Source of the DNA: Accumulibacter sp.
GTDB taxonomy: Bacteria > Pseudomonadota > Gammaproteobacteria > Burkholderiales > Rhodocyclaceae
Assembly: GCA_024235695.1 (NCBI GenBank)
Contig: JACKLX010000010.1
Location: 1-64,000 of the forward strand
Direction: 5' to 3'
Length of the DNA stretch: 64,000 bases
The notes under the pieces are model-generated. The model was not told where the DNA came from, did no database searches, and was given only the letters and a program-made list of their open reading frames with translations. The translations under genes were made by a program, and so were the position numbers. Position 1 is the stretch's first letter. Each line of letters opens with the position of its first letter. Of the stretch, positions 1 through 64,000 are shown in pieces.

Positions 1-1
1 G

Positions 2-97
2 GATTACGTGTTCCTGGCGGCACTGCCCAAGAACAACTACGGCAAGGTGCTCAAGACCGAGTTGCGGCGCCATTGGCAGCCAGCAGGGGAGAACTGA
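2..97 (+). CDS. AMP-dependent acyl-CoA ligase, C-terminal end only (partial)
   Basis: The first 32 codons are the end of a gene that begins outside the window. The peptide reads DYVFLAALPKNNYGKVLKTE and then a short polar tail. The LPKNxxGKVLKxxL pattern is the C-terminal signature of the ANL acyl/aryl-CoA synthetase superfamily, where the lysine in GK is the adenylation lysine. Its stop lies two bases before the start of the following SDR gene, so the two probably form one operon. The substrate cannot be told from this fragment. Confidence 0.75.
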   Translation, partial: DYVFLAALPKNNYGKVLKTELRRHWQPAGEN

Positions 98-99
98 AG

Positions 100-903
100 A
101 TGGGCGGACGTTTGCAGGACAAGGTGGCGATCGTCACCGGCAGTGGCTCGGTGGGACCGGGGTGGGGCAACGGCAAGGCGATTTCGGTGCTCTTCGCGCG
201 CCAGGGCGCGAAGGTCGTCGGCGCCGACATCGACGCCGACGCCGCGGCAGCGACGCAGCAGATCATCGGCGAAGAAGGCGGCAAGAGCATCGCCGTGGTC
301 GCCGACGTGAGCGTCGCTGCCGACGTCGAGCAGCTGGTCGCCACGGCGCTCGACGCCTACGGGCGCATCGATATCCTGGTCAACAATGTCGGCATCGCCG
401 TCGTTGGCGGTCCGGCAGAGCTCGACGAGGCGACCTGGGACCGCATGATGTCGATCAACATCAAGAGCGCCTACCTGACCTGTCACCACGTGTTGCCGGT
501 GATGATCGGCCAGAAATCGGGCGCCATCGTCAACAATGCATCGGTCGCCGTGCGCGGCTGGGCCGGTGTCAACTACGGTTTCTACGCCGCCAGCAAGGGC
601 GCCATGGTGGCGATGACGCGCACCATGGCGATCCGCCACGCAGCCGACGGCATTCGTGCCAACTGCGTCCTGCCGGGGCTGATGAACACGCCGCTGGTGC
701 ACGCCGCGCTGACCCGCGTGTACGGTGAGGAAGGCGACATCCCCAACCTGATCCGCACGCGCGATGCGCAATGCCCGATGGGCCACATGGGCGACGCCTG
801 GGACACCGCCTACGCGACGCTGTTTCTCGCCTGCGACGAAGCCAAGTACATCACGGCCACCGAACTGCTGGTCGATGGCGGTCTGTCGGCGCGTTTCGCC
901 TAA
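100..903 (+). CDS. SDR family NAD(P)-dependent oxidoreductase
   Basis: A 267-residue classical short-chain dehydrogenase/reductase, expected to be cytosolic and to oxidise or reduce a hydroxyl/keto group with NAD(P). The cofactor loop TGSGSVGPGWGNGKA sits near residues 13-27 and is longer than the usual TGxxxGIG. NNVG (the NNAG equivalent) and the catalytic YAASK (YxxxK) follow, and the C-terminus carries the usual TELLVDGG. I chose the ATG at 100 because it follows GGGGAGAACTGAAG and the upstream ligase stop directly. Adjacency to an acyl-CoA ligase suggests an acyl-CoA or cyclic-acid degradation step, but the substrate is unknown. Confidence 0.85.
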   Translation: MGGRLQDKVAIVTGSGSVGPGWGNGKAISVLFARQGAKVVGADIDADAAAATQQIIGEEGGKSIAVVADVSVAADVEQLVATALDAYGRIDILVNNVGIAVVGGPAELDEATWDRMMSINIKSAYLTCHHVLPVMIGQKSGAIVNNASVAVRGWAGVNYGFYAASKGAMVAMTRTMAIRHAADGIRANCVLPGLMNTPLVHAALTRVYGEEGDIPNLIRTRDAQCPMGHMGDAWDTAYATLFLACDEAKYITATELLVDGGLSARFA

Positions 904-1581
904 GGCCGTCAGCAGCGCACCGATTGCACTCGCTTGGCGCGGTCGATGCCGTTCCGGGAACAGGTGCGACCAGAATTCCGGCCGGCCGAGCAGCACACTC
1001 GGATCGTTTGGCGACGGTCTGGCGCAAGATCGGGCAGCGAGCGCTTTGGCCAGCGCTGCCGTTGCCGACGAGAAGCAGACCGTGAGCTCGCCGTGCGGCC
1101 GTCCTTCGGATTCGTGCCGAACGAAGGTCGCCGCAGATCCGTCGAGACCGTCGTTTTCGGCACACCCGCCGCTTGCGCAGGCATCGCGGCGTCGGACCAC
1201 CAACCGCAAGAGCGCCGCGATGAGTTCGAGATCGTCAGCGGCCGGCATGGCGTCACCGCGGTCGGTTACGAACCGGTCGCTGATCTGCACTCCAGGAGGT
1301 GAGCAGGGCCGGCAAATGCCGCAGCCCCTGGGCGGCTTGCCGGGCGCTGCGAGCCGATGGCGACGCCAAGGGTCGCCCGCGGCAGAACGCTTCGCGCCCG
1401 GGGGCCGGCGATGCCCGGCCGATAGCGGTATGGCCGCTGGCGGCAGCGTTTGACCGCAGCAGGCAATCCTCGGATACTCTCGCGACAAGCCGTGAGCGCC
1501 GCCGCCGATGCTCGCTCCCTCCGCTTGCGGTCGTCCGGGCTGGCGCGGCGTGCCGACCTGGTCCTGGTGAGGAGTGCTGAC
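904..1581. other. Gene-poor stretch before the TIR gene
   Basis: No convincing gene is visible. Long open frames exist on both strands, but they look like high-GC random openness: none has a ribosome-binding site, a recognisable domain or a sensible end. The minus-strand frame around 905-1250 has fairly good codon usage, but it runs without a stop into the antisense of the SDR gene. The last ~130 bases are in frame with the TIR gene but lie upstream of its better start. Confidence 0.5.
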
Positions 1582-2856
1582 GTGGCAAGAAGTGCGGATG
1601 CGGGGTACGACGTCTTTCTTTCCCATCGCTCGGAAGACAAGCCGATGGTCGAGCGGCTGGCCGAGAAGCTTGTCGAGGAGGCGCAGCTCGAACCGTTTCT
1701 CGACCGCTGGCACCTGATCCCGGGCGAACCGTGGCAGGAAGGGCTCGAGCAGGCGTTGAACCGGAGCCGCTGCTGCGCCGTATTCGTCGGGCCGAGCGGC
1801 GTCGGCTCGTGGGAAAACGAGGAGTTGCGGACGGCGCTCAGCAGGCGCGTCCAGGAGAACAGCTTTCGCGTCATTCCGGTCCTCCTGCCGGGTGCCGACC
1901 GGGTCGCCAGGGACCGCCTGCCATCCTTCCTGCTGCGCTTCACCTGGGTCGACTTCAGCGCCGGAATCGACGATCAGGTCGCCTTTTCGCGACTGGTCGC
2001 CGGCGTCCGTGGCCAGGCTCCGGGGCGCTCGGCGGTGCAACGGCTTTCGCAGGGCTCGCTGTACGTCCGCAAGAGCGTGCGCGAGATCATGGCGGAAGCC
2101 TTGCGTGGCGCTGGCATCGACCTGTCTGGCGTGCCGGTGGTGCTTGGCGCAACGATCAGGATGCTCGTCCGTCGCTGCCAGATCCAGTACCCGGCGTGCG
2201 ACCCGGCCGAACTCGCGCGGCAGATCGGCAAAGCCCGCGCGACAGCTTACGAAGAGAAGTACGCGCGTCGCAGCCGGAAGGAGGACGAGCGCTATCGCGC
2301 CTTCGACGAGTGGGAAAGCGAGTTGCACGCGCTGCTGCGGCACGTCGGCATCGGTGTCATCGAACGCTGCCGGGCGGTCAACGTCGGGATCGGTAACGGC
2401 CTCGAAAGTCCTTTCTTCTACAAGGACTTCCAGCAGCTGGTGGGGGTCGACCTGTCGTCCAGGGCGCTCACGGCCGCGGCGCGGTCGATCCCCGGCCTGG
2501 TCACCTGTTGCGCCGAAGCCGAGACACTTGACGGCGTTGACAGCGGCGCCTTCGACCTCTATCTGTCCCTGCGCACCTATCAGTCGACCCTGTTCGACAT
2601 CGGCGACGCACTTTTCGAAGTCTGCCGCGTACTCAAGGTTGGTGGCCGCGCGGTGATCTCCATTCCCTATGTCTATGTCGACCAGGGGCAGGCGCTGAAC
2701 GGCTTGTTACGGCCCGGGGGGCATGATCTGGATCCTGATCTGCCCTACGAAATCGCCGATCAGGTCCGGCGTGGCCTGCAGAATCTCGGTTTCGAGCAGC
2801 TCGGCATCCGCACCGGCCTGTTCGAGATCTACGTCTATGGACAGAAGACGATCTGA
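1582..2856 (+). CDS. TIR domain - SAM-dependent methyltransferase fusion protein
   Basis: A 424-residue two-domain protein. Residues ~8-150 form a TIR domain: YDVFLSHRSED begins strand A, and SWENEEL (W77 to E81) matches the SxWxxxEL helix that carries the catalytic glutamate of NAD-cleaving TIRs. A charged helical linker (~150-250) leads to a class I methyltransferase with a glycine-rich SAM motif (VNVGIGNG), an acidic residue after strand 2 (VGVDLS), and RVLKVGGRAVISIP at motif III. I chose the GTG at 1582 because GAGGAG lies 7 bases upstream and the TIR fold starts just after it; in-frame TTG/GTG codons back to 1450 lack such a site. Bacterial TIR proteins are often anti-phage NADases, but pairing with a methyltransferase is unusual. 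Function unknown. Confidence 0.8.
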   Translation: MARSADAGYDVFLSHRSEDKPMVERLAEKLVEEAQLEPFLDRWHLIPGEPWQEGLEQALNRSRCCAVFVGPSGVGSWENEELRTALSRRVQENSFRVIPVLLPGADRVARDRLPSFLLRFTWVDFSAGIDDQVAFSRLVAGVRGQAPGRSAVQRLSQGSLYVRKSVREIMAEALRGAGIDLSGVPVVLGATIRMLVRRCQIQYPACDPAELARQIGKARATAYEEKYARRSRKEDERYRAFDEWESELHALLRHVGIGVIERCRAVNVGIGNGLESPFFYKDFQQLVGVDLSSRALTAAARSIPGLVTCCAEAETLDGVDSGAFDLYLSLRTYQSTLFDIGDALFEVCRVLKVGGRAVISIPYVYVDQGQALNGLLRPGGHDLDPDLPYEIADQVRRGLQNLGFEQLGIRTGLFEIYVYGQKTI

Positions 2857-2914
2857 CCTGCGCCGGCCTGCACGGCCGCCGTCATGCCGCGGGTCGCTGC
2901 CGGCGGGGCCGGCT

Positions 2915-3172
2915 TCAGTCGAAGGGAATGATCAGCTTGTCCCAGCCCGAGCCGTCGTTCCCGATATTGCCACCGTTCTGCCGAATGGCGGCGGCGACGC
3001 GCCGTTCGAGCTCGGCGATCAGCGCGTCGCCGTCGTGAGCTCGGCGCCGGTCGCCACTGCGGCGTCGATCGATGCCGGCGCGCCGGTCGCCGGCCGACCG
3101 GCGGCGATCGGGCGTCCTGGGCGACGTTGCTGTCGCATTCGGGCGAGAGTCTGGCCGGCCATCAGTGAGCAT
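2915..3172 (-). CDS. Small basic protein with DRR repeats, unknown function
   Basis: An 85-residue protein that I do not recognise. The first half is disordered and strongly basic, with repeated DRR/GDRR blocks (TPDRRRSAGDRRAGIDRRR, residues ~20-39). The second half has a short helix (DALIAELERRVAAAIRQNGG) and ends in GWDKLIIPFD. The ATG at 3172 is preceded by GAGGAG seven bases upstream, which decides the start and argues that the gene is real. It is convergent with the TIR gene. The DRR blocks could bind nucleic acid or polyphosphate, but that is only a guess. Confidence 0.55.
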   Translation of the reverse strand: MLTDGRPDSRPNATATSPRTPDRRRSAGDRRAGIDRRRSGDRRRAHDGDALIAELERRVAAAIRQNGGNIGNDGSGWDKLIIPFD

Positions 3173-4147
3173 GGGGTTTCTCCTCGAATCCAGGTGGTTT
3201 GCACCGGTCAGTATGCCTTGTTTTGACCGCGCGCGACCAGCCGATTTGGGTACCCCGGGATCAGCGGGCAAGCGCCGGATGGTTAACCGCCCGACCCGGT
3301 CGACGGCCGCCAACCGACCGTCCCCTGCAGTTTACTCGTCCGGACGCAATCCCCCAAGCCGGCAAGCCCGGCAGGTGATGGCCGTATCGCGGGGCGGCCT
3401 TCTGCCGCCACACCGCCGACGCCTGCGAGCCGTCTCCGGCGTGCGCGTGAAGCGCTTCAGAGGGTCCACCAGCCGGGAAAACCTGTATGCCACCATGACT
3501 CATGCGCCTTTCTTTGCGCGACGTCGACAGGGTGATCGGCCGGTGGCGTTTCCGGACGATCGCAAGTGGTCTGCAGGCCGGCAAACAGCAGCCGCAGGCG
3601 GGGGACGTCGGTGTACCGCCGCTGCCGCCCAGGCTCGCCGGCCTTGGCACACATCAATCGATCGAGAGTGCGCCAGGCGTTCAGCTGGCGCTGCCGTAGA
3701 GGGCGAAGTGTAGTCATGGCAAACCCCGCAAGGAGATTCATGAAGACCGTAGCGCACGGCCATGATCGTCGGCGAAAGTGCGCCGATAGCGAACAGTTGC
3801 ACAGCTTGTTGCGGATTCATGTGACGCGCTTCACGATGCGGATTCGATTTCGACTTTCGCTTTCGCGTCGGAGCGGAGCGGCGCGGCGCGTAGACACGGC
3901 GCGTGGTGGATGCCCACCGTGATCGCTGGCCGTGGCCGGCAATCGCCTGCCGAGCCCCTTGCTTCGCTCGGGCGCTATCATTAACAACGCAGCACGGCGT
4001 CGTTCGGCCGACAAAGCGCGTGCTGATCAGTAGAAATGGCGGCGACGCCAGCCAGGGAGTTCGCACAATGGATAATTGGCCTTTGCCATCAGACCCGGTC
4101 AGCGGCGCGCCACGTGGGCGCGCCAGGTGCTGCCCAGGGAGGCGCTA
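3173..4147. other. 975-base stretch without a confident gene
   Basis: Overlapping small frames on both strands were considered, including minus-strand frames of 80-94 codons near 3457-3741 and a 60-codon plus-strand frame at 3740 that has AAGGAG upstream. None has a recognisable domain, and composition is no better than the surrounding non-coding DNA. The end next to 4148 must contain the egtD promoter; no clear -35/-10 pair was seen. Confidence 0.45.
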
Positions 4148-5101
4148 ATGGCGCGCTCGCCGACCTTCGTCGAGAAAGACCGCCCACAAGAGGCAGCGGT
4201 TCGTGCCGAGTTGCTGCATGGCCTGCAGGCGACTCCGGCCGTCGTCTCGCCCAAGTACCTCTACGACGCGTTGGGCTCCAGGTTGTTCGCGGCGATCACC
4301 GAATTGCCCGAGTATTACCTGACGCGTACCGAGGCGTCGATCTTTGCGCGCGAGATTGACGCCATGGCCGACGAATTGCCGGCCGGACTGACGCTGGTCG
4401 ACCTCGGCGCCGGCAACTGCGAAAAAGCCGCACGCCTGCTGGGGCCGTTGCGGATCAGCACCTACGTCGCCGTCGACATCTCGGTCGACTTCCTGCGAGA
4501 CGCGCTCGAACGCCTGCAGCAGCACCATCCGGAGGTCGACATGCTCGGCGTCGGCAGCGACTTTTCGAGCCGCCTGGTGCTGCCCGCGGCGGTTGGCGAC
4601 GGTGCCCGCCTGCTGTTCTATCCGGGGTCGAGCATCGGCAACTTCACACCGGCGCAGGCGCTTGATTTCCTGCGTCAGATGCATCCGGCGGCGCAGGGCG
4701 GCGGACTGCTGATAGGCGTCGACCTGCGCAAGCCGGTCGAGGTGCTGGAGGCCGCCTACGACGATCCGCTGCGGATCACTGCTGCCTTCAACCGCAACCT
4801 GCTGCGGCACGTCAACCAGCTCGTCGGCAGCGACTTCGTGCTCGCCGACTGGCGGCATCGGGCTTTCTTCAACAGCGCGCAGTCACGGATCGAAATGCAC
4901 CTCGAAGCGCTTCGCAGCGTCACCGTTCGCTGGCCAGGCGCCGAACGTGCCTTCGCCGCCGGTGAGCGGATTCATACCGAGAATTCGTACAAGTGGCGCG
5001 CCGACGATTTCGCCGCCTTGCTGGTCGATGCCGGTTTCTCGGCGATCCGGCGCTGGACCGACGAGCGTGGCTGGTTCGCCGTATTTCTGGCGAGGGTCTG
5101 A
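4148..5101 (+). CDS. egtD: L-histidine N-alpha-methyltransferase EgtD
   Basis: A 317-residue member of the EgtD family (DUF2260), which trimethylates histidine to hercynine with SAM. Hercynine is the first intermediate of ergothioneine and the acceptor in selenoneine synthesis. Visible landmarks are SPKYLYDALGSRLFAAITELPEYYLTRTE at the N-terminus, the SAM motif LVDLGAGNCEKA, YVAVDIS, FYPGSSIGNF, and HTENSYKW near the C-terminus, all typical of the family. The ATG at 4148 follows AGGGAGGCGCTA. It is convergent with the truncated senA. Its partner EgtB is not adjacent but lies at 37087. Confidence 0.93.
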   Translation: MARSPTFVEKDRPQEAAVRAELLHGLQATPAVVSPKYLYDALGSRLFAAITELPEYYLTRTEASIFAREIDAMADELPAGLTLVDLGAGNCEKAARLLGPLRISTYVAVDISVDFLRDALERLQQHHPEVDMLGVGSDFSSRLVLPAAVGDGARLLFYPGSSIGNFTPAQALDFLRQMHPAAQGGGLLIGVDLRKPVEVLEAAYDDPLRITAAFNRNLLRHVNQLVGSDFVLADWRHRAFFNSAQSRIEMHLEALRSVTVRWPGAERAFAAGERIHTENSYKWRADDFAALLVDAGFSAIRRWTDERGWFAVFLARV

Positions 5102-5170
5102 GGCTTGGCGGTGATCGACCGACGTGCGGCAGTGCCGGGGCGAGCGGGGTCGGCAGACGGCTGTAGGCGC

Positions 5171-5745
5171 TCAGCCGCCGACGGCACAACTGCGGCAGCC
5201 GCTGAAGATGTCATCGCGTTCGGGCGTGAAGAAATTGCGGTAGCGCGGATGCGCCATTTCCGGCGCGGTGGTGTGCCTGGCGCCGCGCAGTACGAAGCGA
5301 CTGGCGGACCAGGGCGCCGAATAACCGCGGTAGGGATGGGCGCGAAAACCGGCGTACGGTACGAAGCGGCTGGCAGTCCATTCCCCGACCGCGCCCCAGT
5401 GGAAGCGGCGCTCATCGCCGGCGGCGAGTTCGACTGCGCCGGCTTCGATTGCGACGGCTTCCCACTCGGCTTCGCTCGGCAGCCGGCATCCCGCGCGGCG
5501 ACAGCAGGCGTCGGCTTCGAACCAGGCGAGATGGACGGCCGGCGCGGCAAGCGGCAAAGCCTGCCATTGACCGAACACGCGCTGCTGCCATTGTCCGTTC
5601 ACCCGGCGCAGAAAGCGTGGCGCGACGACCGCATTGGCTTCGCGCCAGTGCCAGCCGGCAGGCGACCAGCAGCGCGGGTCGCCGTGGCCCATTGGTGGGC
5701 TGCCGTCATGCTCTCGCGTCTCCTCGATGAAAGTGGCCGGATGAA
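5171..5745 (-). pseudogene. senA: senA (selenoneine synthase), 3' part only
   Basis: About 190 residues of the C-terminal sulfatase-modifying-factor (FGE-like) domain of an EgtB/SenA enzyme. Matching landmarks are WSPAGWHWR, AVHLAWFEADACCRRAGCRL followed by PSEAEWEA, GEWTAS, and the ending RYRNFFTPERDDIFSGCRS. That ending is of the SenA type; EgtB ends NFFPPxARWQFSGLR, as in the intact egtB at 37087. The N-terminal DinB-like domain with the iron-binding histidines is absent. The homology stops near 5740, where homology to senB on the other strand starts. An ATG at 5692 could start a short product, but it could not be an active enzyme. Confidence 0.75.
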
Positions 5746-6606
5746 CTTGCCGCCACCGATCACCTGCTGCTCGCGCTGCACGCGCGCCGCTCGGCGTCAT
5801 CGATCGCCGCCTGGCGGCAGGTGCATCCGGCGCGCCGACAGGCGGTGATTCTGACCGCCACCGATCTCTACCGGGACATCGATTGCGACCCTGCCGCGCA
5901 AAGCTCGCTGCGTCTTGCCGACGCCCTGGCAGTGCGGCAGGAACGCGGCCCGTCGGCCCTGGCCGGCGACCTGCGCGCCAGGGTGCGCGTGACCATTCAA
6001 TCGACAACCAGCCGGCAACGGCTGCCGAAGGCCGCAGACACGCTGCGCGCACTGATCGTCGGCCACCTGCGTGACGAGAAGGCGCCCGAGGCGCGCTTTG
6101 CCGCGGCCCGTTTGCTTGCCGGGCATCACGACATCGGCATCGATCACGCCGGTGACGCACTCGATCCGCGGCTCGGCCAGGCGGCGCCGGCGACGATGGC
6201 GGCGTGCGCGAACCATCGCTGGCTGGGTGGTCAGCCGTACGCGGCCACCCGCCGACGCATCCAGCGGGCGCATCTGCTGGTGCACGCCAGCCGGATCGAG
6301 GCTGGCGCGCACGTGGTGATGGAAGCGGTGTGCAGCGGCACGCCGGTGATCGCCTCGGCGATCGACGGCATTATCGGCATGCGCGGCGGCGACTTCGCCG
6401 GTTATTTCGCCTGCGGCGATGCCGCCGCGCTGGCGACGCTGCTCGTCCGCTGCCGCGCCAGCCAGCGGCAGGCCGACGGCCTGCTGGCGCAACTCGCCGC
6501 ACAGTGCCGGCAGAGGGCAAGGCTGTTCGCGCCGGCTGCCGAACGCTCGGCGGTGCGGCAACTGGTCGCCGAACTGCTCGCCAGGCCGGTCGAGGGAGCC
6601 GCCTAG
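5731..6606 (+). CDS. senB: SenB-like selenosugar synthase glycosyltransferase, N-terminally truncated
   Basis: A GT-B type glycosyltransferase of the TIGR04348/SenB kind, which makes a selenosugar from UDP-sugar and selenophosphate. Family-like blocks are DHLLLALHARRSA, VILTATDLYRDI, LIVGHLRDEKAPEARFAAARL, RWLGGQPYAATRRRIQRAHL, then LLVHASRIEAGAHVVMEAV and SGTPVIASAIDG. Family-like sequence is already running at ~5734, just after an in-frame TGA (5728), so roughly the first 80 residues are missing. The only usable in-frame start I see is the GTG at 5821, giving 261 residues. It ends directly before the SelD fusion gene. Probably inactive or altered. Confidence 0.75.
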   Translation, partial: KWPDELAATDHLLLALHARRSASSIAAWRQVHPARRQAVILTATDLYRDIDCDPAAQSSLRLADALAVRQERGPSALAGDLRARVRVTIQSTTSRQRLPKAADTLRALIVGHLRDEKAPEARFAAARLLAGHHDIGIDHAGDALDPRLGQAAPATMAACANHRWLGGQPYAATRRRIQRAHLLVHASRIEAGAHVVMEAVCSGTPVIASAIDGIIGMRGGDFAGYFACGDAAALATLLVRCRASQRQADGLLAQLAAQCRQRARLFAPAAERSAVRQLVAELLARPVEGAA

Positions 6607-8883
6607 ATGCGCGTCGCCGAACAACCGGTGCTTCGCGACATCGTCCTCGTCGGCGGCGGCCACAGCCATGTCGTCGTCCTTGGCCGCTTCGCCATGCGCC
6701 CCGAGCCAGGCATTCGCCTGACGCTGATCTGCACCGATACGCACACGCCCTACTCGGGAATGCTGCCCGGCTACATCGCCGGCCATTACAGCTACGATCA
6801 GGTTCATATCGACCTGCGCCGGCTGGCCGGGTTCGCCGGCGCCCGTTATTTTCGCGACGAGGTGGTCGGCCTCGACCGGGCGCAGCGCAAGGTGCTCTGC
6901 CGCCATCGCCCGCCGGTGGCCTACGACCGCGTCTCGATCAACATCGGCTCGATGCCGGCGGTCGAGTGCGTCGAAGGCGCCGCCGAGCATGCGATTCCGG
7001 TCAAGCCGATCCGCCGCTTCAACGAACGCTGGCTGGCGCTGCTCGAGCGCGTTCGCCGGCACGCCGGCAGGACCACCATCGCCGTCGTCGGCGCCGGCGC
7101 CGGCGGCGTCGAATTGACGCTGGCGATGCAGTATCGACTGCGCGGCGAACTTCGCTCGCTGGGGCGTGATCCCGACGAACTGCGCTTTCACCTCTTTTCC
7201 GCCGCTCGCGACATCCTACCGACGCACAACGCGAGCGTACGGCGGAGCTTCGAGCGGGTGTTGGCCGCGCGCGGCGTCGTCATCCATCGCGCGGCCGAAG
7301 TATGCGCGGTCATCAGCGGTCAGCTCAGCACCGATGCCGGCGAGACGCTCGCCGCCGACGAGATCGTCTGGGTCACGCAGGCTGGCGGTGCCGCCTGGCT
7401 GCGCGCTACCGGCCTGGCGCTCGACGACAGCGGGTTCATCGAAGTGCAGGACAGCCTGCAGACGGTCAGCGACACGAACGTCTTCGCCGCCGGCGACTGC
7501 GCCGCGATGCGCGATACGCCACTCGAGAAGGCCGGTGTCTTCGCCGTCCGCCAGGGCCGGCCGCTGGCCGAGAATCTGCGTCGCTCGTTGCTCGGGCAGC
7601 CGCTGCGCGCCTACCGGCCGCAGGCCCGCTGGCTGGCGTTGATCAGTACCGGTGACCGTTACGCCGTCGCTTCGCGTGCTGCCGCTCATGTCGAAGGCGC
7701 CTGGGTTTGGCGCTGGAAGGACTGGATCGACCGGCGCTTCATGACTCGCTTCAACGACTTGCCGGCGAGGTCTGCGCCGCCACGGCAGAAGGCGGCAGCC
7801 GTGCCGCTCGATCAGGCGGAAGCGGCGCAGGCGATCTCGGCGCTCGCCATGCGTTGCGGTGGCTGCGGCGCCAAGGTCGGCGCGACGGTCCTGTCGCGCG
7901 CACTGTCGGCGGTGCAGCCACTCGAACGCGACGACGTGCTGATCGGCCTGCACGCGCCCGACGATGCCGCCATCGTGCGTGTTCCGTCGGGCAAGGCGCT
8001 GGTGCATAGCGTCGATTTTTTTCGCGCCTTCATTGACGACCCCTGGCTGTTCGGCCGGATCGCCGCCAATCACGCGCTTGGTGACATCTTCGCGATGGGC
8101 GCCGAGGCGCAGTCGGCAACTGCCATTGCCACCCTGCCACCCGGCCTCGAGAGCCAGGTCGAGGAGACGCTGCTGCAGATGATGTCCGGTGCCGTCGAGG
8201 TGCTCAACGACGCCGGCTGCGCGCTGGTCGGCGGCCACAGCGGCGAGGGCAGCGAGCTGGCACTCGGTTTCGCGATCAACGGCCTGATCGACGAGGGGCT
8301 GGATTCGCTGATGTGCAAGGGCGGCATGCGGCCCGGCGAGCGGCTGATCCTGAACAAGCCGATCGGCACCGGCACGCTGTTCGCCGCGCACGCCCGTCTG
8401 CGCGCCAGTGGTCGCTGGATCGACGAGGCGCTGGCGTCGATGCAACAGTCGAACCGGCTCGCCGCACAGTGCCTCCGCGAGCACGGCGCGACGGCGTGTA
8501 CCGACCTCAGCGGCTTTGGCCTGCTCGGCCACCTGATCGAGATGACCCGCGCCTCCGGTGTCGATGCCGAGATCGACCTGGCGGCCTTGCCGATCCTCGA
8601 CGGCGCCGTCGAGACCAGCGCCGCGGGCATTCTCAGCTCGCTGCAGGCGGCCAACCTCCACCTGCGCCGCGCCTTGCGTAACGATGAGCAGGGTCGCGCG
8701 CACGCCAGCTATCCGCTGCTCTTCGATCCACAAACGGCCGGCGGATTGCTGGCCAGCGTACCGGCCGAGCGGGCCAGCGCCTGCCTCGTCGCGCTGCGCT
8801 CGCTTGCTTATGCGAGGGCGACCTGCATCGGTCGCGTGCTGGCTGCCGACGACGGTCTCGCGCCGATCCGGCTGCGGCTGTAG
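6607..8883 (+). CDS. selD: NDH-2-like flavoprotein fused to selenide, water dikinase (SelD/SenC)
   Basis: A 758-residue fusion. Residues ~10-375 are a pyridine-nucleotide-disulfide oxidoreductase/NADH dehydrogenase-like module: FAD motif IVLVGGGHSHVVVLG, NAD motif IAVVGAGAGGVELTLAM, and VFAAGDCA. Residues ~400-758 are SelD, which makes selenophosphate from selenide and ATP. Its catalytic cysteine is in MRCGGCGAKVG (Cys where some homologues have Sec), with HSVDFFRAFIDDPWLFGRIA, NHALGDIFAMGA and GGHSGEGSELALGF. The start abuts the senB stop, so the genes are co-transcribed. No selA, selB or tRNA-Sec is visible, which agrees with a role as SenC in selenoneine synthesis rather than selenoprotein synthesis. 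Confidence 0.9.
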   Translation: MRVAEQPVLRDIVLVGGGHSHVVVLGRFAMRPEPGIRLTLICTDTHTPYSGMLPGYIAGHYSYDQVHIDLRRLAGFAGARYFRDEVVGLDRAQRKVLCRHRPPVAYDRVSINIGSMPAVECVEGAAEHAIPVKPIRRFNERWLALLERVRRHAGRTTIAVVGAGAGGVELTLAMQYRLRGELRSLGRDPDELRFHLFSAARDILPTHNASVRRSFERVLAARGVVIHRAAEVCAVISGQLSTDAGETLAADEIVWVTQAGGAAWLRATGLALDDSGFIEVQDSLQTVSDTNVFAAGDCAAMRDTPLEKAGVFAVRQGRPLAENLRRSLLGQPLRAYRPQARWLALISTGDRYAVASRAAAHVEGAWVWRWKDWIDRRFMTRFNDLPARSAPPRQKAAAVPLDQAEAAQAISALAMRCGGCGAKVGATVLSRALSAVQPLERDDVLIGLHAPDDAAIVRVPSGKALVHSVDFFRAFIDDPWLFGRIAANHALGDIFAMGAEAQSATAIATLPPGLESQVEETLLQMMSGAVEVLNDAGCALVGGHSGEGSELALGFAINGLIDEGLDSLMCKGGMRPGERLILNKPIGTGTLFAAHARLRASGRWIDEALASMQQSNRLAAQCLREHGATACTDLSGFGLLGHLIEMTRASGVDAEIDLAALPILDGAVETSAAGILSSLQAANLHLRRALRNDEQGRAHASYPLLFDPQTAGGLLASVPAERASACLVALRSLAYARATCIGRVLAADDGLAPIRLRL

Positions 8884-9569
8884 GCTCCGCCGTGCAAGGC
8901 TGATCGAGGTCGAGCGTTCGCTGATCAGAGCCTTGACTGCGTGCCGATCGCTCGCTCGCGCGATGCCGCTGCTGGCCGGGCGTGCCGGTGCTCGAAGCGG
9001 CGTTCGCCGCGACGCCGCATGTCGATGCCAGCCGGATTGCCGGGCACTGATCGGCAACGGAGCGGTTCTGCTGTCAGTGGCGACGACGACCCGAGGAATG
9101 ACCCTGCCGCGTGCTTTGCGGTACATCACCTGACGGCAAGTCGCGCGGTCGGCAAGTTTGGCCAGGGTCGCGGCCGATGCCGCAATGTCGGACCTGGTAC
9201 CGGGCGTATGTTGATCGGCATCATGCCGCCCGGCGTCCATCACCGCGACCCGATGGTCGGGAGGCGCCCCGTAGCGACCGCATCGGTCGCGGGGACGGCA
9301 TGGTCATCGGCTACCATGCCATGCTGATCCGGGCATTGCCGACAACAGCATCGTGGCCTATGGCACCGACAACGGCGCCGAGGAAGTGACGTGGCCGGAC
9401 GGCGGCACGATGCCGTTCAAGGGCGACAAGGGCACGACCTGGCAAGGCGCCTGCGCGGGCCAATGCTTGTGCGCTGGCCGGGCTTGATCAAGCGGAAACC
9501 CCGCTGTCGCCCCACAACTGAGCGCCGGCAGCGATCGTTTCGGCGGCGTCCTGGCCGTCAATTCGTTCC
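8884..9569. other. Gene-poor stretch holding an arylsulfatase fossil
   Basis: Between the SelD fusion and the lipoprotein gene there is no intact gene. Only ~9290-9500 carries recognisable protein similarity, listed separately. The first ~400 bases show nothing I can name. Confidence 0.5.
9290..9500 (+). pseudogene. Arylsulfatase remnant
   Basis: Short pieces of a type I arylsulfatase are legible in three frames. DGMVIGYHA at ~9293 resembles the family's DGMVAxHDxHVG. IADNSIVAYGTDNGAEEV then TWPDGGTMPFKGDKGTTW at ~9335-9440 is the well-known SDNGAExxTWPDGG...PFKGxKGTxxEGG block. PMLVRWPGLIK follows in another frame. At least two frame changes and the loss of the whole N-terminal catalytic half make this a fossil. 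It has no link to the neighbours. Confidence 0.65.
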
Positions 9570-9848
9570 CTACAAGCCGGACTTGCTGGCTTCTGGGTTG
9601 TCGACGCACTGATAGTCGGTCGTGCAGTTGGTCAGCGAGCAGACGCTTGCCGTCCGGATCGCCGGCTGTTTGCGCTGCCGGCAGGTTTCTTCGGCTCTGG
9701 CACGAACTTCGGCAATGGCTTTTTCGGAGTTCGGGTGATGGAAGGTCAGGTAGTTGGTGTCTTCACCCGACGCGACCAGCCAATTGTCGGCGCAGCTTGC
9801 CAGCAGGAAGCTCAGCAGGAAGGTCGGCAGGAGTGCTCGGATGGTCAT
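9570..9848 (-). CDS. Small putative lipoprotein
   Basis: A 92-residue protein with a signal peptide (MTIRALLPTFLLSFLLASC) ending in a lipobox with Cys19, so probably membrane-anchored by a lipid. The mature part has five further cysteines, including CSLTNCTTDYQC near the C-terminus, which could form disulfides in the periplasm. I do not recognise a family. It lies ~160 bases downstream of potI on the same strand and may be read through from the polyamine operon, but no functional link is evident. Confidence 0.7.
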   Translation of the reverse strand: MTIRALLPTFLLSFLLASCADNWLVASGEDTNYLTFHHPNSEKAIAEVRARAEETCRQRKQPAIRTASVCSLTNCTTDYQCVDNPEASKSGL

Positions 9849-10010
9849 CGAGGTGGCGATCGGGCGCAGTGAAGTCGACGAGAGGTGGGAAAGTATCGCG
9901 GGCCACGGCCCCCGTCGTCAATCGAAGAATGTGTCCCGAGCAGCCATTCTCAGGCGCGTCGGTGGACGCGTCGTTGGCGGAGCAGATGGCCGGCAAGCCG
10001 GGTCGGCAGA

Positions 10011-10853
10011 TCAGCCCGGCGCGTCGAGCGCCATTTGCAGGTCGCGCTGACGGGCGCGGTCCCGGCGCAGCATCACGAAGCCGGCTATCACCACACCGAG
10101 GGTAACCAGCGAGACCATGATGGTCGCCAGGGCGTTGATGTCCGGGCTGACGCCCAGGCGCACTTTCGAGAAGATCACCATCGGCAGCGTGCTCGAGCCC
10201 GGACCCGAAACGAAGCTGGCGATCACCAGGTCGTCGAGCGAAATGGTGAACGCCAGCAGCCAGCCGGAAACCAGCGCCGGCGAGATGATCGGCAGCGTCA
10301 CCAGCAGGAACACCCTGGTCGGTCGCGCGCCGAGGTCCATCGCGGCCTCTTCCAGCGAGACGTCGAGCGACGCCAGGCGTGACTGGACGATGATCGTCAC
10401 GTACGACAGCGTCAGCGTGATGTGCGCGATGGTGATGGTACTGACGCCGCGCCCTTCGGGCCAGCCAAAGGCTTGCTCGGTGGTGACGAACAGCAGCAGC
10501 AGCGACAGGCCGGTGATCACTTCGGGCATCACCAGCGGTGCGGTGGTCATGCCGGAGAGCAGTGTGCGACCGCGAAAGCGGCCGAAGCGTGCCAGCGCCA
10601 GCCCCGCCAGCGTGCCGAGCACCGTCGCTCCGGTGGCATTGATCGCCGCGACGCGCAGCGACAGCCAGGCAGCTTCCAGAATCTGTTGGTTTTCGAACAG
10701 GCGGCCGTACCACTCGGTGGAAAAGCCGCCCCAGACGGTCACCAGGCGTGACTTGTTGAACGAATAAAAGACCAGCGAGAGGATCGGGACGTACAGGAAG
10801 GCGAAGCCGAAGATCAGGAACGACAGGCGGGCCAGCGAGTTCTTCGCGCTCAC
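10011..10853 (-). CDS. potI: Putrescine/spermidine ABC transporter permease PotI
   Basis: A 280-residue inner-membrane permease of the binding-protein-dependent type with about six membrane segments (first: FLIFGFAFLYVPILSLVFYS). The cytoplasmic EAA loop reads LEEAAMDLGARPTRVFLLVTLPIISPAL, the site that docks on the ATPase PotG. Length and sequence fit the PotI/PotC group. Its ATG overlaps the potH stop by four bases (ATGA), so translation is coupled. Last gene of the potFGHI unit. Confidence 0.92.
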   Translation of the reverse strand: MSAKNSLARLSFLIFGFAFLYVPILSLVFYSFNKSRLVTVWGGFSTEWYGRLFENQQILEAAWLSLRVAAINATGATVLGTLAGLALARFGRFRGRTLLSGMTTAPLVMPEVITGLSLLLLFVTTEQAFGWPEGRGVSTITIAHITLTLSYVTIIVQSRLASLDVSLEEAAMDLGARPTRVFLLVTLPIISPALVSGWLLAFTISLDDLVIASFVSGPGSSTLPMVIFSKVRLGVSPDINALATIMVSLVTLGVVIAGFVMLRRDRARQRDLQMALDAPG

Positions 10854-11890
10854 GTTTGGCCCTCGTTTTCACGTTCCTGGACGCGCTGGAAGTACATGAT
10901 CGGCACGACCAGCAGCAGCAACAGGGCAATGGCGACGGCGCTGGCGACCGGCCAGTCACGGTTGTTGAAGAATTCGGTCCACAGCACCTTGCCGATCATC
11001 AGCGAATCGGCCGGCCCGAGCAGGGCGGGTATCACGTACTCGCCGACCGCCGGTATGAAGACCAGCATGCAGCCGGCGATGACGCCCGGCATCGACAGCG
11101 GCAGGGTGATGCTGGCGAAGGCGCGCAAGGGCCGGCAGCCGAGGTCTTCGGCGGCCTCGAGCAGCGTCAGGTCCATTTTTTCGAGAATCGCGTACAGCGG
11201 CATGACCATGAACGGCAGGTAGCAGTACACGATCCCCAGATAGGTCGCGAAATCGGTCTGCAGCATGACGATCGGCTGGTCGATGACACCCAGCCAGAGC
11301 AGCAGGTTGTTCAGCAGACCGTTGTTCTTGAGGATGCCGATCCAGGCGTAGACGCGCAGCAGGAACGACGTCCAGAACGGCAGGATCACCATCATCAACA
11401 GGATGCCGCGCCAGCGCGGCTCGGCACGGGCGATGGCGTAGGCCAGCGGATAGCCGATCATCAGCGCGGCCAGCGTCGAGATGGCGGCGACCTGCAGCGA
11501 ATTGGCGAAGGCACGCAGGTACAGGCTGTCTTCGACGAGGTACAGCAAATTGCCGGGATTGACGTTCAGCCGGATATCGGCGAGCCGTTCGCCGGCCCAT
11601 TGCAGCAGCGGCTGGTAGGGCGGCATGGCGATCTGCGCTTCCGAGAACGAGATCTTCAGGACGATCGCGAACGGCACCAGGAAGAACAGCAGCAGCCACA
11701 GGTAGGGCACGGCGATCACCGCCGTGCGACCGTTGAGCCCCCGGCGTGCCAGTTGCGTCCGCAGCCAGCGAATCGGCGGCCGCCTGGCGAGCGCGCCGAG
11801 CGTCGTTCGCAGCGCCCTGCCGAAACGCTCGCCGGCGGCTTGCTCGGCGGTTGCTCGCGGCATTTCTTCCGGCCGTCCGGCGGGCTTCAT
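10850..11890 (-). CDS. potH: Putrescine/spermidine ABC transporter permease PotH
   Basis: A 346-residue permease partner of PotI. A long cytoplasmic N-terminus (~60 residues, rich in Arg/Ala) precedes the first membrane segment (AVIAVPYLWLLLFFLVPFAI). The EAA loop is LLEAAEDLGCRPLRAFASITLPLSMPGV. The start at 11890 overlaps the potG stop by four bases. The same frame stays open far into potG, but that upstream part is only its shadow. It forms the membrane channel with PotI for periplasmic polyamine uptake. Confidence 0.92.
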   Translation of the reverse strand: MKPAGRPEEMPRATAEQAAGERFGRALRTTLGALARRPPIRWLRTQLARRGLNGRTAVIAVPYLWLLLFFLVPFAIVLKISFSEAQIAMPPYQPLLQWAGERLADIRLNVNPGNLLYLVEDSLYLRAFANSLQVAAISTLAALMIGYPLAYAIARAEPRWRGILLMMVILPFWTSFLLRVYAWIGILKNNGLLNNLLLWLGVIDQPIVMLQTDFATYLGIVYCYLPFMVMPLYAILEKMDLTLLEAAEDLGCRPLRAFASITLPLSMPGVIAGCMLVFIPAVGEYVIPALLGPADSLMIGKVLWTEFFNNRDWPVASAVAIALLLLLVVPIMYFQRVQERENEGQT

Positions 11891-13038
11891 TCGCTGACCA
11901 GCACCGGGCTGCTGTCGTGCCAATGCAGGTACACCTGCTGTTCCCAGGTAATGCCCTGATCGTCGTGGCGCATGACGTTGGGACGCGTCACGCGGATCGT
12001 CTTGCCCGACTGGAGAGCAACCAGGAATACCGACAGGTCGCCAAGATAGGCAATCTCCTTGACCCGGCCCTGCGTCCAGTTGGCGGCCGCTGGTGGTGGC
12101 GCCAGCGACAGCTGCATCTTTTCCGGGCGAATCGCCACCCAGATCCTGCCTTGCGGCGCCGGACCTGCGCCGCGGGCGACATGCACCGGCCGCTCGAGTT
12201 CGGGACAGGCGAAGCACAGGTGCCCGTCCTCGTCCTGTTCGGCGGCTGCTTGACCCTCGAAGAGATTGACCGAACCGATGAACTCGGCGACGAAGCGGTT
12301 GCCGGGAAACTCGTAGATTTCCTTGGGTGTTCCGACCTGCACGATCCGGCCGTGGTCCATCACCCCGATCCGCGACGACAGGGTCATCGCTTCTTCCTGG
12401 TCGTGGGTGACGACGACGAAACTGATGCCGAGTTGCTCCTGCAGATTCACCAGTTCGAACTGGGTGTGTTCGCGCAGCTTCTTGTCGAGCGCCGCCAGCG
12501 GCTCGTCGAGCAACAGCAACTTGGGCTGCTTGATCAGCGCACGCGCCAGCGCGACGCGTTGACGCTGGCCGCCCGACAACTGGTGCGGCTTGCGCTTGCC
12601 AAAGCCCTCGAGGCGAACCAGTTCGAGCATCTGTCCCACCCGCCCGGCGATCTCGGAGCGCGAGCGGTGCTCCATCTTCAGGCCGAAGCCGACGTTCTGT
12701 TCGACGCTCATGTGCGGGAACAGCGCATACGACTGGAACATCATGTTCACCGGGCGTTGGTAGGGCGGGATGCCGCACATGTCGAGGCCATCGATGAAGA
12801 TCCTGCCGCTGCTCGGCTCCTCGAAACCGGCCAGCATTCGCAGCAGGGTTGTCTTGCCGCAGCCCGAGCCGCCGAGCAGGCAGAAAAGCTCGCTCTTGAA
12901 GATGTTCAGCGAGACGTCGTCGACCGCGACGAAGTCGCCGAAGCTCTTCGTGACGCCTTCGATGCGGATGTACGGTTCGGCTGTCGGGTCGTTCCACGCC
13001 TGCCGGACGCTGGCGGAGTCAGCTGCAGATGAAGCCAT
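11887..13038 (-). CDS. potG: Polyamine ABC transporter ATP-binding protein PotG
   Basis: A 383-residue ABC ATPase of the polyamine/iron group. Walker A is GGSGCGKTT (residues ~56-64), the Q-loop is FQSYALFPHM, the signature is LSGGQRQRVALARAL, Walker B is LLLLDEPLAALD, and the switch histidine is in VVVTHDQEEAM. The C-terminal ~130 residues form the TOBE/OB-like domain (RIWVAIRPEKMQL, GRVKEIAYLGDLSVFLV). It drives import of putrescine or spermidine through PotH-PotI. Confidence 0.94.
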   Translation of the reverse strand: MASSAADSASVRQAWNDPTAEPYIRIEGVTKSFGDFVAVDDVSLNIFKSELFCLLGGSGCGKTTLLRMLAGFEEPSSGRIFIDGLDMCGIPPYQRPVNMMFQSYALFPHMSVEQNVGFGLKMEHRSRSEIAGRVGQMLELVRLEGFGKRKPHQLSGGQRQRVALARALIKQPKLLLLDEPLAALDKKLREHTQFELVNLQEQLGISFVVVTHDQEEAMTLSSRIGVMDHGRIVQVGTPKEIYEFPGNRFVAEFIGSVNLFEGQAAAEQDEDGHLCFACPELERPVHVARGAGPAPQGRIWVAIRPEKMQLSLAPPPAAANWTQGRVKEIAYLGDLSVFLVALQSGKTIRVTRPNVMRHDDQGITWEQQVYLHWHDSSPVLVSE

Positions 13039-13081
13039 GTGGATTCCAGCTTGAGTTCTTCTTGCCTCGAGGGCAGTCGGT

Positions 13082-13131
13082 CGAGGTGGTTTGAGGTGGT
13101 GTGACGAGGTTTGACGACGTTTGACGAGGTG
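13082..13131. repeat. Degenerate ~10-base tandem repeats between potF and potG
   Basis: About five imperfect copies of a TTTGACGAGG-like unit run head to tail in the gap between potF and potG (for example TTTGACGACGTTTGACGAGG). This is visible directly. It could be slippage-prone spacer DNA or an RNA structure that sets the ratio of binding protein to transporter; neither can be shown here. Confidence 0.5.
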
Positions 13132-13204
13132 CCACGCCGAGCGGCCCGAATCCGCCGCGCCGGGTGCCGGCCGGGGCGAGCGGTCACTCGTCCGGCCGGG
13201 CGGC

Positions 13205-14377
13205 TTATTGACCGGTCTGGAAGCGAGTCCAGGTGCGCGTCAGCTGGCGATTGTAGTCGTCGCCCACCGCCAGTTCGGGCGACAGCCTGGCCTTCACCTC
13301 GGCACTGGGGAAGACGCTCGGATCGTTCTTCACCTCCGCCTTGATGAATTGCTCGGAGGCGAGATTGCCGTTCGGATAGTGCACGGCGTTGGAATTGGCC
13401 GCCGCCACTTCCGGCTGCATCAGGTAGTCGATGAACAGGTGCGCGTTGCCGGGATGCTTGGCATCGGCCGGGATGACCATCATGTCGAACCAGATGATGG
13501 TGCCTTCCTTCGGCAGCGAATAAGCCACCTTGACGCCCTTGCCGGCCTCGCGGGCGCGATCGCGCGCCTGGAGAACGTCGCCGCTGTAACCGACGGCGAT
13601 GCACAGGTCGCCGTTGGCGAGGTCCTCGATGTACTGCGAGGAATTGATCTTGCGCACGTAGGGGCGAATCTTCATCAACTGCTCTTCGACGAGCTTCAGA
13701 TCGTTGGGATCCTGGCTGTTGGGGTCCTTGCCGAGATAGATCAGGACGATGCTGCGGATGTCCGAGGCGGCGTCGAGGATCGAGATGCCGCAATCCTTGA
13801 ACTTCGACGCGTACTTCGGATCGAGAACCAGCGCCCAGCTGTCGACCGGGGCGTCGGGCATGATCTGCTTGAGCTTGTTGACGTTGTAGCCGATGCCGTC
13901 GGTCCCCCACATGTAGGGGATCGCATAGTCGTTGTTCGGATCGTGCTGGGCGACGCGCTGCATGATCGCCGGGTCCATGTTGCCGAGGTTCTTCAGCGCC
14001 GCCTTGTCTAGCTTGCGGAAAACGCCGGCCTTGATCTGACGTTCCATGAACTGTGCCGACGGCATCACCAGGTCGTAGCCGGTGTTGCCCGCCAGCAGCT
14101 TGGTTTCGACCACCTCATTGGAGTCGAAGACGTCGTAATTGACCTTGATGCCGTACCTGGCCTCGAAGTTCTTGACCGTATCGGGGTCGATGTAATCCGA
14201 CCAGTTATAGACATTGAGCACCTTCTCGGTGTCCGCGGCGACACCGGTCCTGGCAGCCGTCGCCGGCGGCGGCGTCACTTCCGCCTCCTTGCCGCAGGCG
14301 GTCAGCAGCAGGGCAGCGGCGGTCAGGCAGGCAAGCCTGGCGAGGAGGGTGGCGAAAGAAGGCGATCGGGTGTACAT
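13205..14377 (-). CDS. potF: Polyamine-binding periplasmic protein PotF
   Basis: A 390-residue extracytoplasmic solute-binding protein of the PotD/PotF family. It starts MYTRSPSFATLLARLACLTA and has a lipobox-like LLLTAC, so it is probably a lipoprotein. The mature part begins LNVYNWSDYIDPDTVKNFEA, the strongly conserved polyamine-binder start, and contains YAIPYMWGTDGIGYN, GDLCIAVGYSGDV and the NAHLFIDYLM block. The start at 14377 is chosen because it gives the signal peptide directly. It is first in the potFGHI unit; the 166-base gap to potG contains short tandem repeats. Confidence 0.93.
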   Translation of the reverse strand: MYTRSPSFATLLARLACLTAAALLLTACGKEAEVTPPPATAARTGVAADTEKVLNVYNWSDYIDPDTVKNFEARYGIKVNYDVFDSNEVVETKLLAGNTGYDLVMPSAQFMERQIKAGVFRKLDKAALKNLGNMDPAIMQRVAQHDPNNDYAIPYMWGTDGIGYNVNKLKQIMPDAPVDSWALVLDPKYASKFKDCGISILDAASDIRSIVLIYLGKDPNSQDPNDLKLVEEQLMKIRPYVRKINSSQYIEDLANGDLCIAVGYSGDVLQARDRAREAGKGVKVAYSLPKEGTIIWFDMMVIPADAKHPGNAHLFIDYLMQPEVAAANSNAVHYPNGNLASEQFIKAEVKNDPSVFPSAEVKARLSPELAVGDDYNRQLTRTWTRFQTGQ

Positions 14378-14590
14378 GGCGCAGCCTCTCGATGCGGGAT
14401 GGCAATGGTCGAAGCGTAACCCAGAGCCAACGACACGCCAAGGCTTAGATCGCCGAACGCTGCGCGGCACCCGGCGGGGCGTTGCACGCCCGGATCACTC
14501 GTCTTGCGCAGCTGAGGTTCGGAGGTCGTTGCCAAGCGCATGCTGCCCCTTGCCGTCCGGCCGCCGCGACTCTTGCGGAGTCGTGGACCT

Positions 14591-15496
14591 TCATCGTGTT
14601 GGCTGGCGCAAAGCCCTCCGAGCCACCGCGCGCACGAGCATGCCGATCACCTCGAGGGTCGACGAAGAGACCCCCCAGCGGTGCCAGAACAAGGGAACGT
14701 CCAGCCAGTGGTCGGGCGCAATCTCGACCAGTTCCGCGGCTTGCAAGGCCGCGCTGACGATCTGCTCGGGCATCATTCCCCAGGCCAGACCGCGGCGAGC
14801 GGCTTCAAGGAACGAAGGCGTCGAGGGAACGAAGTGCGTTGGTGGTCTAACTGCCAGTTCCGTGAACTGCGAGACGAAGGCGCGCTGCAAGGCGTCCTTC
14901 TTGTTGAACATCAGCATCGGTGCCGCATGCAGCGTGTCCGCGTTTACCCCCGACGGAAAATGGCGGTCAACGAAGGACGGCGATGCCACGGCCAGATAGC
15001 GCATCACCCCCAGCGGCTCTACCTGGCAGCCCTGGATCGGCAGCGCGTTGGCGCTCACCGCGGCCATCACCGTCCCTTCGCGCAGCAGCGCCACGGAGTG
15101 ATCCTGATCCTCGCTGCGGATGTCGAGCGTGATCGCCGCGGCGTCGGGCAAGCCGTCGAACACCTCGCTGAACCAGCTGTCCAGGGAATCGGCATTGACC
15201 ACGACGGGAATTCGCACGGTGGACGGCGCGATGGCGTCGGCGACCCCGAGTTCGGAGAACACTTCGGCCTCGAGCAGCGCCAGCTGCTCGGCAAAGCGAA
15301 GCAGGGATCGCCCGGCAGAGGTTGCCTGGCAAGGCGTCGCGCGTTGAATCAAGACCTGTCCCATGCGGTCCTCCAGCAGTTTGATCCGCTGGCTGACCGC
15401 CGACGGGGTCACGTTCAATTTCCGGGCCGCGGAATCAAACGTCCCCTCGCTGAGAACCGCGGCAAAGGCCGCGAGTTGTGCATTGTCGATCCTCAC
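14591..15496 (-). CDS. argP: LysR-family regulator, ArgP/LysG type
   Basis: A 301-residue LysR-type transcription factor. The N-terminal winged helix-turn-helix (residues ~1-60) reads IDNAQLAAFAAVLSEGTFDSAARKL, and the recognition helix is in TPSAVSQRIKLLEDRMGQ. The rest is the periplasmic-binding-like effector domain. Sequence and context fit ArgP (IciA)/LysG, which activates a divergent amino-acid exporter in response to arginine or lysine. The GTG start at 15496 has AAGGA upstream. It is divergent from the exporter at 15592. Confidence 0.87.
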   Translation of the reverse strand: MRIDNAQLAAFAAVLSEGTFDSAARKLNVTPSAVSQRIKLLEDRMGQVLIQRATPCQATSAGRSLLRFAEQLALLEAEVFSELGVADAIAPSTVRIPVVVNADSLDSWFSEVFDGLPDAAAITLDIRSEDQDHSVALLREGTVMAAVSANALPIQGCQVEPLGVMRYLAVASPSFVDRHFPSGVNADTLHAAPMLMFNKKDALQRAFVSQFTELAVRPPTHFVPSTPSFLEAARRGLAWGMMPEQIVSAALQAAELVEIAPDHWLDVPLFWHRWGVSSSTLEVIGMLVRAVARRALRQPTR

Positions 15497-15591
15497 GAAT
15501 CAATCCTTCTAACGAAGCATCAGAAACTTTAGCTGGGATTATGATTCGGCGATCGCTAAGCTGTCTTCATCGTCACTCACTTCTTGCCGCC

Positions 15592-16194
15592 GTGTCAGCC
15601 GATCTCATCGCCGGGTTCGTCGCCGGAGCCGCACTGATCATTGCCATCGGTGCGCAAAACGCTTTCGTGCTGCGTCAGGGTATTCGCCGCGAGCACGTTC
15701 TGCCGATTGTACTGGTCTGCGCCAGTGCCGACGCCTTGCTCATCGCTGCCGGCGTCACCGGCCTCGGGGCATTGATCGAATCAGTGCCGCTGGTATTGAT
15801 CGTCGCACGTTACGGCGGCGCGGCCTTCCTCCTCGGCTATGGCATGACAGCCGCCAGGCGGGCCATGCAAGGTCAACGACTGGCGGTCGATGCAAACGCC
15901 GGAGTATCACTCGGCTGTGCCATGGCGACCTGCCTGACATTCACCTTTCTCAACCCGCATGTGTACCTGGATACCGTAATCCTGCTCGGTTCCTTGGCCA
16001 GTCAGCGCGACGACAGCGGACGCTGGGCGTTCGGCGGCGGCGCTGCCGGCGCCAGCTTCGTCTGGTTCTTTGCGCTCGGCTTCGGCGCGCAGCGGCTTGG
16101 CCCGCTGTTCGGCAATCGGCTGGCATGGCGCGTGCTCGACACGCTGATCGCCCTGATCATGTCCGGACTGGCTGTCGTCCTGCTTCTGGGATGA
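15592..16194 (+). CDS. argO: LysE/ArgO-family amino-acid exporter
   Basis: A ~200-residue inner-membrane exporter for basic amino acids. The signature is AGFVAGAALIIAIGAQNAFVLRQGI near the start, with CLTFTFLNPHVYLDTVILLGS in the middle, both typical of LysE/ArgO, and about six membrane segments. The GTG at 15592 starts the protein where the family usually starts; an ATG at 15541 would add 17 non-homologous residues and leave only 44 bases for the divergent promoters. No good ribosome-binding site is visible for either. Expected to be under control of the adjacent LysR protein. Confidence 0.85.
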   Translation: MSADLIAGFVAGAALIIAIGAQNAFVLRQGIRREHVLPIVLVCASADALLIAAGVTGLGALIESVPLVLIVARYGGAAFLLGYGMTAARRAMQGQRLAVDANAGVSLGCAMATCLTFTFLNPHVYLDTVILLGSLASQRDDSGRWAFGGGAAGASFVWFFALGFGAQRLGPLFGNRLAWRVLDTLIALIMSGLAVVLLLG

Positions 16195-16787
16195 AGATCG
16201 CCACCTGTGAGCGAATCTGGGGCAAGGGATTACCCGTCGCGTCCCGGCCATGGCGCCGCTGTTCTGGTCATTGCAAGGCAGACATCGAAAGCGGCCTGAA
16301 GCCGCTGCTGGACCTGCACCCAGGCCGACGACCTGCCGGGCGAGGTCTCGCGACGAGGCGCCGAAACGCGCGAGGGTGAAAAGAAAGCGCTGAGCCTGCG
16401 CGCGCCGGACAACGCTTCAAGGCCCTACCAGTAGCAGCTGTCGACCCAAACCACCTGATGACATACGCAGACTGACCCGCTGGTCAACCAGCGCTCCGGA
16501 CACCCTTGGCTGCGCGCTGGAGGCCAATACCGCCGTGCGCCCAAATTGTCGACCGAAGGTGCGAACGCTGACCGCTACCAACAGAGCAGACATGCGAGGC
16601 TGCCATCGACACGGTGCGGTAAAGCGGATATCGGGAAGCCTTTTCGTCGCAGGGTGGCCGTTCGCTTCGGCCGATGACGACCCGGGCAAGGGCATCCGCG
16701 ACAGGCAGCAGCCGTCGATGACGATGTGCCGACGTATGCGCGAATCGGCGAGCGCCACCGCGGCAGAGCACGGCGTGTGCCGGCGGG
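16195..16787. other. 593-base stretch without a gene
   Basis: Nothing convincing was found on either strand. Several 80-150 codon open frames exist, but they are Arg/Ser/Pro-rich and lack ribosome-binding sites or domains, as expected for random frames in high-GC DNA. Confidence 0.5.
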
Positions 16788-18071
16788 CTAACTCGCCGCG
16801 CGCTGCACCAGCTGGCGGATATGGCGAACGCCCAGTGCGGCAACGACGACGACGATCGGAATCGCGATGCCGGTGACGATTTCCGGATTGACTGGGGCGC
16901 CGGCGGCCTTGACTGCCTTGGCGGCATAGCCGACCAGGCCAACCACGTAGTAGCTGACCGCGGCCACCGACAGTCCTTCGACGGTCTCCTGCAGACGCAA
17001 CTGCAGCTTGGCTCGCCGCGCGGCGGTACTGAGCAGCGACTGGTTCTGCCGTTGCAGCGCGATATCGACGCGCGTGCGCAGCAGCTCGCTGGCGCGACTG
17101 ATCCGCTCGGACAGGCTGTCCTGGAGCCTGGCGACGGTTTCGCAGGTGCTCATCGCCGGCAGCAGGCGGCGTTCGACGAACTCGCGCAGGGTCTGCACGC
17201 CTTCCACGCGCACTTCGCGCAAGTCGGCAAGGCGACGTTCGACCAGTTCCTGGTAGGCGCGCGCCGCGCAGATTCGCCCCAGCGTCGAGGAAATGGTGCT
17301 TTCGACAACCGCGGCAAGTCGCGTCAGGCGGTCGAGCAGGGCGGGTTCATCTTCGCTCTTGACTGCCGCCATTTCGTTGATCAGCGCGGCGAGCTGCAGA
17401 TCGGCGTCGGCGAGCACCGGCAGGGTGGCCCTGGCCACCGGCAGCGTCAGCAGCGCCCGCATCAGATAGGTCTCGATTTCGAGCAGGCGCTGCACCATCC
17501 GCCCGGCCTGGCGCGGGGTGAGACTGACATCCTCGATCAGGAAGCGGCTGAAACCGTCGGCGTGGATGCGAAAGTCCGCCCGTACGCTGGCGACACCGTC
17601 GCCGACCCGCGAACCGACCAGCGGGTTGCCCTCGAACAGGCTGGCCAGTTCCTCGTTGCTTGAGGGTTCGGCTGGCGCCGGTCGCAGCGCCACGTGTGCG
17701 GCGACCAGCACCTGCCCCGGCAGGCCTTCGAGCCAGTCTTGCGGCACGCTGGTGATCACCGGCTGGGCGAAGGGGTCGCCGACGTCGCCCTGGCGGAAAA
17801 AGGTGTAACTGCTGCACTCGGCACGCCTTTCCCACTTGAGCCGGAAGGTACCGAGATCGACCTTGAAATGATTGAGCTCGGGAGCCGGCGAGGTGACGCC
17901 ATAGCGCGTGCACAACTCGACGATGCACTCGTATTCCGCTTGCCGGTTCGAGGGGTCGGTTGCCAGCGCCAGATACGACGCCTGCTCCGGGATGCTCAGC
18001 GCCTCCGGCGGGCGAGCGTGCAACTCGTAGTTGAGCGAGAAGCGCTGCGGGTGATTGGCTGGGTTTGTCAC
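16788..18071 (-). CDS. DUF3422 family membrane protein
   Basis: A 427-residue protein of the DUF3422 family, whose function is unknown. It begins with the conserved FSLNYELHARPPEAL and continues with ELNHFKVDLGTFRLKWERRAE and SSYTFFRQG. A long helical middle part is followed by a C-terminal hairpin of two membrane segments (VAAVSYYVVGLVGYAAKAV and IVTGIAIPIVVVVAALGV). The GTG at 18071 is chosen because AAGGA lies just upstream and the family motif follows at once. The frame is open further upstream but shows no similarity there. Confidence 0.85.
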   Translation of the reverse strand: MTNPANHPQRFSLNYELHARPPEALSIPEQASYLALATDPSNRQAEYECIVELCTRYGVTSPAPELNHFKVDLGTFRLKWERRAECSSYTFFRQGDVGDPFAQPVITSVPQDWLEGLPGQVLVAAHVALRPAPAEPSSNEELASLFEGNPLVGSRVGDGVASVRADFRIHADGFSRFLIEDVSLTPRQAGRMVQRLLEIETYLMRALLTLPVARATLPVLADADLQLAALINEMAAVKSEDEPALLDRLTRLAAVVESTISSTLGRICAARAYQELVERRLADLREVRVEGVQTLREFVERRLLPAMSTCETVARLQDSLSERISRASELLRTRVDIALQRQNQSLLSTAARRAKLQLRLQETVEGLSVAAVSYYVVGLVGYAAKAVKAAGAPVNPEIVTGIAIPIVVVVAALGVRHIRQLVQRAAS

Positions 18072-18604
18072 TTTATTCCTTCGTCGCTGCTGTCGTGGCG
18101 GCTGGCAAACCAGCGCTGCACCTTGACGTTTCGGTCGGACGAGATCGGGGGTGTTGGTCAGTGGTCCCTCGCTGGTGCCTGCCGTTCGTTTTGGGCGGAT
18201 TCTACGCCACTCGCGACGGGCTGGCGCTAGACGCCGGCGTCGCCGCTTTGCTGTTCGTCGAGGTGGTGAGGACGGGCAGCCAGGCGTCGGGCGACAGATC
18301 GCGCCCGTGGCACGCCAATCTCGCACGGCTACCGCCAGCAACAGCCGGCAACTGGCGTTCGCCCGGCAGGCGCGCCTGGTCGCGCCTGCCAGCGCGTTGT
18401 CCTGCTCGGCGTCGCTGGCCGCCAGGAGCCAGGAGCCAGGAGCGAGGACTTCGCCCACCCTGGTTTCTGGCGTCCGTGCTGGCGACCATTGCCGAGGATG
18501 GCATGGTGACCGGCAACGGTCGTCGCTGCGCCGATACCGTCCGAGCCGCATCGCCTGCGCGCTCGCGATATTTCAGGGGCCTTTTCGATCGCTCCACCGC
18601 TTCG
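18072..18604. other. 533-base stretch without a gene
   Basis: No coding signal was recognised. At ~18422-18441 there is a short triplicated CAGGAGC unit, probably a slippage microrepeat. The rest is high-GC intergenic DNA containing the promoter side of the DUF3422 gene. Confidence 0.5.
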
Positions 18605-19168
18605 TCAGGGCGGCGAGCGGGCGAGCTTCCGGATGTCCGCGTCACGGGCGTTCGGGTCGGTGTGCAACAGATAGGGCTGGCCCCGGATGACGCTCAGAAA
18701 GAACGCCGCGAAATCCTTCACGCGGAACGCGAAGCTGTTTCCCCAGGTAGCTTCCTGACTGCCCCAGTAGGGCAGCCGGCGCGCGTCATCGAGCAATTCA
18801 GCCAACTCGACCGCGGCGCCTTCGCCAAGACTCACCAGATGCTGCCCGGCGCTGCCGTCGAGCTCGCCCGGCAGCCCCCAGGGATTGGCCATGCTGGCGT
18901 TTCTGAGCGCCTCGACATAAGCCGGCGCCAAGGTGTCGCGCTGATCCTTTCGTGGAAAACCGGCCTGCTTGCGGAACAGGACCTCGGCCGCCAGAAATCG
19001 CGCTTCCCACGGGACGCCCGGGCCCACCGCCAGCGCCTCAAGTTCCAGGGAGCCGTTTGGCCGATTCCACAGACGGTCCTGATGTTCGGTGTCCGCCCGC
19101 ATGAACAGATCGACGTAACCCAGCGTCGCCAGCTCGGCCGCCAGCGCTTGCTGCGAACTGCCGCTCAT
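18605..19168 (-). CDS. Uncharacterised protein coupled to the DUF4157 protein
   Basis: A 187-residue soluble protein that I do not recognise. It is mostly helical, with no signal peptide or membrane segment, and contains GYVDLFMRADTEHQDRLWN, FLAAEVLFRKQAGFPRKD and FAFRVKDFAAFFLSVIRGQ. Its ATG at 19168 overlaps the stop of the DUF4157 gene by four bases, so the two are translationally coupled and likely act together, for example as chaperone, immunity or inhibitor for the larger protein (inference from context only). Confidence 0.7.
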   Translation of the reverse strand: MSGSSQQALAAELATLGYVDLFMRADTEHQDRLWNRPNGSLELEALAVGPGVPWEARFLAAEVLFRKQAGFPRKDQRDTLAPAYVEALRNASMANPWGLPGELDGSAGQHLVSLGEGAAVELAELLDDARRLPYWGSQEATWGNSFAFRVKDFAAFFLSVIRGQPYLLHTDPNARDADIRKLARSPP

Positions 19169-21183
19169 CGCAGCTGCGCGAAGTCGATCCGCACGGTGTA
19201 CTTGCCGCCGTCCCGGGACTGGGTCTCTTCCGCGGGGAGGCCGGACCAGTCCCACTTCTTGTCGAACATCAGGTCGTCTCCCTCCCAGTCTTCGTCGTAC
19301 GCCCTGACGAACAGCGACGGGAAAGCGTGCGACAGCGGTGGGCCGGCGAACAGCGCCGAGAGAGGAACGACGAAGGCATGTTCGTCGCCGTTGTCGAGAT
19401 CGACGACGGAAGTCCTCGTCGCCAGGAACCCGGACCACGCCACGACGTAGACACTGTCGGCACCAAAGGTGTCCTCGGTCTCGTGAACATGAACGGTGAT
19501 CAGCATCCTGCGTTTCGGGATTTCTCTCTTCACTGCCTCTTGTTCAAGCTCCTTGTCAGTGCGCGCAGATCCTGCCGCCATGCCGGCGATCTCGGCAGGA
19601 AGCGCGTCGGCGCGCTTGATCAGATCGGGGGTGGCGAGGAGAGTGGCAGCCTTTTCCTGGTCGGCCAGGGAGAGGGTGGGCTGATCGGCGCGTTTGGCCA
19701 GCTCGAAGGCGAGCGCTTTCTTCTCGAATTCCTTGTTGGTCTTGTCGGTGCCGGGAAGCATCGACGCCAATTCGCTATTCACCCTGGCGATCGCGATCAC
19801 CAGATCGCTCGTCGAACGGCTCGACGGCAAGGTGGTGTTGGCGGGAAGCGACGACGTCGGGAGGTTGATCGTCGCCGTGCCGCTGGACGTCGTGTTGGTG
19901 TTCCAGAGTTCGGCGGCGCGCATGAACGTGGCGCTTGGAACTCCCGCGGAACCTATCGCCAGCGGCGACTTGCTGAGTGCGCCGGCGGCATCGGTCTGCC
20001 ACCCCCAGGTGACCGAGCCGTAGTAGGTGCCGTCCTGACTACCTTTGACGGCGAGCGCGGCCGACTCGAAATTCTGGCTCGAGTTGGCTCCGGGAGGATC
20101 GACCGTCGGCGTGTCCTTGAGGATCGCGTCCTGATGCTGGGCCCCGCTCAATGGGTCGTTGTAGTGCCAGCCGTGTTGACCCCAGAAGGCCGAGGTCGGC
20201 GTGCTGGCCAGGGTATCTGCGACTCCCGGGCTGGTCGCCGCATAGAGGGGATTGCCGTAGGCGGAGAGACGGTCGATCTTGGTGCCTTCTTCGACACCCT
20301 TCTCGCCGGCAGGAATCGCACGGCGCCTGGTGGTGTCGGTCGGAAAAGCCAGTTTGCCGCCAATGATTGTTCGCGAGGTCTGCGTCAGTCCGATCAACTC
20401 TGCATCAACGGGATCTTCCGGCTTGAAGTTCAAGGCGATGTCGACGCCAATATCCGTCGTCCCGGCGGCGTCTTGCACCACGTCGTACTTCGTCGTGTCC
20501 CACTCGCCGCCGAGGGTTCGCACGGCACGCTGGATCGACCGCTCGGCCGCGTGCAGTTGCGGCGACCGCCGGCCGGCCGGCGAACCGCCCGACTGCTGCA
20601 CGACGTGCGCCATCTCGTGTGCCAGCAGGCGGCAGCCGGTCGGCGTTTCGGGTTGGAATTCGTCCGACGCAAACGCGATATCGCGACCGACGGTGAACGC
20701 ACGCGCATTCATGGCGCGCGCCGCCGCGTCCGCACCGGCGTCGCGGTGCAGCCGTACAGCGCCAAGATCGGCGTCGAACCGTGCTTCCATGAAGCGCTGG
20801 ATGCGGCGTGGCAGTACTTGACCACCAGACCCTTCGCTGGCCTGCTCCGCCGCTCCGTCACGCGCCGGGAACCCGGACGCCGGCGGCGTATCGTGCAGTG
20901 CCCTGACCGCCTCGTCTGCCGCCCGGTCAGCCTCCGCCTCCGCACCGCCATGCGGCTGGCTCAGCTTCAGCTTCGGCTGCAGAAAGCGGGGCAACGCGAT
21001 TGCCTCCCGCGTTTCAGGCGGCAGCCGTTCACCACTCCGGCCTGCGGCATGTTGAAGAAAGGCCGGGATGCCGGCGCGGCCGCCAGTCCGTGCCGCGTGC
21101 GGTGCGGACTGGCGATCCAGCGCGGCAGCCCTCGAAGTGGCGGTCGACCTCGCAGCACTTGACCCGTAATTGGCCTGTCCCAT
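19165..21183 (-). CDS. DUF4157 protein with HExxH motif and unknown C-terminal region
   Basis: A 672-residue protein. Residues ~125-200 are a DUF4157 domain: MEARFDADLGAVRLHRDAGA, ARAMNARAFTVGRDIAF, and the zinc-metallopeptidase-like helix LLAHEMAHVVQQ with HEMAH at 189-193. The N-terminal ~120 residues are low-complexity. The remaining ~470 residues show no family I know; they are rich in Thr/Ser/Asp and include a helical Leu/Lys segment and a beta-rich C-terminus (MLITVHVHETEDTFGADSVY). DUF4157 is known as a domain of toxins and cargo linked to extracellular contractile injection systems, but no injection genes are in this window. The downstream overlapping gene is its likely partner. Confidence 0.8.
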   Translation of the reverse strand: MGQANYGSSAARSTATSRAAALDRQSAPHAARTGGRAGIPAFLQHAAGRSGERLPPETREAIALPRFLQPKLKLSQPHGGAEAEADRAADEAVRALHDTPPASGFPARDGAAEQASEGSGGQVLPRRIQRFMEARFDADLGAVRLHRDAGADAAARAMNARAFTVGRDIAFASDEFQPETPTGCRLLAHEMAHVVQQSGGSPAGRRSPQLHAAERSIQRAVRTLGGEWDTTKYDVVQDAAGTTDIGVDIALNFKPEDPVDAELIGLTQTSRTIIGGKLAFPTDTTRRRAIPAGEKGVEEGTKIDRLSAYGNPLYAATSPGVADTLASTPTSAFWGQHGWHYNDPLSGAQHQDAILKDTPTVDPPGANSSQNFESAALAVKGSQDGTYYGSVTWGWQTDAAGALSKSPLAIGSAGVPSATFMRAAELWNTNTTSSGTATINLPTSSLPANTTLPSSRSTSDLVIAIARVNSELASMLPGTDKTNKEFEKKALAFELAKRADQPTLSLADQEKAATLLATPDLIKRADALPAEIAGMAAGSARTDKELEQEAVKREIPKRRMLITVHVHETEDTFGADSVYVVAWSGFLATRTSVVDLDNGDEHAFVVPLSALFAGPPLSHAFPSLFVRAYDEDWEGDDLMFDKKWDWSGLPAEETQSRDGGKYTVRIDFAQLR

Positions 21184-21457
21184 GGCTTGTCCCCGATGAA
21201 GAAGTCACCTGTAAGGTATTTTCAGTGTAGTCGACAGCCCTGCAGATTGTTGCGTGCGCTGACTGCCGCGGGTAGCCGTCGTCTGGCCGCTTGCACGCAC
21301 CCGCGGCGCGCGGTACCTTGCCGGCGGCGTGGCACAAGTTGGCCTCGTCACACGAATCGCTGGATGGGCGGAGCAAGCGCCGGCGCCGGCTTCGACGTCC
21401 TGCTGCCGGCAAGCCCGCGGTAGTGCCGGCGACAGACCCACTCGCACTGGAGAAAAG

Positions 21458-21748
21458 ATGGCTGCCTATCTGGTTGTCGATACCGACCTGACCAATCCGG
21501 AGATGTACGAGAGCTACAAGCTGAAGGCCAAGCCTCTGGTGGAAAAACATGGCGGTGAATACCTCGCCCGAGGTGGCAAGCTGACGGTCAAGGAGAGCAA
21601 GCTCTGGTCGCCGACGCGGATGGTGCTGATCCGCTTTCCCTCTGCTGCCGACGCCGAAACCTTTTATCAGTCCGACGAATACCAGGACGTTCTGAAGATC
21701 GGGCTGCAATCGGCGAACAGGACGCTGTTCATCCTGGAAGGCCTATGA
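21458..21748 (+). CDS. DUF1330 domain protein
   Basis: A 96-residue protein of the DUF1330 family (small dimeric alpha-beta barrel proteins of unknown function). Typical blocks are NPEMYESYKLKAKPLVEKHGGEYLARGG, the PTRMVLIRFPSAADAETFY segment, and SDEYQDVLKIGLQSANRTLF. The ATG at 21458 follows GGAGAAAAG. It stands alone and is convergent with the methyltransferase fragment, whose frame overlaps its last few bases. Confidence 0.85.
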   Translation: MAAYLVVDTDLTNPEMYESYKLKAKPLVEKHGGEYLARGGKLTVKESKLWSPTRMVLIRFPSAADAETFYQSDEYQDVLKIGLQSANRTLFILEGL

Positions 21749-22308
21749 GTATGGTGTGAGCAACGCCGCCGCACGGTCGGCGTCAAGGCCGCCTGGACAG
21801 CATTGCTTGCAGGCAACCATCAGCAAGATCGGGTACTCGGTCGGCGTCGAGCCGCCTCCCCGGGGCATCGTGAACACGGTCGTGAAAACGGGCTCGCGGA
21901 AGCCGGCCGCTGCGGCTTTCGTTGCCAGGACGCCGCGATCGAAACTCTTGTGGCCGTCGAATCGCTGGCCCTGAAAGGACCCGTTCTCGCTGTCGAGATC
22001 GGCGACGCACAGGTAGCCCGGCGAGGCCGGCAAGCGGTAGAGGCTGCGCAGCAGTGTGTCGGTGTCGCGGACGTGGTGAAAGGTCATCAGCGTGTAGATC
22101 AGGTCGTAGCGTTGCGGTGGCAGCGGGTCGGTGAGCAGATCGAGCCGCATCGGGTGCAGGTTGCCGATGCGCTGGACGGCGATCTTCTCGTCGAGCACGC
22201 TCAGCATGCCCTGCGAACTGTCGGCCAGGGCAAGCTGAGCGAGCTGCGCGTGCAGCGCGAAGCTCAGCAAACCCGTTCCGCAGCCGTACTCCAGCGCGCG
22301 CATCTGCG
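21743..22308 (-). pseudogene. Truncated copy of the methyltransferase domain of the ECF-sigma fusion
   Basis: About 185 codons corresponding to the C-terminal methyltransferase of the gene at 25996-27903. Motifs ALEYGCGTGLLSFAL (SAM motif I), YDLIYTLMTFHHV and DLDSENGSFQG are retained. Nucleotide similarity begins near 21803 and stops abruptly near 22308, with roughly 94% identity judged by eye. The sigma-factor part and the methyltransferase N-terminal helix are missing, and the original stop is lost, so the frame runs on to 21743. No start signal is visible at 22303. Best read as a broken duplicate. Confidence 0.75.
21803..22308 (-). repeat. Direct repeat copy 1 (~505 bp)
   Basis: This segment is nearly identical to 25992-26500 and in the same orientation. 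The two copies bracket the DUF47-PiT-DUF47 module, a layout that permits recombination leading to loss or amplification of the module. Confidence 0.8.
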
Positions 22309-23460
22309 GCCTGTTGACACCGATTGGAAGCGGACAAGGTTTCTCGCGTCGTCAGCAAATGCGACCGCTTTTCCGCGATGAACATCGCTTCGCACGGGCC
22401 GCTGGTCAGGTGCGGAAGCTGGCACGCGGGAGTCTGAAAAAAAAAACCTGTCTCAAAGGCAAAATTCCCCTTTCATTTGTTTTTGTAGTGGCATAATTGC
22501 CGCCAGTTTATGTTTGGTTGGCAAAGCTATTAGCTCGGGAATATTGATGCCCTTGTCTTTCTATTTGGCGCGAGTGGTAAGCCTCATGCAACCAAATGGC
22601 GATCACTTCCGGTCAGCGGGACGGGATCTTCGTGCAGATCAGCTGCGGCTGTTCGGCGTTCGGAGAGTCGGTCTTGCGACGGAGCGTCGATCCGAAGCAA
22701 GATCTCGTTCGCGCGGTAGAGCAGGCACCCTTGGCCGTTTCGCGGGTGCCTTGACCGACAACACGGCCAGGTGGGCCGCCAGGGCGAAGGCCGAGATTGC
22801 GCGTTGGAGCATCCCCAGGACTGGCGGCTCGTTGACCGACCCCCTGGCCGCCGCCGAGAGGTCGCTGGTCATCCTGCCCGATACAGTGTCTCGCGATGGT
22901 TCGCCCACCAGAAGCGCACCAGCCGCCCTTCCACGGCGGACCTGCGTTTCGCTTCCCGCCAGCACGTCAACGGCAACCTAGCCTCCGCGGTAATGCTTGC
23001 AACAGCTGTGCGGGTGCTCGCCAGAGCAGCATGGGACGTCGCCACCCCCAAGACCAATGTCTGCCCCTGGATCAGGGCTCATCGTCGCGCCACCCATTCG
23101 ACCACGAGCCAGATTCTTGACCGGCCAGGGATCCGTCCCGACTCGCGCGCGGACGATCGCCACTCGGAAGCTCGAAACGATGAGGGAGTTTCGCGTTTCC
23201 CCGCTTGCGGCGGCGGAATGCGGGCGGCCGTAAGGGGAGCTCGACGAAGGGTTTGTTGAAAAAGATCGGCGGGCAGGGCAATCGATACCCTGCAGTGCCT
23301 GTCGTCCGGGCGCCTGGCTCGCGGCCGAAGGCGATCGGCCATGGGCGATGAGCTGCCTGCTGTGTATTTCGTAGTTGCGGGAAAGGGTGCCGAGATTTGC
23401 TCGGCTTGGGGGTTCTGACTGGTGGGTGCCCGACGGGGCAGATAGCATGGGGGTAGTCGA
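22309..23460. other. 1.15-kb stretch upstream of the DUF47-PiT-DUF47 module
   Basis: No confident gene. An AT-rich island (22436-22500, beginning with a run of ten A) stands out and may hold promoter elements; CATAAT at 22492 resembles a -10 box, but no good -35 was found. A 145-codon plus-strand frame starting at ATG 22547 has acceptable codon usage but no domain and only a weak ribosome-binding site, so I leave it unannotated. Neither GTTACACC nor a correctly spaced sigma-54 promoter was found here, unlike the other PiT operons. Confidence 0.5.
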
Positions 23461-24099
23461 ATGTTTAGTAGTCTGATGCCGCAGCGCAAGGAATTTTTTG
23501 AACTTCTCGCGGCTCACTCCGAACGAGTGGTTGCGGGAGCCAACGCAACCTTGCGCCTGATCAATGGCCTGGGTGAGGGGGGAGAAGATATTCCGGCGTT
23601 GGTCGCCGAGGTCAATCTCAACGAGAAAGAGGCCGACAAGATCAAGGCCGCCTTGATCGAGAGGCTGCACAAGTCATTTACCACGCCGATCAACCGCGAC
23701 CAGATTCACGCGTTGACGACGGATCTCGACAAGACGCTGAATGCTCTGCAGGACGTCGCCAACGCCCTGGGGATGTACAGCATCAAGCAATCGACTGTCG
23801 AAGCCCGCGAAATGGCATCTCTCAGCGCCGATGCCTGCATGCGCCTCAACCGCGCCGTCATGGCGCTGTCCGACAAGACGCGTAGCGCCGAGACGCTCAA
23901 TCTGTGCAAGGAAATCGAGGAGATCGAGAGCAAGGCCGATCGGGTGCAGCGCAAGGCGATCACGGCACTCTTCCAGGATGGGGTCAGCGTCTGGCAAGCC
24001 ATGAAGATGCGGGAGTTCTACTCGCTTCAAGAGGGCGTCCTCGATTGCTGCCAGGACGCGGCCAAGATGATCGAAGAGATCCTGATCGAAAACTCCTGA
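23461..24099 (+). CDS. DUF47 family (PhoU-like) phosphate transport accessory protein
   Basis: A 212-residue all-helical protein of the DUF47 family, structurally related to PhoU and usually encoded next to PiT transporters, whose activity it is thought to modulate. It begins MFSSLMPQRKEFFELLAAHSE, then NEKEADKIKAALIERLHKSF and TTPINRDQIHALTTDLDKTL, the metal-binding-like E/D-rich helices of the family. It ends 13 bases before the PiT gene. It resembles the second DUF47 protein at 25308 (both share FFxLLAAHSERV and end in ILIENS), suggesting a local duplication. Confidence 0.92.
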   Translation: MFSSLMPQRKEFFELLAAHSERVVAGANATLRLINGLGEGGEDIPALVAEVNLNEKEADKIKAALIERLHKSFTTPINRDQIHALTTDLDKTLNALQDVANALGMYSIKQSTVEAREMASLSADACMRLNRAVMALSDKTRSAETLNLCKEIEEIESKADRVQRKAITALFQDGVSVWQAMKMREFYSLQEGVLDCCQDAAKMIEEILIENS

Positions 24100-24112
24100 G
24101 GGGTAAGCCAAG

Positions 24113-25126
24113 ATGGAAGGTCTGAATATCAGCATCTGGGTGCTGGGGCTGCTGATCGCGGTCGCTTTGGCTTTTGACTTCATGAATGGCTTTCATGATG
24201 GCGCGAATGCCATTTCGACGATAGTCGCGACCGGTGCACTGACACCGAAGCAGGCGGTGCTTTTCGCCGCTTTTTTCAACTTTGCCGCTTTATGGGTGTT
24301 TCAGCTCAAGGTGGCGGCAACGATCGGCAAGGGCACGGTAGATCCCCTGTTCGTCGATCACTACGTGATTTTCGGTGCGTTGATGGGCGCACTCGCGTGG
24401 AACATCATCACCTGGTACTACGGGATTCCGTCATCCTCCTCACACGCCCTGGTCGGCGGGCTGGTTGGCGCGACGGTCGCCAAGTCGGGCTCGGGTGCGC
24501 CGATCGTCTGGGATGGATTCGGCAAGATCCTGGCATTCATCATCATTTCGCCGGTGGTGGGGATGATCATCGGTGGCCTGCTGATGGTCTTGGTCTCCTG
24601 GATCTTTCGAAACCACTCGCCGCATCAGGCAGGGAAATGGTTCAAGAGCGCGCAGTTGTTCGCGGCGGGCGCCTATAGCCTGGGTCACGGCGGCAATGAC
24701 GCTCAGAAAACCATCGGTATCATCTGGTTGCTGATGATCACCGCGGGTGTCGCGACCAAGGACGTGGCGACGCTGCCGATGTGGGTGATCTACTCGTGCT
24801 ACTTCGCCATCGCCTGGGGAACCTACCTGGGCGGCTGGCGAATCGTCAAGACCATGGGCACCAAGATCACCAAGCTCAACGCCGTCAGCGGTTCGTGCGC
24901 GTCGATGGGCGGCGCGATCACTCTCGGACTGGCGACGCTCGGGGGCATTCCGGTGTCGACCACGCACACCATTACCGGTGCGATCATCGGTGTCGGTTCC
25001 GCCACCGACGTCAAGGCTGTCCACTGGGCGATCACCGCCAATCTGCTGGTTGCGTGGATCTTGACGATTCCCGCTTCAGGCCTGATCGCGGCAATCTTCT
25101 GGTATATCGGGACCAGGGCATTCTAG
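24113..25126 (+). CDS. pit: PiT family inorganic phosphate transporter
   Basis: A 337-residue low-affinity phosphate (metal-phosphate/H+) symporter. Both PiT signature repeats are present: FDFMNGFHDGANAIST near residue 22 and GHGGNDAQKTIGIIW near residue 195. SSSHALVGGLVGA and GIPVSTTHTITGAIIG give further support. About ten membrane segments. It lies between two DUF47 genes, probably in one operon. In polyphosphate-accumulating bacteria, PiT carriers also export phosphate anaerobically and help generate the proton motive force (known for the group, not shown here). Confidence 0.94.
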   Translation: MEGLNISIWVLGLLIAVALAFDFMNGFHDGANAISTIVATGALTPKQAVLFAAFFNFAALWVFQLKVAATIGKGTVDPLFVDHYVIFGALMGALAWNIITWYYGIPSSSSHALVGGLVGATVAKSGSGAPIVWDGFGKILAFIIISPVVGMIIGGLLMVLVSWIFRNHSPHQAGKWFKSAQLFAAGAYSLGHGGNDAQKTIGIIWLLMITAGVATKDVATLPMWVIYSCYFAIAWGTYLGGWRIVKTMGTKITKLNAVSGSCASMGGAITLGLATLGGIPVSTTHTITGAIIGVGSATDVKAVHWAITANLLVAWILTIPASGLIAAIFWYIGTRAF

Positions 25127-25307
25127 GCACTGCGTGCTGCGTTGGTGGAGGAGGCGCGCCGCTGGCGGTGCGCCTCCCGTGCTCGTCTCGGCGCCGTGTT
25201 GGTCGGCTCAGCGATGTCATGGCGTGCCTTCAGCTTGCGATATCGCTGCAGATGTTACTTCTTGTCGCCAAGAAGCCATTTTTGAATACTTAACAAGGGA
25301 ACTAGCC

Positions 25308-25943
25308 ATGTTACCGAAGCGTTCCGAGTTTTTTTCTCTTCTCGCCGCACACAGCGAGCGTGTCCTGGCGAGTACCAATGCCATGCTTCGCCTGGTCACC
25401 AGCCTGGGCGTCAGCAAGGAGGACGTTGCCGCGCTGGCCGAGGAAGTCAACATGAACGAAGCCAGCGCGGATCAGATCAAGAAGGACATGATCAACATGC
25501 TGCACAAGTCCTTCGTCACGCCACTCAACCGCGAGCAGGTCTATGCACTGACTCTCGAACTCGACGGCGTGGTGAATGCGGTCCAGGACGTCGCGCAGGC
25601 GGTGGGGATGTACAGTATTCCGGAGGCGACCGTCGCCTCGCGTGAACTGGCGGCGATGGCCGTCGACGCCTGCACGCGGCTCAATCGGGCGATCAATTCG
25701 CTGAAGGACAAGGAGCGTAGTCAGGAGACGGTCACCCTGTGCGTGCAAATCGAGAGCATCGAGGAAAAGGCCGACGCCGTGATGCAGCAGGCCATCAAGA
25801 CGCTGTTCGAGAATGAGGGCGACGACGAGGCCGCTCTACTGGCCATTCGCATGCGGCAATTCTATTCGCAGCAGGAGAAGGTTCTCGCGCGCTGCAAGGA
25901 ATCGGCGCAGATAATTGAAGGGATTCTGATCGAAAACTCCTGA
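25308..25943 (+). CDS. DUF47 family (PhoU-like) protein, second copy
   Basis: A 211-residue paralogue of the protein at 23461. It begins MLPKRSEFFSLLAAHSERVL, with NMNEASADQIKKDMINMLHKSF and TPLNREQVYALTLELDG in register with the first copy, and the same ILIENS ending. The ATG at 25308 is preceded by CAAGGGAACTAGCC; the frame is open upstream but shows no similarity there. A 181-base gap after the PiT gene could hold its own promoter. Confidence 0.9.
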   Translation: MLPKRSEFFSLLAAHSERVLASTNAMLRLVTSLGVSKEDVAALAEEVNMNEASADQIKKDMINMLHKSFVTPLNREQVYALTLELDGVVNAVQDVAQAVGMYSIPEATVASRELAAMAVDACTRLNRAINSLKDKERSQETVTLCVQIESIEEKADAVMQQAIKTLFENEGDDEAALLAIRMRQFYSQQEKVLARCKESAQIIEGILIENS

Positions 25944-25991
25944 AGCCGGGCTCCGGGTCGCCGCAACTGGCGGTCGGCCGGGAGCGGCGTG

Positions 25992-26500
25992 TGCATTACT
26001 TGCGGGCGACCATCAGGAAGATCGGGTACTCGGTCGGCGTCGAGCCGTCTCCCCTGGTCATCGTGAACACGGTCGTGAAAGCGGGCTCGCGGAAGCCGGC
26101 CGCTTCGGCTTTCGTTGCCAGGACGCCGCGATCGAAACCCTCGTGGCCGTCAAATCCCTGGCCATGAAAGGCCCCGTCCTCGCTGTCGAGATCGGCGACA
26201 CACAGGTAGCCCGGTGAGGCCAGCAAGCGGTAGAGGCTGCGCAGCAGTGCGTCGGTGTCGCGGACGTGATGAAAGGTCATCAGCGTGTAGATCAGGTCGT
26301 AGCGTTGCGGTGGCAGCGGGTCGGTGAGCAGATCGAGCCGCATCGGGTGCATGCTGCCGATGCGCTGGACGGCGATCTTCTCGTCGAGCACGCTCAGCAT
26401 GCCCTGCGAACTGTCGGCCAGGGCAAGGTGAGCGAGCTGCGCTTGCAGCGCGAAGCTCAGCAAGCCCGTTCCACAGCCGTACTCCAGCGCGCGCATCTGC
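25992..26500 (-). repeat. Direct repeat copy 2 (~505 bp), inside the sigma-methyltransferase gene
   Basis: This is the intact partner of the repeat at 21803-22308. It covers the last ~165 codons of the sigma-methyltransferase gene, so this locus is probably the source and the other copy the derivative. Confidence 0.8.
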
Positions 26501-27903
26501 GGCGAGATCGGCACCTGGTTTCGGATGCCGGTGGCGACCGCGAGCGCACGCGCGCGCTTGACGGGATCGGCATCCCACGTCGCGGCGCGGTGGTCGAAGT
26601 GGTTGGGCGAGGGGGCGTTGGCGATCTGACAGTTGGCGGCTCTGGCCAGTAGCAGCGCACGTTCCCGGCCGTTGTGGGCAAGTGCGGCGGCACGTTCGAA
26701 TTCCACACGCGCTTCTTGCGGGCGCTGCAGGCGGCCCAGCAGTTCGCCGCGCACGCTGGGCAACCAATGGTAATTGTGCAGGGCCGGCTCGGCCCGCAGC
26801 TCGTCGACCAGATCGAGCGCCGCCGCCGGGCCATCGGCCATCGACACGGCGACGGCGCGATTGAGCCGAACGACCGGCGACGGCGCGATCTGGTCGAGGG
26901 CGTCGTAGAGTGCGACGATGCGCCGCCAGTCGGTCTGCTCGACCTGCGTCGCGCGGGCGTGACACGCGGCAATCGCCGCCTGCAGCGCGTACGGGCCGAG
27001 AAGGCCGTTGGCCGGCAGGGCTTCGCTTCTGGCCAGCGCCTCGAGCCCACGGCGGATCAGCAGGTGGTCCCAGCGGCGGCGGTCCTGGTCGAGCAGCAGC
27101 ACCGGTTCGCCGCTGGCCGAGACGCGCGCAGCGATCCGCGAGGCCTGGATTTCCATCAGCGCGACGAGGCCGAAGACCTCGCTTTCGTCGGGCATCAGAC
27201 CGGCCAGCACGCGACCCAGGCGCAGTGCTTCCGCGCACAGCGCCGGGCGCATCCAGTCGTCACCGGCGGTGGCGACGTAGCCTTCGTTGAACATCAGGTA
27301 GATGACTTCGAGCACCGAGGCCAGGCGCAGACGCAGTTCGCAGCCGTGCGGCAGTTCGAAGGGGACGCCGGCAGCGGCGAGGCTGCGTTTGGCGCGGACG
27401 ATGCGCTGGGCGATGGTCGGCTCGGGCTTGAGGTAGGCGCGGGCAATCTCTGCAGTGGTCAGGCCGCCCATCACACGCAGGGTCAGCGCGCTGCGCGCCT
27501 CGGGCGAGAGGATCGGGTGGCAGGCGGTGAAGATCAGGCGAAGCTGCTGGTCGCCGACGTCGTCGTCGAGCGCCGCGTCGGCCGCTTCCCGCTCGGCGTC
27601 GTCGGCGCTCTGGTGTTGAAAATCGAGCGCGACACCGACTTCGGACGCCTTGCTCGCCGCCATCCGCGTGTGGCGAAAATGGTCCAGCGCCCGGCGCCTG
27701 GTCACCGTCAGCAGCCAGGCGCCGGGGTTGTCCGGGATGCCACTGCGTGGCCAGACCTCGAGCGCGGTGACCAGGGCATCCTGGGCAAAATCTTCCGCCA
27801 GGCCGATATCTCGGACGATGCGCGCCGCGCACCCGATTACCCTGGCCGCTTCGAGACGCCAGACGGCGGCAATGCGCCGGCGGGCGTCGTCGGCGTCGCT
27901 CAT
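25996..27903 (-). CDS. ECF42-type sigma factor fused to a SAM-dependent methyltransferase
   Basis: A 635-residue fusion. Residues ~1-175 hold sigma regions 2 and 4 (DFAQDALVTALEVWPRSG, DNPGAWLLTVTRRRALDHFR, LTTAEIARAYLKPEPTIAQR). Residues ~175-410 are the helical, TPR-like C-terminal extension of ECF42 factors (EVIYLMFNEGYVAT, LNRAVAVSMADGPAAAL). Residues ~425-635 are a class I methyltransferase (NHFDHRAATWDADPVKRARA, ALEYGCGTGLLSF, TLMTFHHVRDTD). ECF42 factors normally end near residue 410, so the methyltransferase is an addition. The start overlaps the upstream VOC gene stop by four bases. The genes before it encode the DGPF/YciI and VOC proteins typical of ECF42 loci. Confidence 0.85.
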   Translation of the reverse strand: MSDADDARRRIAAVWRLEAARVIGCAARIVRDIGLAEDFAQDALVTALEVWPRSGIPDNPGAWLLTVTRRRALDHFRHTRMAASKASEVGVALDFQHQSADDAEREAADAALDDDVGDQQLRLIFTACHPILSPEARSALTLRVMGGLTTAEIARAYLKPEPTIAQRIVRAKRSLAAAGVPFELPHGCELRLRLASVLEVIYLMFNEGYVATAGDDWMRPALCAEALRLGRVLAGLMPDESEVFGLVALMEIQASRIAARVSASGEPVLLLDQDRRRWDHLLIRRGLEALARSEALPANGLLGPYALQAAIAACHARATQVEQTDWRRIVALYDALDQIAPSPVVRLNRAVAVSMADGPAAALDLVDELRAEPALHNYHWLPSVRGELLGRLQRPQEARVEFERAAALAHNGRERALLLARAANCQIANAPSPNHFDHRAATWDADPVKRARALAVATGIRNQVPISPQMRALEYGCGTGLLSFALQAQLAHLALADSSQGMLSVLDEKIAVQRIGSMHPMRLDLLTDPLPPQRYDLIYTLMTFHHVRDTDALLRSLYRLLASPGYLCVADLDSEDGAFHGQGFDGHEGFDRGVLATKAEAAGFREPAFTTVFTMTRGDGSTPTEYPIFLMVARK

Positions 27904-28295
27904 GCCGGCTCGGTCAGGTGAATCAGCTCCCAGATATGGCCGTCGGGGTCGGCGAAGGCGTCGCCGTACATGAAGCCGTGGTCTTCCGGCGCCTTGTAGG
28001 TGCTGCCGCCGCGGGCAAGCGCCCGGGCGACCATCTCATCGACCGCCGCCCGACTGTCGAGCGCCAGGCAGAGCAGCACTTCGGTGGTCTGCGTGGCGTC
28101 GGCCACCGGCCTGGGCGTAAAGGTCTGGAAGCGTTCGCGGGTGAGCAGCATGGCGAAGATGTGGTCACCGATGATCATGCAGGTGGCCGCGTCGTCGGTC
28201 CATTGCGGGTTGAAGCTGAAGCCGAGCGCGGTGAAGAAGTCGATGCTGCGCTTGCGATCGGCAACCGGGAGATTGACGAAAATCTGGGTGGCCAT
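27900..28295 (-). CDS. VOC (glyoxalase/bleomycin-resistance fold) family protein
   Basis: A 131-residue vicinal-oxygen-chelate fold protein of the kind often called lactoylglutathione lyase. It begins QIFVNLPVADRKRSIDFFTALGFSFN and ends ADPDGHIWELIHL, where the glutamate is the usual metal ligand of the fold. Its enzymatic substrate cannot be inferred. It belongs to the six-gene minus-strand unit 30142-25996 and overlaps the sigma gene by four bases. Confidence 0.88.
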   Translation of the reverse strand: MATQIFVNLPVADRKRSIDFFTALGFSFNPQWTDDAATCMIIGDHIFAMLLTRERFQTFTPRPVADATQTTEVLLCLALDSRAAVDEMVARALARGGSTYKAPEDHGFMYGDAFADPDGHIWELIHLTEPA

Positions 28296-28307
28296 GAGAC
28301 CTCCCTG

Positions 28308-28787
28308 TCAGTGCGGTGGAAGCGAACGGACGTCGAAATGCGGCGCCGGCAAGTCGGGACCGAGGACGACCTTTTCGCTGTGGGGATCGAAGGGTGCCGA
28401 GCAATGGTCGTGCACGATCAGCCAGCTGTCGTCCGCTTGCCGGCGCCAGACCATCGTGCTGCGCAGCCAGTGGCGGCCGGCCGGATGGTCTGGCGGCAGA
28501 CCGGAAAAATGCCAGACGAAATGCGCCGCGGCGATCTCGCCAGCGACGCTGACGCTGAGATCCTGTGTCGCGACCGCAAAGGTAGACGCGTCGGGGAAAT
28601 GGGGGAGGCAGCTCGCGACCTTGTCGCGCATTGCCTCGACGCCGCTGGCGAACGGCGGGATGGCATCGAACACCACCGCAGTCGGCGCGTAGAGCGCCAT
28701 CAGGCGGTCGAGGTCCTTGCTGCAGAAGGCGTCGCCCCATGCCGCGATGGCGGCACGGATGCGGCGGGTCGCATCCTGGTCGCTCAC
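28308..28787 (-). CDS. SnoaL-like / nuclear transport factor 2 family protein
   Basis: A 159-residue cone-shaped alpha+beta barrel protein of the SnoaL/DUF4440 type. Blocks are AIAAWGDAFCSKDLDRLMALYAP, the family's hallmark opening, then VASCLPHFPD and HWLRSTMVWRRQADDSWLIV. The GTG at 28787 has GGGAGA upstream and starts where the family starts. Members are isomerases, cyclases or binding proteins; the ligand is unknown. It sits within the ECF42-associated unit, 12 bases before the VOC gene. Confidence 0.82.
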   Translation of the reverse strand: MSDQDATRRIRAAIAAWGDAFCSKDLDRLMALYAPTAVVFDAIPPFASGVEAMRDKVASCLPHFPDASTFAVATQDLSVSVAGEIAAAHFVWHFSGLPPDHPAGRHWLRSTMVWRRQADDSWLIVHDHCSAPFDPHSEKVVLGPDLPAPHFDVRSLPPH

Positions 28788-28797
28788 CCGGCTCTCC

Positions 28798-29160
28798 CTA
28801 CGGCAGGTGGCAGGGCGCGCATTCGCGCACTTCGACGGCGGCCCAGTTGACCGCCGGGCAGCGTCCGGCAATCGCCAGCGCCTCGTCGCGCGTCGCGACG
28901 TCGATCAGGAAGAAGCCGCCGACCATTTCCTTGCTTTCGGCAAACGGGCCGTCGAGCATCTGCGGCGTGCCGCCCGGTGCTCTGGCGCTGATCCGCACGG
29001 CGTGCTCGTCGCTGCGCAGCGATTCGGCGCGCAGCAGGACGCCGCGCTCCTGCAACGCGGCGCTGAAGGCCATCATTTCGTCGTAGAGGCCCTGCGCTTC
29101 GGACGACTGGCGGCTGGCGCGCTGGCCACGAGGTTCAACGATCAACAGCAGGTAGGGCAT
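28798..29160 (-). CDS. YciI/DGPF family protein
   Basis: A 120-residue YciI-like protein (ferredoxin-like dimer). It starts MPYLLLIVEPRGQR and has the hallmark LDGPFAESKEMVGGFFLIDV, ending in VEVRECAPCHLP. DGPF proteins are the standard neighbours of ECF42 sigma factors and may be their targets or signal sensors; their biochemical role is unsettled. It is separated from the upstream VOC gene by one base. Confidence 0.9.
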   Translation of the reverse strand: MPYLLLIVEPRGQRASRQSSEAQGLYDEMMAFSAALQERGVLLRAESLRSDEHAVRISARAPGGTPQMLDGPFAESKEMVGGFFLIDVATRDEALAIAGRCPAVNWAAVEVRECAPCHLP

Positions 29161-29161
29161 C

Positions 29162-29632
29162 TCAGTGCGCTCCGGCGTCCGGACAGCCGTTGACCATGGC
29201 GGCGGTGATTTCTTCCGGGCTGAGGTCGCGCTGGTGGGTGGCGACAGACCAGTGATGGCCGAAGGGATCGACCAGTCGACCGTAGCGGTCGCCCCAGAAC
29301 ATGTCGGAAACCGGCATGGTCACCCGGGCGCCGGCAGTGACGGCCTGGGCGACGGTAGCGTCGACGTCGTCAACGTAGAGGTGGATGGTCACCGGCGAGC
29401 CGTTCAGCGACAGCGGGCTGAGCATTCCCTGCTCGGGATACTCATCGACCAGCATCACGCTGGCGCCGCCGATGCGAATCATGGCGTGCGCCAGTTTGCC
29501 GTCCGGACTGGCCAGGCGGCCTTCCTCGCTGGCGTCGAAGGCCTGTTTGTAGAACTCGATCGCGGCAGCGGCGTTGCGGCAGGTCAGGTGCGGGGTGATC
29601 GCCGTCATGTTCGGCGGAATGGCCTGGTTCAT
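29162..29632 (-). CDS. VOC family protein, PhnB-like
   Basis: A 156-residue PhnB/glyoxalase-fold protein. Landmarks are ITPHLTCRNAAAAIEFYKQAFDA at the start, MIRIGGASVMLVDEYPEQG, and MFWGDRYGRLVDPFGHHWSV near the end, the classic PhnB-like WGDRYGxxxDPFGHxW block. It is the second VOC protein of the ECF42-associated unit. Substrate unknown. Confidence 0.88.
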   Translation of the reverse strand: MNQAIPPNMTAITPHLTCRNAAAAIEFYKQAFDASEEGRLASPDGKLAHAMIRIGGASVMLVDEYPEQGMLSPLSLNGSPVTIHLYVDDVDATVAQAVTAGARVTMPVSDMFWGDRYGRLVDPFGHHWSVATHQRDLSPEEITAAMVNGCPDAGAH

Positions 29633-29725
29633 GGTGTTCTCCTGTGTGCGGGATGGTGTTCGAAACGGCGAGTGCTGTGCCAGCCGACCAGGTGCTTGCC
29701 CTGCGACGGTGGCCGAAGAGGCGTT

Positions 29726-30142
29726 TCAGGTCGGAACGCCAAGCGCCTTGAAACGTTCGATACTGTCCGCTGGCGGAAAATCCTCGAGGCCGTACAGCGG
29801 GCGCACCTCGATCTCAGCCGGCAGGCCTTGGCCGCGCGGGTTGGGGAAGCGCTGGCTCCAGGCCAGTGCTTCCTCGCGGTCGCGCGCTTGAATCAGCGTA
29901 TAGCCGGCAATCAGCTCCCTGCTTTCGGCAAACGGGCCGTCGATCACCGTACACTGTTCGCCGTCGTAACGGATGCGCCAACCGGCCGAGCTTGGCTTGA
30001 GACCGGAGGCGTCGAGTAGCGCGCCGGCCTTCGCCAGTTCTTCGTGGAAGCCGGCCATCGCCGCCAGCAGTTCTTCACCCGGCGCGGGTGAAGTCTCGGC
30101 TTCCGATTCCGGTGTTGCCTTGACGATGATCAGAAAACGCAT
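29726..30142 (-). CDS. YciI/DGPF family protein, second copy
   Basis: A 138-residue YciI-like protein, first gene of the ECF42-associated unit. It starts MRFLIIVKATPESEAETSPA and has VIDGPFAESRELIAGYTLIQ and EIEVRPLYGLEDFP. The ATG at 30142 is chosen because AAGGAGAAGCGC immediately precedes it; the frame is open upstream without similarity. The gene is divergent from the lipase, so the unit's promoter lies between 30143 and ~30354. Confidence 0.9.
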   Translation of the reverse strand: MRFLIIVKATPESEAETSPAPGEELLAAMAGFHEELAKAGALLDASGLKPSSAGWRIRYDGEQCTVIDGPFAESRELIAGYTLIQARDREEALAWSQRFPNPRGQGLPAEIEVRPLYGLEDFPPADSIERFKALGVPT

Positions 30143-30354
30143 GCGCTTCTCCTTGGCAATGGCGCCGCCGAAATGGCGGATTCCCGGCATACGACGAATG
30201 AGGAACGGCGAAGTCGACAGCGTCGCACGGGAATTCGCCCGATGGTGCGAAGCTCTTCGAACGACTCGCGGTCTTTCATCCGGCGAAGGAGCATCGCCGA
30301 CGATTGGCGGTAAGATCGAGCAAGCGGAGCGAGTTCTCCGCGGAGGAGGTGACC

Positions 30355-31185
30355 TTGACCAGCAAACCACTGTATTTTCCACCGGCGCCTTTTGACCTGG
30401 GTGACGCGCTGACTTGCTCGAACCTGGTCGATATCGCCTACGCGATGTACGCACAATGGCTGCAGCAGGGGAAACCGCACGACCCGCATTGCTTTCGGTG
30501 GCAGCCTCCGGCAGGCGCCAGCTTTCGGTTCGGCGCACCCGTCTGGGGAAACTCGCAAGTCCTCGCCTTCCACGACCTGGAACCGTTTGCCCTGGTGGCA
30601 CAGCGCGGGAGTGACGCCTATGCCATCTTCCGCGGCACCGAAAGTCCCGAGGACTGGTACGTCGACGCCAGGTGCGAGCAGGTGCCCTACCAACTGCCCA
30701 ATGTCACCGATGCCGGCTACGTTCATAAGGGCTTCTTCGACTTGTACCAAAGCCTGCGACTGGCAGTGCTCGATCAGCTCGCCAGCCTGGCGGGTGTGCG
30801 GCGCCTGCTGCTTACCGGACACAGCCTGGGCGCGTCGCTGGCGATGGTCGGCATGCCCGACCTGATGGCCAATGCTGCCCTTCCGGCGGTGTCCTTCTTG
30901 CAATACAACCTGGCCGGCCCGAGAACCGGCGACGCGGCTTTCGCGTCGCTGCTGAACAGTGGCCCCGCCAACATCTACCGCATCGTCAACAGCTGCGACC
31001 TGGTGCCGGACGTGCCGCCGTCGGTATTCGACGACCTGACCTGTCACGTCCTCTATCAGCACGTCGGCGATGCGATCACTTTCACCGCGCAATACAACAG
31101 CGTCGTCGGCAATCACGACCACCACGCCAGCTACAACTATGCGCTCGCGCATCCCGAGCAACCGCAGGGGCCTGTCCCGAGCTGA
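30355..31185 (+). CDS. Class 3 lipase family protein
   Basis: A 276-residue alpha/beta hydrolase of the lipase class 3 group. The nucleophile elbow is TGHSLGAS with Ser157; the candidate acid is in CDLVPDVPPS and the candidate histidine in NHDHHASYNYAL, together a plausible Ser-Asp-His triad. IFRGTESPEDWYVDA is the usual oxyanion-side block. No signal peptide is seen. I chose the TTG at 30355 because GGAGGAGGTGACC lies directly upstream; an earlier in-frame TTG at 30304 has no such site. Substrate unknown (acylglycerol or polyhydroxyalkanoate-like esters are possible). Confidence 0.8.
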   Translation: MTSKPLYFPPAPFDLGDALTCSNLVDIAYAMYAQWLQQGKPHDPHCFRWQPPAGASFRFGAPVWGNSQVLAFHDLEPFALVAQRGSDAYAIFRGTESPEDWYVDARCEQVPYQLPNVTDAGYVHKGFFDLYQSLRLAVLDQLASLAGVRRLLLTGHSLGASLAMVGMPDLMANAALPAVSFLQYNLAGPRTGDAAFASLLNSGPANIYRIVNSCDLVPDVPPSVFDDLTCHVLYQHVGDAITFTAQYNSVVGNHDHHASYNYALAHPEQPQGPVPS

Positions 31186-31268
31186 TCGCACGCCAGTGGC
31201 CGACGCCAGTGCCTCGCCGGGCAGCCACGGGAACGGCGCCGCCTTGTTGCCAGCGAGGCGCCTTGCGG

Positions 31269-32744
31269 TCACTTCTTCGGCGTACATGGTCCGGTTTTCG
31301 TCGCCCCCTTGCCGCCTTCGCAACTGGCGAGCGGCTTGCCGGCAGGGTTGCGGAGCGTCCCTTTCCAGCCGTGCTTCCCGCCTGGCGCGATCTCCATGTA
31401 ACCAAACTTGCTCAGCCCGAAGCCGCTGCCCGTCAGGCCGTCGATCGGCAACGAGAAGGGCTTCGCGGGGTGGTTGTGCGCCAGGCTGACGCCGCTGTTG
31501 CCAACGACCAGCTGGTCGGGGTAGGGCGCCTGGCTGGCGCGGCTGAAGCCGATCGCCTGGAAGCGATGCATGTGGCCGGACAGCACGAGGTCCACCGGTC
31601 GTGGCAAGGGGTACTTGCGATAGGCCCGCTGCAAGGTCTGGTCGATGATCGCATAGGCCCCGCTGCGGTCGCTATCGCCGGGCGCCGTGCTGGCGTCGGC
31701 CTTGCGCACGGCCGACAGCGGTCGATGCGACACCAGGGCGACCAGCGCTGGATCAGGGGAATTGCCAAGCAACCGCTGAACCTCCCTGAACTGCTGGTCG
31801 AAATGTGCCTGATGCAGCTCACCCTGGTCGCAGGCATTGGCGGAATCGACTACCAGCAGCGCCAGGCCGGGCAGGTCGATGCGATAGGGCGCACCGAATA
31901 CCAGCGGCTCGCTGCTCTCGGCGGCTGGACACACGGCCTGACCGGTTTCGACGCCGGCAAGGTCGGAGCCGGGATCGAGCAGGTAGAACCAGCCCGGGCC
32001 GGCGCGGCTGCAGAGTTCGTGGTTGCCGCGCGCGACCACCCAGGGAGCGGCGGCGAGCAGGTCGGCGGCCGGCTGGAAGAGATCAAGCCACCAGTCTTGC
32101 CAGCGGTCGGGATCGGCGCTGCCCTGGCTGTTCTGTCCGTGGTAGGGCCCGGCGAGCTGGCAACTGACCGAGCCGGTGTTGTCGCCGGCGTCGTATACCG
32201 GCTGCCTGACGCCGTTGATGCTCACCTGGCCGGGTGTGCCGCGGTAGTTGTAGTCGCCCATGTGCACCACCAGGTCGGGCTTGGCCGCGGCTGCCGAGTG
32301 GGCAATTTGCTGGAACGGCCACGCCTTGCTGCCGAGCCTGCAGCCATCCTGATCGGCGGGTTTGCAGCCGGAATCGCCAACCACCGACACGGCACCCGCT
32401 TTTCGCGGCAGGCCGGGTACGCGCTGTCGGCTGCCATCGACCTGCATTGACGCGGTGACGATCGCTTCGCAGACGCGGATCGGGAAGTTCGCCGGGTCGG
32501 GGTTGTTGCGCGCCGTGGTGGCGACCGCGCTGCCCGGGCCGGTGACCGGAATCAGTCTGGGGCATGGCGACTCCGCGCCCTGCACGATGGCTCGGGCGAT
32601 GGCGACCGTGGCCCCCTGCCTGTTCGGCGCCAGCACCGTGTACGCGGCCAGGACGGTTCCCGGCGTCGGCTCGGCGGCGCGGGCAGCGGTGGGCAGCAGG
32701 GTGGCGATGATCGTCGCCGTGAAAAGCGGTGTTGTGGCGCGCAT
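31269..32744 (-). CDS. Secreted metallophosphoesterase (acid-phosphatase-like)
   Basis: A 491-residue exported calcineurin-like phosphoesterase. A signal peptide (MRATTPLFTATIIATLLPTA, then ARA) is followed by all five metal-binding blocks: VVGDSG, HMGDYNYRG, ARGNHELC, VSHRPL and SGHMHRF. Expected in the periplasm, hydrolysing phosphate esters. The ATG at 32744 follows CAGGAGCCCACC. In a phosphate-storing organism this would supply orthophosphate to PiT carriers, but no Pho-box-like element was found upstream. Stands alone. Confidence 0.85.
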   Translation of the reverse strand: MRATTPLFTATIIATLLPTAARAAEPTPGTVLAAYTVLAPNRQGATVAIARAIVQGAESPCPRLIPVTGPGSAVATTARNNPDPANFPIRVCEAIVTASMQVDGSRQRVPGLPRKAGAVSVVGDSGCKPADQDGCRLGSKAWPFQQIAHSAAAAKPDLVVHMGDYNYRGTPGQVSINGVRQPVYDAGDNTGSVSCQLAGPYHGQNSQGSADPDRWQDWWLDLFQPAADLLAAAPWVVARGNHELCSRAGPGWFYLLDPGSDLAGVETGQAVCPAAESSEPLVFGAPYRIDLPGLALLVVDSANACDQGELHQAHFDQQFREVQRLLGNSPDPALVALVSHRPLSAVRKADASTAPGDSDRSGAYAIIDQTLQRAYRKYPLPRPVDLVLSGHMHRFQAIGFSRASQAPYPDQLVVGNSGVSLAHNHPAKPFSLPIDGLTGSGFGLSKFGYMEIAPGGKHGWKGTLRNPAGKPLASCEGGKGATKTGPCTPKK

Positions 32745-32973
32745 GGTGGGCTCCTGGCCGGGGTGTCGTCGCAGTATAGACGCTCGCCGGTCCGCGGCGG
32801 ATGGCACGGGCGTCAAGGAGCTGTTGCCGCCGATTGGCTGGTGTGCTCGGGCGCAGCCTTGCGCTGCTACCGCACGGCCGGGAGTGGGCACTACGCGCGG
32901 CGAATGGCGCCGGCTTGCCGATCTTCTGCCTGTCTGCCGACGCCGTTGGCCCGTGTGCGGCGGTGGCAGGCGC

Positions 32974-34926
32974 TCAGGTTCGGCTGCCGGTGTTGTTGTT
33001 GCGTCCGCTCAGGAAGGCCTGCGCTTCCTCGCGACGCTCGAAGACGTGCGGCGCGATGCTGCGTGCCGCGAGCGCTTCGCCGAGCTTGGCACGAAGGAAG
33101 GCGCTGGTCGCGTAGCGGGTGATCTGACTGAAGTAATTGGCCAGGAAGTAGCGATCCATTTCAGCATAGGCGTCGTACATGTCCTGGTTGATCCGAAAGC
33201 GGTCGTAGTTGATGATCACGCCGACGCGCTGGCCGGCGGTCTTGCAGCGCAACTCGCAAATGTCCCAGATCGCCTTGACGTCTTCCTCCACCCGGACGTG
33301 CATGCCCTCGAAGTTGAGGAACAGGATGTTGCGCTCCGGATCGTAGATGACCCGTTCGGGCAGCGACAGGTTGAGCAGTTCGGCCTCCAGTCCCATCGGA
33401 TTGACGTTGAAGATGCGCGCGTCCATCTCGCCGTATTCGCCGATGATCGGCTCGAAGTCCATGTTCGCCAGGATGTCGCGGTCGACGTCGATGCCGGGCG
33501 CCACCTCGATCAGCGCCAGCCCGCCCCGGACCCGGCGAAACACGCAGCGTTCGGTGATGTAGTAGACCGGCTTGCCGCGATCGTAGGCGTACTGGCCATT
33601 GAAGGTGATTTGCCCGACCTGCTTGAGGAACTTCCGCTGCCGCCCCTCCTCGACGATCCGCAGCTTGCCGTCGTTCACCTCGACCTTGAGACCGTTGCCG
33701 GTGAAGGTGCCGACAAAGACCACCAGGCGGGCGTTCTGGCTGATGTTGATGAAACCGCCGGCGCCGGTCAGGCGGCCGCCGAAGCGGCTGACATTGACGT
33801 TGCCGGCGGCATCGCATTCGGCCATGCCGAGACAGGCCATGTCGAGGCCGCCACCGTCGTAGAAATCGAACTGCTGGTTCTCGTCGATCACCGCGTCCAT
33901 GTTCACGCCGGTGCCGAAGTTGCCGCCGGTCGACGGGATGCCGCCGATCAGGCCCGATTCGACGGTCAGCGTCAGCAGGTGCGAGATTCGCTCTTCGTTG
34001 GCGACCGCCGCCACGCCTTCGGGCATGCCGACACCCAGATTGATGATGCCGTTGGGCGGCAGTTCGAAGGCCGCGCGGCGGGCGATGATCTTGCGCTCGG
34101 TCAGGGGTGCCGACACCAGGCTGGCCTGCGGGACGCGGAACTCGCCGGCATAGGCGGCGCTATACTGGGTGGCCAGCGTCTGCATGTGCTGGGCAGGTTC
34201 GGCGATCACCACGCAATCGACCAGAATCCCCGGAATCTTCACCTGCCGCGGCGGCAGGCCGCTGCGCTCGGCGATCCGTTCGACCTGAGCGATGACGATG
34301 CCGTTGCTGTTCTTGGCCGCCATCGCCATCGCCAGGTTGTTGAGGGTCAGCGCTTCGCGCTCCATCGTGATGTTGCCGAAAGTGTCGGCGGTGGTGCCGC
34401 GCACGAAGGCGACGTTGACCTCGCCGACCTTGTAGAACAGCCACTCCTCGCCACCGACTTCGACCAGGCTGACGATGTCCCTGGTGGTCGTGGCGTTGAT
34501 CCGGCCGCCGCCGTAGCGCGGATCGACGAAAGTGTGCAGGCCGACCTTGGAGAAGGTGCCGGGCTTGCCGGCCGCCAGATCCCGGAACAGCTGACAGATG
34601 ATTCCCTGTGGCAGGTTGTAGGCTTGGATGCGGTTGTCGAGCGCCAGTTGTGCAACCGTCGGCATTCTCCCCCAGTGGCCCGCCACCACCCGCCGCAGCA
34701 AGCCTTCGTGTCCCAGGTGATTGAGTCCAAGGGTCTTGCCGTCACCCTGGCCGGCGGCCGCGAACAGGGTCAGGTTCTTCGGGCCGCCGGTGGTCAGGAA
34801 GCGCCGCTCCAGCGCCGACAGCAGTGCCTCGGCAAAACCGGTCTGGACGAAGCCGGTGCTGGCCAGGGTATCGCCTTGCCGGATCAGGGCGATGGCTTCA
34901 TCGGCGGTAACGATCTTGCTGCGCAT
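32974..34926 (-). CDS. Acyl-CoA:acetate/propionate CoA-transferase (YdiF/Pct type)
   Basis: A 650-residue CoA-transferase family I enzyme with alpha and beta halves fused in one chain, as in YdiF and propionate CoA-transferase. The catalytic glutamate is predicted at E323 in TVESGLIGGIPSTGGNFGTG (the ExGxxGG motif). Other landmarks are GDTLASTGFVQTG, the opening of the alpha half, and INLGVGMPEGVAAVANEE, the opening of the beta half. The ATG at 34926 has GGGAGC upstream. It moves CoA between short-chain acids, a step that could feed propionyl- or acetyl-CoA into polyhydroxyalkanoate synthesis. Confidence 0.9.
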   Translation of the reverse strand: MRSKIVTADEAIALIRQGDTLASTGFVQTGFAEALLSALERRFLTTGGPKNLTLFAAAGQGDGKTLGLNHLGHEGLLRRVVAGHWGRMPTVAQLALDNRIQAYNLPQGIICQLFRDLAAGKPGTFSKVGLHTFVDPRYGGGRINATTTRDIVSLVEVGGEEWLFYKVGEVNVAFVRGTTADTFGNITMEREALTLNNLAMAMAAKNSNGIVIAQVERIAERSGLPPRQVKIPGILVDCVVIAEPAQHMQTLATQYSAAYAGEFRVPQASLVSAPLTERKIIARRAAFELPPNGIINLGVGMPEGVAAVANEERISHLLTLTVESGLIGGIPSTGGNFGTGVNMDAVIDENQQFDFYDGGGLDMACLGMAECDAAGNVNVSRFGGRLTGAGGFINISQNARLVVFVGTFTGNGLKVEVNDGKLRIVEEGRQRKFLKQVGQITFNGQYAYDRGKPVYYITERCVFRRVRGGLALIEVAPGIDVDRDILANMDFEPIIGEYGEMDARIFNVNPMGLEAELLNLSLPERVIYDPERNILFLNFEGMHVRVEEDVKAIWDICELRCKTAGQRVGVIINYDRFRINQDMYDAYAEMDRYFLANYFSQITRYATSAFLRAKLGEALAARSIAPHVFERREEAQAFLSGRNNNTGSRT

Positions 34927-35258
34927 GCTGATTTGCTCCCGATCACGTGGCTGCTCTGCGGACAAGGGCGCGAAGGCCCGACTGACGGCGACGCTGTCAC
35001 GGCCGTGCGCGCGGCTTGGCCGCACCTGACCTTGCGAACCTTACCCCTTTACGCCCGCATCGCGCCAGCATTTCATCGCCGCCGGCCGATCGGCCAGACT
35101 TTGGCTGGCGGCGTATAGGCAGACGTCGGCGGCTCGGGCATGATGACGCGCGAGCGTTGATGGTGACGATTGTCTGTGAGCTGCCAACGGCAGCCGGCTT
35201 CGCCGACGCCTGTTGAACGCTCGGCTGGTCTACCATCAAACCCGGGAGGAATCTGGCG
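34927..35258. other. Divergent promoter region between CoA-transferase and GST genes
   Basis: 332 bases between two divergently transcribed genes. It must contain both promoters, but no clear -35/-10 pair, sigma-54 site or operator palindrome was recognised. Confidence 0.4.
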
Positions 35259-35885
35259 ATGAGCGATCTGGTGCTGTACACGAATCCGCAGTCACGTGGG
35301 CGCATTGCCCACTGGATGCTCGAAGAGATCGGCCAGCCGTATCAGACGGTATGGCTCGAATTCGGCCCTGCCATGAAAAGCGCCGAATACCTGGCAATCA
35401 ATCCGATGGGCAAGGTGCCGGCGCTCAGACACGGTAGCGCGCTGGTCACCGAAGCGGCGGCCATCTGCGCCTACCTGGCCGATCGCTTTCCCGCCAGCAT
35501 GCTGATACCCGAGTTGGCGTCGCCCGCGCGTGCCGCGTATTTTCGCTGGCTGTTTTTCGCTGCCGGGCCGCTCGAGCTGGCGGTCACCGCCAGGGCGCTC
35601 GACTGGCAAGTGCCGGAGGGCAAGAGCGGCTTCGTCGGCTTCGGCAGCTATCGCCAGGCGATCGACGCGCTCGAGCAGGCGCTAAGCCCCGGACCCTACC
35701 TCTGCGGCGAGCAATTTACCGCCGCCGACGTGTACGCCGGCTCGCAGCTTGGCTGGGGCATGACTTTCGGCACCATCGACAGGCGTCCGCGCTTCGAAGC
35801 GTATGTCGGACGGCTGAACGAGCGCCCGGCTGCGCGACAGGCGAATCTCCTCAACGAGGAGCGTCTGAAGGACGCCGGGCGGTGA
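35259..35885 (+). CDS. Glutathione S-transferase family protein
   Basis: A 208-residue GST. The N-terminal thioredoxin-like domain reads LVLYTNPQSRGRIAHWMLEEIG with the glutathione-binding NPMGKVPAL and VTEAAAICAYLAD. The C-terminal helical domain has GPYLCGEQFTAADVYAGSQL, including the usual N-capping box. GGGAGGAATCTGGCG precedes the ATG. Cytosolic; substrate unknown. It is followed on the same strand by the EamA transporter, 104 bases away. Confidence 0.9.
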   Translation: MSDLVLYTNPQSRGRIAHWMLEEIGQPYQTVWLEFGPAMKSAEYLAINPMGKVPALRHGSALVTEAAAICAYLADRFPASMLIPELASPARAAYFRWLFFAAGPLELAVTARALDWQVPEGKSGFVGFGSYRQAIDALEQALSPGPYLCGEQFTAADVYAGSQLGWGMTFGTIDRRPRFEAYVGRLNERPAARQANLLNEERLKDAGR

Positions 35886-35989
35886 GCTGCCGGTCGGCAG
35901 GCAAAGTGCGGCCCGGGCCAACGCGGCGGCTTGCGCGCACGGCGCCGACCCTGGCGACAAGTGCCTGACCAGCTGCAGGAAAGCCGGCC

Positions 35990-36841
35990 ATGCCGCATGC
36001 TCGCGTAATTGCCCTGACCGTGCTGGCGATGATTGCCTTTGCCGGCAATTCGCTGCTGTGTCGGGCGGCTTTCAAGCACACCGGCATCGATGCCGCCAGC
36101 TTCACGACGATCCGCCTGGTTTCGGGAGCACTGATGCTCTTGCTGGTGGTCCGGATGCGAGGGCGGGCGCCGTCCGGTGGCGGCAACTGGTGGTCGGCCC
36201 TGGCCCTGTTCGTCTATGCCGCCGGTTTTTCATTTGCTTACCTGAGCCTGCCGGCGGCGGCCGGCGCGCTGCTGCTGTTTGGCGCCGTGCAGGCGACGAT
36301 GATCGGCCATGGGCTGTTGCTTGGCGAGCGCCTGCAGCGGTGGCAGCTGGTCGGTCTGGTGTTGGCGCTCGCCGGGCTGGTCGGCCTGGTGTTTCCCGGT
36401 CTCTCGGCGCCGCCGTTGTCCGGATCGGTACTGATGCTGGGTGCCGGTGTCGCCTGGGGTGTCTATTCCCTGCGCGGCAAGGCGGCAGGCGACCCGACCC
36501 GGGTGACGGCGGGCAATTTCCTGCGTGCCGCTCCGATCGCCGCGGCCTTGAGTATCCTGACGGTGACCGGAGCAGCGATCGACCCGGCGGGCTTCGGCTA
36601 CGCGGTCGCCTCCGGGGCGCTGGCGTCCGGGATAGGCTACGCGATCTGGTACACGGCCTTGCCGGCCTTGAAGGCGACCAACGCCGCGACGGTGCAGCTC
36701 AGTGTGCCGGTCATTGCCGCGGTCGGTGGCGTCGCCTTGCTCGGCGAACCGCTGACGCTGCGCCTGGTGCTCTCGTCGGTGGCGATTCTCGGCGGCATTG
36801 CGCTGGTGATTCTGGAGAAGCCGCAGGCCAATGGCGGCTGA
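35990..36841 (+). CDS. EamA/DMT family transporter
   Basis: A 283-residue inner-membrane protein with ten predicted membrane segments in two EamA repeats (AMIAFAGNSLLCRAAFKHTG in the first, AIWYTALPALKATNAATVQL in the second). Members export amino acids, metabolites or drugs; the substrate cannot be predicted. The ATG at 35990 follows AGGAAAGCCGGCC. Confidence 0.88.
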   Translation: MPHARVIALTVLAMIAFAGNSLLCRAAFKHTGIDAASFTTIRLVSGALMLLLVVRMRGRAPSGGGNWWSALALFVYAAGFSFAYLSLPAAAGALLLFGAVQATMIGHGLLLGERLQRWQLVGLVLALAGLVGLVFPGLSAPPLSGSVLMLGAGVAWGVYSLRGKAAGDPTRVTAGNFLRAAPIAAALSILTVTGAAIDPAGFGYAVASGALASGIGYAIWYTALPALKATNAATVQLSVPVIAAVGGVALLGEPLTLRLVLSSVAILGGIALVILEKPQANGG

Positions 36842-37086
36842 CCTTCGTGGCCGGCGCCAGCCGTCCGGGAGGTGGTCACGCCCGTCATCGGCAGGGGTGT
36901 GTCGACAGTTGATCACCGTCAGGTCTGCTGGTCGCGCCGCCGGATCGACCAGGCAGGCGTCGGCAAGGGATCGGCTTTTGTGCTGTAATGAAGCGGCAGC
37001 GCCGATCGACAAGCCGGGGTGCAGGGCAAGGGGCATTGCACCGCCGACCTCCGGCGCGGTCCGGCGAAACCAGGGAGACCTGCCGA

Positions 37087-38349
37087 ATGTCCGAGATGGC
37101 CTCGTCCGCAACCCCGATCACCGAAGTGTCGGCGCGTCGGCGCCTGGCGCAACGCTACCGTGAGATCCGCGCGTACAGCCTGGCGCTCGCCGCACCGCTG
37201 TCGGCCGAGGACCAGTGCATCCAGTCGATGCCCGATGCCAGTCCGACCAAGTGGCACCTGGCGCACACCAGCTGGTTCTTCGAGGCGGTCGTGCTGCAGC
37301 CGCATGGCGCTGGCTATGTACCGTTCGATGATCGCTTCTCGTTGCTCTTCAATTCCTACTACGAGTCGCTCGGCCCGCGCCACCCGCGGCCGCTGCGCGG
37401 CCTCCTGACCAGGCCGTCGCTGGCTGAAGTGCATGCCTTTCGCGAGCATGTCGATGGTGCCGTCCGGTCGTTCATCGAAGGCACCGAGGCGTCCGTCTGG
37501 CAGGACGCGGCGCCGCTGCTCGAGCTCGGCCTGCACCACGAGCAGCAGCACCAGGAGCTGATCGTCACCGACATCCTGCATGCGCTGTCGTGCAATCCGC
37601 TGCTGCCGGCCTATCGGGCGGCCGATCAGGGCAGGCCGCGGCGGCCGTCGGCGGCCGCGTCGCCGCTGCGCTGGCTGGCGATTCCAGGCGGCGTCAAGAC
37701 GGTCGGTCATGACGATGCCGGCTTTGCCTTCGACAACGAAATGCCGCGTCACCAGGTGCTGTTGCCGCCGTTCCTGATTGCCGATCGCCTGGTCAGCTGT
37801 GGCGAGTACGCATCGTTCATTGCCGACGGCGGCTATCGGCGGCCCGAGCTGTGGCTGTCCGACGGCTGGGCGACGGTCCAGGAGCAGGCCTGGGGCGCGC
37901 CGGCGTACTGGCTCGCGCCAGGTGACGCACGGGCGCCGTCGGAACAGTGGCAGGCGTTCGGCGTGCACGGCGTGCAGCCGCTCGACGCCGCCGCGCCGGT
38001 GGCGCAACTGAGCTTCTACGAGGCCGCCGCGTATGCCGAGTGGGCGGGCGCCCGCCTGCCCACCGAGTTCGAATGGGAGGTCGCGCACGGCGTGCCGGGG
38101 ATCGGGCAGATGAGCGGCGAGGTGTGGCAATGGACGCGCTCGTCCTACCAACCGTACCCGGGTTTCCGGCCGCTGAGCGGCGCCGTCGGCGAATACAACG
38201 GCAAGTTCATGGTCGGTCAACAGGTGCTGCGCGGCGGCAGCTGCGCGACGCCCAAGGGGCACAGCCGCGCAAGCTATCGCAACTTCTTTCCGCCGGCGGC
38301 GCGCTGGCAATTCTCTGGCCTGCGGCTGGCCAGGGATGCGCCACCTTGA
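37087..38349 (+). CDS. egtB: Ergothioneine biosynthesis protein EgtB
   Basis: A 420-residue non-heme iron sulfoxide synthase joining hercynine to a thiol substrate. The N-terminal DinB-like domain carries the predicted iron ligands H60 (KWHLAHTSWFFE) and H151/H155 (LHHEQQHQEL). The C-terminal FGE-like domain has IPGGVKTVGHDDAGFAFDNE, then PRHQVLLPPF, RLPTEFEWEVA, GEVWQWTRSSY, and the EgtB-type ending RNFFPPAARWQFSGLRLA. The ATG at 37087 follows GGGAGACCTGCCGA. Its expected partner egtD lies 32 kb away. Followed after 36 bases by the YyaL-like gene. Confidence 0.94.
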   Translation: MSEMASSATPITEVSARRRLAQRYREIRAYSLALAAPLSAEDQCIQSMPDASPTKWHLAHTSWFFEAVVLQPHGAGYVPFDDRFSLLFNSYYESLGPRHPRPLRGLLTRPSLAEVHAFREHVDGAVRSFIEGTEASVWQDAAPLLELGLHHEQQHQELIVTDILHALSCNPLLPAYRAADQGRPRRPSAAASPLRWLAIPGGVKTVGHDDAGFAFDNEMPRHQVLLPPFLIADRLVSCGEYASFIADGGYRRPELWLSDGWATVQEQAWGAPAYWLAPGDARAPSEQWQAFGVHGVQPLDAAAPVAQLSFYEAAAYAEWAGARLPTEFEWEVAHGVPGIGQMSGEVWQWTRSSYQPYPGFRPLSGAVGEYNGKFMVGQQVLRGGSCATPKGHSRASYRNFFPPAARWQFSGLRLARDAPP

Positions 38350-38385
38350 GGCGCGTCGATCGGCGGGACAGATCTGGAGCAGACG

Positions 38386-40590
38386 ATGACTGACGGCACA
38401 CCGCCCGCGAGCGAGGCGTTTCCTCCCGAACTGCGACGCCGGCTTGACGAGGCGATCGCACGACGCGGCCCGGCGTACCGGCCACGCAGCCATCACCTCG
38501 ACGATCAGGGCCGGCCGCGCTTCACCAACCGCCTGGCGCTGGAAAGCAGCCCCTACCTGCTGCAGCACGCACACAACCCGGTCAACTGGTTTGCCTGGGG
38601 TGACGAGGCTTTCGCCGAAGCGCAGCGCCTCGGGCGGCCGGTATTTCTGTCGATCGGCTATTCGACCTGCCACTGGTGTCACGTCATGGAGGCCGAGTCC
38701 TTCGAGGACGAGGAGATCGCCGCCTTCCTCAACGCGCATTATGTGGCGATCAAGGTCGACCGCGAGGAGCGGCCCGACCTTGACGCGGTGTACATGAGCG
38801 CCGTGCAGCAACTGACCGGTTCGGGCGGCTGGCCAATGAGCGTCTGGCTGACCGCGGCGCGCCAGCCGTTCTATGGCGGCACCTATTTCCCGCCGCGTGA
38901 CGGCGAGCGTGGCGCCCGGCGTGGTTTCCTGTCGCTGCTCGGCGATCTCGCCGACGCCTTCCACCGTGATCCCGATCGCCTTGGCAAGGCGACCGAGGCG
39001 CTGGTGCAGGCCGTTCGCCAGCAGATGCAGGGCGCTCGGGCAGCGGCCGATGCGATGGAGCGGGCCGCTCTGCCGGACCGGTCGGCGATCGATGCCACCG
39101 TCGAGTACTGCAAGCGCGCTTTCGACCGGGCCAACGGCGGTCTGCGGCAGACCCCCAAGTTCCCGTCGCATGTCCCGCTGCGACTGCTGCTGCGTCATTA
39201 CCACCGTAGCGGCGACGCCGAGGCGCTGCAGATCGCCACTTTCACGCTCGAGAAGATGGCTGCCGGCGGTCTGTACGACCAACTGGCTGGCGGCTTTCAT
39301 CGCTATTCGACCGACGCGCGCTGGCTGGTGCCGCATTTCGAGAAGATGCTGTACGACAACGCCCTGCTGGTGGTCGCCTACGTCGAGGCGTTTCAGCTTA
39401 CCGGCAGGCCAGATTTCGCGCGCGTCGCACGCGAAACCTGCGACTACGTCCTGCGCGAGATGCGCGACGCCGCGGGGGCCTTCTATTCCGCCACCGACGC
39501 CGACTCGGAGGGCGAGGAAGGGCGCTTCTTCGTCTGGCGTGCGGACGAGATACGGCATGAGCTGAAGGCCCTGGGCGACGACCAGGCGACGCGGCTGTTT
39601 CTCGAACACTATGATGTGCAGGCCGGCGGCAACTGGCAGGGGTGGACCATCCTCAACGTCCCGCGGCCCGATGAGCAGCGCTGGGCGCGGCTCGCCGCGG
39701 CGCGGCAGAGACTGTACGAGGTCCGCCTGTCGCGCCTGCCGCCCTTGCGCGACGAGAAGATCCTGGCCGCCTGGAACGGCCTGATGATCTCCGCCCTGGC
39801 GCTTGCCGGACGTGTTCTCGAGCAGCCGCACTTCGTTGCCGCCGCGGCGCGGGCGGCCGATTTCGTGCTCGCGCAGTTGCGTGGCGCCGACGGCGAACTG
39901 CGGCGAAGTTTCAAGGACGGGCAGGCACGGCAGGCCGCTTTCCTCGACGACCACGCGTTTCTCGCCGCCGGCCTGATCGATCTCTACGAGGCGAGCTTTG
40001 AGCTGCGCTACCTGCGCGAAGCGCTGGCGCTTGCCGAGGCGACGGAGGAGCTGTTCGCCGACCCGATCGGCGGCTGGTTCATGACCGGTCCACGGCACGA
40101 AGCGCTGATCGCCCGCGAGAAGCCCGCCCACGACGGCGCCGAGCCGTCGGGTACTTCGCTGGCGCTGATCAACGCGCTGCGCCTGGCGGTATTCACCGAC
40201 GACGATCGTTGGCGGCAGGTTGCCGAGCGCGGATTGCGGGCGCACGCCGAGCTGCTCCGCGAGCGGCCGATGGTGATGGCCGAGGCGCTGCTGGCGCTTG
40301 ATTTACTCACCGACACGCCGTTGCAGGTGGCGATCGTCTGGCCCGATGGCGCCGAGGCCGATGGCGCCGTCTTGCAGTCGGTGCTGCGCAGCAGCTACCT
40401 GCCGTCGCGTGCGCTCGCCGGCGGGCCTGCGTCGGCAATCGAAGGCGCTGCCCGGACCATCCCGTTTCTCCGGGAGAAGCTGCCGCAGGGCGGTCGCCCG
40501 ACCGCTTTCGTTTGCCGTCTCGGTCGCTGCCAGCTGCCGGTCACGGAAGCGACTGCGCTGACAGCGCAGCTTGGCGCCGCCCGTTCCTGA
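38386..40590 (+). CDS. yyaL: YyaL/DUF255 thioredoxin-domain protein
   Basis: A 734-residue protein with an N-terminal thioredoxin-like DUF255 domain (residues ~40-200; [20 protein letters not shown] with a CxxC pair, [16 protein letters not shown]) and a long (alpha/alpha)6 barrel like that of N-acylglucosamine 2-epimerases ([33 protein letters not shown]). The human homologue is SPATA20; the function is unknown, possibly thiol redox with a carbohydrate-like ligand. GGAG lies 6 bases before the ATG. Likely co-transcribed with egtB. Confidence 0.92.
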
Positions 40591-40887
40591 CGGCAGCCAC
40601 GGTCGCCGCGCTGCCCGCTTGGCCAGTACGGGCGCGTTTGTCATGGCGAACGACCTGAGGCAAACGAAACGACGCAGTTCAGGGGGCTCTGACGGTAGCC
40701 GGGTTCCTGTCGTGCGGCGGGTCGGGACCGGTCGCGGCGGTTTGGCGCGCTTGGCTCATTTGGTCCACTTGCGGCATTCGCTGCCATCGCCGGGCCTGCT
40801 TTCTGCTAAGCTGCCCGCCCACAGCGTTCAGCTGTTCGGGAAGTCCTTCCCGCCACGCGCCGTGTAGCACGAATCCGACAACGTCCG

Positions 40888-43485
40888 ATGTTCGACAACT
40901 TGCGAAAGTACGCTGCCGCCTACGCCGTGGCGGTCGGCGGCATCTTGCTGACCTGCCTGTCCTCGTGGAACGTGCGCGAAGAACTGGCGAGCAGCCACCT
41001 CAGGGAATTTCAGCGGGCGGCCAGTGACCGCATCGAATCCTTGCGCGCCTTTGTCGACCAGGGTCTCGACGCCCTGCTGGAGATCAGGGGCCTGCTCTAC
41101 GCCGCACAGGAAATCGATGAGGCCGAGTTCAGCGTCTTTGCCGATGCGATCCTGCAGCGTCGCCCCTATATCGTAAGTCTGCTCTGGGCGCCCGTGGCGG
41201 CCGCCCAACGACAGGCGGCATCGAAGCTGGTAGCGGGCAGCGCTCCGCCTGCCGCGGCAATTGCCGACGGCGCGGCAACGGCATCCGGGCCGCGTCGGCC
41301 GAGTCCGGTGACGCTTGCGGCATCGCGAGACGGCGCCGGGATAGCGACAGGCGTGGACCTGATCGCCACGGCTGATCTGGCTGAATTCTTCCAGCGCGCC
41401 GGCGACAGCGGCAAGATCGCGGTCAGCGGCCCGATGGCACTATTGCGACCCGGCAAGGAAGCCTTGTCGGTGATCTACGCCGTGCAACCGGTCTTCGCGT
41501 CGGGGGAAGCGCGTCGCTCTGAGGTGCGGGCCAAGCCGGGCGAGCGAGCCGAGCCGATCGGTTTTGTCGTTGGCGTCTACGACATCGAGGAACTGGTTCA
41601 CGTGGCGATCAGCATCCTCGAGCCGCGCGGTGTCGAGGTGCTCGTGCGTGACGAATCGGCTGGCGGCGAAGCGCAGTTCCTTCACTTCTACGCCAGCCGG
41701 CTCGAACCCGGCAGTGTCGCGACCGCTGCCGGCCTGCTGCCCGAACAGGACCAGGGGCAGCCACGGATGGTGGCCAGCATTCGCGTCGGCGACCGGAGCT
41801 GGTCGGTCACCTGCGTCGCCACGCATACCTTTCGTAGCGGTGAGGCGTTCAGCCGGGCACACTGGTCGGTTCTCGTCGGCGGATTCCTGTTTACCGCCTT
41901 GTTGAGCTTCTATCTGGTGCGCAGTCGCCGCGAGCTGGACAATCGAAGCCGGCTGGCACAGGCGATTTGCCAACGCGAAGAACTGCTTCGCCAACTCGCG
42001 GAAACGGTCGATGTCGTTTTCTGGGCAATCAACGCCGAGGCGACGCGGCTGGAGTATATCGGGCCAGCGTTCCGGCAGATTGCCGGCGACGATGCCGGCA
42101 TGGACAGTGCGGCGCCGTCGCTGCTGCTGGACGTTTTCGAGGCCGGCGATCGTTGCGCGCTGAGCGCGGCGATCGGCCGCCTGCAGGCCGGGGGAGGGCG
42201 TTTCACGGTCGTCCTGCCGGTGCGACAAGGTGCGCGGGAGCTGCGCTGGTTGCGGGTCTGCGGCTTCCCGGTGCACGAGTCCGGCGGCGCCCTGAGTCGC
42301 ATTGTCGGCTTCTGTGAGGACATCACCGAGCACAAGCTGGCCGAGGATGCGTTGCGCGATTCCGAAGCGAAGCTGCGGACGCTGTTCAACCATTCCCCGG
42401 ACCTGATCTTTACCGTTGATCGCCGAGCCAGCATCCTGCTCACCAACCGGCCACTGCCGTACCCGGTTGGCGGTGCCGGCGAGACGCGATCCGAGCTCAT
42501 CCTGCCGGTCGAGGTGCGTCAAGCCTACCTCGACAAGCTGCGCCAGGTCTTTGCCAACGGTCAGGTTGAGCATTGCCAGTACGCGGGCCCCGACGCCACC
42601 AGCTGGGAAGTGCGGATGGTGCCGATCAACTCGGCGACGGTGGCAGATACGGTGATGGCGGCCATGGTGGTGATCACCGACATCACCGAGAACCGGAAGC
42701 TGCAGTCGCAGGCGATCCGCAGCGCGCGGCTGGCGTCGCTCGGTGTACTGTCGGCTGGCATTGCCCACGAAATCGGCAACCCGACGCACGCGATCATGGC
42801 CAATGCGGCGTTGCTGGCCCGGATCTGGCACGATGCCTTGCCGATACTGAGCGAATATGAGCGCGAGCAGGGGGATTTTCTGCTGGCCGGCCTGAGCTTC
42901 GCGCAAGCGCGCGAAACCATTTCGCGTGGCATGGGCGATATCGGCGAAAACGCCAGGCGGATCCGCAAGATCATCGGCAATCTGAAGCATCTCGGCAAAC
43001 AGGATGGCGGGCATATGGACGAACTCGCCGACATCGGGAAGATTCTCGACGCCGTGGTGACGCTGCTCGACGCGCGCATTCGCCAACACACGGACGCCCT
43101 GACCCTGGATTTGCCGGCGGCACTGCCGGCGGTGCGAGGGAACGTTCAACAGCTCGAGCAGGTGTTCATCAATGTCATCGTCAATGCCCTGGAGTCGCTG
43201 CCGGACCACAGCTGTTCGGTCAAGGTATCGGCCAGGCTGGACAGCAGCGGCGAGCGAATCATCGTGCGCGTCAAGGATCAGGGTCAGGGGATTGCCGAGG
43301 ACGTCATGGCCCAGATCGGCGAACCGTTCTTCACCACCAAGGGCGACAGAGGCGGCACCGGCCTGGGACTGTCGATTTCGTCGTCAATCGTCGAAAGACA
43401 TGGCGGCGTGCTGCGCTTCGCGTCGAACAAGAAAATGGGGACGACGGTGAGCATTGAACTGCCGGTGATCAGGGAGGAGTCGTGA
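40888..43485 (+). CDS. CHASE-type sensor histidine kinase with PAS domains
   Basis: An 865-residue hybrid-free sensor kinase. A first membrane segment (YAAAYAVAVGGILLTCLSSW) and a second at ~residues 325-345 (WSVLVGGFLFTALLSFYLV) enclose a periplasmic CHASE domain. Two PAS-like regions follow (~365-490, ending in GFCEDITEHK, and ~500-610, ending in VITDITENRKL). The phosphorylated histidine is H627 in AGIAHEIGNPTHA; the ATPase has NVIVNALES, VKDQGQGI and GGTGLGLSIS. Its end overlaps the response regulator start (GTGA), so they form one two-component system. The CHASE ligand is unknown. Position next to the sigma-54 phosphate units suggests it senses phosphate, redox or carbon state. Confidence 0.9.
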   Translation: MFDNLRKYAAAYAVAVGGILLTCLSSWNVREELASSHLREFQRAASDRIESLRAFVDQGLDALLEIRGLLYAAQEIDEAEFSVFADAILQRRPYIVSLLWAPVAAAQRQAASKLVAGSAPPAAAIADGAATASGPRRPSPVTLAASRDGAGIATGVDLIATADLAEFFQRAGDSGKIAVSGPMALLRPGKEALSVIYAVQPVFASGEARRSEVRAKPGERAEPIGFVVGVYDIEELVHVAISILEPRGVEVLVRDESAGGEAQFLHFYASRLEPGSVATAAGLLPEQDQGQPRMVASIRVGDRSWSVTCVATHTFRSGEAFSRAHWSVLVGGFLFTALLSFYLVRSRRELDNRSRLAQAICQREELLRQLAETVDVVFWAINAEATRLEYIGPAFRQIAGDDAGMDSAAPSLLLDVFEAGDRCALSAAIGRLQAGGGRFTVVLPVRQGARELRWLRVCGFPVHESGGALSRIVGFCEDITEHKLAEDALRDSEAKLRTLFNHSPDLIFTVDRRASILLTNRPLPYPVGGAGETRSELILPVEVRQAYLDKLRQVFANGQVEHCQYAGPDATSWEVRMVPINSATVADTVMAAMVVITDITENRKLQSQAIRSARLASLGVLSAGIAHEIGNPTHAIMANAALLARIWHDALPILSEYEREQGDFLLAGLSFAQARETISRGMGDIGENARRIRKIIGNLKHLGKQDGGHMDELADIGKILDAVVTLLDARIRQHTDALTLDLPAALPAVRGNVQQLEQVFINVIVNALESLPDHSCSVKVSARLDSSGERIIVRVKDQGQGIAEDVMAQIGEPFFTTKGDRGGTGLGLSISSSIVERHGGVLRFASNKKMGTTVSIELPVIREES

Positions 43486-44912
43486 AAGAGAAATCCTTTG
43501 CCAGCCTGCCGGTCGTTCTGGTCGATGACGACCAGTCTGTTCTGCATGCCACGGCGGCCGTGCTGAACAGCGCCGGCGTGGCCAACGTCGAGCTGGTCAA
43601 CGACAGTCGCGAACTGCTGCCGGCGCTCGAGCGGCACGCGGCCAGCCTGATCCTTCTCGACCTTTTCATGCCGCATGTCACCGGCAACGAGCTGCTGCCG
43701 GAGATCGCCAGGCTTTATCCGGAGCTGCCGGTAATCGTCATGACCGCCGCTCAGGATATCGAGACGGCGGTACTGAGCATGAAGGAGGGCGCCTTCGACT
43801 ACCTCGTCAAACCGGTCGAGGAGAGCCGCCTGCTGGCGTCCGTTCGGCACGCCCTCGAGGTGCAGTCGCTACGTCGGCAGATGGGCGTTCTCAAGCATTA
43901 CCTGCTGTCGGACTGCCTGCAACACGGCGAAGCCTTCGCCGGCATCGTCACCAACAGCCGCAAGATGCGCGCCCTGTTTCAATACCTCGAGGCGGTTGCC
44001 GTTTCGGCCGAGCCGGTGTTGATCTCCGGCGAGACCGGTGCCGGCAAGGAGATGTTCGCGCATGCCTTGCACAAGCTCAGCGGCCTGACCGGACAGTTCG
44101 TCCAGGTCAATGTCGCCGGCCTTGATGACACGCTGTTCTCGGATACCCTGTTCGGCCATCGCAAAGGGGCCTATACCGGTGCCGACCAGAACCGGGCCGG
44201 GCTGATCTCGCAGGCTGCCGGCGGCACGCTGTTCCTCGACGAAATCGGCGACCTGTCGATGGCCTCGCAGGTCAAGCTGCTGCGCCTCTTGCAGGAACAC
44301 ACGTATTTTCCGCTGGGATCCGATGTGGCGCGTCCGAGCGACGCCCGTGTCGTCTGCGCGACCAACTGCCAGCTCGCCCAGATGATGCGCCAGAACCGGT
44401 TTCGTTCCGATCTCTTCTTTCGCCTCTCGGTGCACCAGGTCGAGGTGCCGCCGCTGCGCGAGCACAAGGAAGATATCCCGCTGTTGCTTCAACGCTTTCT
44501 CGACGAGGCCGCCGCGGCGATCAACAAGTCGGCACCCGAGCCATCCAACGAGCTGATCACGCTGCTCTCGAACTACCATTTTCCGGGCAACGTTCGCGAG
44601 TTGCGGGCGATGGTCTTCAACGCCATGGCCCTGCATCGTGGCGGTTCGGTGCTGGCCATGGAGAGCTTCCGCCAGGCGATTCAGAAACAGCAGAGAACGA
44701 ATTCCGATCAGCCGCTGGCGGCACCGTCCGACGGCTTGCCGGTGGTCATTCCCGGCCGTTTCCCGACCCTGGATGAGGTCGAAGAAGCGATGATCAGCGA
44801 AGCCCTGCGCCGTGCCAGGGGCAATCAGGGAGTCGCCGCGACGCTGCTCGGCCTTTCGCGTCCGGCGCTCAACAGACGCCTGGCGCGGCGGGCGACGCCA
44901 CCGGCTGCCTGA
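43482..44912 (+). CDS. NtrC-type sigma-54-dependent response regulator
   Basis: A 476-residue enhancer-binding protein. The receiver domain has VVLVDDDQSV, the phospho-acceptor D60 (LILLDLFMPH) and K110. The AAA+ domain has Walker A GETGAGKE (183-190), the sigma-54 contact loop GAYTGA (229-234, Tyr instead of the usual Phe) and Walker B GGTLFLDEIGD. The C-terminus is a Fis-type helix-turn-helix (RARGNQGVAATLLGLSRPAL). It starts with GTG inside the kinase stop. Three downstream units carry matching sigma-54 promoters and shared upstream half-sites, making this protein the obvious candidate activator (inference). Confidence 0.93.
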   Translation: MKEKSFASLPVVLVDDDQSVLHATAAVLNSAGVANVELVNDSRELLPALERHAASLILLDLFMPHVTGNELLPEIARLYPELPVIVMTAAQDIETAVLSMKEGAFDYLVKPVEESRLLASVRHALEVQSLRRQMGVLKHYLLSDCLQHGEAFAGIVTNSRKMRALFQYLEAVAVSAEPVLISGETGAGKEMFAHALHKLSGLTGQFVQVNVAGLDDTLFSDTLFGHRKGAYTGADQNRAGLISQAAGGTLFLDEIGDLSMASQVKLLRLLQEHTYFPLGSDVARPSDARVVCATNCQLAQMMRQNRFRSDLFFRLSVHQVEVPPLREHKEDIPLLLQRFLDEAAAAINKSAPEPSNELITLLSNYHFPGNVRELRAMVFNAMALHRGGSVLAMESFRQAIQKQQRTNSDQPLAAPSDGLPVVIPGRFPTLDEVEEAMISEALRRARGNQGVAATLLGLSRPALNRRLARRATPPAA

Positions 44913-45016
44913 GGCGGAGATCGGCCAGGCCGCTCACCGCTCCGTCGCGCATGCCAGCTTGCCGGTGCGCAGCGGCTTCGATGGCCTCTCGCATGGCGCT
45001 GAGCGGACGATCAGGC

Positions 45017-45136
45017 GGTGTAACTCGATGCCATTCCGGGCGTAAGCGCCAGCATGGCATGAGCTGCCCGCTTTAACTGGCCTGGGCGATCATTCGGCAT
45101 GACAAATCGCTGACGCTGTAAGCGTTTCGTTACACC
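45017..45136. promoter_or_regulatory. Upstream activator site pair A
   Basis: GGTGTAAC at 45017-45024 and its reverse complement GTTACACC at 45129-45136 span exactly 120 bases. The right site is also half of a better palindrome, TGTAA-N8-TTACA (45117-45134). The same arrangement occurs at 47757-47876 and 49708-49827. Probable binding sites for the NtrC-type regulator encoded just upstream (inference). Confidence 0.75.
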
Positions 45137-45215
45137 CCCACCTGCTTGTCGCACTTAATCCGTCATCGTCCGTCTGCCGAGCGATTGATCTGGATCCCGT
45201 TCGCCGCTTGCGCTC

Positions 45216-45231
45216 TGGCATACAAACTGCT
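45216..45231 (+). promoter_or_regulatory. Sigma-54 (-24/-12) promoter A
   Basis: TGGCATACAAACTGCT matches the consensus TGGCACGNNNNTTGCT with GG and GC ten bases apart as required. It begins 79 bases after activator site pair A and precedes the PiT gene at 45827. Confidence 0.8.
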
Positions 45232-45826
45232 TGGTCGAACCGCTCAGCGCCTTCTTGGTGTCGCCATGGCCGATTGCCGGCGGCGGCCCGATCGGTGACA
45301 GGCGAGCACGGGGTAGTCCAATTCCTGGGGGGTATGTGGATGGGGCAATGCGGGGTTCGCTCCTTGTCTGACGACGGGGCGCGACTGCAGGGGAAGCGCC
45401 GGGCGGCGCTGCGCCCTTACTCTGGCGCGCCCAGTCGGCCGGCAGTCGGCGGCCGCCGTAGTCGATACTTCGTTGCTCCGCTGCCGCGTCGCCGGCGCCG
45501 GCTTACCTGCCGCTGTTCGGCGTCGCAGGCGCGCGCGGGCCGCTGTAAGCGCTTTCCCGCAGGCCATTTCTCAGCGCTTGCTCGGCGAACCGCATCACAC
45601 GCCAGCGACCCGGCCCGGCGTCGCACAGCGTCGGTCGTCGTACGTCCGGCTGGTCGGCCGGGCAGCTCGATGCCGGCGCCCCGATGGTGAATGACGAGGA
45701 GGGTGCAGCCGAGCCGATACCGTTACCGACAATTCTTCAGCGAGATCGCGCCAGGCGCGCGCCGCGGTACGCCCATGAGCTTGCTCGCGACGCCTCAACA
45801 TACAACAACATTCTCAGGGTGGTTTG

Positions 45827-46867
45827 ATGAGCACATTATTGATATTGACGATCGCGACCGTTGTTATCGTCCTTTTCTTTGACTACACCAACGGTTTTCA
45901 CGATGCCGCGAACATCGTTGCGACGATCATCGCGTCGCGCGCGATGACCCCCATACAGGCCGTGATGATCGTCGGTACCTTCGAGTTTCTCGGGCCGCTG
46001 TTGGGAGGCACGGCCGTCGCCAATACCATCGGCAAATTCGTTACCCTGGGCGATGTCGCCGCCGTGCTGTCGCTGGCGATCCTGATCAGCGGCCTGATTG
46101 GCGCCATCGTCTGGAATCTGGCGACCTGGTATTTCGGCATTCCGTCGTCCTCGTCGCACGCCCTGGTCGGTGGCCTGATCGGCGCGGTCGTCGTTTCTGC
46201 CGGTCCGGACAACGTCGTCTGGGGATTCTCGCAACTGCTGCACGGTGAGATGACGGGCATCATGAAGGTTCTGGCGGCGCTGATCCTGTCGCCATTGATC
46301 GGCTTCTGGGTTGGTTTCCTGGTTCTCCGGCTGATGAACATCGTGCTCTTTGCCGCCAATCCTTCAGCGAATACCGGTCTGCGCCACGCGCAGTTCATCA
46401 CCGCCGCCGGACTGGCGTTCTCGCACGGCGCCAATGACGCGCAGAAGAGCATGGGGATGCTGACGCTGGCGCTGCTGCTCGGTGGCTTCATTCCGACCTT
46501 CGAGGTGCCCTTCTGGGTCATGCTCGCCTGCGCCGTAGCGATCACCCTGGGCATCCTGTCGGGTGGCTGGCGGATCGTGCGCACCCTTGGCTTCTCGATC
46601 TATCGCGTACGCCCGATTCACGCGCTGAGTTCGCAGCTGACGTCGGCGCTGGTGATTCTGACCGCCTCGGCGGTCGGCGCGCCGGTGTCGACCACGCACG
46701 TTGTCGGCACGTCGATCATGGGCATCGGCGCTTCCGAGCGGCCGCGAGCGGTACGCTGGAAGAAGGCCAAGGACATTGCCGTCACCTGGATGATCACCAT
46801 CCCGGGTGCGGCACTGGTTGCAATTCAGACATTCGCGCTCGTCAACCTCTTTATCGGAAAGGTATGA
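45827..46867 (+). CDS. pit: PiT family inorganic phosphate transporter
   Basis: A 346-residue PiT symporter. The signatures are FFDYTNGFHDAANIVATIIA near the N-terminus and FSHGANDAQKSMGMLTLAL in the second half, with IPSSSSHALVGGLIGA and GAPVSTTHVVGTSIMG. The ATG at 45827 follows AGGGTGGTTTG. It is translationally coupled to the following DUF47 gene (ATGA overlap). First gene behind sigma-54 promoter A. Confidence 0.94.
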   Translation: MSTLLILTIATVVIVLFFDYTNGFHDAANIVATIIASRAMTPIQAVMIVGTFEFLGPLLGGTAVANTIGKFVTLGDVAAVLSLAILISGLIGAIVWNLATWYFGIPSSSSHALVGGLIGAVVVSAGPDNVVWGFSQLLHGEMTGIMKVLAALILSPLIGFWVGFLVLRLMNIVLFAANPSANTGLRHAQFITAAGLAFSHGANDAQKSMGMLTLALLLGGFIPTFEVPFWVMLACAVAITLGILSGGWRIVRTLGFSIYRVRPIHALSSQLTSALVILTASAVGAPVSTTHVVGTSIMGIGASERPRAVRWKKAKDIAVTWMITIPGAALVAIQTFALVNLFIGKV

Positions 46868-47526
46868 ACATGTTGGACACCAGCTCTGTACGCCCCTCTT
46901 TCTCTCGTCGGATCCTGCATCGGGTATTTCCGAAGGTTCCCGATTTCTTTGCTCTGCTCGCCGAACAGAGCGCGCATGTGGACGTCAGCGCCGGCCTGCT
47001 GGTCGAGTACATGGGTGCCGACAGCGCGCAGGCGGCAAAGAAGATCGTCGAGGCCGAGTACGAGGGCGATCGGCAAAAGGTCCGCAACCTGACGTTGCTC
47101 AACGAAGCCTTCTCGACGCCAATCGACCGTGAAGATCTGCACCGGGCGATCATCAATCTCGACGAGATCATCAATAGCTGCAAGTCCGTTGTCGTCGAAA
47201 TGGACACCGACGTTCTCGCCCTGAAACCCGACAAGGCCTGCCTGGAAATGGCGGTTTACCTCAAGGCGGGAGTCGCTGCCGTGGCTGCCGGCTATGGCCG
47301 TCTGGGGAGCGACCCGAAGTTGGGGCGCGCCGATGCCGAGAAGGCGGACAAGGCGGTTCGGCAACTGACCAGGACGCACCGGTGCGCTCTCGCCGAGCTG
47401 TTTCAGAACGACGATTTCCATTACATCTTCAGGCGCAAGGAAATCTACATGCAGCTGAGTCGTGCCGGTGATCGCCTGAACATCTGCAACAGCACGCTGC
47501 TCGATATCGTCGTCAAACTCTGCTGA
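46864..47526 (+). CDS. DUF47 family (PhoU-like) protein
   Basis: A 220-residue helical DUF47 protein, clearly more diverged than the 23461/25308 pair. Blocks are VFPKVPDFFALLAEQSAHVDV, EAEYEGDRQKVRNLTLLNEA, FSTPIDREDLHRAIINLDEI and HYIFRRKEIYMQLSRAGDRL. Its start overlaps the PiT stop, so stoichiometric synthesis and a regulatory role for that transporter are likely. An ATG two codons downstream is an equally possible start. Confidence 0.9.
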   Translation: MNMLDTSSVRPSFSRRILHRVFPKVPDFFALLAEQSAHVDVSAGLLVEYMGADSAQAAKKIVEAEYEGDRQKVRNLTLLNEAFSTPIDREDLHRAIINLDEIINSCKSVVVEMDTDVLALKPDKACLEMAVYLKAGVAAVAAGYGRLGSDPKLGRADAEKADKAVRQLTRTHRCALAELFQNDDFHYIFRRKEIYMQLSRAGDRLNICNSTLLDIVVKLC

Positions 47527-47756
47527 ACGCCTGCGCCGCAGGTCCTCGCGGCTGGCCCTGAGGGTCTGCCGCGGGGGCCTTCAGGTGCTTGCCCGTTGGG
47601 CACGGCTCCTGGCGCCTCGTGCGGCCGGCCGCGGGCGGCACGCGCGGCCTGCCGCCCGCTCGATGCGCCGGCGATCGGCCGCTCTCGTCGCTGCTGGCGC
47701 GGCCGTCGCGTGGATCGCCACGGTCGTCGCCGACAACTGCCAGAGGCACGGCTCAC

Positions 47757-47876
47757 GGTGTTACGTGCCATCACCCCTTGTGCACCGCCGCCATTCTCGC
47801 AAGTCCTTGTTCGATTGGACTCATCCTGCCGTCCACCGGCCATTGCCGTGACCGCCACTGTCCATTTTGTTACACC
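47757..47876. promoter_or_regulatory. Upstream activator site pair B
   Basis: GGTGTTAC (one mismatch to GGTGTAAC) at 47757-47764 and GTTACACC at 47869-47876, again spanning exactly 120 bases. The right site is preceded by CATTTT, matching the CGTTTC and CGTTTT seen before the right sites A and C. Confidence 0.7.
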
Positions 47877-47953
47877 GGCAACGGGCTTCGCCGTGACCCG
47901 CGGGGTACCGCTAGGGGCGTGATTTTCAATGGCGTTTGGCGCCACCGATGGAC

Positions 47954-47969
47954 TGGCGCAGCTCTTGCT
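47954..47969 (+). promoter_or_regulatory. Sigma-54 (-24/-12) promoter B
   Basis: TGGCGCAGCTCTTGCT: a near-perfect -24/-12 element with correct GG-GC spacing, 77 bases after activator site pair B and ~107 bases before the CHAD start codon. Confidence 0.82.
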
Positions 47970-48075
47970 TGATTCGAGACAGCACCGATCCCGGTAAGTG
48001 TGTTGGCGGATGCCGTTCGCCTCGGGATCGGTTGCTGTGGCTGAAGTGTCAGTCCAATTTTCAGGAGCTTGCCAG

Positions 48076-49569
48076 ATGCACGGCGAAAGAGACCCAAATC
48101 TTTCAGAACTCAATCTTTCCCTGACCCCGGGGGTGGCCGGTCGCCTGGCCAGGCACCCGCTGCTGGTCGACAGCGCCGCGATTCGCGAGAGGGTCATCAA
48201 TATCTACTACGACACGCCGGATCTGCGCCTGCAACGCGAGCGCGTCGTGCTGCACTACCACAAGAGGGGCTCGGCCTGGTGGTGCTCGGTCAGCCGGGCG
48301 GCAATCGGCGCCCGGCGAGGCGCCGGGCAGCGTGAATGGGAGGCGGTGGGCGAACCGGGTGATTTTGACTTTTCGCACGTCGGCGACGGCGGCTTGCGGC
48401 AGTGGTTGGAAGCCTTGCGCAAGGAACTTCAACCCGCGTTCACGACCAGCTTCACCCGTAACGCCTGGACGCTTGAGCCGCGTGCGGGTGTGCGCATCGA
48501 GGTGGCGCTCGACCGTGGCTGGATCGTCGGCGAGGGCCGACGGCAGGCCATTTGCGAGGTCGGACTGGGGCTCATTTCGGGATCCGCCGGGGACCTGTTC
48601 TCCACCGCCAGCGAACTGCAGACCGATCTGTCTCTTCACCCGGAAGTCAGCAGCAAGCTGCAGCGCGGTTATCAGGCGCTGACCGACGACGCACTGCAGG
48701 CGGTCAAGGCGCTGCCGCTGCAGACGAATGCCGGCATGACGGCCATCGACGCATTTCGCACGATCGCGCTGGCATGCCAGAAACACCTGCAGGACAACGA
48801 GCATGGTGTTTGCGAAAGCGACGATCCCGAGTTCGTGCACCAGGCGCGGGTGGCGATTCGCCGTCTGCGCTCGGCGATCCGCGTCTGGCGGCCGTTGCTC
48901 CCGGAGGGTTTCGTGAGTCGTTTCGATCCGCTGTGGCAGTCGCTGGCCGGGCGACTCGGTGAAGCGCGCAACTGGGACGTATTCTCGACGGAGACCGTGC
49001 CGACAATCGCGGCAGCCTTCCCGAACGGTGTCGAAAGCCACCGCTTGTCCGCCTACGCGCAGCGGCGCTGCGCGATCAATCGCGAGGCTGCTCGCAATGA
49101 GTTCCGGTCGGTCGACTATTCGCGCCTGCTGCTCGAATTCACGGCTGCCGTCCTGGCGCTTCGCGACGACGAGAACCTTCGCCTGGACGCCTTCGCGCCG
49201 GCCTGTCTCGACAAGCGGGCCAGGCAGGTCAGCCAGTTGGCGGCGGAGGCGCTGGCCGGCGATGCGGCGGCCCGCCATCGCCTGCGTGTCGCCTACAAGA
49301 GACTGCGCTACGCGCTGGAATTCTTCGCCCCACTGTTTCCGGGTGAACTGCTGCGCAACTACCACGTCTCGGCCAGCGGCCTGCAGGAGATGCTCGGGCG
49401 GCTCAACGACCTGGCCGTTGCTGCGCAACTCAGCGAAGAAGCGCTCCCGGGCGAGGCGGGAGCGGCCATCCGCCACTGGCTCGAAAGCCAGAGTGAACGC
49501 CTGTTGCCGGAGCTTCGCGGCTGGTTGCACGACTTTGAACAGCACCCGGCGCCATGGCGGAACCAGTAA
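48076..49569 (+). CDS. CYTH-like/CHAD domain protein (polyphosphate-associated)
   Basis: A 497-residue protein with an N-terminal CYTH-like (triphosphate tunnel) domain (~1-200) and a C-terminal CHAD domain (~215-490). CHAD shows the conserved histidine/arginine helices FVHQARVAIRRLRSAIRVWR and HRLRVAYKRLRYALEFF. CHAD domains bind polyphosphate and bring proteins to polyphosphate granules (known for the family). The CYTH catalytic opening ExExK is degenerate here (E11-L-N13-L-S15), so triphosphatase activity may be lost. AGGAG lies 8 bases before the ATG. It is the only gene between promoters B and C, so it is a single-gene unit sharing regulation with the PiT operons. Confidence 0.88.
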   Translation: MHGERDPNLSELNLSLTPGVAGRLARHPLLVDSAAIRERVINIYYDTPDLRLQRERVVLHYHKRGSAWWCSVSRAAIGARRGAGQREWEAVGEPGDFDFSHVGDGGLRQWLEALRKELQPAFTTSFTRNAWTLEPRAGVRIEVALDRGWIVGEGRRQAICEVGLGLISGSAGDLFSTASELQTDLSLHPEVSSKLQRGYQALTDDALQAVKALPLQTNAGMTAIDAFRTIALACQKHLQDNEHGVCESDDPEFVHQARVAIRRLRSAIRVWRPLLPEGFVSRFDPLWQSLAGRLGEARNWDVFSTETVPTIAAAFPNGVESHRLSAYAQRRCAINREAARNEFRSVDYSRLLLEFTAAVLALRDDENLRLDAFAPACLDKRARQVSQLAAEALAGDAAARHRLRVAYKRLRYALEFFAPLFPGELLRNYHVSASGLQEMLGRLNDLAVAAQLSEEALPGEAGAAIRHWLESQSERLLPELRGWLHDFEQHPAPWRNQ

Positions 49570-49707
49570 ACGCGGATTGACTGCTGCGGCAGGCAGGCCG
49601 GCCGGCGCGGCGGCCGCGTCGGGCGGACGCGGCGGCACTTCGCGTCACGTGCGGGGCGTCGACGAGGCGTGCTGCGGCGCTCGCCGCTCGCCGACCATTG
49701 TCGTGCG

Positions 49708-49827
49708 GGTGTAACGCTTTGTCCTTGTACGCCATTCCCTTCAAGGCGACTCAAGACGCTGTTTCCGGTCGTGAATCGCGCATCTCGGCGAACGCTGCCG
49801 GGTAGCGGGCCACCGTTTTGTTACACC
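49708..49827. promoter_or_regulatory. Upstream activator site pair C
   Basis: GGTGTAAC at 49708-49715 and GTTACACC at 49820-49827, exactly 120 bases outer span as in pairs A and B. The right site is preceded by CGTTTT. Confidence 0.75.
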
Positions 49828-49876
49828 CCATGGCGGCCCTGGTCTGGCGCGTTGGCTGGCGAGCATGTGCATGATT

Positions 49877-49892
49877 CGGCACGAGAACTGCT
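49877..49892 (+). promoter_or_regulatory. Possible second sigma-54 element
   Basis: CGGCACGAGAACTGCT keeps GG, CACG and TGCT with correct spacing but lacks the first T. It lies 30 bases upstream of promoter C. It may be a weak tandem promoter, a decoy or chance. Confidence 0.35.
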
Positions 49893-49906
49893 TTGCGATG
49901 CGCGTC

Positions 49907-49922
49907 TGGCACGACCTGTGCT
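49907..49922 (+). promoter_or_regulatory. Sigma-54 (-24/-12) promoter C
   Basis: TGGCACGACCTGTGCT: TGGCACG is the full consensus -24 block, and TGC/GC falls at the right spacing. It begins 79 bases after activator site pair C, exactly as at promoter A. Confidence 0.85.
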
Positions 49923-50193
49923 TAATTCGCTTCGGACAAACGCCTGGCCGCGGCAGCGGCTGTCGTCCGCGATTGCGCGCGTGAGCCTGCAAGGGGGGTG
50001 GTTCGTTCGCCTGGTTTGCCGGCATGGAACGGCGCCGTCACGAGCTGTCGCGGTGCGTCCAGGCTTCGACCGACACCGCCTTCGTCCCGGACAGCGACCG
50101 GGGCGACGTCATCTGGACCACGGGGTCAGCGATTTAACCCGGTAATTGTCATCAACTACGTGGGCATTGCCCCACGTGTGAAAGGAGAACTTC

Positions 50194-50853
50194 ATGGACA
50201 AGAGCAAGCTGCGTCTATTCCACACCACCAAGGAGGTGGAGACGCACTTCGATTCGTTTCTGGACACGGTCTCCGAGGGCGGCATCTCGTTCCGCGGCGG
50301 TGTCGGGGCGTATCTGGATTCCGCCGGCAATGGCGACATGGCGGCCAAGCTGAAGCAGATCAACGAACTGGAGCACAGAGGGGACGAATTGCGCCGCCAG
50401 GTCGAGCACGAACTCTATACCTTGGCGCTGATCCCCGACTTTCGCGGCGACGTGCTGAGTCTGCTGGAGGATCTGGACTGCCTGCTCAATGTCATGGAAG
50501 AGACGATGGGGTCGCTCGACATCGAAAGGCCCGCTTTTCCTCCGGAGCTGCATGCCGACCTCAAACAGCTGGCCGAAAGCGTTTCGCTGGCGGTGGAGAG
50601 TACGGTGCTGGCGTCCCGCGCCTTCCTGCGCGACATCCAGTCGGTTCGCGATCACCTGCACAAGGTGATGTTCTATGAAAAGGACGCGGACCGCCAATCG
50701 GAGAAGTTGAAACGCGCCGTCTTCGCTTCTTCCCTGCCGCTGGCCGAGAAGTTGCACCTGCGCCGCTTCATTGACGCGATCGACCATATCGCTGATGAAT
50801 CCGAGGACGTCGCCGACTGGCTGGCGATCTACACCATCAAGCGTTTGGACTAA
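50194..50853 (+). CDS. DUF47 family (PhoU-like) protein
   Basis: A 219-residue DUF47/TIGR00153-type helical protein. Blocks are GGISFRGGVGAYLDSAGNGD, INELEHRGDELRRQVEHELY, DFRGDVLSLLEDLDCLLNVM and DAIDHIADESEDVADWLAIY; the E/D-rich pairs resemble PhoU metal clusters. GGAG precedes the ATG. It is followed after 21 bases by the PiT gene; this unit has the order DUF47-PiT, reversed relative to 45827-47526. Confidence 0.92.
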   Translation: MDKSKLRLFHTTKEVETHFDSFLDTVSEGGISFRGGVGAYLDSAGNGDMAAKLKQINELEHRGDELRRQVEHELYTLALIPDFRGDVLSLLEDLDCLLNVMEETMGSLDIERPAFPPELHADLKQLAESVSLAVESTVLASRAFLRDIQSVRDHLHKVMFYEKDADRQSEKLKRAVFASSLPLAEKLHLRRFIDAIDHIADESEDVADWLAIYTIKRLD

Positions 50854-50874
50854 GGTCAGGGAGCAAGGCAAGCC

Positions 50875-52362
50875 ATGGATCCTACGATATTCCTTTACCT
50901 GTCGAGCGGTTTGTTCCTGGGGTGGTCGCTGGGAGCCAACGATGCGGCCAACGTCTTTGGTACGGCGGTCGCTTCGAGGATGGTCAAATTCCGGACGGCT
51001 GCGATCATCCTCACGATCGGAGTGATCCTCGGGGCGATCGTCAGCGGCGCCGGAGCGGCGCATACCCTGTCCAAGCTCGGCGCGATCAACGCGCTGGCGG
51101 GTGCCTTCATGGTGGCCTTCTCGGCAGCGGCCGTCGTCGCCTGGATGACCATCGTCGGCCTGCCGGTGTCCACTACCCAGGCCGTCGTCGGGGCGATCAT
51201 CGGCTGGAACCTGTTCACCGGTTCGGTTACCGACTACACCGTCTTCAAGACCATTTGTGCCACCTGGATCGCCAGTCCGGTGCTCACCGGCTTCTTCAGT
51301 TACTTCATCTACAAGGGAGTGATGAAGTTGCTCGAGAAGTCGCGGATTCACATCATCCGGCTGGATGCCATGACCCGTATCGGTCTGGTCATCGCCGGCG
51401 CGTTGGGCTCCTACTCGCTGGGCGCCAACAACATCGCCAACGTGATGGGCGTGTTCATTGGCGCGAATCCGTTCAGCGATCTGCACGCCGGCCTGTTCGA
51501 GTTCTCCGGTCTGCAGCAGCTGTTCCTGCTCGGTGGCGTGGCCATCGCGGTCGGCGTCTTCAGCTACGCCAAGAGAGTGATGCTTACGGTGGGAACGCAA
51601 ATCGCCCCGCTGACGCCGGTCGGTGCCTTCGTCGTGATCATCTCGACCTCACTGGTTCTCTTCCTCTTCGCCTCGGAAGGCCTGGAGTTTGCGTTGGCGT
51701 CGGTAGGCCTGCCGACCATCCCGCTGGTGCCGGTCTCGAGCTCGCAGGCGGTAGTCGGTGGAGTGATCGGCATCGGGCTGATCAAGAACTCGCGGAACAT
51801 CAAGTGGAGCATCGTTGGCCGCATTGCCGTGGCCTGGATTCAGACCCCGATCGTGGCGGCGCTGGTCTGCTACGTCTTTCTTTTCTTCCTGCAAAACGTT
51901 TTCGGCCAGACGGTCTACAACCCGGTGGAATACCGTCTTTCGGAGCAGGTAGTGGTCCATCACGGCGACGCGGTCGACGCCCAGGCGCTGTCTGGGGTGA
52001 TCGGCAAGAGCTTCGAGACTTCGGGTCAGCTCAAGAGCGCAATCGACAAGGCTCTGCCAGATCTGGATTTCAAGACCGAACTGAAGCTTGTCGACGACTC
52101 CCTGGTGGAAGAAATCACGGTTGATCCCGCCAAGTTCCAGGCTCTGGAAAAGCTGCGAGTGATCGAGCCCGAGCGCCTGGCCGCGCTGCGTACGCTCGGC
52201 GGCAGGACCTTCACTTACCGCTGGGAACTGGTTGAAGCCCTTGCCGAAGCGGATCCCGAGTGGAAGTTCAGGGAGAAAACGGTTCTCAACAAGCCGCACA
52301 ACAAGGAGATCCAGAAAAACCTCGACCTGGTGATGGACGCCTACGTCGCCAAGATGAAGTAG
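50875..52362 (+). CDS. pit: PiT family phosphate transporter with C-terminal soluble extension
   Basis: A 495-residue PiT-type carrier. The first signature is SLGANDAANVFGTAVASRMV, the second YSLGANNIANVMGVFIGANP, with LPVSTTQAVVGAIIGWNLF and VSSSQAVVGGVIGIGL. After the last membrane segment (AALVCYVFLFFLQNVFG, ~residue 343) it carries ~150 extra soluble residues (VYNPVEYRLSEQVVVHHGDA, then an acidic/helical part ending VMDAYVAKMK) that ordinary PiT proteins lack. The extension may be a regulatory or docking domain. It belongs to a different PiT branch from the other two. Confidence 0.92.
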   Translation: MDPTIFLYLSSGLFLGWSLGANDAANVFGTAVASRMVKFRTAAIILTIGVILGAIVSGAGAAHTLSKLGAINALAGAFMVAFSAAAVVAWMTIVGLPVSTTQAVVGAIIGWNLFTGSVTDYTVFKTICATWIASPVLTGFFSYFIYKGVMKLLEKSRIHIIRLDAMTRIGLVIAGALGSYSLGANNIANVMGVFIGANPFSDLHAGLFEFSGLQQLFLLGGVAIAVGVFSYAKRVMLTVGTQIAPLTPVGAFVVIISTSLVLFLFASEGLEFALASVGLPTIPLVPVSSSQAVVGGVIGIGLIKNSRNIKWSIVGRIAVAWIQTPIVAALVCYVFLFFLQNVFGQTVYNPVEYRLSEQVVVHHGDAVDAQALSGVIGKSFETSGQLKSAIDKALPDLDFKTELKLVDDSLVEEITVDPAKFQALEKLRVIEPERLAALRTLGGRTFTYRWELVEALAEADPEWKFREKTVLNKPHNKEIQKNLDLVMDAYVAKMK

Positions 52363-52384
52363 GCAGGCGCTGAGGAGCGAAGCA

Positions 52385-53240
52385 ATGCGCGGTGTGTCTC
52401 TTGCCACAACGAGCGTGGAACGTTCGGCGGGAAGGCTGGCCGACACGGCGGCCGGCCGATTCGGGGCGTTGGCGGAACCGCTCGCTCGCGACGACGCGGC
52501 GCCGCTGGCTGTAAGCGACTGGTGTCCGCAGGCAGTTGCAGCTTGGGGCAATGACACCGTAGTTGACGTCGTGGCGGCGCCGCCGGAAGCTGCGCCGGCG
52601 TCGTCGGGCAGACGCAAGATGGCCCTGGAACTGGTGCAGCAGGCGCGGCAGATCGGTTTGTCCTTCGCCTTCGTCGCGACCGACGGCGCCTACCGGCACC
52701 TGCCGTGGCTGCTTGGAGAACTGGACGATGCCGGGGAAACCTTTCTCGCCGAGATGCATCCCGACCGCGCCGTCTATCTGGACGATCCGGTGCATGCCGC
52801 AGCGGACGAGTCGCTGACGAGGGTTCGCGCGTCCTTGCGCTTGCGTACGACGGTGGCGCCGACTTCGCTGGTCGCCTGGATGTGTGCGCAACCGGCGAGG
52901 CAATGGGCCCGTTTGTCGATCGGTGACGGCGACACGAGCAGGGGGAGAGGAGACTATCTCACCCGGCGCGTCTGGATCTGGGATGGCAAGTCGCCTGCGG
53001 CCCGTCATTGGCACCTCCTGGTGCTTCGTGAGGTGTACGGGAAGGCGCTCAAGTTCTGCCTGTCGAATGCCGCAGCCACGGCTTCCCTGCGCGATCTGGC
53101 GGAAATGCGAGGCCTGGCGATGGCGTCGAGTAGACCAGCGAGGCCGCCACGAGGGCGTGCGGCATGGGCGTGGTCATGAGCCGAGCAAGATAGCGATTGG
53201 CGGCAATGGTGGCGCTGGCCAACGGCCGCCGGCAGGTGAG
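52385..53240 (+). pseudogene. DDE transposase remnant (IS701/DDE_5-like)
   Basis: An open frame of 264 codons whose middle resembles a DDE-type transposase: RKMALELVQQARQIGLSFAF, VATDGAYRHLPWLLGELDDA, GETFLAEMHPDRAVYLDDP and later LSNAAATASLRDLAEM. The expected RYWVERAFxDAKSE helix with the last acidic residue is missing, and faint similarity continues in other frames to ~53240. The first ~75 codons are not transposase-like and follow a good GAGGAG site, so this may be a chimaera of an older gene start and an IS fragment. Not expected to be active. Confidence 0.55.
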
Positions 53241-53356
53241 CTGATCAACCACGGTCGATTGGCGGTTTTTCTCGCGGCTCTGGCGGTTGCCGACAAGGGG
53301 TGGCTCCGCGGCGAGCGATGGGGCGCAAGTTCCCCTCAACATAGGGGTTTGTCTTC

Positions 53357-54073
53357 GTGGATGGACAAGTGCACGGGGCTCCGGCCCCGGCAAACGTGAG
53401 GTCGATCGAAAGCGATCTGGACCATTTTCTCGATGCGGCAGTGGCCGCTACCGAGATCTTCAGGGTCGCCGTGGCGGCTTACCTCAGCGGTGGCCAGAAA
53501 GGGCACGCGTGGCAGTTGGCCCGGCAGATCGACGAGCAGCTGCGCACTGTGGACGACCTGCAACAGCGGTTCGAAACCGGCATGCGCAGGCAGCATGTCG
53601 TTGGTGGAACATTTCCGGAACTGCTCGAGCCCTTGGCCGGCGTCACCCGTTTGCTCCGCGACATGCGTCGCCAGATCAGCGGCTTTGCCGTCGAGTCGGG
53701 CTTCTCCGGAGCAGCGTCCGAGGTTTCCGTGCATCTTGTCGCCGATCTTCAACAATTGACCGAAGAGGTTTGTTCGGCGGTTGATGAACTGATCGAGGAT
53801 TGTCGTCCATGTGTGCTGCTGTGGAATCCACCCGCATCCGCTGATGCAGCGCTGGGTGTCGGCTGGTACGAGAGCCGGGCGGACCGGCTCTCGACGAGGC
53901 TGATCAAGCAGATTCTCCAGGACGATGCGCTGGGCTTTGAAGCGCAGCTGCGCGTGGCGCGGCTGGTCGAGGAAATCGATCGCCTCGCGGATTACGCAGA
54001 AAACGTTTGCGTCGAGGTGCGGGTCGGCCGCATGATCCGCCCGACGGTTCTCGCCAGTGCCGATTCGCGCTGA
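53357..54073 (+). CDS. Diverged DUF47/PhoU-like protein
   Basis: A 238-residue helical protein resembling DUF47: SIESDLDHFLDAAVAATEIF, GHAWQLARQIDEQLRTVDDL, a central LQQLTEEVCSAVDELIED helix, then YESRADRLSTRLIKQILQDD and LVEEIDRLADYAENVCVEV (the last like the family's DxIxxxADxAED helix). The start is unsure: GTG at 53357 gives the full frame, while GTG at 53369 and 53397 are alternatives with no better ribosome-binding site. It has no PiT partner of its own; the next gene is the SulP transporter. Confidence 0.65.
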   Translation: MDGQVHGAPAPANVRSIESDLDHFLDAAVAATEIFRVAVAAYLSGGQKGHAWQLARQIDEQLRTVDDLQQRFETGMRRQHVVGGTFPELLEPLAGVTRLLRDMRRQISGFAVESGFSGAASEVSVHLVADLQQLTEEVCSAVDELIEDCRPCVLLWNPPASADAALGVGWYESRADRLSTRLIKQILQDDALGFEAQLRVARLVEEIDRLADYAENVCVEVRVGRMIRPTVLASADSR

Positions 54074-54257
54074 TTTTTGAACCGGCACGCCCCCTCGGGG
54101 CGGTGCTTTGCTGCCCGTGGTCGTGGATCGGGCACGGGGCTTGGCGGGTCATTCCTGAACCGTGCAGCGCGCGACAAACGGCTGGCGGGTGGTGATAACG
54201 AGCGGCATTCGCTCGAGCAATCAAAGTAGTCCGGGCGTGTCGTCCGGACGGCGTTCG

Positions 54258-54297
54258 ATAGCCCTGTTGCAGACCGGCTGGCCTGCAACAGGGCTAT
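54258..54297 (+). other. Perfect 15-bp inverted repeat (hairpin) in the SulP leader
   Basis: ATAGCCCTGTTGCAG (54258-54272) is perfectly repeated inverted at 54283-54297, with a 10-base loop. It lies just upstream of the SulP ribosome-binding site (54314-54319). No T-run follows, so it is not a standard terminator. It could be an operator palindrome or an RNA hairpin controlling SulP. Confidence 0.7.
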
Positions 54298-54328
54298 GTT
54301 CTGCCTACAAGACGGGAGGCACGTGCTC

Positions 54329-56542
54329 GTGGAACTGGCATTGAATATCAAGAACGACAAGCTTGTCGGCGATTTCTGGGGTGGTCTGGCGTCGATGCTG
54401 GTCGCGCTGCCTTCGGCAATCGCTTTCGGCGTCACCATCTACGCCGCCATCGGCCCCGAATACGCGGGCCTCGGGGCGCTGGCCGGGATTCTCGGGACGA
54501 CGGCGCTCGGCCTGGTCGCCCCGACGCTGGGTGGCACCAATCGGCTGATCACGGCACCGTGCGCGCCGGCGGCAGCGGTATGCTCGGCGTTTGCCATCGA
54601 ACTGGTGCAGCACGGCGTCCAGCCGGCTTTCATCGTGCTGATGCTGACCGCCCTTGGGCTGGTCTGCGGGATCGTGCAGGTGTTGCTCGGCTTCATGGGC
54701 GTCGGAGGGCTGATCAAGTACATTCCGTTCCCGGTGGTCAGTGGCTACCTCAGTGGCGTCGGCCTGATCATCATCGGCAGCCAGATCCCGAAATTCATGG
54801 GGGTGATGGACGGCACGTCATGGTGGCGGGTGTTGATGGCGCCCGATCTGTGGCACTGGCAAAGCGCGCTGATCGGTGCCGTGACGATTGCCGTGATGCT
54901 CGGCGCACCGCGGCTGACGCGCCTGGTGCCGGCGGCGATCCTCGGCCTGCTGGCGGGCGTCATCACCTATTTCGCGATCGCCTTCTCGGTTGACGGGTCG
55001 CTGCTGGTGATGGAAGGCAACGGGCTGATCATCGGGCCGCTCGGCGGCACGGCTTCGAGCATGGTGGACGCGATTACCGGTCGCTGGCAGGAGATCGGCG
55101 AGCTCAAGCTCAGCCAGATCGGCGCGCTGCTTGGCACGGCGCTGACCCTCGGGGTACTGCTGTCGATCGACACGCTCAAGACCTGCGTCGTCCTCGACAC
55201 CTTGACGCGCAGCCGGCACGATTCAAATCGCGAGTTGATTGCCCAGGGTTCGGGAAACATCGCTTCGGCGTGCGTTGGCGGCATGGCGGGAGCGGGGCAG
55301 ATGGGGGCAACGCTGGTCAACCTGACGAGCGGTGGCCAGACGCGCCTGTCCGGGGTCATCGAGGGCGTGCTCTCGTTGATCACGTTTCTCGCGCTCGGGG
55401 CGTTCATTGCCTGGATTCCGGTAGCTTCTCTGGCCGGGATCCTGATCATCGTCGGTATTCGGATGATCGACCGGCACAGCGTGCATCTGCTGGAGTCTCC
55501 CTGGACCCGGCTCGACTTCTTCGTGGTTGCCGCTGTGGTCGCCGTGGCGCTCGGCTACAGCCTGATCGCCGCCTCGGGAGCCGGCATTGTCCTGGCCATG
55601 CTGCTGTTCATCCGCGAACAATTGAGCAGCACGGTCATTCGTCACAAGGCCGAGGGTGGCAACCGGTTTTCCAAGCGCCTGCGCTTGAGTCGGGAAATGG
55701 AAGTGCTCGAGAAAGAGGGCGCCCAGAGCGTCATCTTCGAACTGCAGGGGAGCCTTTTCTTCGGTACCAAGAGCCAGCTTTACGCGGCCCTCGAAAGGGA
55801 ACTCGAAACGCGTAAGTACGTGGTGCTCGACATGCGGCGCGTCCAGTCGGTGGACGTCACGGCCGTGCATCTGCTCGAGCAGGTCAGGGACTCGTTGATC
55901 GAACGCGACGCTTACCTGATCTTCAGCAACCTGTCACACGCCCTGCCGAATGGCCGGAACATCGGCGAGTTGTTCGACCAGATGGAACTGACGACGCTGA
56001 CCGAACATGTCAAGGTGTTTCCCGAACTGGACGACGCGGTCGAGTGGATTGAAGAGCAGATCCTGGGTGAGAACCTGGCGCAGGAGGCCGAGGTCACTGC
56101 GCTGGAACTTGCAGATATCGAGCTTTTCAAGGATCACAAGGAAGAGACGCTGATCGACCTCGAGGCTTGCCTGGCGCGACGATCGGTCGAGAAGGACGGC
56201 AAGGTGTATTCGTTTGGCGACCCCGGCAATGAGCTGTTCCTGATTCGCAAGGGGGCGGTTCGCATCACGTTGCCCAGTGGCGACGGTGTGCCCGCCCATC
56301 ACGCGCTGACCTACGGCCGCGGCGATTTTTTTGGCGGCATGGCTTTCCTCTCGCAAATGACGCGCTTCAACGACGCCACGGCACTCGAGGATACCGAACT
56401 CTACGTGTTGCAGCGCGAACAGTTCGAAAAGCTTCGTGAGGAACACAAGCGCCTCGCTTGTCACCTGGTCGAGGCGGTCGCCAAGGTGCTGGCCTTGCGA
56501 CTGCGCTACTCGGACAAGGAACTGATGGCCATGCAGGACTAG
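54329..56542 (+). CDS. SulP family anion transporter with STAS and cyclic-nucleotide-binding domains
   Basis: A 737-residue protein. Residues ~15-400 are a SulP membrane domain (LPSAIAFGVTIYAAIGPEYA, LGGTNRLITAPCAPAAAVCS, FPVVSGYLSGVGLIIIGSQI). A STAS domain follows (~425-545; VLDMRRVQSVDVTAVHLLEQ), then a cNMP-binding/Crp-like domain (~600-720; VYSFGDPGNELFLIRKGAVR, GRGDFFGGMAFLSQ). SulP proteins carry sulfate, bicarbonate or other anions. The GTG at 54329 has GGGAGG 9 bases upstream; an ATG at 54296 lies in the hairpin and lacks a site. The cNMP fold suggests gating by a nucleotide signal. Confidence 0.88.
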   Translation: MELALNIKNDKLVGDFWGGLASMLVALPSAIAFGVTIYAAIGPEYAGLGALAGILGTTALGLVAPTLGGTNRLITAPCAPAAAVCSAFAIELVQHGVQPAFIVLMLTALGLVCGIVQVLLGFMGVGGLIKYIPFPVVSGYLSGVGLIIIGSQIPKFMGVMDGTSWWRVLMAPDLWHWQSALIGAVTIAVMLGAPRLTRLVPAAILGLLAGVITYFAIAFSVDGSLLVMEGNGLIIGPLGGTASSMVDAITGRWQEIGELKLSQIGALLGTALTLGVLLSIDTLKTCVVLDTLTRSRHDSNRELIAQGSGNIASACVGGMAGAGQMGATLVNLTSGGQTRLSGVIEGVLSLITFLALGAFIAWIPVASLAGILIIVGIRMIDRHSVHLLESPWTRLDFFVVAAVVAVALGYSLIAASGAGIVLAMLLFIREQLSSTVIRHKAEGGNRFSKRLRLSREMEVLEKEGAQSVIFELQGSLFFGTKSQLYAALERELETRKYVVLDMRRVQSVDVTAVHLLEQVRDSLIERDAYLIFSNLSHALPNGRNIGELFDQMELTTLTEHVKVFPELDDAVEWIEEQILGENLAQEAEVTALELADIELFKDHKEETLIDLEACLARRSVEKDGKVYSFGDPGNELFLIRKGAVRITLPSGDGVPAHHALTYGRGDFFGGMAFLSQMTRFNDATALEDTELYVLQREQFEKLREEHKRLACHLVEAVAKVLALRLRYSDKELMAMQD

Positions 56543-56757
56543 CTCGCGAGAGATCGGTTTCGCTACACTGTTGGCGCCGAGCAGAGAGCTTATCCTGGCG
56601 CCAAGAAGAGTTGGCGCACTGGCAGAGATGCGCGGAAGCAGCGTTGGGGAATGAGGTGGGCGATGCAGGGAGCAGGCCGCCTGCCGGGTCGAACGATTCC
56701 GGCGGGCAATCCGGAGAGTGAAGTGGTCCCCTGAGTCAAGACAAATATCGACCCAGT

Positions 56758-57382
56758 TTAAGTTGTGCAGTTGACTTCGCTAGCAGCTGGACGGCGCTGC
56801 CCCGGTGTTGCCTTTGAATTTGCTTTTGATGCGGCCGTTGACGTTGCTTCTGCGGGTGGGGAATCGCCTGTGGAGCGTAGCGGAACAGGCGATTCCCCAC
56901 CCGCGCGGCCAAACTTGTCGAGGATCAACGCCCCGCCACCTATGCCGTTTCGATAGACGGTTGCGGGTGCCGCGTTGCCCAGCGACTGGTGCGGACGCTC
57001 GCCGTTATAGAAGGCAAAGTACGCGGCCAGGCCAACCATCAATTCGCCCATCGTCGCATAGCCCTTCAGATACACGTCCTCGTACTTGACGCTGCGCCAG
57101 AGGCGCTCGACGAAAATGTTGTCGAACACGCGCCCCCGCCCATCCATGCTGATGACCACGCCTTCTCGTTTCAGCACCCGGGTGAAGGCTTCACTGGTGA
57201 ACTGCGCGCCTTGATCGCTGTTGAAGATTTCTGGCTTGCCGTGGCTACGCAGGGCCTCCTCCAGGCAATCGACACAGAACACCGATTCCATGCTGTTGCT
57301 GATCCGCCAGCTGAGCACCTTGCGGCTGAACCAGTCGATCACGGCGACCAGGTAGGCGAAGCCGTGCGCCAACCGGATGTAG
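56758..57382 (-). CDS. IS3 transposase OrfB, 3' exon
   Basis: The catalytic C-terminal part of an rve-type IS3 transposase: YIRLAHGFAYLVAVIDWFSR (continuing the DI of the first DDE aspartate region), EIFNSDQGAQFTSEAF (second aspartate) and VFVERLW-like IFVERLWRSVKYEDV (third, glutamate), then YNGERPHQSLG. All three catalytic residues are present when the two exons are joined. The last ~45 codons are low-complexity and contain a perfect 20-bp palindrome at 56852-56904. Confidence 0.85.
56852..56904. repeat. Long palindrome near the end of OrfB
   Basis: A 20-base arm (56852-56871) is repeated inverted without mismatch at 56885-56904 around a 13-base loop. It lies within the coding frame of the transposase tail. 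It resembles a REP-like hairpin or a terminator-type structure protecting the IS transcript end. Confidence 0.7.
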
Positions 57383-57460
57383 GGGTGAGTAGACCGCAGG
57401 AGTTTCACCTGCGGCCCCTCGCAGAACCGGACGTGAGCCTCTCGACTCATCCGGCTCCCA

Positions 57461-58702
57461 TCATCCAGCCTTGGGAACACACCCCAACCGCCAGTGCCAG
57501 AAGGCCTCTGGGAATTTCTGCGCAAGTCGCCCAAGGGCTTGCCGTGCTCGGGTTTTATGCCGGGCCAGGCGTTGGTACTTGCGCATCAACCAGCGCGTCA
57601 GGTACTCATTCAAGTGCTTCCACACGGCAGACATCGCCGACTCATAGAATCGACCGTAATACTGATGCCAGCCCCGGAGGGTCGGATTGAACATGGCCGA
57701 CAGCTCGGCCAAGCTCTTGTCACACTTCAGCTGAAGGTGCCAACTGCGTACCGTCTGCCGCATCACCTTGAGGGCGGTACGGCTGACTGCCGGGGCGAAA
57801 TTCACATAGACCCGACCGTACTTATCCACCGCTTTGCGCGGACGGAAGGTATAGCCAAGAAAGGTGAATTGGACGCAGTCGAAAGCCCCCTGCCGATTGA
57901 TGTCCTTGCAGTACACAATCCGGGTCTTCTCGGGATGCAATTCAAGCCCACACTGACGAAACCGCTCACCAACCTTGGCCAAGGCAAACTTAGCCTGTGC
58001 CAGACTCCGACAGTGCATCACGCCATCATCGGCATAGCGGCAGAATCGCACGCTCCGCAGATGTCGGCCCAACCAGCTGTCAAAGGCATAATGCAAAAAC
58101 AGATTGGCCAGCAAAGGACTAACGACACCCCCTTGCGGGGTACCCCGTGTCCTTGCCGCAAGTTCGCCGTCCGGCATTTGCATTGGCGCTTTCAACCAAC
58201 GCTCGACGTACAGCAACACCCATGGCGTCTGACAGTGCTTTCTGAGCGCACGCAGCAGTAGCTCGTGGTCGATATTGTCGAACAAACCCTTGATATCGAA
58301 CTCGACTACCCAGTCATATTCCCAGCTTCGCCGCCTAACCATGGCAATCGCGTCGTGCGCCGAGCGCCCTGGACGATAGCCGTAGGAGTTGGCATGAAAG
58401 ACCGGATCAATGACCGGTTCCAGCAGTTGCTTGACTACCGTTTGCGCCACCCTGTCTGCCACCGTCGGCACACCCAGCATGCGCACTCCACCAGACTTCT
58501 TCGGGATAGGCACACCTTTGACCGGCGGCGGAAAGTAGCTCCCGGAACACATGCGATTCCAGAGCTTGTACAGGTTGTTGCTCAGATTTTCCTCGAATTG
58601 CCCAATGGATTCCTGATCGATTCCCGCTGATCCCCCATTGGCTTTCACACTCAAATAGGCTTCCCAGACAAGCGCCTTGGGAATGCTATAAGGCTTGGTC
58701 AT
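57461..58702 (-). CDS. ltrA: Group II intron reverse transcriptase/maturase
   Basis: A 413-residue LtrA-type protein. RT blocks seen are GSAGIDQESI, PIPKKSGGVRMLGVPTVADR, SYGYRPGRSAHDAI, VVEFDIKGLFDNIDH, RGTPQGGVVSPLLANLFLHY and the catalytic FCRYADDGVM. The maturase part contains LRGWHQYYGRFYESAM. No C-terminal HNH endonuclease is visible. It is needed for splicing and reverse-splicing of its intron. Confidence 0.93.
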   Translation of the reverse strand: MTKPYSIPKALVWEAYLSVKANGGSAGIDQESIGQFEENLSNNLYKLWNRMCSGSYFPPPVKGVPIPKKSGGVRMLGVPTVADRVAQTVVKQLLEPVIDPVFHANSYGYRPGRSAHDAIAMVRRRSWEYDWVVEFDIKGLFDNIDHELLLRALRKHCQTPWVLLYVERWLKAPMQMPDGELAARTRGTPQGGVVSPLLANLFLHYAFDSWLGRHLRSVRFCRYADDGVMHCRSLAQAKFALAKVGERFRQCGLELHPEKTRIVYCKDINRQGAFDCVQFTFLGYTFRPRKAVDKYGRVYVNFAPAVSRTALKVMRQTVRSWHLQLKCDKSLAELSAMFNPTLRGWHQYYGRFYESAMSAVWKHLNEYLTRWLMRKYQRLARHKTRARQALGRLAQKFPEAFWHWRLGCVPKAG

Positions 58703-59217
58703 CGGCCAATACTCCTCCCGCTGACGCGGTTGATACTGACCAATGCCTGGATGACGCAGCCCCTTCGCTCCACCGCCATTACAACGGCTTCATCACTACT
58801 ACGAGCTGCTCCGTCCCTTGGTGGCGCATCGCTACTGTCGGCCTCGCCTTTTGAGCTTGTGCCTTTCGCTTCCCATCGCCACCGAAGGTTCCCGCAGTTC
58901 AACGTAAGAGCCCGAATCAGGCTGACGCTGCCTCTATGCCGGACACCGCTTGGCCCGTAAGCAGGTAACGGCCAAACTGATCGCGGGGCAACATCACTCC
59001 CCGGTTTTGATGTCATCTGAGTACTTTCGACACTTGAACGGCAGTTCACGGTTGTTCGTCTTCCTCGATTCATACCTGATGCCTCGCGGCACCTTTTCCA
59101 TAACGCTCACGACCCAGGCTTTTGGCCAGCGCCGCTTATGGTGGTTTGCAACCCGCTCCTGCAAGCCGATTGCGAGGGGCCATACCCTCATCTCTTACGC
59201 CGCTTGCTGCGGCACAC
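58703..59217 (-). ncRNA. 5' ribozyme part of the group II intron (domains I-III)
   Basis: The ~515 bases between the intron 5' end and the RT start codon have no gene and correspond to intron RNA domains I to III plus part of IV. I did not fold them; position and the GUGYG start are the evidence. Confidence 0.6.
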
Positions 59218-59602
59218 TGATGTCCGTGCTCCACACTTGGTTGGGTCTGACCACAGGAACGCCACGCAGCAGATACGGATAGACCGCGTGCTCAGGGCGC
59301 GGACGGCTGGTGTTCGGCCCCGGCGCCATGCCCGACAAGCCCATCAGTCGCATCAGGCGTCGTACCCGCTTGCGATTGACCGTGTGCCCCAACTGCTCAA
59401 GAAAGATCACCATCCGACGGGTGCCGTAAAACGGGTGGCGCGTGTACTCCTCGTCAATGAGCCGACTGTGGAGGAGATCGCCAGCATCGATCACCGGTGG
59501 CCGGCGCTGCGCGTAGACGGTGGCTCGGCATAACCCCGCCAGCGCGCATTGCTGCACCACTGCGACGGCCTCGCCGGGGTCGATCCATCCGTGCCGTATC
59601 AC
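59218..59602 (-). CDS. IS3 transposase OrfB, 5' exon
   Basis: The N-terminal part of OrfB: an HTH_21-like region (AVAVVQQCALAGLCRATVYA), EEYTRHPFYGTRRMVIFLEQ, VNRKRVRRLMRLMGLSGM and VVRPNQVWSTDI, where it is cut by the intron. The ATG at 59602 overlaps the orfA stop, but the usual product is a -1 frameshift fusion OrfAB made at the A8 run. Confidence 0.85.
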
Positions 59603-59898
59603 GGCAGGCTGATCCCAGACTTTTTTTTCAGCCAGTCCAGTTCCATCTTCAACTTGCCGATCTCGCTGTACAACAGCTCCGGCTCCCGGTGCGCCGCCGC
59701 TGGCTTGGGGCCGCGCTTGCCTTCAAACAGCGTCTTGGCATTCTCCTGGATGGCCTTCTTCCATTGCCCAACCTGCACCGGATGCACGCCGTATTCCCGC
59801 CCAATCTCGTTGATCGTCTTGACCCCGCGTACCGCCTCCAGACCAACCTTGGCCTTGAACTCCGGCGTATGTACCTTCCGCGTCGTTGCTTCACTCAT
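59599..59898 (-). CDS. IS3 transposase OrfA
   Basis: A 99-residue helix-turn-helix protein (HTH_8/IS3 OrfA): MSEATTRKVHTPEFKAKVGL, then VKTINEIGREYGVHPVQVGQWKK, and a leucine-zipper-like C-terminus (LYSEIGKLKMELDWLKKK). The ATG at 59898 is preceded by GGGAGCGAGAAGCG. Confidence 0.9.
   Translation of the reverse strand: MSEATTRKVHTPEFKAKVGLEAVRGVKTINEIGREYGVHPVQVGQWKKAIQENAKTLFEGKRGPKPAAAHREPELLYSEIGKLKMELDWLKKKSGISLP
59621..59628 (-). promoter_or_regulatory. A8 slippery sequence for -1 frameshifting
   Basis: On the minus strand CTG-AAAAAAAAG lies 20 bases before the orfA stop. A -1 slip here joins OrfA (...LKKK) to the orfB frame (VWDQPAVIRHGW), as in most IS3-family elements. Confidence 0.75.
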
Positions 59899-60127
59899 CG
59901 CTTCTCGCTCCCTATGACGGAGCACAGCTTAAACTACTGTCTGATTTCCAGGGACCACTATAGAGCACACGGGCAGTGAGAGAAACCGTCACGACTTTCA
60001 TCATCGGGGGTGTCGCGACAGTGCATGACCGTTCGGGCCGTGCCGCCCTTGCTGACTGATATCGAATGGCCGTCGGCGCAACACAAGGTGTGCGCCGATG
60101 GCAATGAAATATCCTTGGGAGACGACA

Positions 60128-60646
60128 ATGTTTCAGCATATCTTGCTGCCTACCGACGGCAGCCAACTATCGCGTGACACCGCGGCGCGCGCGGTATCGT
60201 TTGCCAAGGCCGCCAACGCCAGGATCACCGCCATGTACGCCAAGCCGATTGGCCAGCATCGCGCGGAAAACTATACCGATTTCGAAAGCCCCTCGGTGGT
60301 AGACCGCCTGCTCTCGGGGTCCGACAGCAAGGCCAAGGAATATCTCGGTTTCATCAAGAAGCTGTGCAAAGACGCGGGCGTCGAGTGCACGACTCTGGCG
60401 GTTGCCGGCGACGCGCCCTGGGAGGCGATCATCGACGTCGCCGAGGACCACGACTGTGACCTGATCTTCATGTCCAAGCACGGCCGCGGCGAATTCTCCT
60501 CGCTGCTGCTCGGCAGTGAAACCTACCGGGTTCTGACACATTCCAGCATCCCGGTTCTTGTCTACCGACCTCCCGAGTTGGGCATGCGTCGGCGCGGCAC
60601 AAGAGAGAAGGCCAAGGACAAGGACAAAGACAAGAAGAAAGCGTGA
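60128..60646 (+). CDS. Universal stress protein (UspA family)
   Basis: A 172-residue USP. It begins FQHILLPTDGSQLSRDTAARAV and has VAEDHDCDLIFMSKHGRGEF then LLLGSETYRVLTHSSIPVLV, close to the ATP-binding Gx2Gx9G(S/T) loop. The C-terminus carries a lysine/aspartate-rich tail (KAKDKDKDKKKA) that is not part of the fold. The ATG at 60128 follows GGGAGACGACA. It probably binds ATP and acts in stress survival. It has no operon partner. Confidence 0.9.
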   Translation: MFQHILLPTDGSQLSRDTAARAVSFAKAANARITAMYAKPIGQHRAENYTDFESPSVVDRLLSGSDSKAKEYLGFIKKLCKDAGVECTTLAVAGDAPWEAIIDVAEDHDCDLIFMSKHGRGEFSSLLLGSETYRVLTHSSIPVLVYRPPELGMRRRGTREKAKDKDKDKKKA

Positions 60647-61272
60647 GTGCAAGCTTGCGGCGATGGCATGGACGGCACCGTTTGGTGCCTTGCTTCGAAC
60701 GCTGCGCCCGCAAGAACCGGCCCGAGCCGCGCGGCACGCGTGGGCGGGGGTGCCGGTCAAGGCCTTGATATAAGGTGGCGGCTGCTGTGCGCCTCGCTTT
60801 CCCTGGTACCGCGATCGTCGTGGCGTGCGGCGACCAGTACGGCGCCAACGAGAACCACAGGCCCGCCGACGAAGTGGTTCAGGCCTTGAAAACCTGCGGA
60901 AATCCACAATGGCCGGAGGCCTGGGGATCAATCAGAATGTGTTCCGAACCGGAGGTCGACGGTGATCAGCATCAGGTCTGGCAAGGTGCAGCCTGGTTCG
61001 CCACCGAGCACGCTGTTGCGGTCGGCGCTACGAGCACCCGGTTTGCGGTGTCCACTCGGGGTATTTCTGCTGTCGCGCGCGGGAGGGCGGCAAAACATGG
61101 CTTGTCCGGGGTATTCGAGCGTGCAGGAAATCATCGAGCAAGGAAGCAATCGTTTGTATTTGCTTGCGTTTACGAGCGCGAAATGCGTATCCTTTGCGCC
61201 ACAAGGCAGCCGCCTTGTCTTACAAGAAGACGATATATTCATATGTAGTAGTCATTCTGGATAGGAGATTCC
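60647..61272. other. 626-base stretch upstream of the TRAP operon
   Basis: No confident gene. A 157-codon plus-strand frame (60775-61248) begins VRLAFPGTAIVVACGDQYGA, which faintly recalls a TOPRIM-like primase remnant, but it has no ribosome-binding site and dissolves after ~60 codons. The last ~120 bases are comparatively AT-rich and likely hold the dctP promoter; no sigma-54 element was found. Confidence 0.45.
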
Positions 61273-62271
61273 ATGAAGCAGATGAAAAAGATCAGCGTCG
61301 CCCTGACCGCGCTTGCGATGGCCTTTGCCGCCGCGTCGGCATCGGCAAAATGTGACAAAGGCGAGGTTGTCGCCAAGCTCAGCCACGTGACCGGTGGTTC
61401 GACACATCCCAAGGTGGTGGGATCCAATCGCCTGGCGGAACGCGTCAACAAAGAGATGAACGGCAAGCTGTGCATCGAGGTTTATCCGAACAGCACCCTG
61501 TTCGGCGACAGCAAGGAACTGGAGGCGCTGCTGGTCGGCGACGTGCAATTGCTGGCCCCTTCGCTGTCGAAGTTCGGCTCCTACACCCCCAAGCTCGGCG
61601 TTTTTGACCTGCCGTTCATCTTTGTCGATATCGACCAGGCGATCCGCTTCACCAACTCGCCCGAGGGCAAGAAGCTGCTCAAGTCGATGGAGGGCGTCGG
61701 CTTTGTCGGGCTCGGTTACTGGATGTCGGGCATGAAGTACTTCTCGGCCAACAAGCCGCTGATCCTGCCCACCGACGCCAAGGGCCTGAAGTTCCGCGTG
61801 CAGACTTCCGACGTCGCCAAGGCGATGATTGCCGCCATGGGCGCCTCGCCGCAGCCGATGGCATTCGCCGAAGTCTATGGCGCGCTGCAGACCGGCGTTG
61901 TCGATGGCCAGGAAAACACCTGGTCGAACATCTACACCCAGAAGTTCTTCGAGGTCCAGAACAGCACCACCGAAACCAACCATCAGCTGTTGGCCTACAT
62001 GTTGCTGACCTCGGCAGAATGGCTCAACAGCCTGAAACCCGACGTTCGCGATCAATTCCTGAAGATCGTCGACGAGGTTTCCAATGAAACCAACCAGAAG
62101 GTCAAGGCCGAAGAAGCCCACAACCGCGAGAACATCCTCAAGGCCGGCGGCAAGATCAACACGCTGACCCCGGAGCAGCGCAAGCAGTGGGTGGAGGCCA
62201 TGAAGCCGGTCTGGAAGAAGTTCGAACGTGAGATCGGCCCGGACACCATCAAGGCGGCGGCCGGTTCATAA
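61273..62271 (+). CDS. dctP: TRAP transporter solute-binding protein DctP
   Basis: A 332-residue periplasmic binding protein of the DctP family. The signal peptide is MKQMKKISVALTALAMAFAA then ASASA. Family blocks are KLCIEVYPNSTLFGDSKELE, LGVFDLPFIFVDIDQAIRF, LGYWMSGMKYFSANKPL, and AEVYGALQTGVVDGQENTWS. The ligand is probably a C4-dicarboxylate or another organic acid; the arginine-containing FRVQTSDVAK region fits carboxylate binding. ATAGGAGATTCC precedes the ATG. First gene of dctPQM. Confidence 0.93.
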   Translation: MKQMKKISVALTALAMAFAAASASAKCDKGEVVAKLSHVTGGSTHPKVVGSNRLAERVNKEMNGKLCIEVYPNSTLFGDSKELEALLVGDVQLLAPSLSKFGSYTPKLGVFDLPFIFVDIDQAIRFTNSPEGKKLLKSMEGVGFVGLGYWMSGMKYFSANKPLILPTDAKGLKFRVQTSDVAKAMIAAMGASPQPMAFAEVYGALQTGVVDGQENTWSNIYTQKFFEVQNSTTETNHQLLAYMLLTSAEWLNSLKPDVRDQFLKIVDEVSNETNQKVKAEEAHNRENILKAGGKINTLTPEQRKQWVEAMKPVWKKFEREIGPDTIKAAAGS

Positions 62272-62283
62272 ACGACCAGATCG

Positions 62284-62312
62284 AAAAGGGCCAGGTTTCT
62301 TCTGGCCCTTTT
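62284..62312 (+). terminator. Hairpin between dctP and dctQ
   Basis: AAAAGGGCCAG - loop GTTTCTT - CTGGCCCTTTT is a strong stem of 11 pairs ending in Ts, 12 bases after the dctP stop. It is likely a partial terminator or mRNA-stabilising stem that makes dctP transcript more abundant than dctQM, as is common in TRAP operons. Confidence 0.8.
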
Positions 62313-62422
62313 CCTTGGACCCGCAAGAGCAATCATCATGAATCGGGTCGACTGATTGCTGCGAGCTCGCTTCTTTCGGCGCGATGGCGTTTTTTTCAAG
62401 AACATGACTAAAGGTGTTTGCC

Positions 62423-63103
62423 ATGGGAGCTTACTGGTTTCACGTTTATCTTTTGATTTTCATAGTGATTCTCTGGGGGCTCGAAAAGAAGTTCCCGAAG
62501 GTCGTGGCGAGCGCCGAGGAGTCGCTGCTGGTCCTGGTGATTTCGGCGATCATGGTGGTCTCCTTCGGGCAGGTGATCGCGCGCTACGGTTTCAATACCG
62601 GCTGGTCGGCGGCGCTGGAATTCAACACGGTTTGCTTTTCCTGGCTGATCCTTCTCGGCATGGGCTATGGCATCAAGACCAGCCTGCACCTCGGCGTTGA
62701 CATCATCGTCAAGGCCGTTCCCCCTCCGATGACGAAAGCTCTGTCGCTGTTTGCGGCGGCGTGTTGCATGCTCTACGGCCTGATCCTGCTCGACTCGGCC
62801 TGGGTTGCCTTGCTCGGTGCTCCAACGCGGGGTGGCGCGATCGAGTACTGGCTGAAAATGTACAAGATCGGTATCGGCTCGGAGGAGTTGCACTATCCGG
62901 AACTCATTCAGGACATGTTCGGTATCCAGTCCCGCGTTCACCGCTGGCTGGTCCTGCTGGTCCTGCCGGTCGGCCTGGCCTTGCTGGTGTTTCGCTCCCT
63001 GCAGGCCTTTGTGGACATTGCAACGGGTCGTCGCAAACTTCTCATCAGCGGTCATGAAGCAGAAGACCTGGTTGAAGAGAGCAAGCACATCTTGAAAGAC
63101 TAA
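62423..63103 (+). CDS. dctQ: TRAP transporter small permease DctQ
   Basis: A 226-residue membrane protein with four main membrane segments (FHVYLLIFIVILWGL, LLVLVISAIMVVSFGQVIAR, WLILLGMGYGIKTSLHLGVD, WLVLLVLPVGLALLVFRSL). It is longer than many DctQ proteins because of an insert around EYWLKMYKIGIGSEELHYPE. The ATG at 62423 is chosen over GTG at 62414 because AAAGGTG lies at the right distance. It partners DctM. Confidence 0.88.
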   Translation: MGAYWFHVYLLIFIVILWGLEKKFPKVVASAEESLLVLVISAIMVVSFGQVIARYGFNTGWSAALEFNTVCFSWLILLGMGYGIKTSLHLGVDIIVKAVPPPMTKALSLFAAACCMLYGLILLDSAWVALLGAPTRGGAIEYWLKMYKIGIGSEELHYPELIQDMFGIQSRVHRWLVLLVLPVGLALLVFRSLQAFVDIATGRRKLLISGHEAEDLVEESKHILKD

Positions 63104-63122
63104 TCGACATAAGGAACCTGGG

Positions 63123-64000
63123 ATGGATTCTCTTTTTCTTTTCGCCATGGTGCTGGCGCTGCTGTTCATCGGCGTTCCAGTCGGCATTTCTTTGGGTTTG
63201 TCGTCGATTCTTTTTGTCACCTTCTTTTCCCATGATTCGCTGTCTTCGGTGGCCATTCAGCTGTTCGGAGCGGGACAGAACTACACCCTGCTGGCGATCC
63301 CGTTCTTCATTCTCGCCTCGGCGTTCATGTCTACCGGCGGTGTCGCAAAGCGGCTGATCAATTTCGCGATCGCCACCGTCGGGCACTTCAAGGGTGGTCT
63401 GGCGATGGCGTCGGTGCTGGCCTGCATGATGTTTGCCGCGCTCTCCGGTTCTTCGCCGGCGACCGTGGTGGCGATCGGCACCATCGCCATCGCCGGCATG
63501 CGGCAGGTGGGTTATTCGAAGGAGTTCGCCGCCGGCATCATCTGCAATGCCGGCACACTGGGGATCCTGATTCCACCGTCGATCGTCATGGTGGTATACG
63601 CGGCGGCGACCGACGTTTCCGTCGGACGGATGTTTCTGGCCGGTGTCATTCCGGGACTGGTCGCCGGTTTCATGCTGATGCTGGCGATCTACGTGGTTGC
63701 CCGGATCAAGGGCCTGCCGCAAGAGGAATGGCGTGGTTTCGGCGCGATCCTGGACGGCGCCAAGGAGGCCGGCTGGGGGCTGTTTCTGGTGGTGATCATC
63801 ATGGGCGGGATCTACGGCGGCGTGTTTACGCCGACGGAGGCTGCCGTCGTCGCCGCCGTGTACTCCATCCTGGTCGCCCTGTTTGTCTACCGAGACATGG
63901 GTCCGCTGAAGGAGACGCCCTGGGTGCTGCCGTCGGATGGCCATGCCGCACGCATCGGTTTCAACGCCGGGGTCTACGCCGTGTCGTTCTTCATGGTCTG
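63123..64000 (+). CDS. dctM: TRAP transporter large permease DctM (partial, runs off the window)
   Basis: The first 292 codons of a DctM-type permease of the ion-transporter superfamily. It starts MDSLFLFAMVLALLFIGVPV and has LSGSSPATVVAIGTIAI, AGIICNAGTLGILIPPSIVM and GIYGGVFTPTEAAVVAAVYS, all highly conserved in the family. ATG at 63123 is 20 bases after dctQ. It uses an ion gradient to import the ligand delivered by DctP. The C-terminal third lies beyond base 64000. Confidence 0.93.
   Translation, partial: MDSLFLFAMVLALLFIGVPVGISLGLSSILFVTFFSHDSLSSVAIQLFGAGQNYTLLAIPFFILASAFMSTGGVAKRLINFAIATVGHFKGGLAMASVLACMMFAALSGSSPATVVAIGTIAIAGMRQVGYSKEFAAGIICNAGTLGILIPPSIVMVVYAAATDVSVGRMFLAGVIPGLVAGFMLMLAIYVVARIKGLPQEEWRGFGAILDGAKEAGWGLFLVVIIMGGIYGGVFTPTEAAVVAAVYSILVALFVYRDMGPLKETPWVLPSDGHAARIGFNAGVYAVSFFMV

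Follow-up and report, generated by a model that had tools for sequence, protein, structure and literature searches.

The locus

The window (the whole stretch of DNA analysed, 64,000 nt long) contains a two-component system followed on the same strand by genes for PiT carriers, DUF47 proteins, a CHAD protein and a SulP transporter:

40888..43485, plus strand: sensor histidine kinase of 865 aa with CHASE, PAS, HisKA (below cut-off) and HATPase_c domains (Pfam)
43482..44912, plus strand: NtrC-type response regulator (RR) of 476 aa with receiver, sigma-54 AAA+ and Fis-type HTH domains (Pfam), the proposed activator
45827..46867, plus strand: PiT phosphate carrier (PHO4, PF01384; Pfam)
46864..47526, plus strand: DUF47/PhoU-like partner (PF01865; Pfam)
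48076..49569, plus strand: CYTH-CHAD protein (PF05235; Pfam)
50194..50853, plus strand: DUF47/PhoU-like protein (Pfam)
50875..52362, plus strand: second PiT carrier (PF01384; Pfam)
53357..54073, plus strand: D47c protein, no Pfam match
54296..56542, plus strand: SulP anion transporter with STAS and cNMP-binding domains (Pfam)

The end of the kinase gene overlaps the start of the RR gene by 4 bp, and the sigma-54 AAA+ loop of the RR (Pfam domains PF00072, PF00158 and PF02954) reads GAYTGA, a GAFTGA-type sequence. The context of the D47c protein suggests that it may be DUF47-like; its relatives (44–53%) are encoded ~0.9–1.2 kb 3' of 13 of the modules described below, in 12 other genomes, and SulP is the first regulon gene after a module in 3 other genomes. 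The PiT gene has a long leader (612 bp from the -24 element to the ATG), which matches no known riboswitch, since an Rfam search of positions 43000-57000 at the gathering threshold gave zero matches.

Paired-site modules

Upstream of PiT-DUF47 (unit A), CHAD (unit B) and DUF47-PiT (unit C) lie three modules, each composed of two inverted putative enhancer sites and a -24/-12 element:

45017..45024, plus strand: unit A, putative left enhancer site GGTGTAAC
45129..45136, minus strand: unit A, putative right enhancer site, reading GTTACACC on the plus strand
45216..45231, plus strand: unit A, -24/-12 element TGGCATACAAACTGCT
47757..47764, plus strand: unit B, putative left enhancer site GGTGTTAC, 1 mismatch
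47869..47876, minus strand: unit B, putative right enhancer site, GTTACACC on the plus strand
47954..47969, plus strand: unit B, -24/-12 element TGGCGCAGCTCTTGCT
49708..49715, plus strand: unit C, putative left enhancer site GGTGTAAC
49820..49827, minus strand: unit C, putative right enhancer site, GTTACACC on the plus strand
49907..49922, plus strand: unit C, -24/-12 element TGGCACGACCTGTGCT

The outer span of the pair is 120 bp in each unit, and the gap from the pair to the promoter element is 79 bp in unit A, 77 bp in unit B and 79 bp in unit C. The initial annotation had described this common layout, and its positions, sequences and spacings were all reproduced on re-check. Exact pairs with a gap of 90–120 bp occur twice in the window and in none of 100 dinucleotide shuffles. 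Single sites with up to 1 mismatch, 19 of them against 17.8 expected, are found only at chance frequency, so that the significance rests in the pairing.

Gapless identity among the three blocks is 0.21–0.32, compared with a random mean of 0.27 and a 95th percentile of 0.36, which amounts to no alignment. The earlier view that the filler differs between the units holds at this level of identity, but across the genus the filler is not featureless: IHF-like elements recur in it at almost constant positions (see below). The three copies do sit within 5 kb of each other, as they would if one promoter had recently been duplicated; this origin, or a chance origin of the modules, is nevertheless already contradicted by the lack of similarity outside the elements, the 0/100 shuffles and the conservation in the genus and in Gammaproteobacteria, and its probability is practically negligible, in agreement with the initial annotation, which had argued against recent duplication.

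Conservation across the genus

The window most likely comes from a Candidatus Accumulibacter genome, and the regions fetched from 28 genomes of this genus contain 57 full modules in 26 of these genomes, with spans of 117–120 bp and, in 53 of the 57, a gap of 75–79 bp to the -24 element. These modules precede PiT/DUF47, CHAD, DUF47-PiT, SulP or an unnamed gene, and the consensus of their two inverted sites, which measure ~119 bp end to end, is GGTGYAAC. The hallmarks of a sigma-54 regulon are present: enhancer sites ~100–200 bp upstream (right ends mostly 75–79 bp before the -24 element, left starts ~119 bp further up), a -24/-12 element at a fixed place, a regulator of the receiver/AAA+/HTH type and a gene for RpoN. 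Orthologous upstream regions, named by the initial annotation as a potentially refuting test, carry the pair in most cases.

A genome-wide scan of the 28 genomes, by which the same spacing might have proved equally frequent by chance, returned 44 pairs against 1 match for the reversed control, mainly at the regulon: 41 of the 44 precede regulon genes, and three lack both a promoter element and a regulon gene (G006:C151, one in G010 and one in G026). At the places of the G010 and G026 orphan pairs, a relative has CHAD. The site-plus-promoter pattern gave 50 matches against 0 for the control, 48 at the regulon and 2 before glnA. Outside the genus, the exact pair was found in 1 of 33 genomes (G050), where it lacks the other features of the module.

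Within the genus, 5 genomes (G014, G016, G023, G025 and G027) have a PiT module whose left site is degenerate, with 3 mismatches, and the PiT promoter of G007 has no recognisable -24/-12 element despite an intact RR. In G003, G009, G011 and G012, a second PiT type (72–73%) is encoded elsewhere without a pair in the fetched flanks, so the module does not govern all PiT genes. G017, the only genus genome without the RR, yielded neither a pair nor a site-plus-promoter match, and a search of it for this PiT at 1e-60 was negative.

A candidate activator and its rivals

An RR orthologue is present in 27 of the 28 genus genomes and intact in 23, and kinase orthologues with 61–77% identity adjoin it at the genus loci. 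A gene for RpoN is found in 26 of the 28 genomes, that of the window included; the 2 without it are 87–88% complete. The best NCBIfam matches of the RR, AtoC (329 of 714 bits) and NtrC (328 of 558.6 bits), fall far under the cut-offs, so that the RR does not reach that of the NtrC equivalog. The initial annotation had put forward no regulator; the adjoining two-component system is a strong candidate for the regulator of the modules. In 3 genomes (G011, G015 and G022) the RR appears split or interrupted, yet the modules remain; this could reflect either sequencing error or another activator.

Such an activator could be NtrC, in which case the modules would be real sigma-54 promoters that place phosphate genes under nitrogen control, or some other regulator of this kind. 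The persistence of the modules beside an apparently broken RR fits this reading, as do the GGTGCA/TGCACC sequences that NtrC sites share, the two genomes in which the site-plus-promoter scan also caught glnA, and the further NtrC-family regulators that the genus genomes hold. However, no conserved TGCACC completes the NtrC dyad, TGCACC-N5-GGTGCA, on the outer side of the left site, each of the 14 positions before that site carrying less than 0.5 bit; the genes behind the modules are of the phosphate/polyphosphate type, and the modules accompany this RR clade in two bacterial groups, whereas the genome devoid of the RR yielded none. Control by another activator is, accordingly, improbable.

A further alternative is ordinary PhoB/sigma-70 control, with the pairs having another role, for instance in a repressor loop. 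The Pho regulon commonly includes phosphate genes, and inverted distant operators are known to form repression loops. Nevertheless, the best matches to a Pho-box consensus in the three intergenic regions have 6–7 mismatches of 18, the background level (the best in the whole window has 5), and the near-fixed distance from the pair to the -24/-12 element is left unexplained. Furthermore, a metatranscriptome study reports reliance on pst when phosphate is low and on pit when it is high (PMC12604563), which argues against joint PhoB control. We consider this alternative highly improbable, and the neighbouring NtrC-type RR remains the preferred activator.

IHF-like sites

Matches to a degenerate IHF consensus occur in all three units:

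45178..45190, minus strand: unit A, weak IHF-like site in the spacer, 2 mismatches, ~5 bp off the usual register
47800..47812, minus strand: unit B, mid-pair IHF-like site, 2 mismatches, in register
47912..47924, minus strand: unit B, IHF-like site in the spacer, 2 mismatches, in register
49752..49764, minus strand: unit C, mid-pair IHF-like site, 1 mismatch, in register
49864..49876, minus strand: unit C, IHF-like site in the spacer, 2 mismatches, in register

Among 55 genus promoters, which do not count as independent because their genomes are related, a mid-pair site is present in 28 (null 3.2, max 9) and a spacer site in 29 (null 2.0, max 5), counting same-strand matches with at most 1 mismatch against a dinucleotide-shuffle null. 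In position, 25 of 30 mid-pair and 27 of 29 spacer matches fall within 3–4 bp. At the places predicted from the genus, 8 gammaproteobacterial promoters have 3 mid-pair and 5 spacer sites (null ~0.05, max 2, 2000 shuffles), and the genome of the window encodes IHF alpha, IHF beta and RpoN. The signature of an IHF-assisted promoter is thus apparent from the genus and gammaproteobacterial promoters together with the IHF genes, and is only partly clear inside the window.

These elements might instead represent AT-rich flexible DNA or contacts of a further regulator, given that the consensus is degenerate, that about half of the promoters miss the 1-mismatch cut and that unit A has no in-register site. 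Their nearly fixed strand and position, the enrichment over dinucleotide shuffles, the agreement of the gammaproteobacterial promoters with the genus-predicted places and the presence of both IHF genes make this explanation unlikely, although it carries some weight, and favour IHF sites.

Recurrence in other bacteria

Eight gammaproteobacterial loci with RR homologues (59–65%) show a pair spanning 115–120 bp with a -24/-12 element after 73–78 bp. A gene for a Na/Pi cotransporter (PF02690) comes after the module in all 6 of these loci with enough DNA, and the neighbouring kinase is of the CHASE-PAS type in the 3 checked (L145, L148 and L189). This recurrence before another phosphate transporter, together with the conservation in the genus, supports the shared sigma-54 control of PiT carriers and CHAD that the initial annotation had proposed.

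In the RR tree, the pair-bearing rows and Accumulibacter form one set of 19 of the 63 rows with support of 92/90, which falls just below the program's own star mark; the label 'pair' covers 9 rows, among them L142, a variant with a span of 127 plus a -24/-12 element. Among the RR loci outside Accumulibacter, 14 combine the PA recognition residues with 500 bp or more of sequence behind the RR; the pair is absent near 6 of these, namely 4 from Magnetococcales, L147 (a short contig) and L142. Across 58 non-Accumulibacter loci, those with PA residues in the recognition helix comprise 8 with and 9 without the pair, compared with 0 and 41 for other or unread residues (Fisher p 1.3e-5), a test that lends weak support only, because the rows share ancestry and distant paralogues make up much of the group of 41.

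In the class sample, the RR was found in 5 of 369 genomes, that of the window included. G278 shows the pair and is probably the same genome as L151, hence not independent; in L256 too little sequence follows the RR; the only pair in L257 is weak (2 mismatches), with a -24/-12 element on the opposite strand and no ORF of at least 120 aa within 2.5 kb behind; and no pair was found in L258. A looser class-wide pattern (any base at position 5, TGG required) was uninformative, matching 38 of 369 genomes compared with ~43 of 369 for the reversed control.

In Magnetococcales, the RR lies beside PiT/DUF47/SulP in 5 loci (L154, L158, L159, L160 and L167), in 4 of which (all except L160) a -24-like element precedes DUF47b, with a TTTCACC or TGCACC half-site 72–83 bp upstream; in L185 (Chromatiaceae), it is SulP that has a -24-like element ahead of it. 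The search patterns were picked post hoc and most other genes there were negative, and these elements are no more than suggestive of a diverged version of the control.

Proposed mechanism and significance

With a probability of about 0.8, the three modules are sigma-54 promoters with a common two-site enhancer for the upstream NtrC-type RR and its CHASE/PAS kinase. As its domains suggest, the kinase would sense a cue, probably periplasmic, and phosphorylate the RR, dimers of which would bind both of the inverted GGTGYAAC sites observed. IHF, the candidate sites for which are supported statistically, may bend the DNA midway between the paired sites and a second time in the spacer that leads to the promoter; these bends could join the dimers for assembly of the AAA+ ring and deliver the ring to the promoter. 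There, the ring would remodel the sigma-54 polymerase at the -24/-12 element, a step consistent with the observed elements, GAYTGA loop and rpoN gene. Going by the gene content, the output would be joint expression of PiT, the DUF47 partners, the CHAD protein and, in some species, SulP, most likely as a regulon for phosphate flux and polyphosphate storage that stands apart from PhoB.

A broader proposition, for and against which the odds are about even, is that the CHASE-kinase/NtrC-type system is an ancient and portable switch governing the flux and storage of phosphate in bulk, which became attached to unrelated carriers (PiT in Accumulibacter and also, through diverged sites, in Magnetococcales; Na/Pi in Gammaproteobacteria), folds two sites ~ten helical turns apart by a midway IHF bend, and controls the polyphosphate-accumulating lifestyle independently of PhoB.

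Biological phosphorus removal is driven by Accumulibacter via Pit-linked phosphate release and uptake. A literature search found no published description of this regulon, and the accessible parts of the literature found name no dedicated regulator of the Accumulibacter Pit genes; the present analysis puts forward a kinase with its regulator, promoters with exact coordinates and a small set of target genes. That the module also stands ahead of an unrelated phosphate transporter in distant bacteria points to a more widespread route of phosphate control, as yet undescribed, and the double enhancer with a midway IHF-like site is a variation on sigma-54 enhancers that lends itself to experiment.

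Comparison with known systems

The system resembles NtrC-glnA, DctD, AtoC and ZraR in its receiver-AAA+-Fis HTH regulator, GAFTGA-type loop, distant enhancer sites and -24/-12 element, and differs from the NtrC family in its proposed targets, phosphate carriers together with a CHAD protein, and in having IHF-like sites both inside the enhancer pair and below it. The enhancer sites lie ~100–110 bp apart, in contrast to ~32 bp at glnA, and conform to GGTGYAAC, not to the NtrC dyad. As in nifH, pspA and Pu, an IHF site would lie between the enhancer and the -24/-12 element, whereas the second IHF-like site, approximately midway between the two enhancer sites, sets the modules apart from these promoters. 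Like the Pho regulon (PhoR-PhoB), the system would place phosphate uptake under two-component control, but with a regulator of the NtrC rather than the OmpR type, sigma-54 rather than sigma-70, and PiT, Na/Pi and CHAD rather than pst as targets, and the Pho box was not found. Nitrogen-responsive regulators reportedly take part in polyphosphate synthesis in E. coli (Bowlin 2022, going by the title), a case that is alike in tying regulators of the nitrogen/sigma-54 type to polyphosphate. NtrC-type/sigma-54 control is a known kind of system, of which the target here is apparently new and the enhancer layout is unusual.

The phosphate locus and its promoters

A putative sigma-54 regulon of phosphate and polyphosphate genes is well supported by comparison of genome sequences. 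In the window, which comes from a genome of 3.83 Mb in 32 contigs, the locus comprises:

40888-52362, all on one strand: CHASE/PAS histidine kinase (40888-43485), NtrC-type response regulator (RR, 43482-44912), PiT-DUF47, CYTH-CHAD and DUF47-PiT (Pfam)
53357-54073: protein without a Pfam match
54296-56542: SulP carrier (Pfam)

The initial annotation had placed the same module, a pair of inverted enhancer sites followed by a -24/-12 sigma-54 element, ahead of PiT-DUF47, CHAD and DUF47-PiT (units A, B and C); the module is indeed present in each of the three gaps, and every coordinate was verified. None of 100 shuffles of the window contained the exact pair. A leader of ~590 bases without an Rfam match (45232-45826) separates the unit A promoter from PiT. 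An ORF past the second PiT (52385-53179), with 50–54% homologues at the same place in two genus loci (L045 and L064), has only a sub-threshold, transposase-like Pfam match, and a further PiT homologue, 38% identical to the first, lies at 24155-25090.

When 28 genomes of the genus were scanned for GGTGYAAC-N98-106-GTTRCACC, the pair turned up 44 times, in 26 of them, compared with one match for the same pattern read backwards. All but three of these pairs (41 of 44) stand before regulon genes. The three exceptions, without a -24/-12 match, are on contig C151 of genome G006 and in G010 and G026; in the latter two, the pair occupies the position where the related genome L049 has CHAD. The right site plus TGGCA-N7-TGCT occurs at 50 places in 25 genomes (control, 0), 48 of them before regulon genes; the other two precede glnA (glutamine synthetase, a name assigned from the start of the protein), a gene at which an NtrC site would be expected. 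Outside the genus, one of 33 genomes (G050) contains the exact pair, with the other module features absent. A spacing equally frequent by chance would have undercut the original proposal; the scan instead places the pair mainly at this regulon.

The putative regulon across the genus

The module census was confined to regions around the RR and around pattern matches, with at most two mismatches allowed over the two sites of a full module. The predicted conservation upstream of orthologues is largely borne out by 57 full modules in 26 of the 28 genomes, located before CHAD (17 genomes), PiT-DUF47 (14, with DUF47 alone in 3), DUF47-PiT (7) and SulP (3), among others. The pair spans 117–120 bp, and the gap from the right site to -24 is 75–79 bp in 53 modules and 85–88 bp in the other four. 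Behind 13 modules in 12 genomes, the first gene is unassigned and is followed by a relative of the 53357-54073 protein. This first gene is present in all 13 cases (split in G010) and encodes a protein of ~255–290 amino acids, for which no relative was found in the window and no Pfam match in the three tested; it possibly represents a new phosphate or polyphosphate protein family. Examples are:

L055, 10107-10874
L043, 9088-9951, minus strand
L202, 4811-5692

Some promoters deviate. In five further genomes (G014, G016, G023, G025 and G027), the PiT promoter retains the right site and the -24/-12 element, with a degenerate left site. In G007, no clear promoter element was found ahead of PiT; a pair lies before the 53357-like gene and SulP, and the -24 there departs from the consensus. 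For a second PiT type (72–73%; G003, G009, G011 and G012), no pair was found in the flanks covered. A tandem second PiT-DUF47 copy (73%) lies in L049 (9096-12799, minus strand) beside one 92% identical to the window PiT.

The candidate regulator

An RR orthologue is present in 27 of the 28 genomes: 23 intact, one cut by a contig end (G003) and three split or interrupted (G011:C6, G015:C44 and G022:C36; loci L064, L065 and L068), where PiT is missing from the locus and the modules remain; the broken reading reflects either sequencing error or decay. The exception is G017 (~90% complete), with a best RR match of 38%; neither the pair nor the site-plus-promoter pattern was found there, and at 1e-60 this PiT had no match. 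An Accumulibacter-type RR (86%) with the pair also occurs in the complete genome CP059264.1 (L130), recorded as Dechloromonas sp. SSD3; possible reasons are a mistaken title or transfer of the locus.

Comparison of 80 RR-homologue loci among the matches listed extends the module beyond the genus. At least eight gammaproteobacterial loci (L140, L141, L144, L145, L146, L148, L151 and L189; RR 59–65%) contain a pair spanning 115–120 bp with a -24/-12 element 73–78 bp further on. A Na/Pi cotransporter gene (PF02690) comes next in all six with enough DNA (L140, L144, L145, L148, L151 and L189), in L140, L144 and L145 after a short ORF of 102–104 codons. A variant pair (span 127) with a -24/-12 element in a Lamellibrachia endosymbiont (L142) is directed at a 100-codon ORF without a Pfam match. 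The neighbouring kinase is of the CHASE-PAS type in all four loci tested (L142, L145, L148 and L189), and in an RR protein tree with 63 sequences, Accumulibacter and the pair-bearing sequences form one set of 19 (support 92/90). RR and module distribution in the genus, G017, the gammaproteobacterial loci, the kinases and the RR tree together give strong indirect evidence that this candidate regulator reads the enhancer sites.

RR homologues also adjoin PiT, DUF47 or SulP in Magnetococcales (L154, L158, L159, L160 and L167) and Chromatiaceae (L185), and some loci of these groups show diverged half-sites plus -24/-12-like elements; these may be versions of one regulon that use a different site. 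Large polyphosphate inclusions have been reported in magnetotactic cocci (PMC8786505), which fits RR homologues beside PiT and SulP in Magnetococcales, although the strains may differ.

Promoter architecture and proposed mechanism

Alignment of 55 genus promoters (57 minus one artefact and one duplicate) gave the extended sites GGTGTAACGTTTCG (left) and GGTGYAACAAAATG (right, reverse strand), the first 8 bases being mostly fixed by the search; the left site takes the form of a dyad, GGTGTAAC-N10-GTTACACC, in some gammaproteobacterial loci (L140 and L145). IHF-like elements (at most one mismatch to the IHF consensus, scored per strand) recur on one strand at nearly fixed positions: 28 of the 55 promoters have one inside the pair (3.2 in shuffles, maximum 9), and 29 have one in the stretch from the right site to -24 (2.0 in shuffles, maximum 5). 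The opposite strand has no clear excess (5 and 1 of the 55 promoters, against 2.9 and 1.5). At the places predicted from the genus, the eight gammaproteobacterial promoters have 3 and 5 matches (shuffles ~0.05, maximum 2 of 8). The mid element begins ~43 bp inward from the left edge of the ~119-bp pair, a position that would put its bend close to the pair's centre. The window's genome encodes RpoN; it also has both IHF subunits, alpha and beta, each an NCBIfam equivalog match scoring above the cut-off.

Probably, a signal at the kinase CHASE domain would lead to RR phosphorylation, an IHF bend would bring RR dimers on both sites together into an AAA+ ring, and a second IHF bend would present the ring to sigma-54 polymerase. 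Phosphate carriers, their DUF47 partners, CHAD, which is reported to bind polyphosphate, and SulP would be switched jointly. An Accumulibacter metatranscriptome indicates reliance on pst at low phosphate and on pit at high phosphate (available part of PMC12604563), a split that fits separate control of pit.

Relation to known systems

No description of the regulon was found in the literature on Accumulibacter sigma-54 (no paper found on this combination), promoters and Pho regulon (PMC6856094), histidine kinase, Pit, binding motifs and metatranscriptomes, or in the wider sigma-54/phosphate literature, with subscription journals thinly covered in both. In the portions available, PMC3162934, PMC5193443 and PMC12316311 do not describe it, PMC4641369 lacks phosphate terms, and PMC6446978 concerns an FNR motif, with rpoN as a reference gene. 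The system is of the NtrC-type/sigma-54 sort and ordinary in kind; its target is apparently undescribed so far, and its enhancer layout is unusual.
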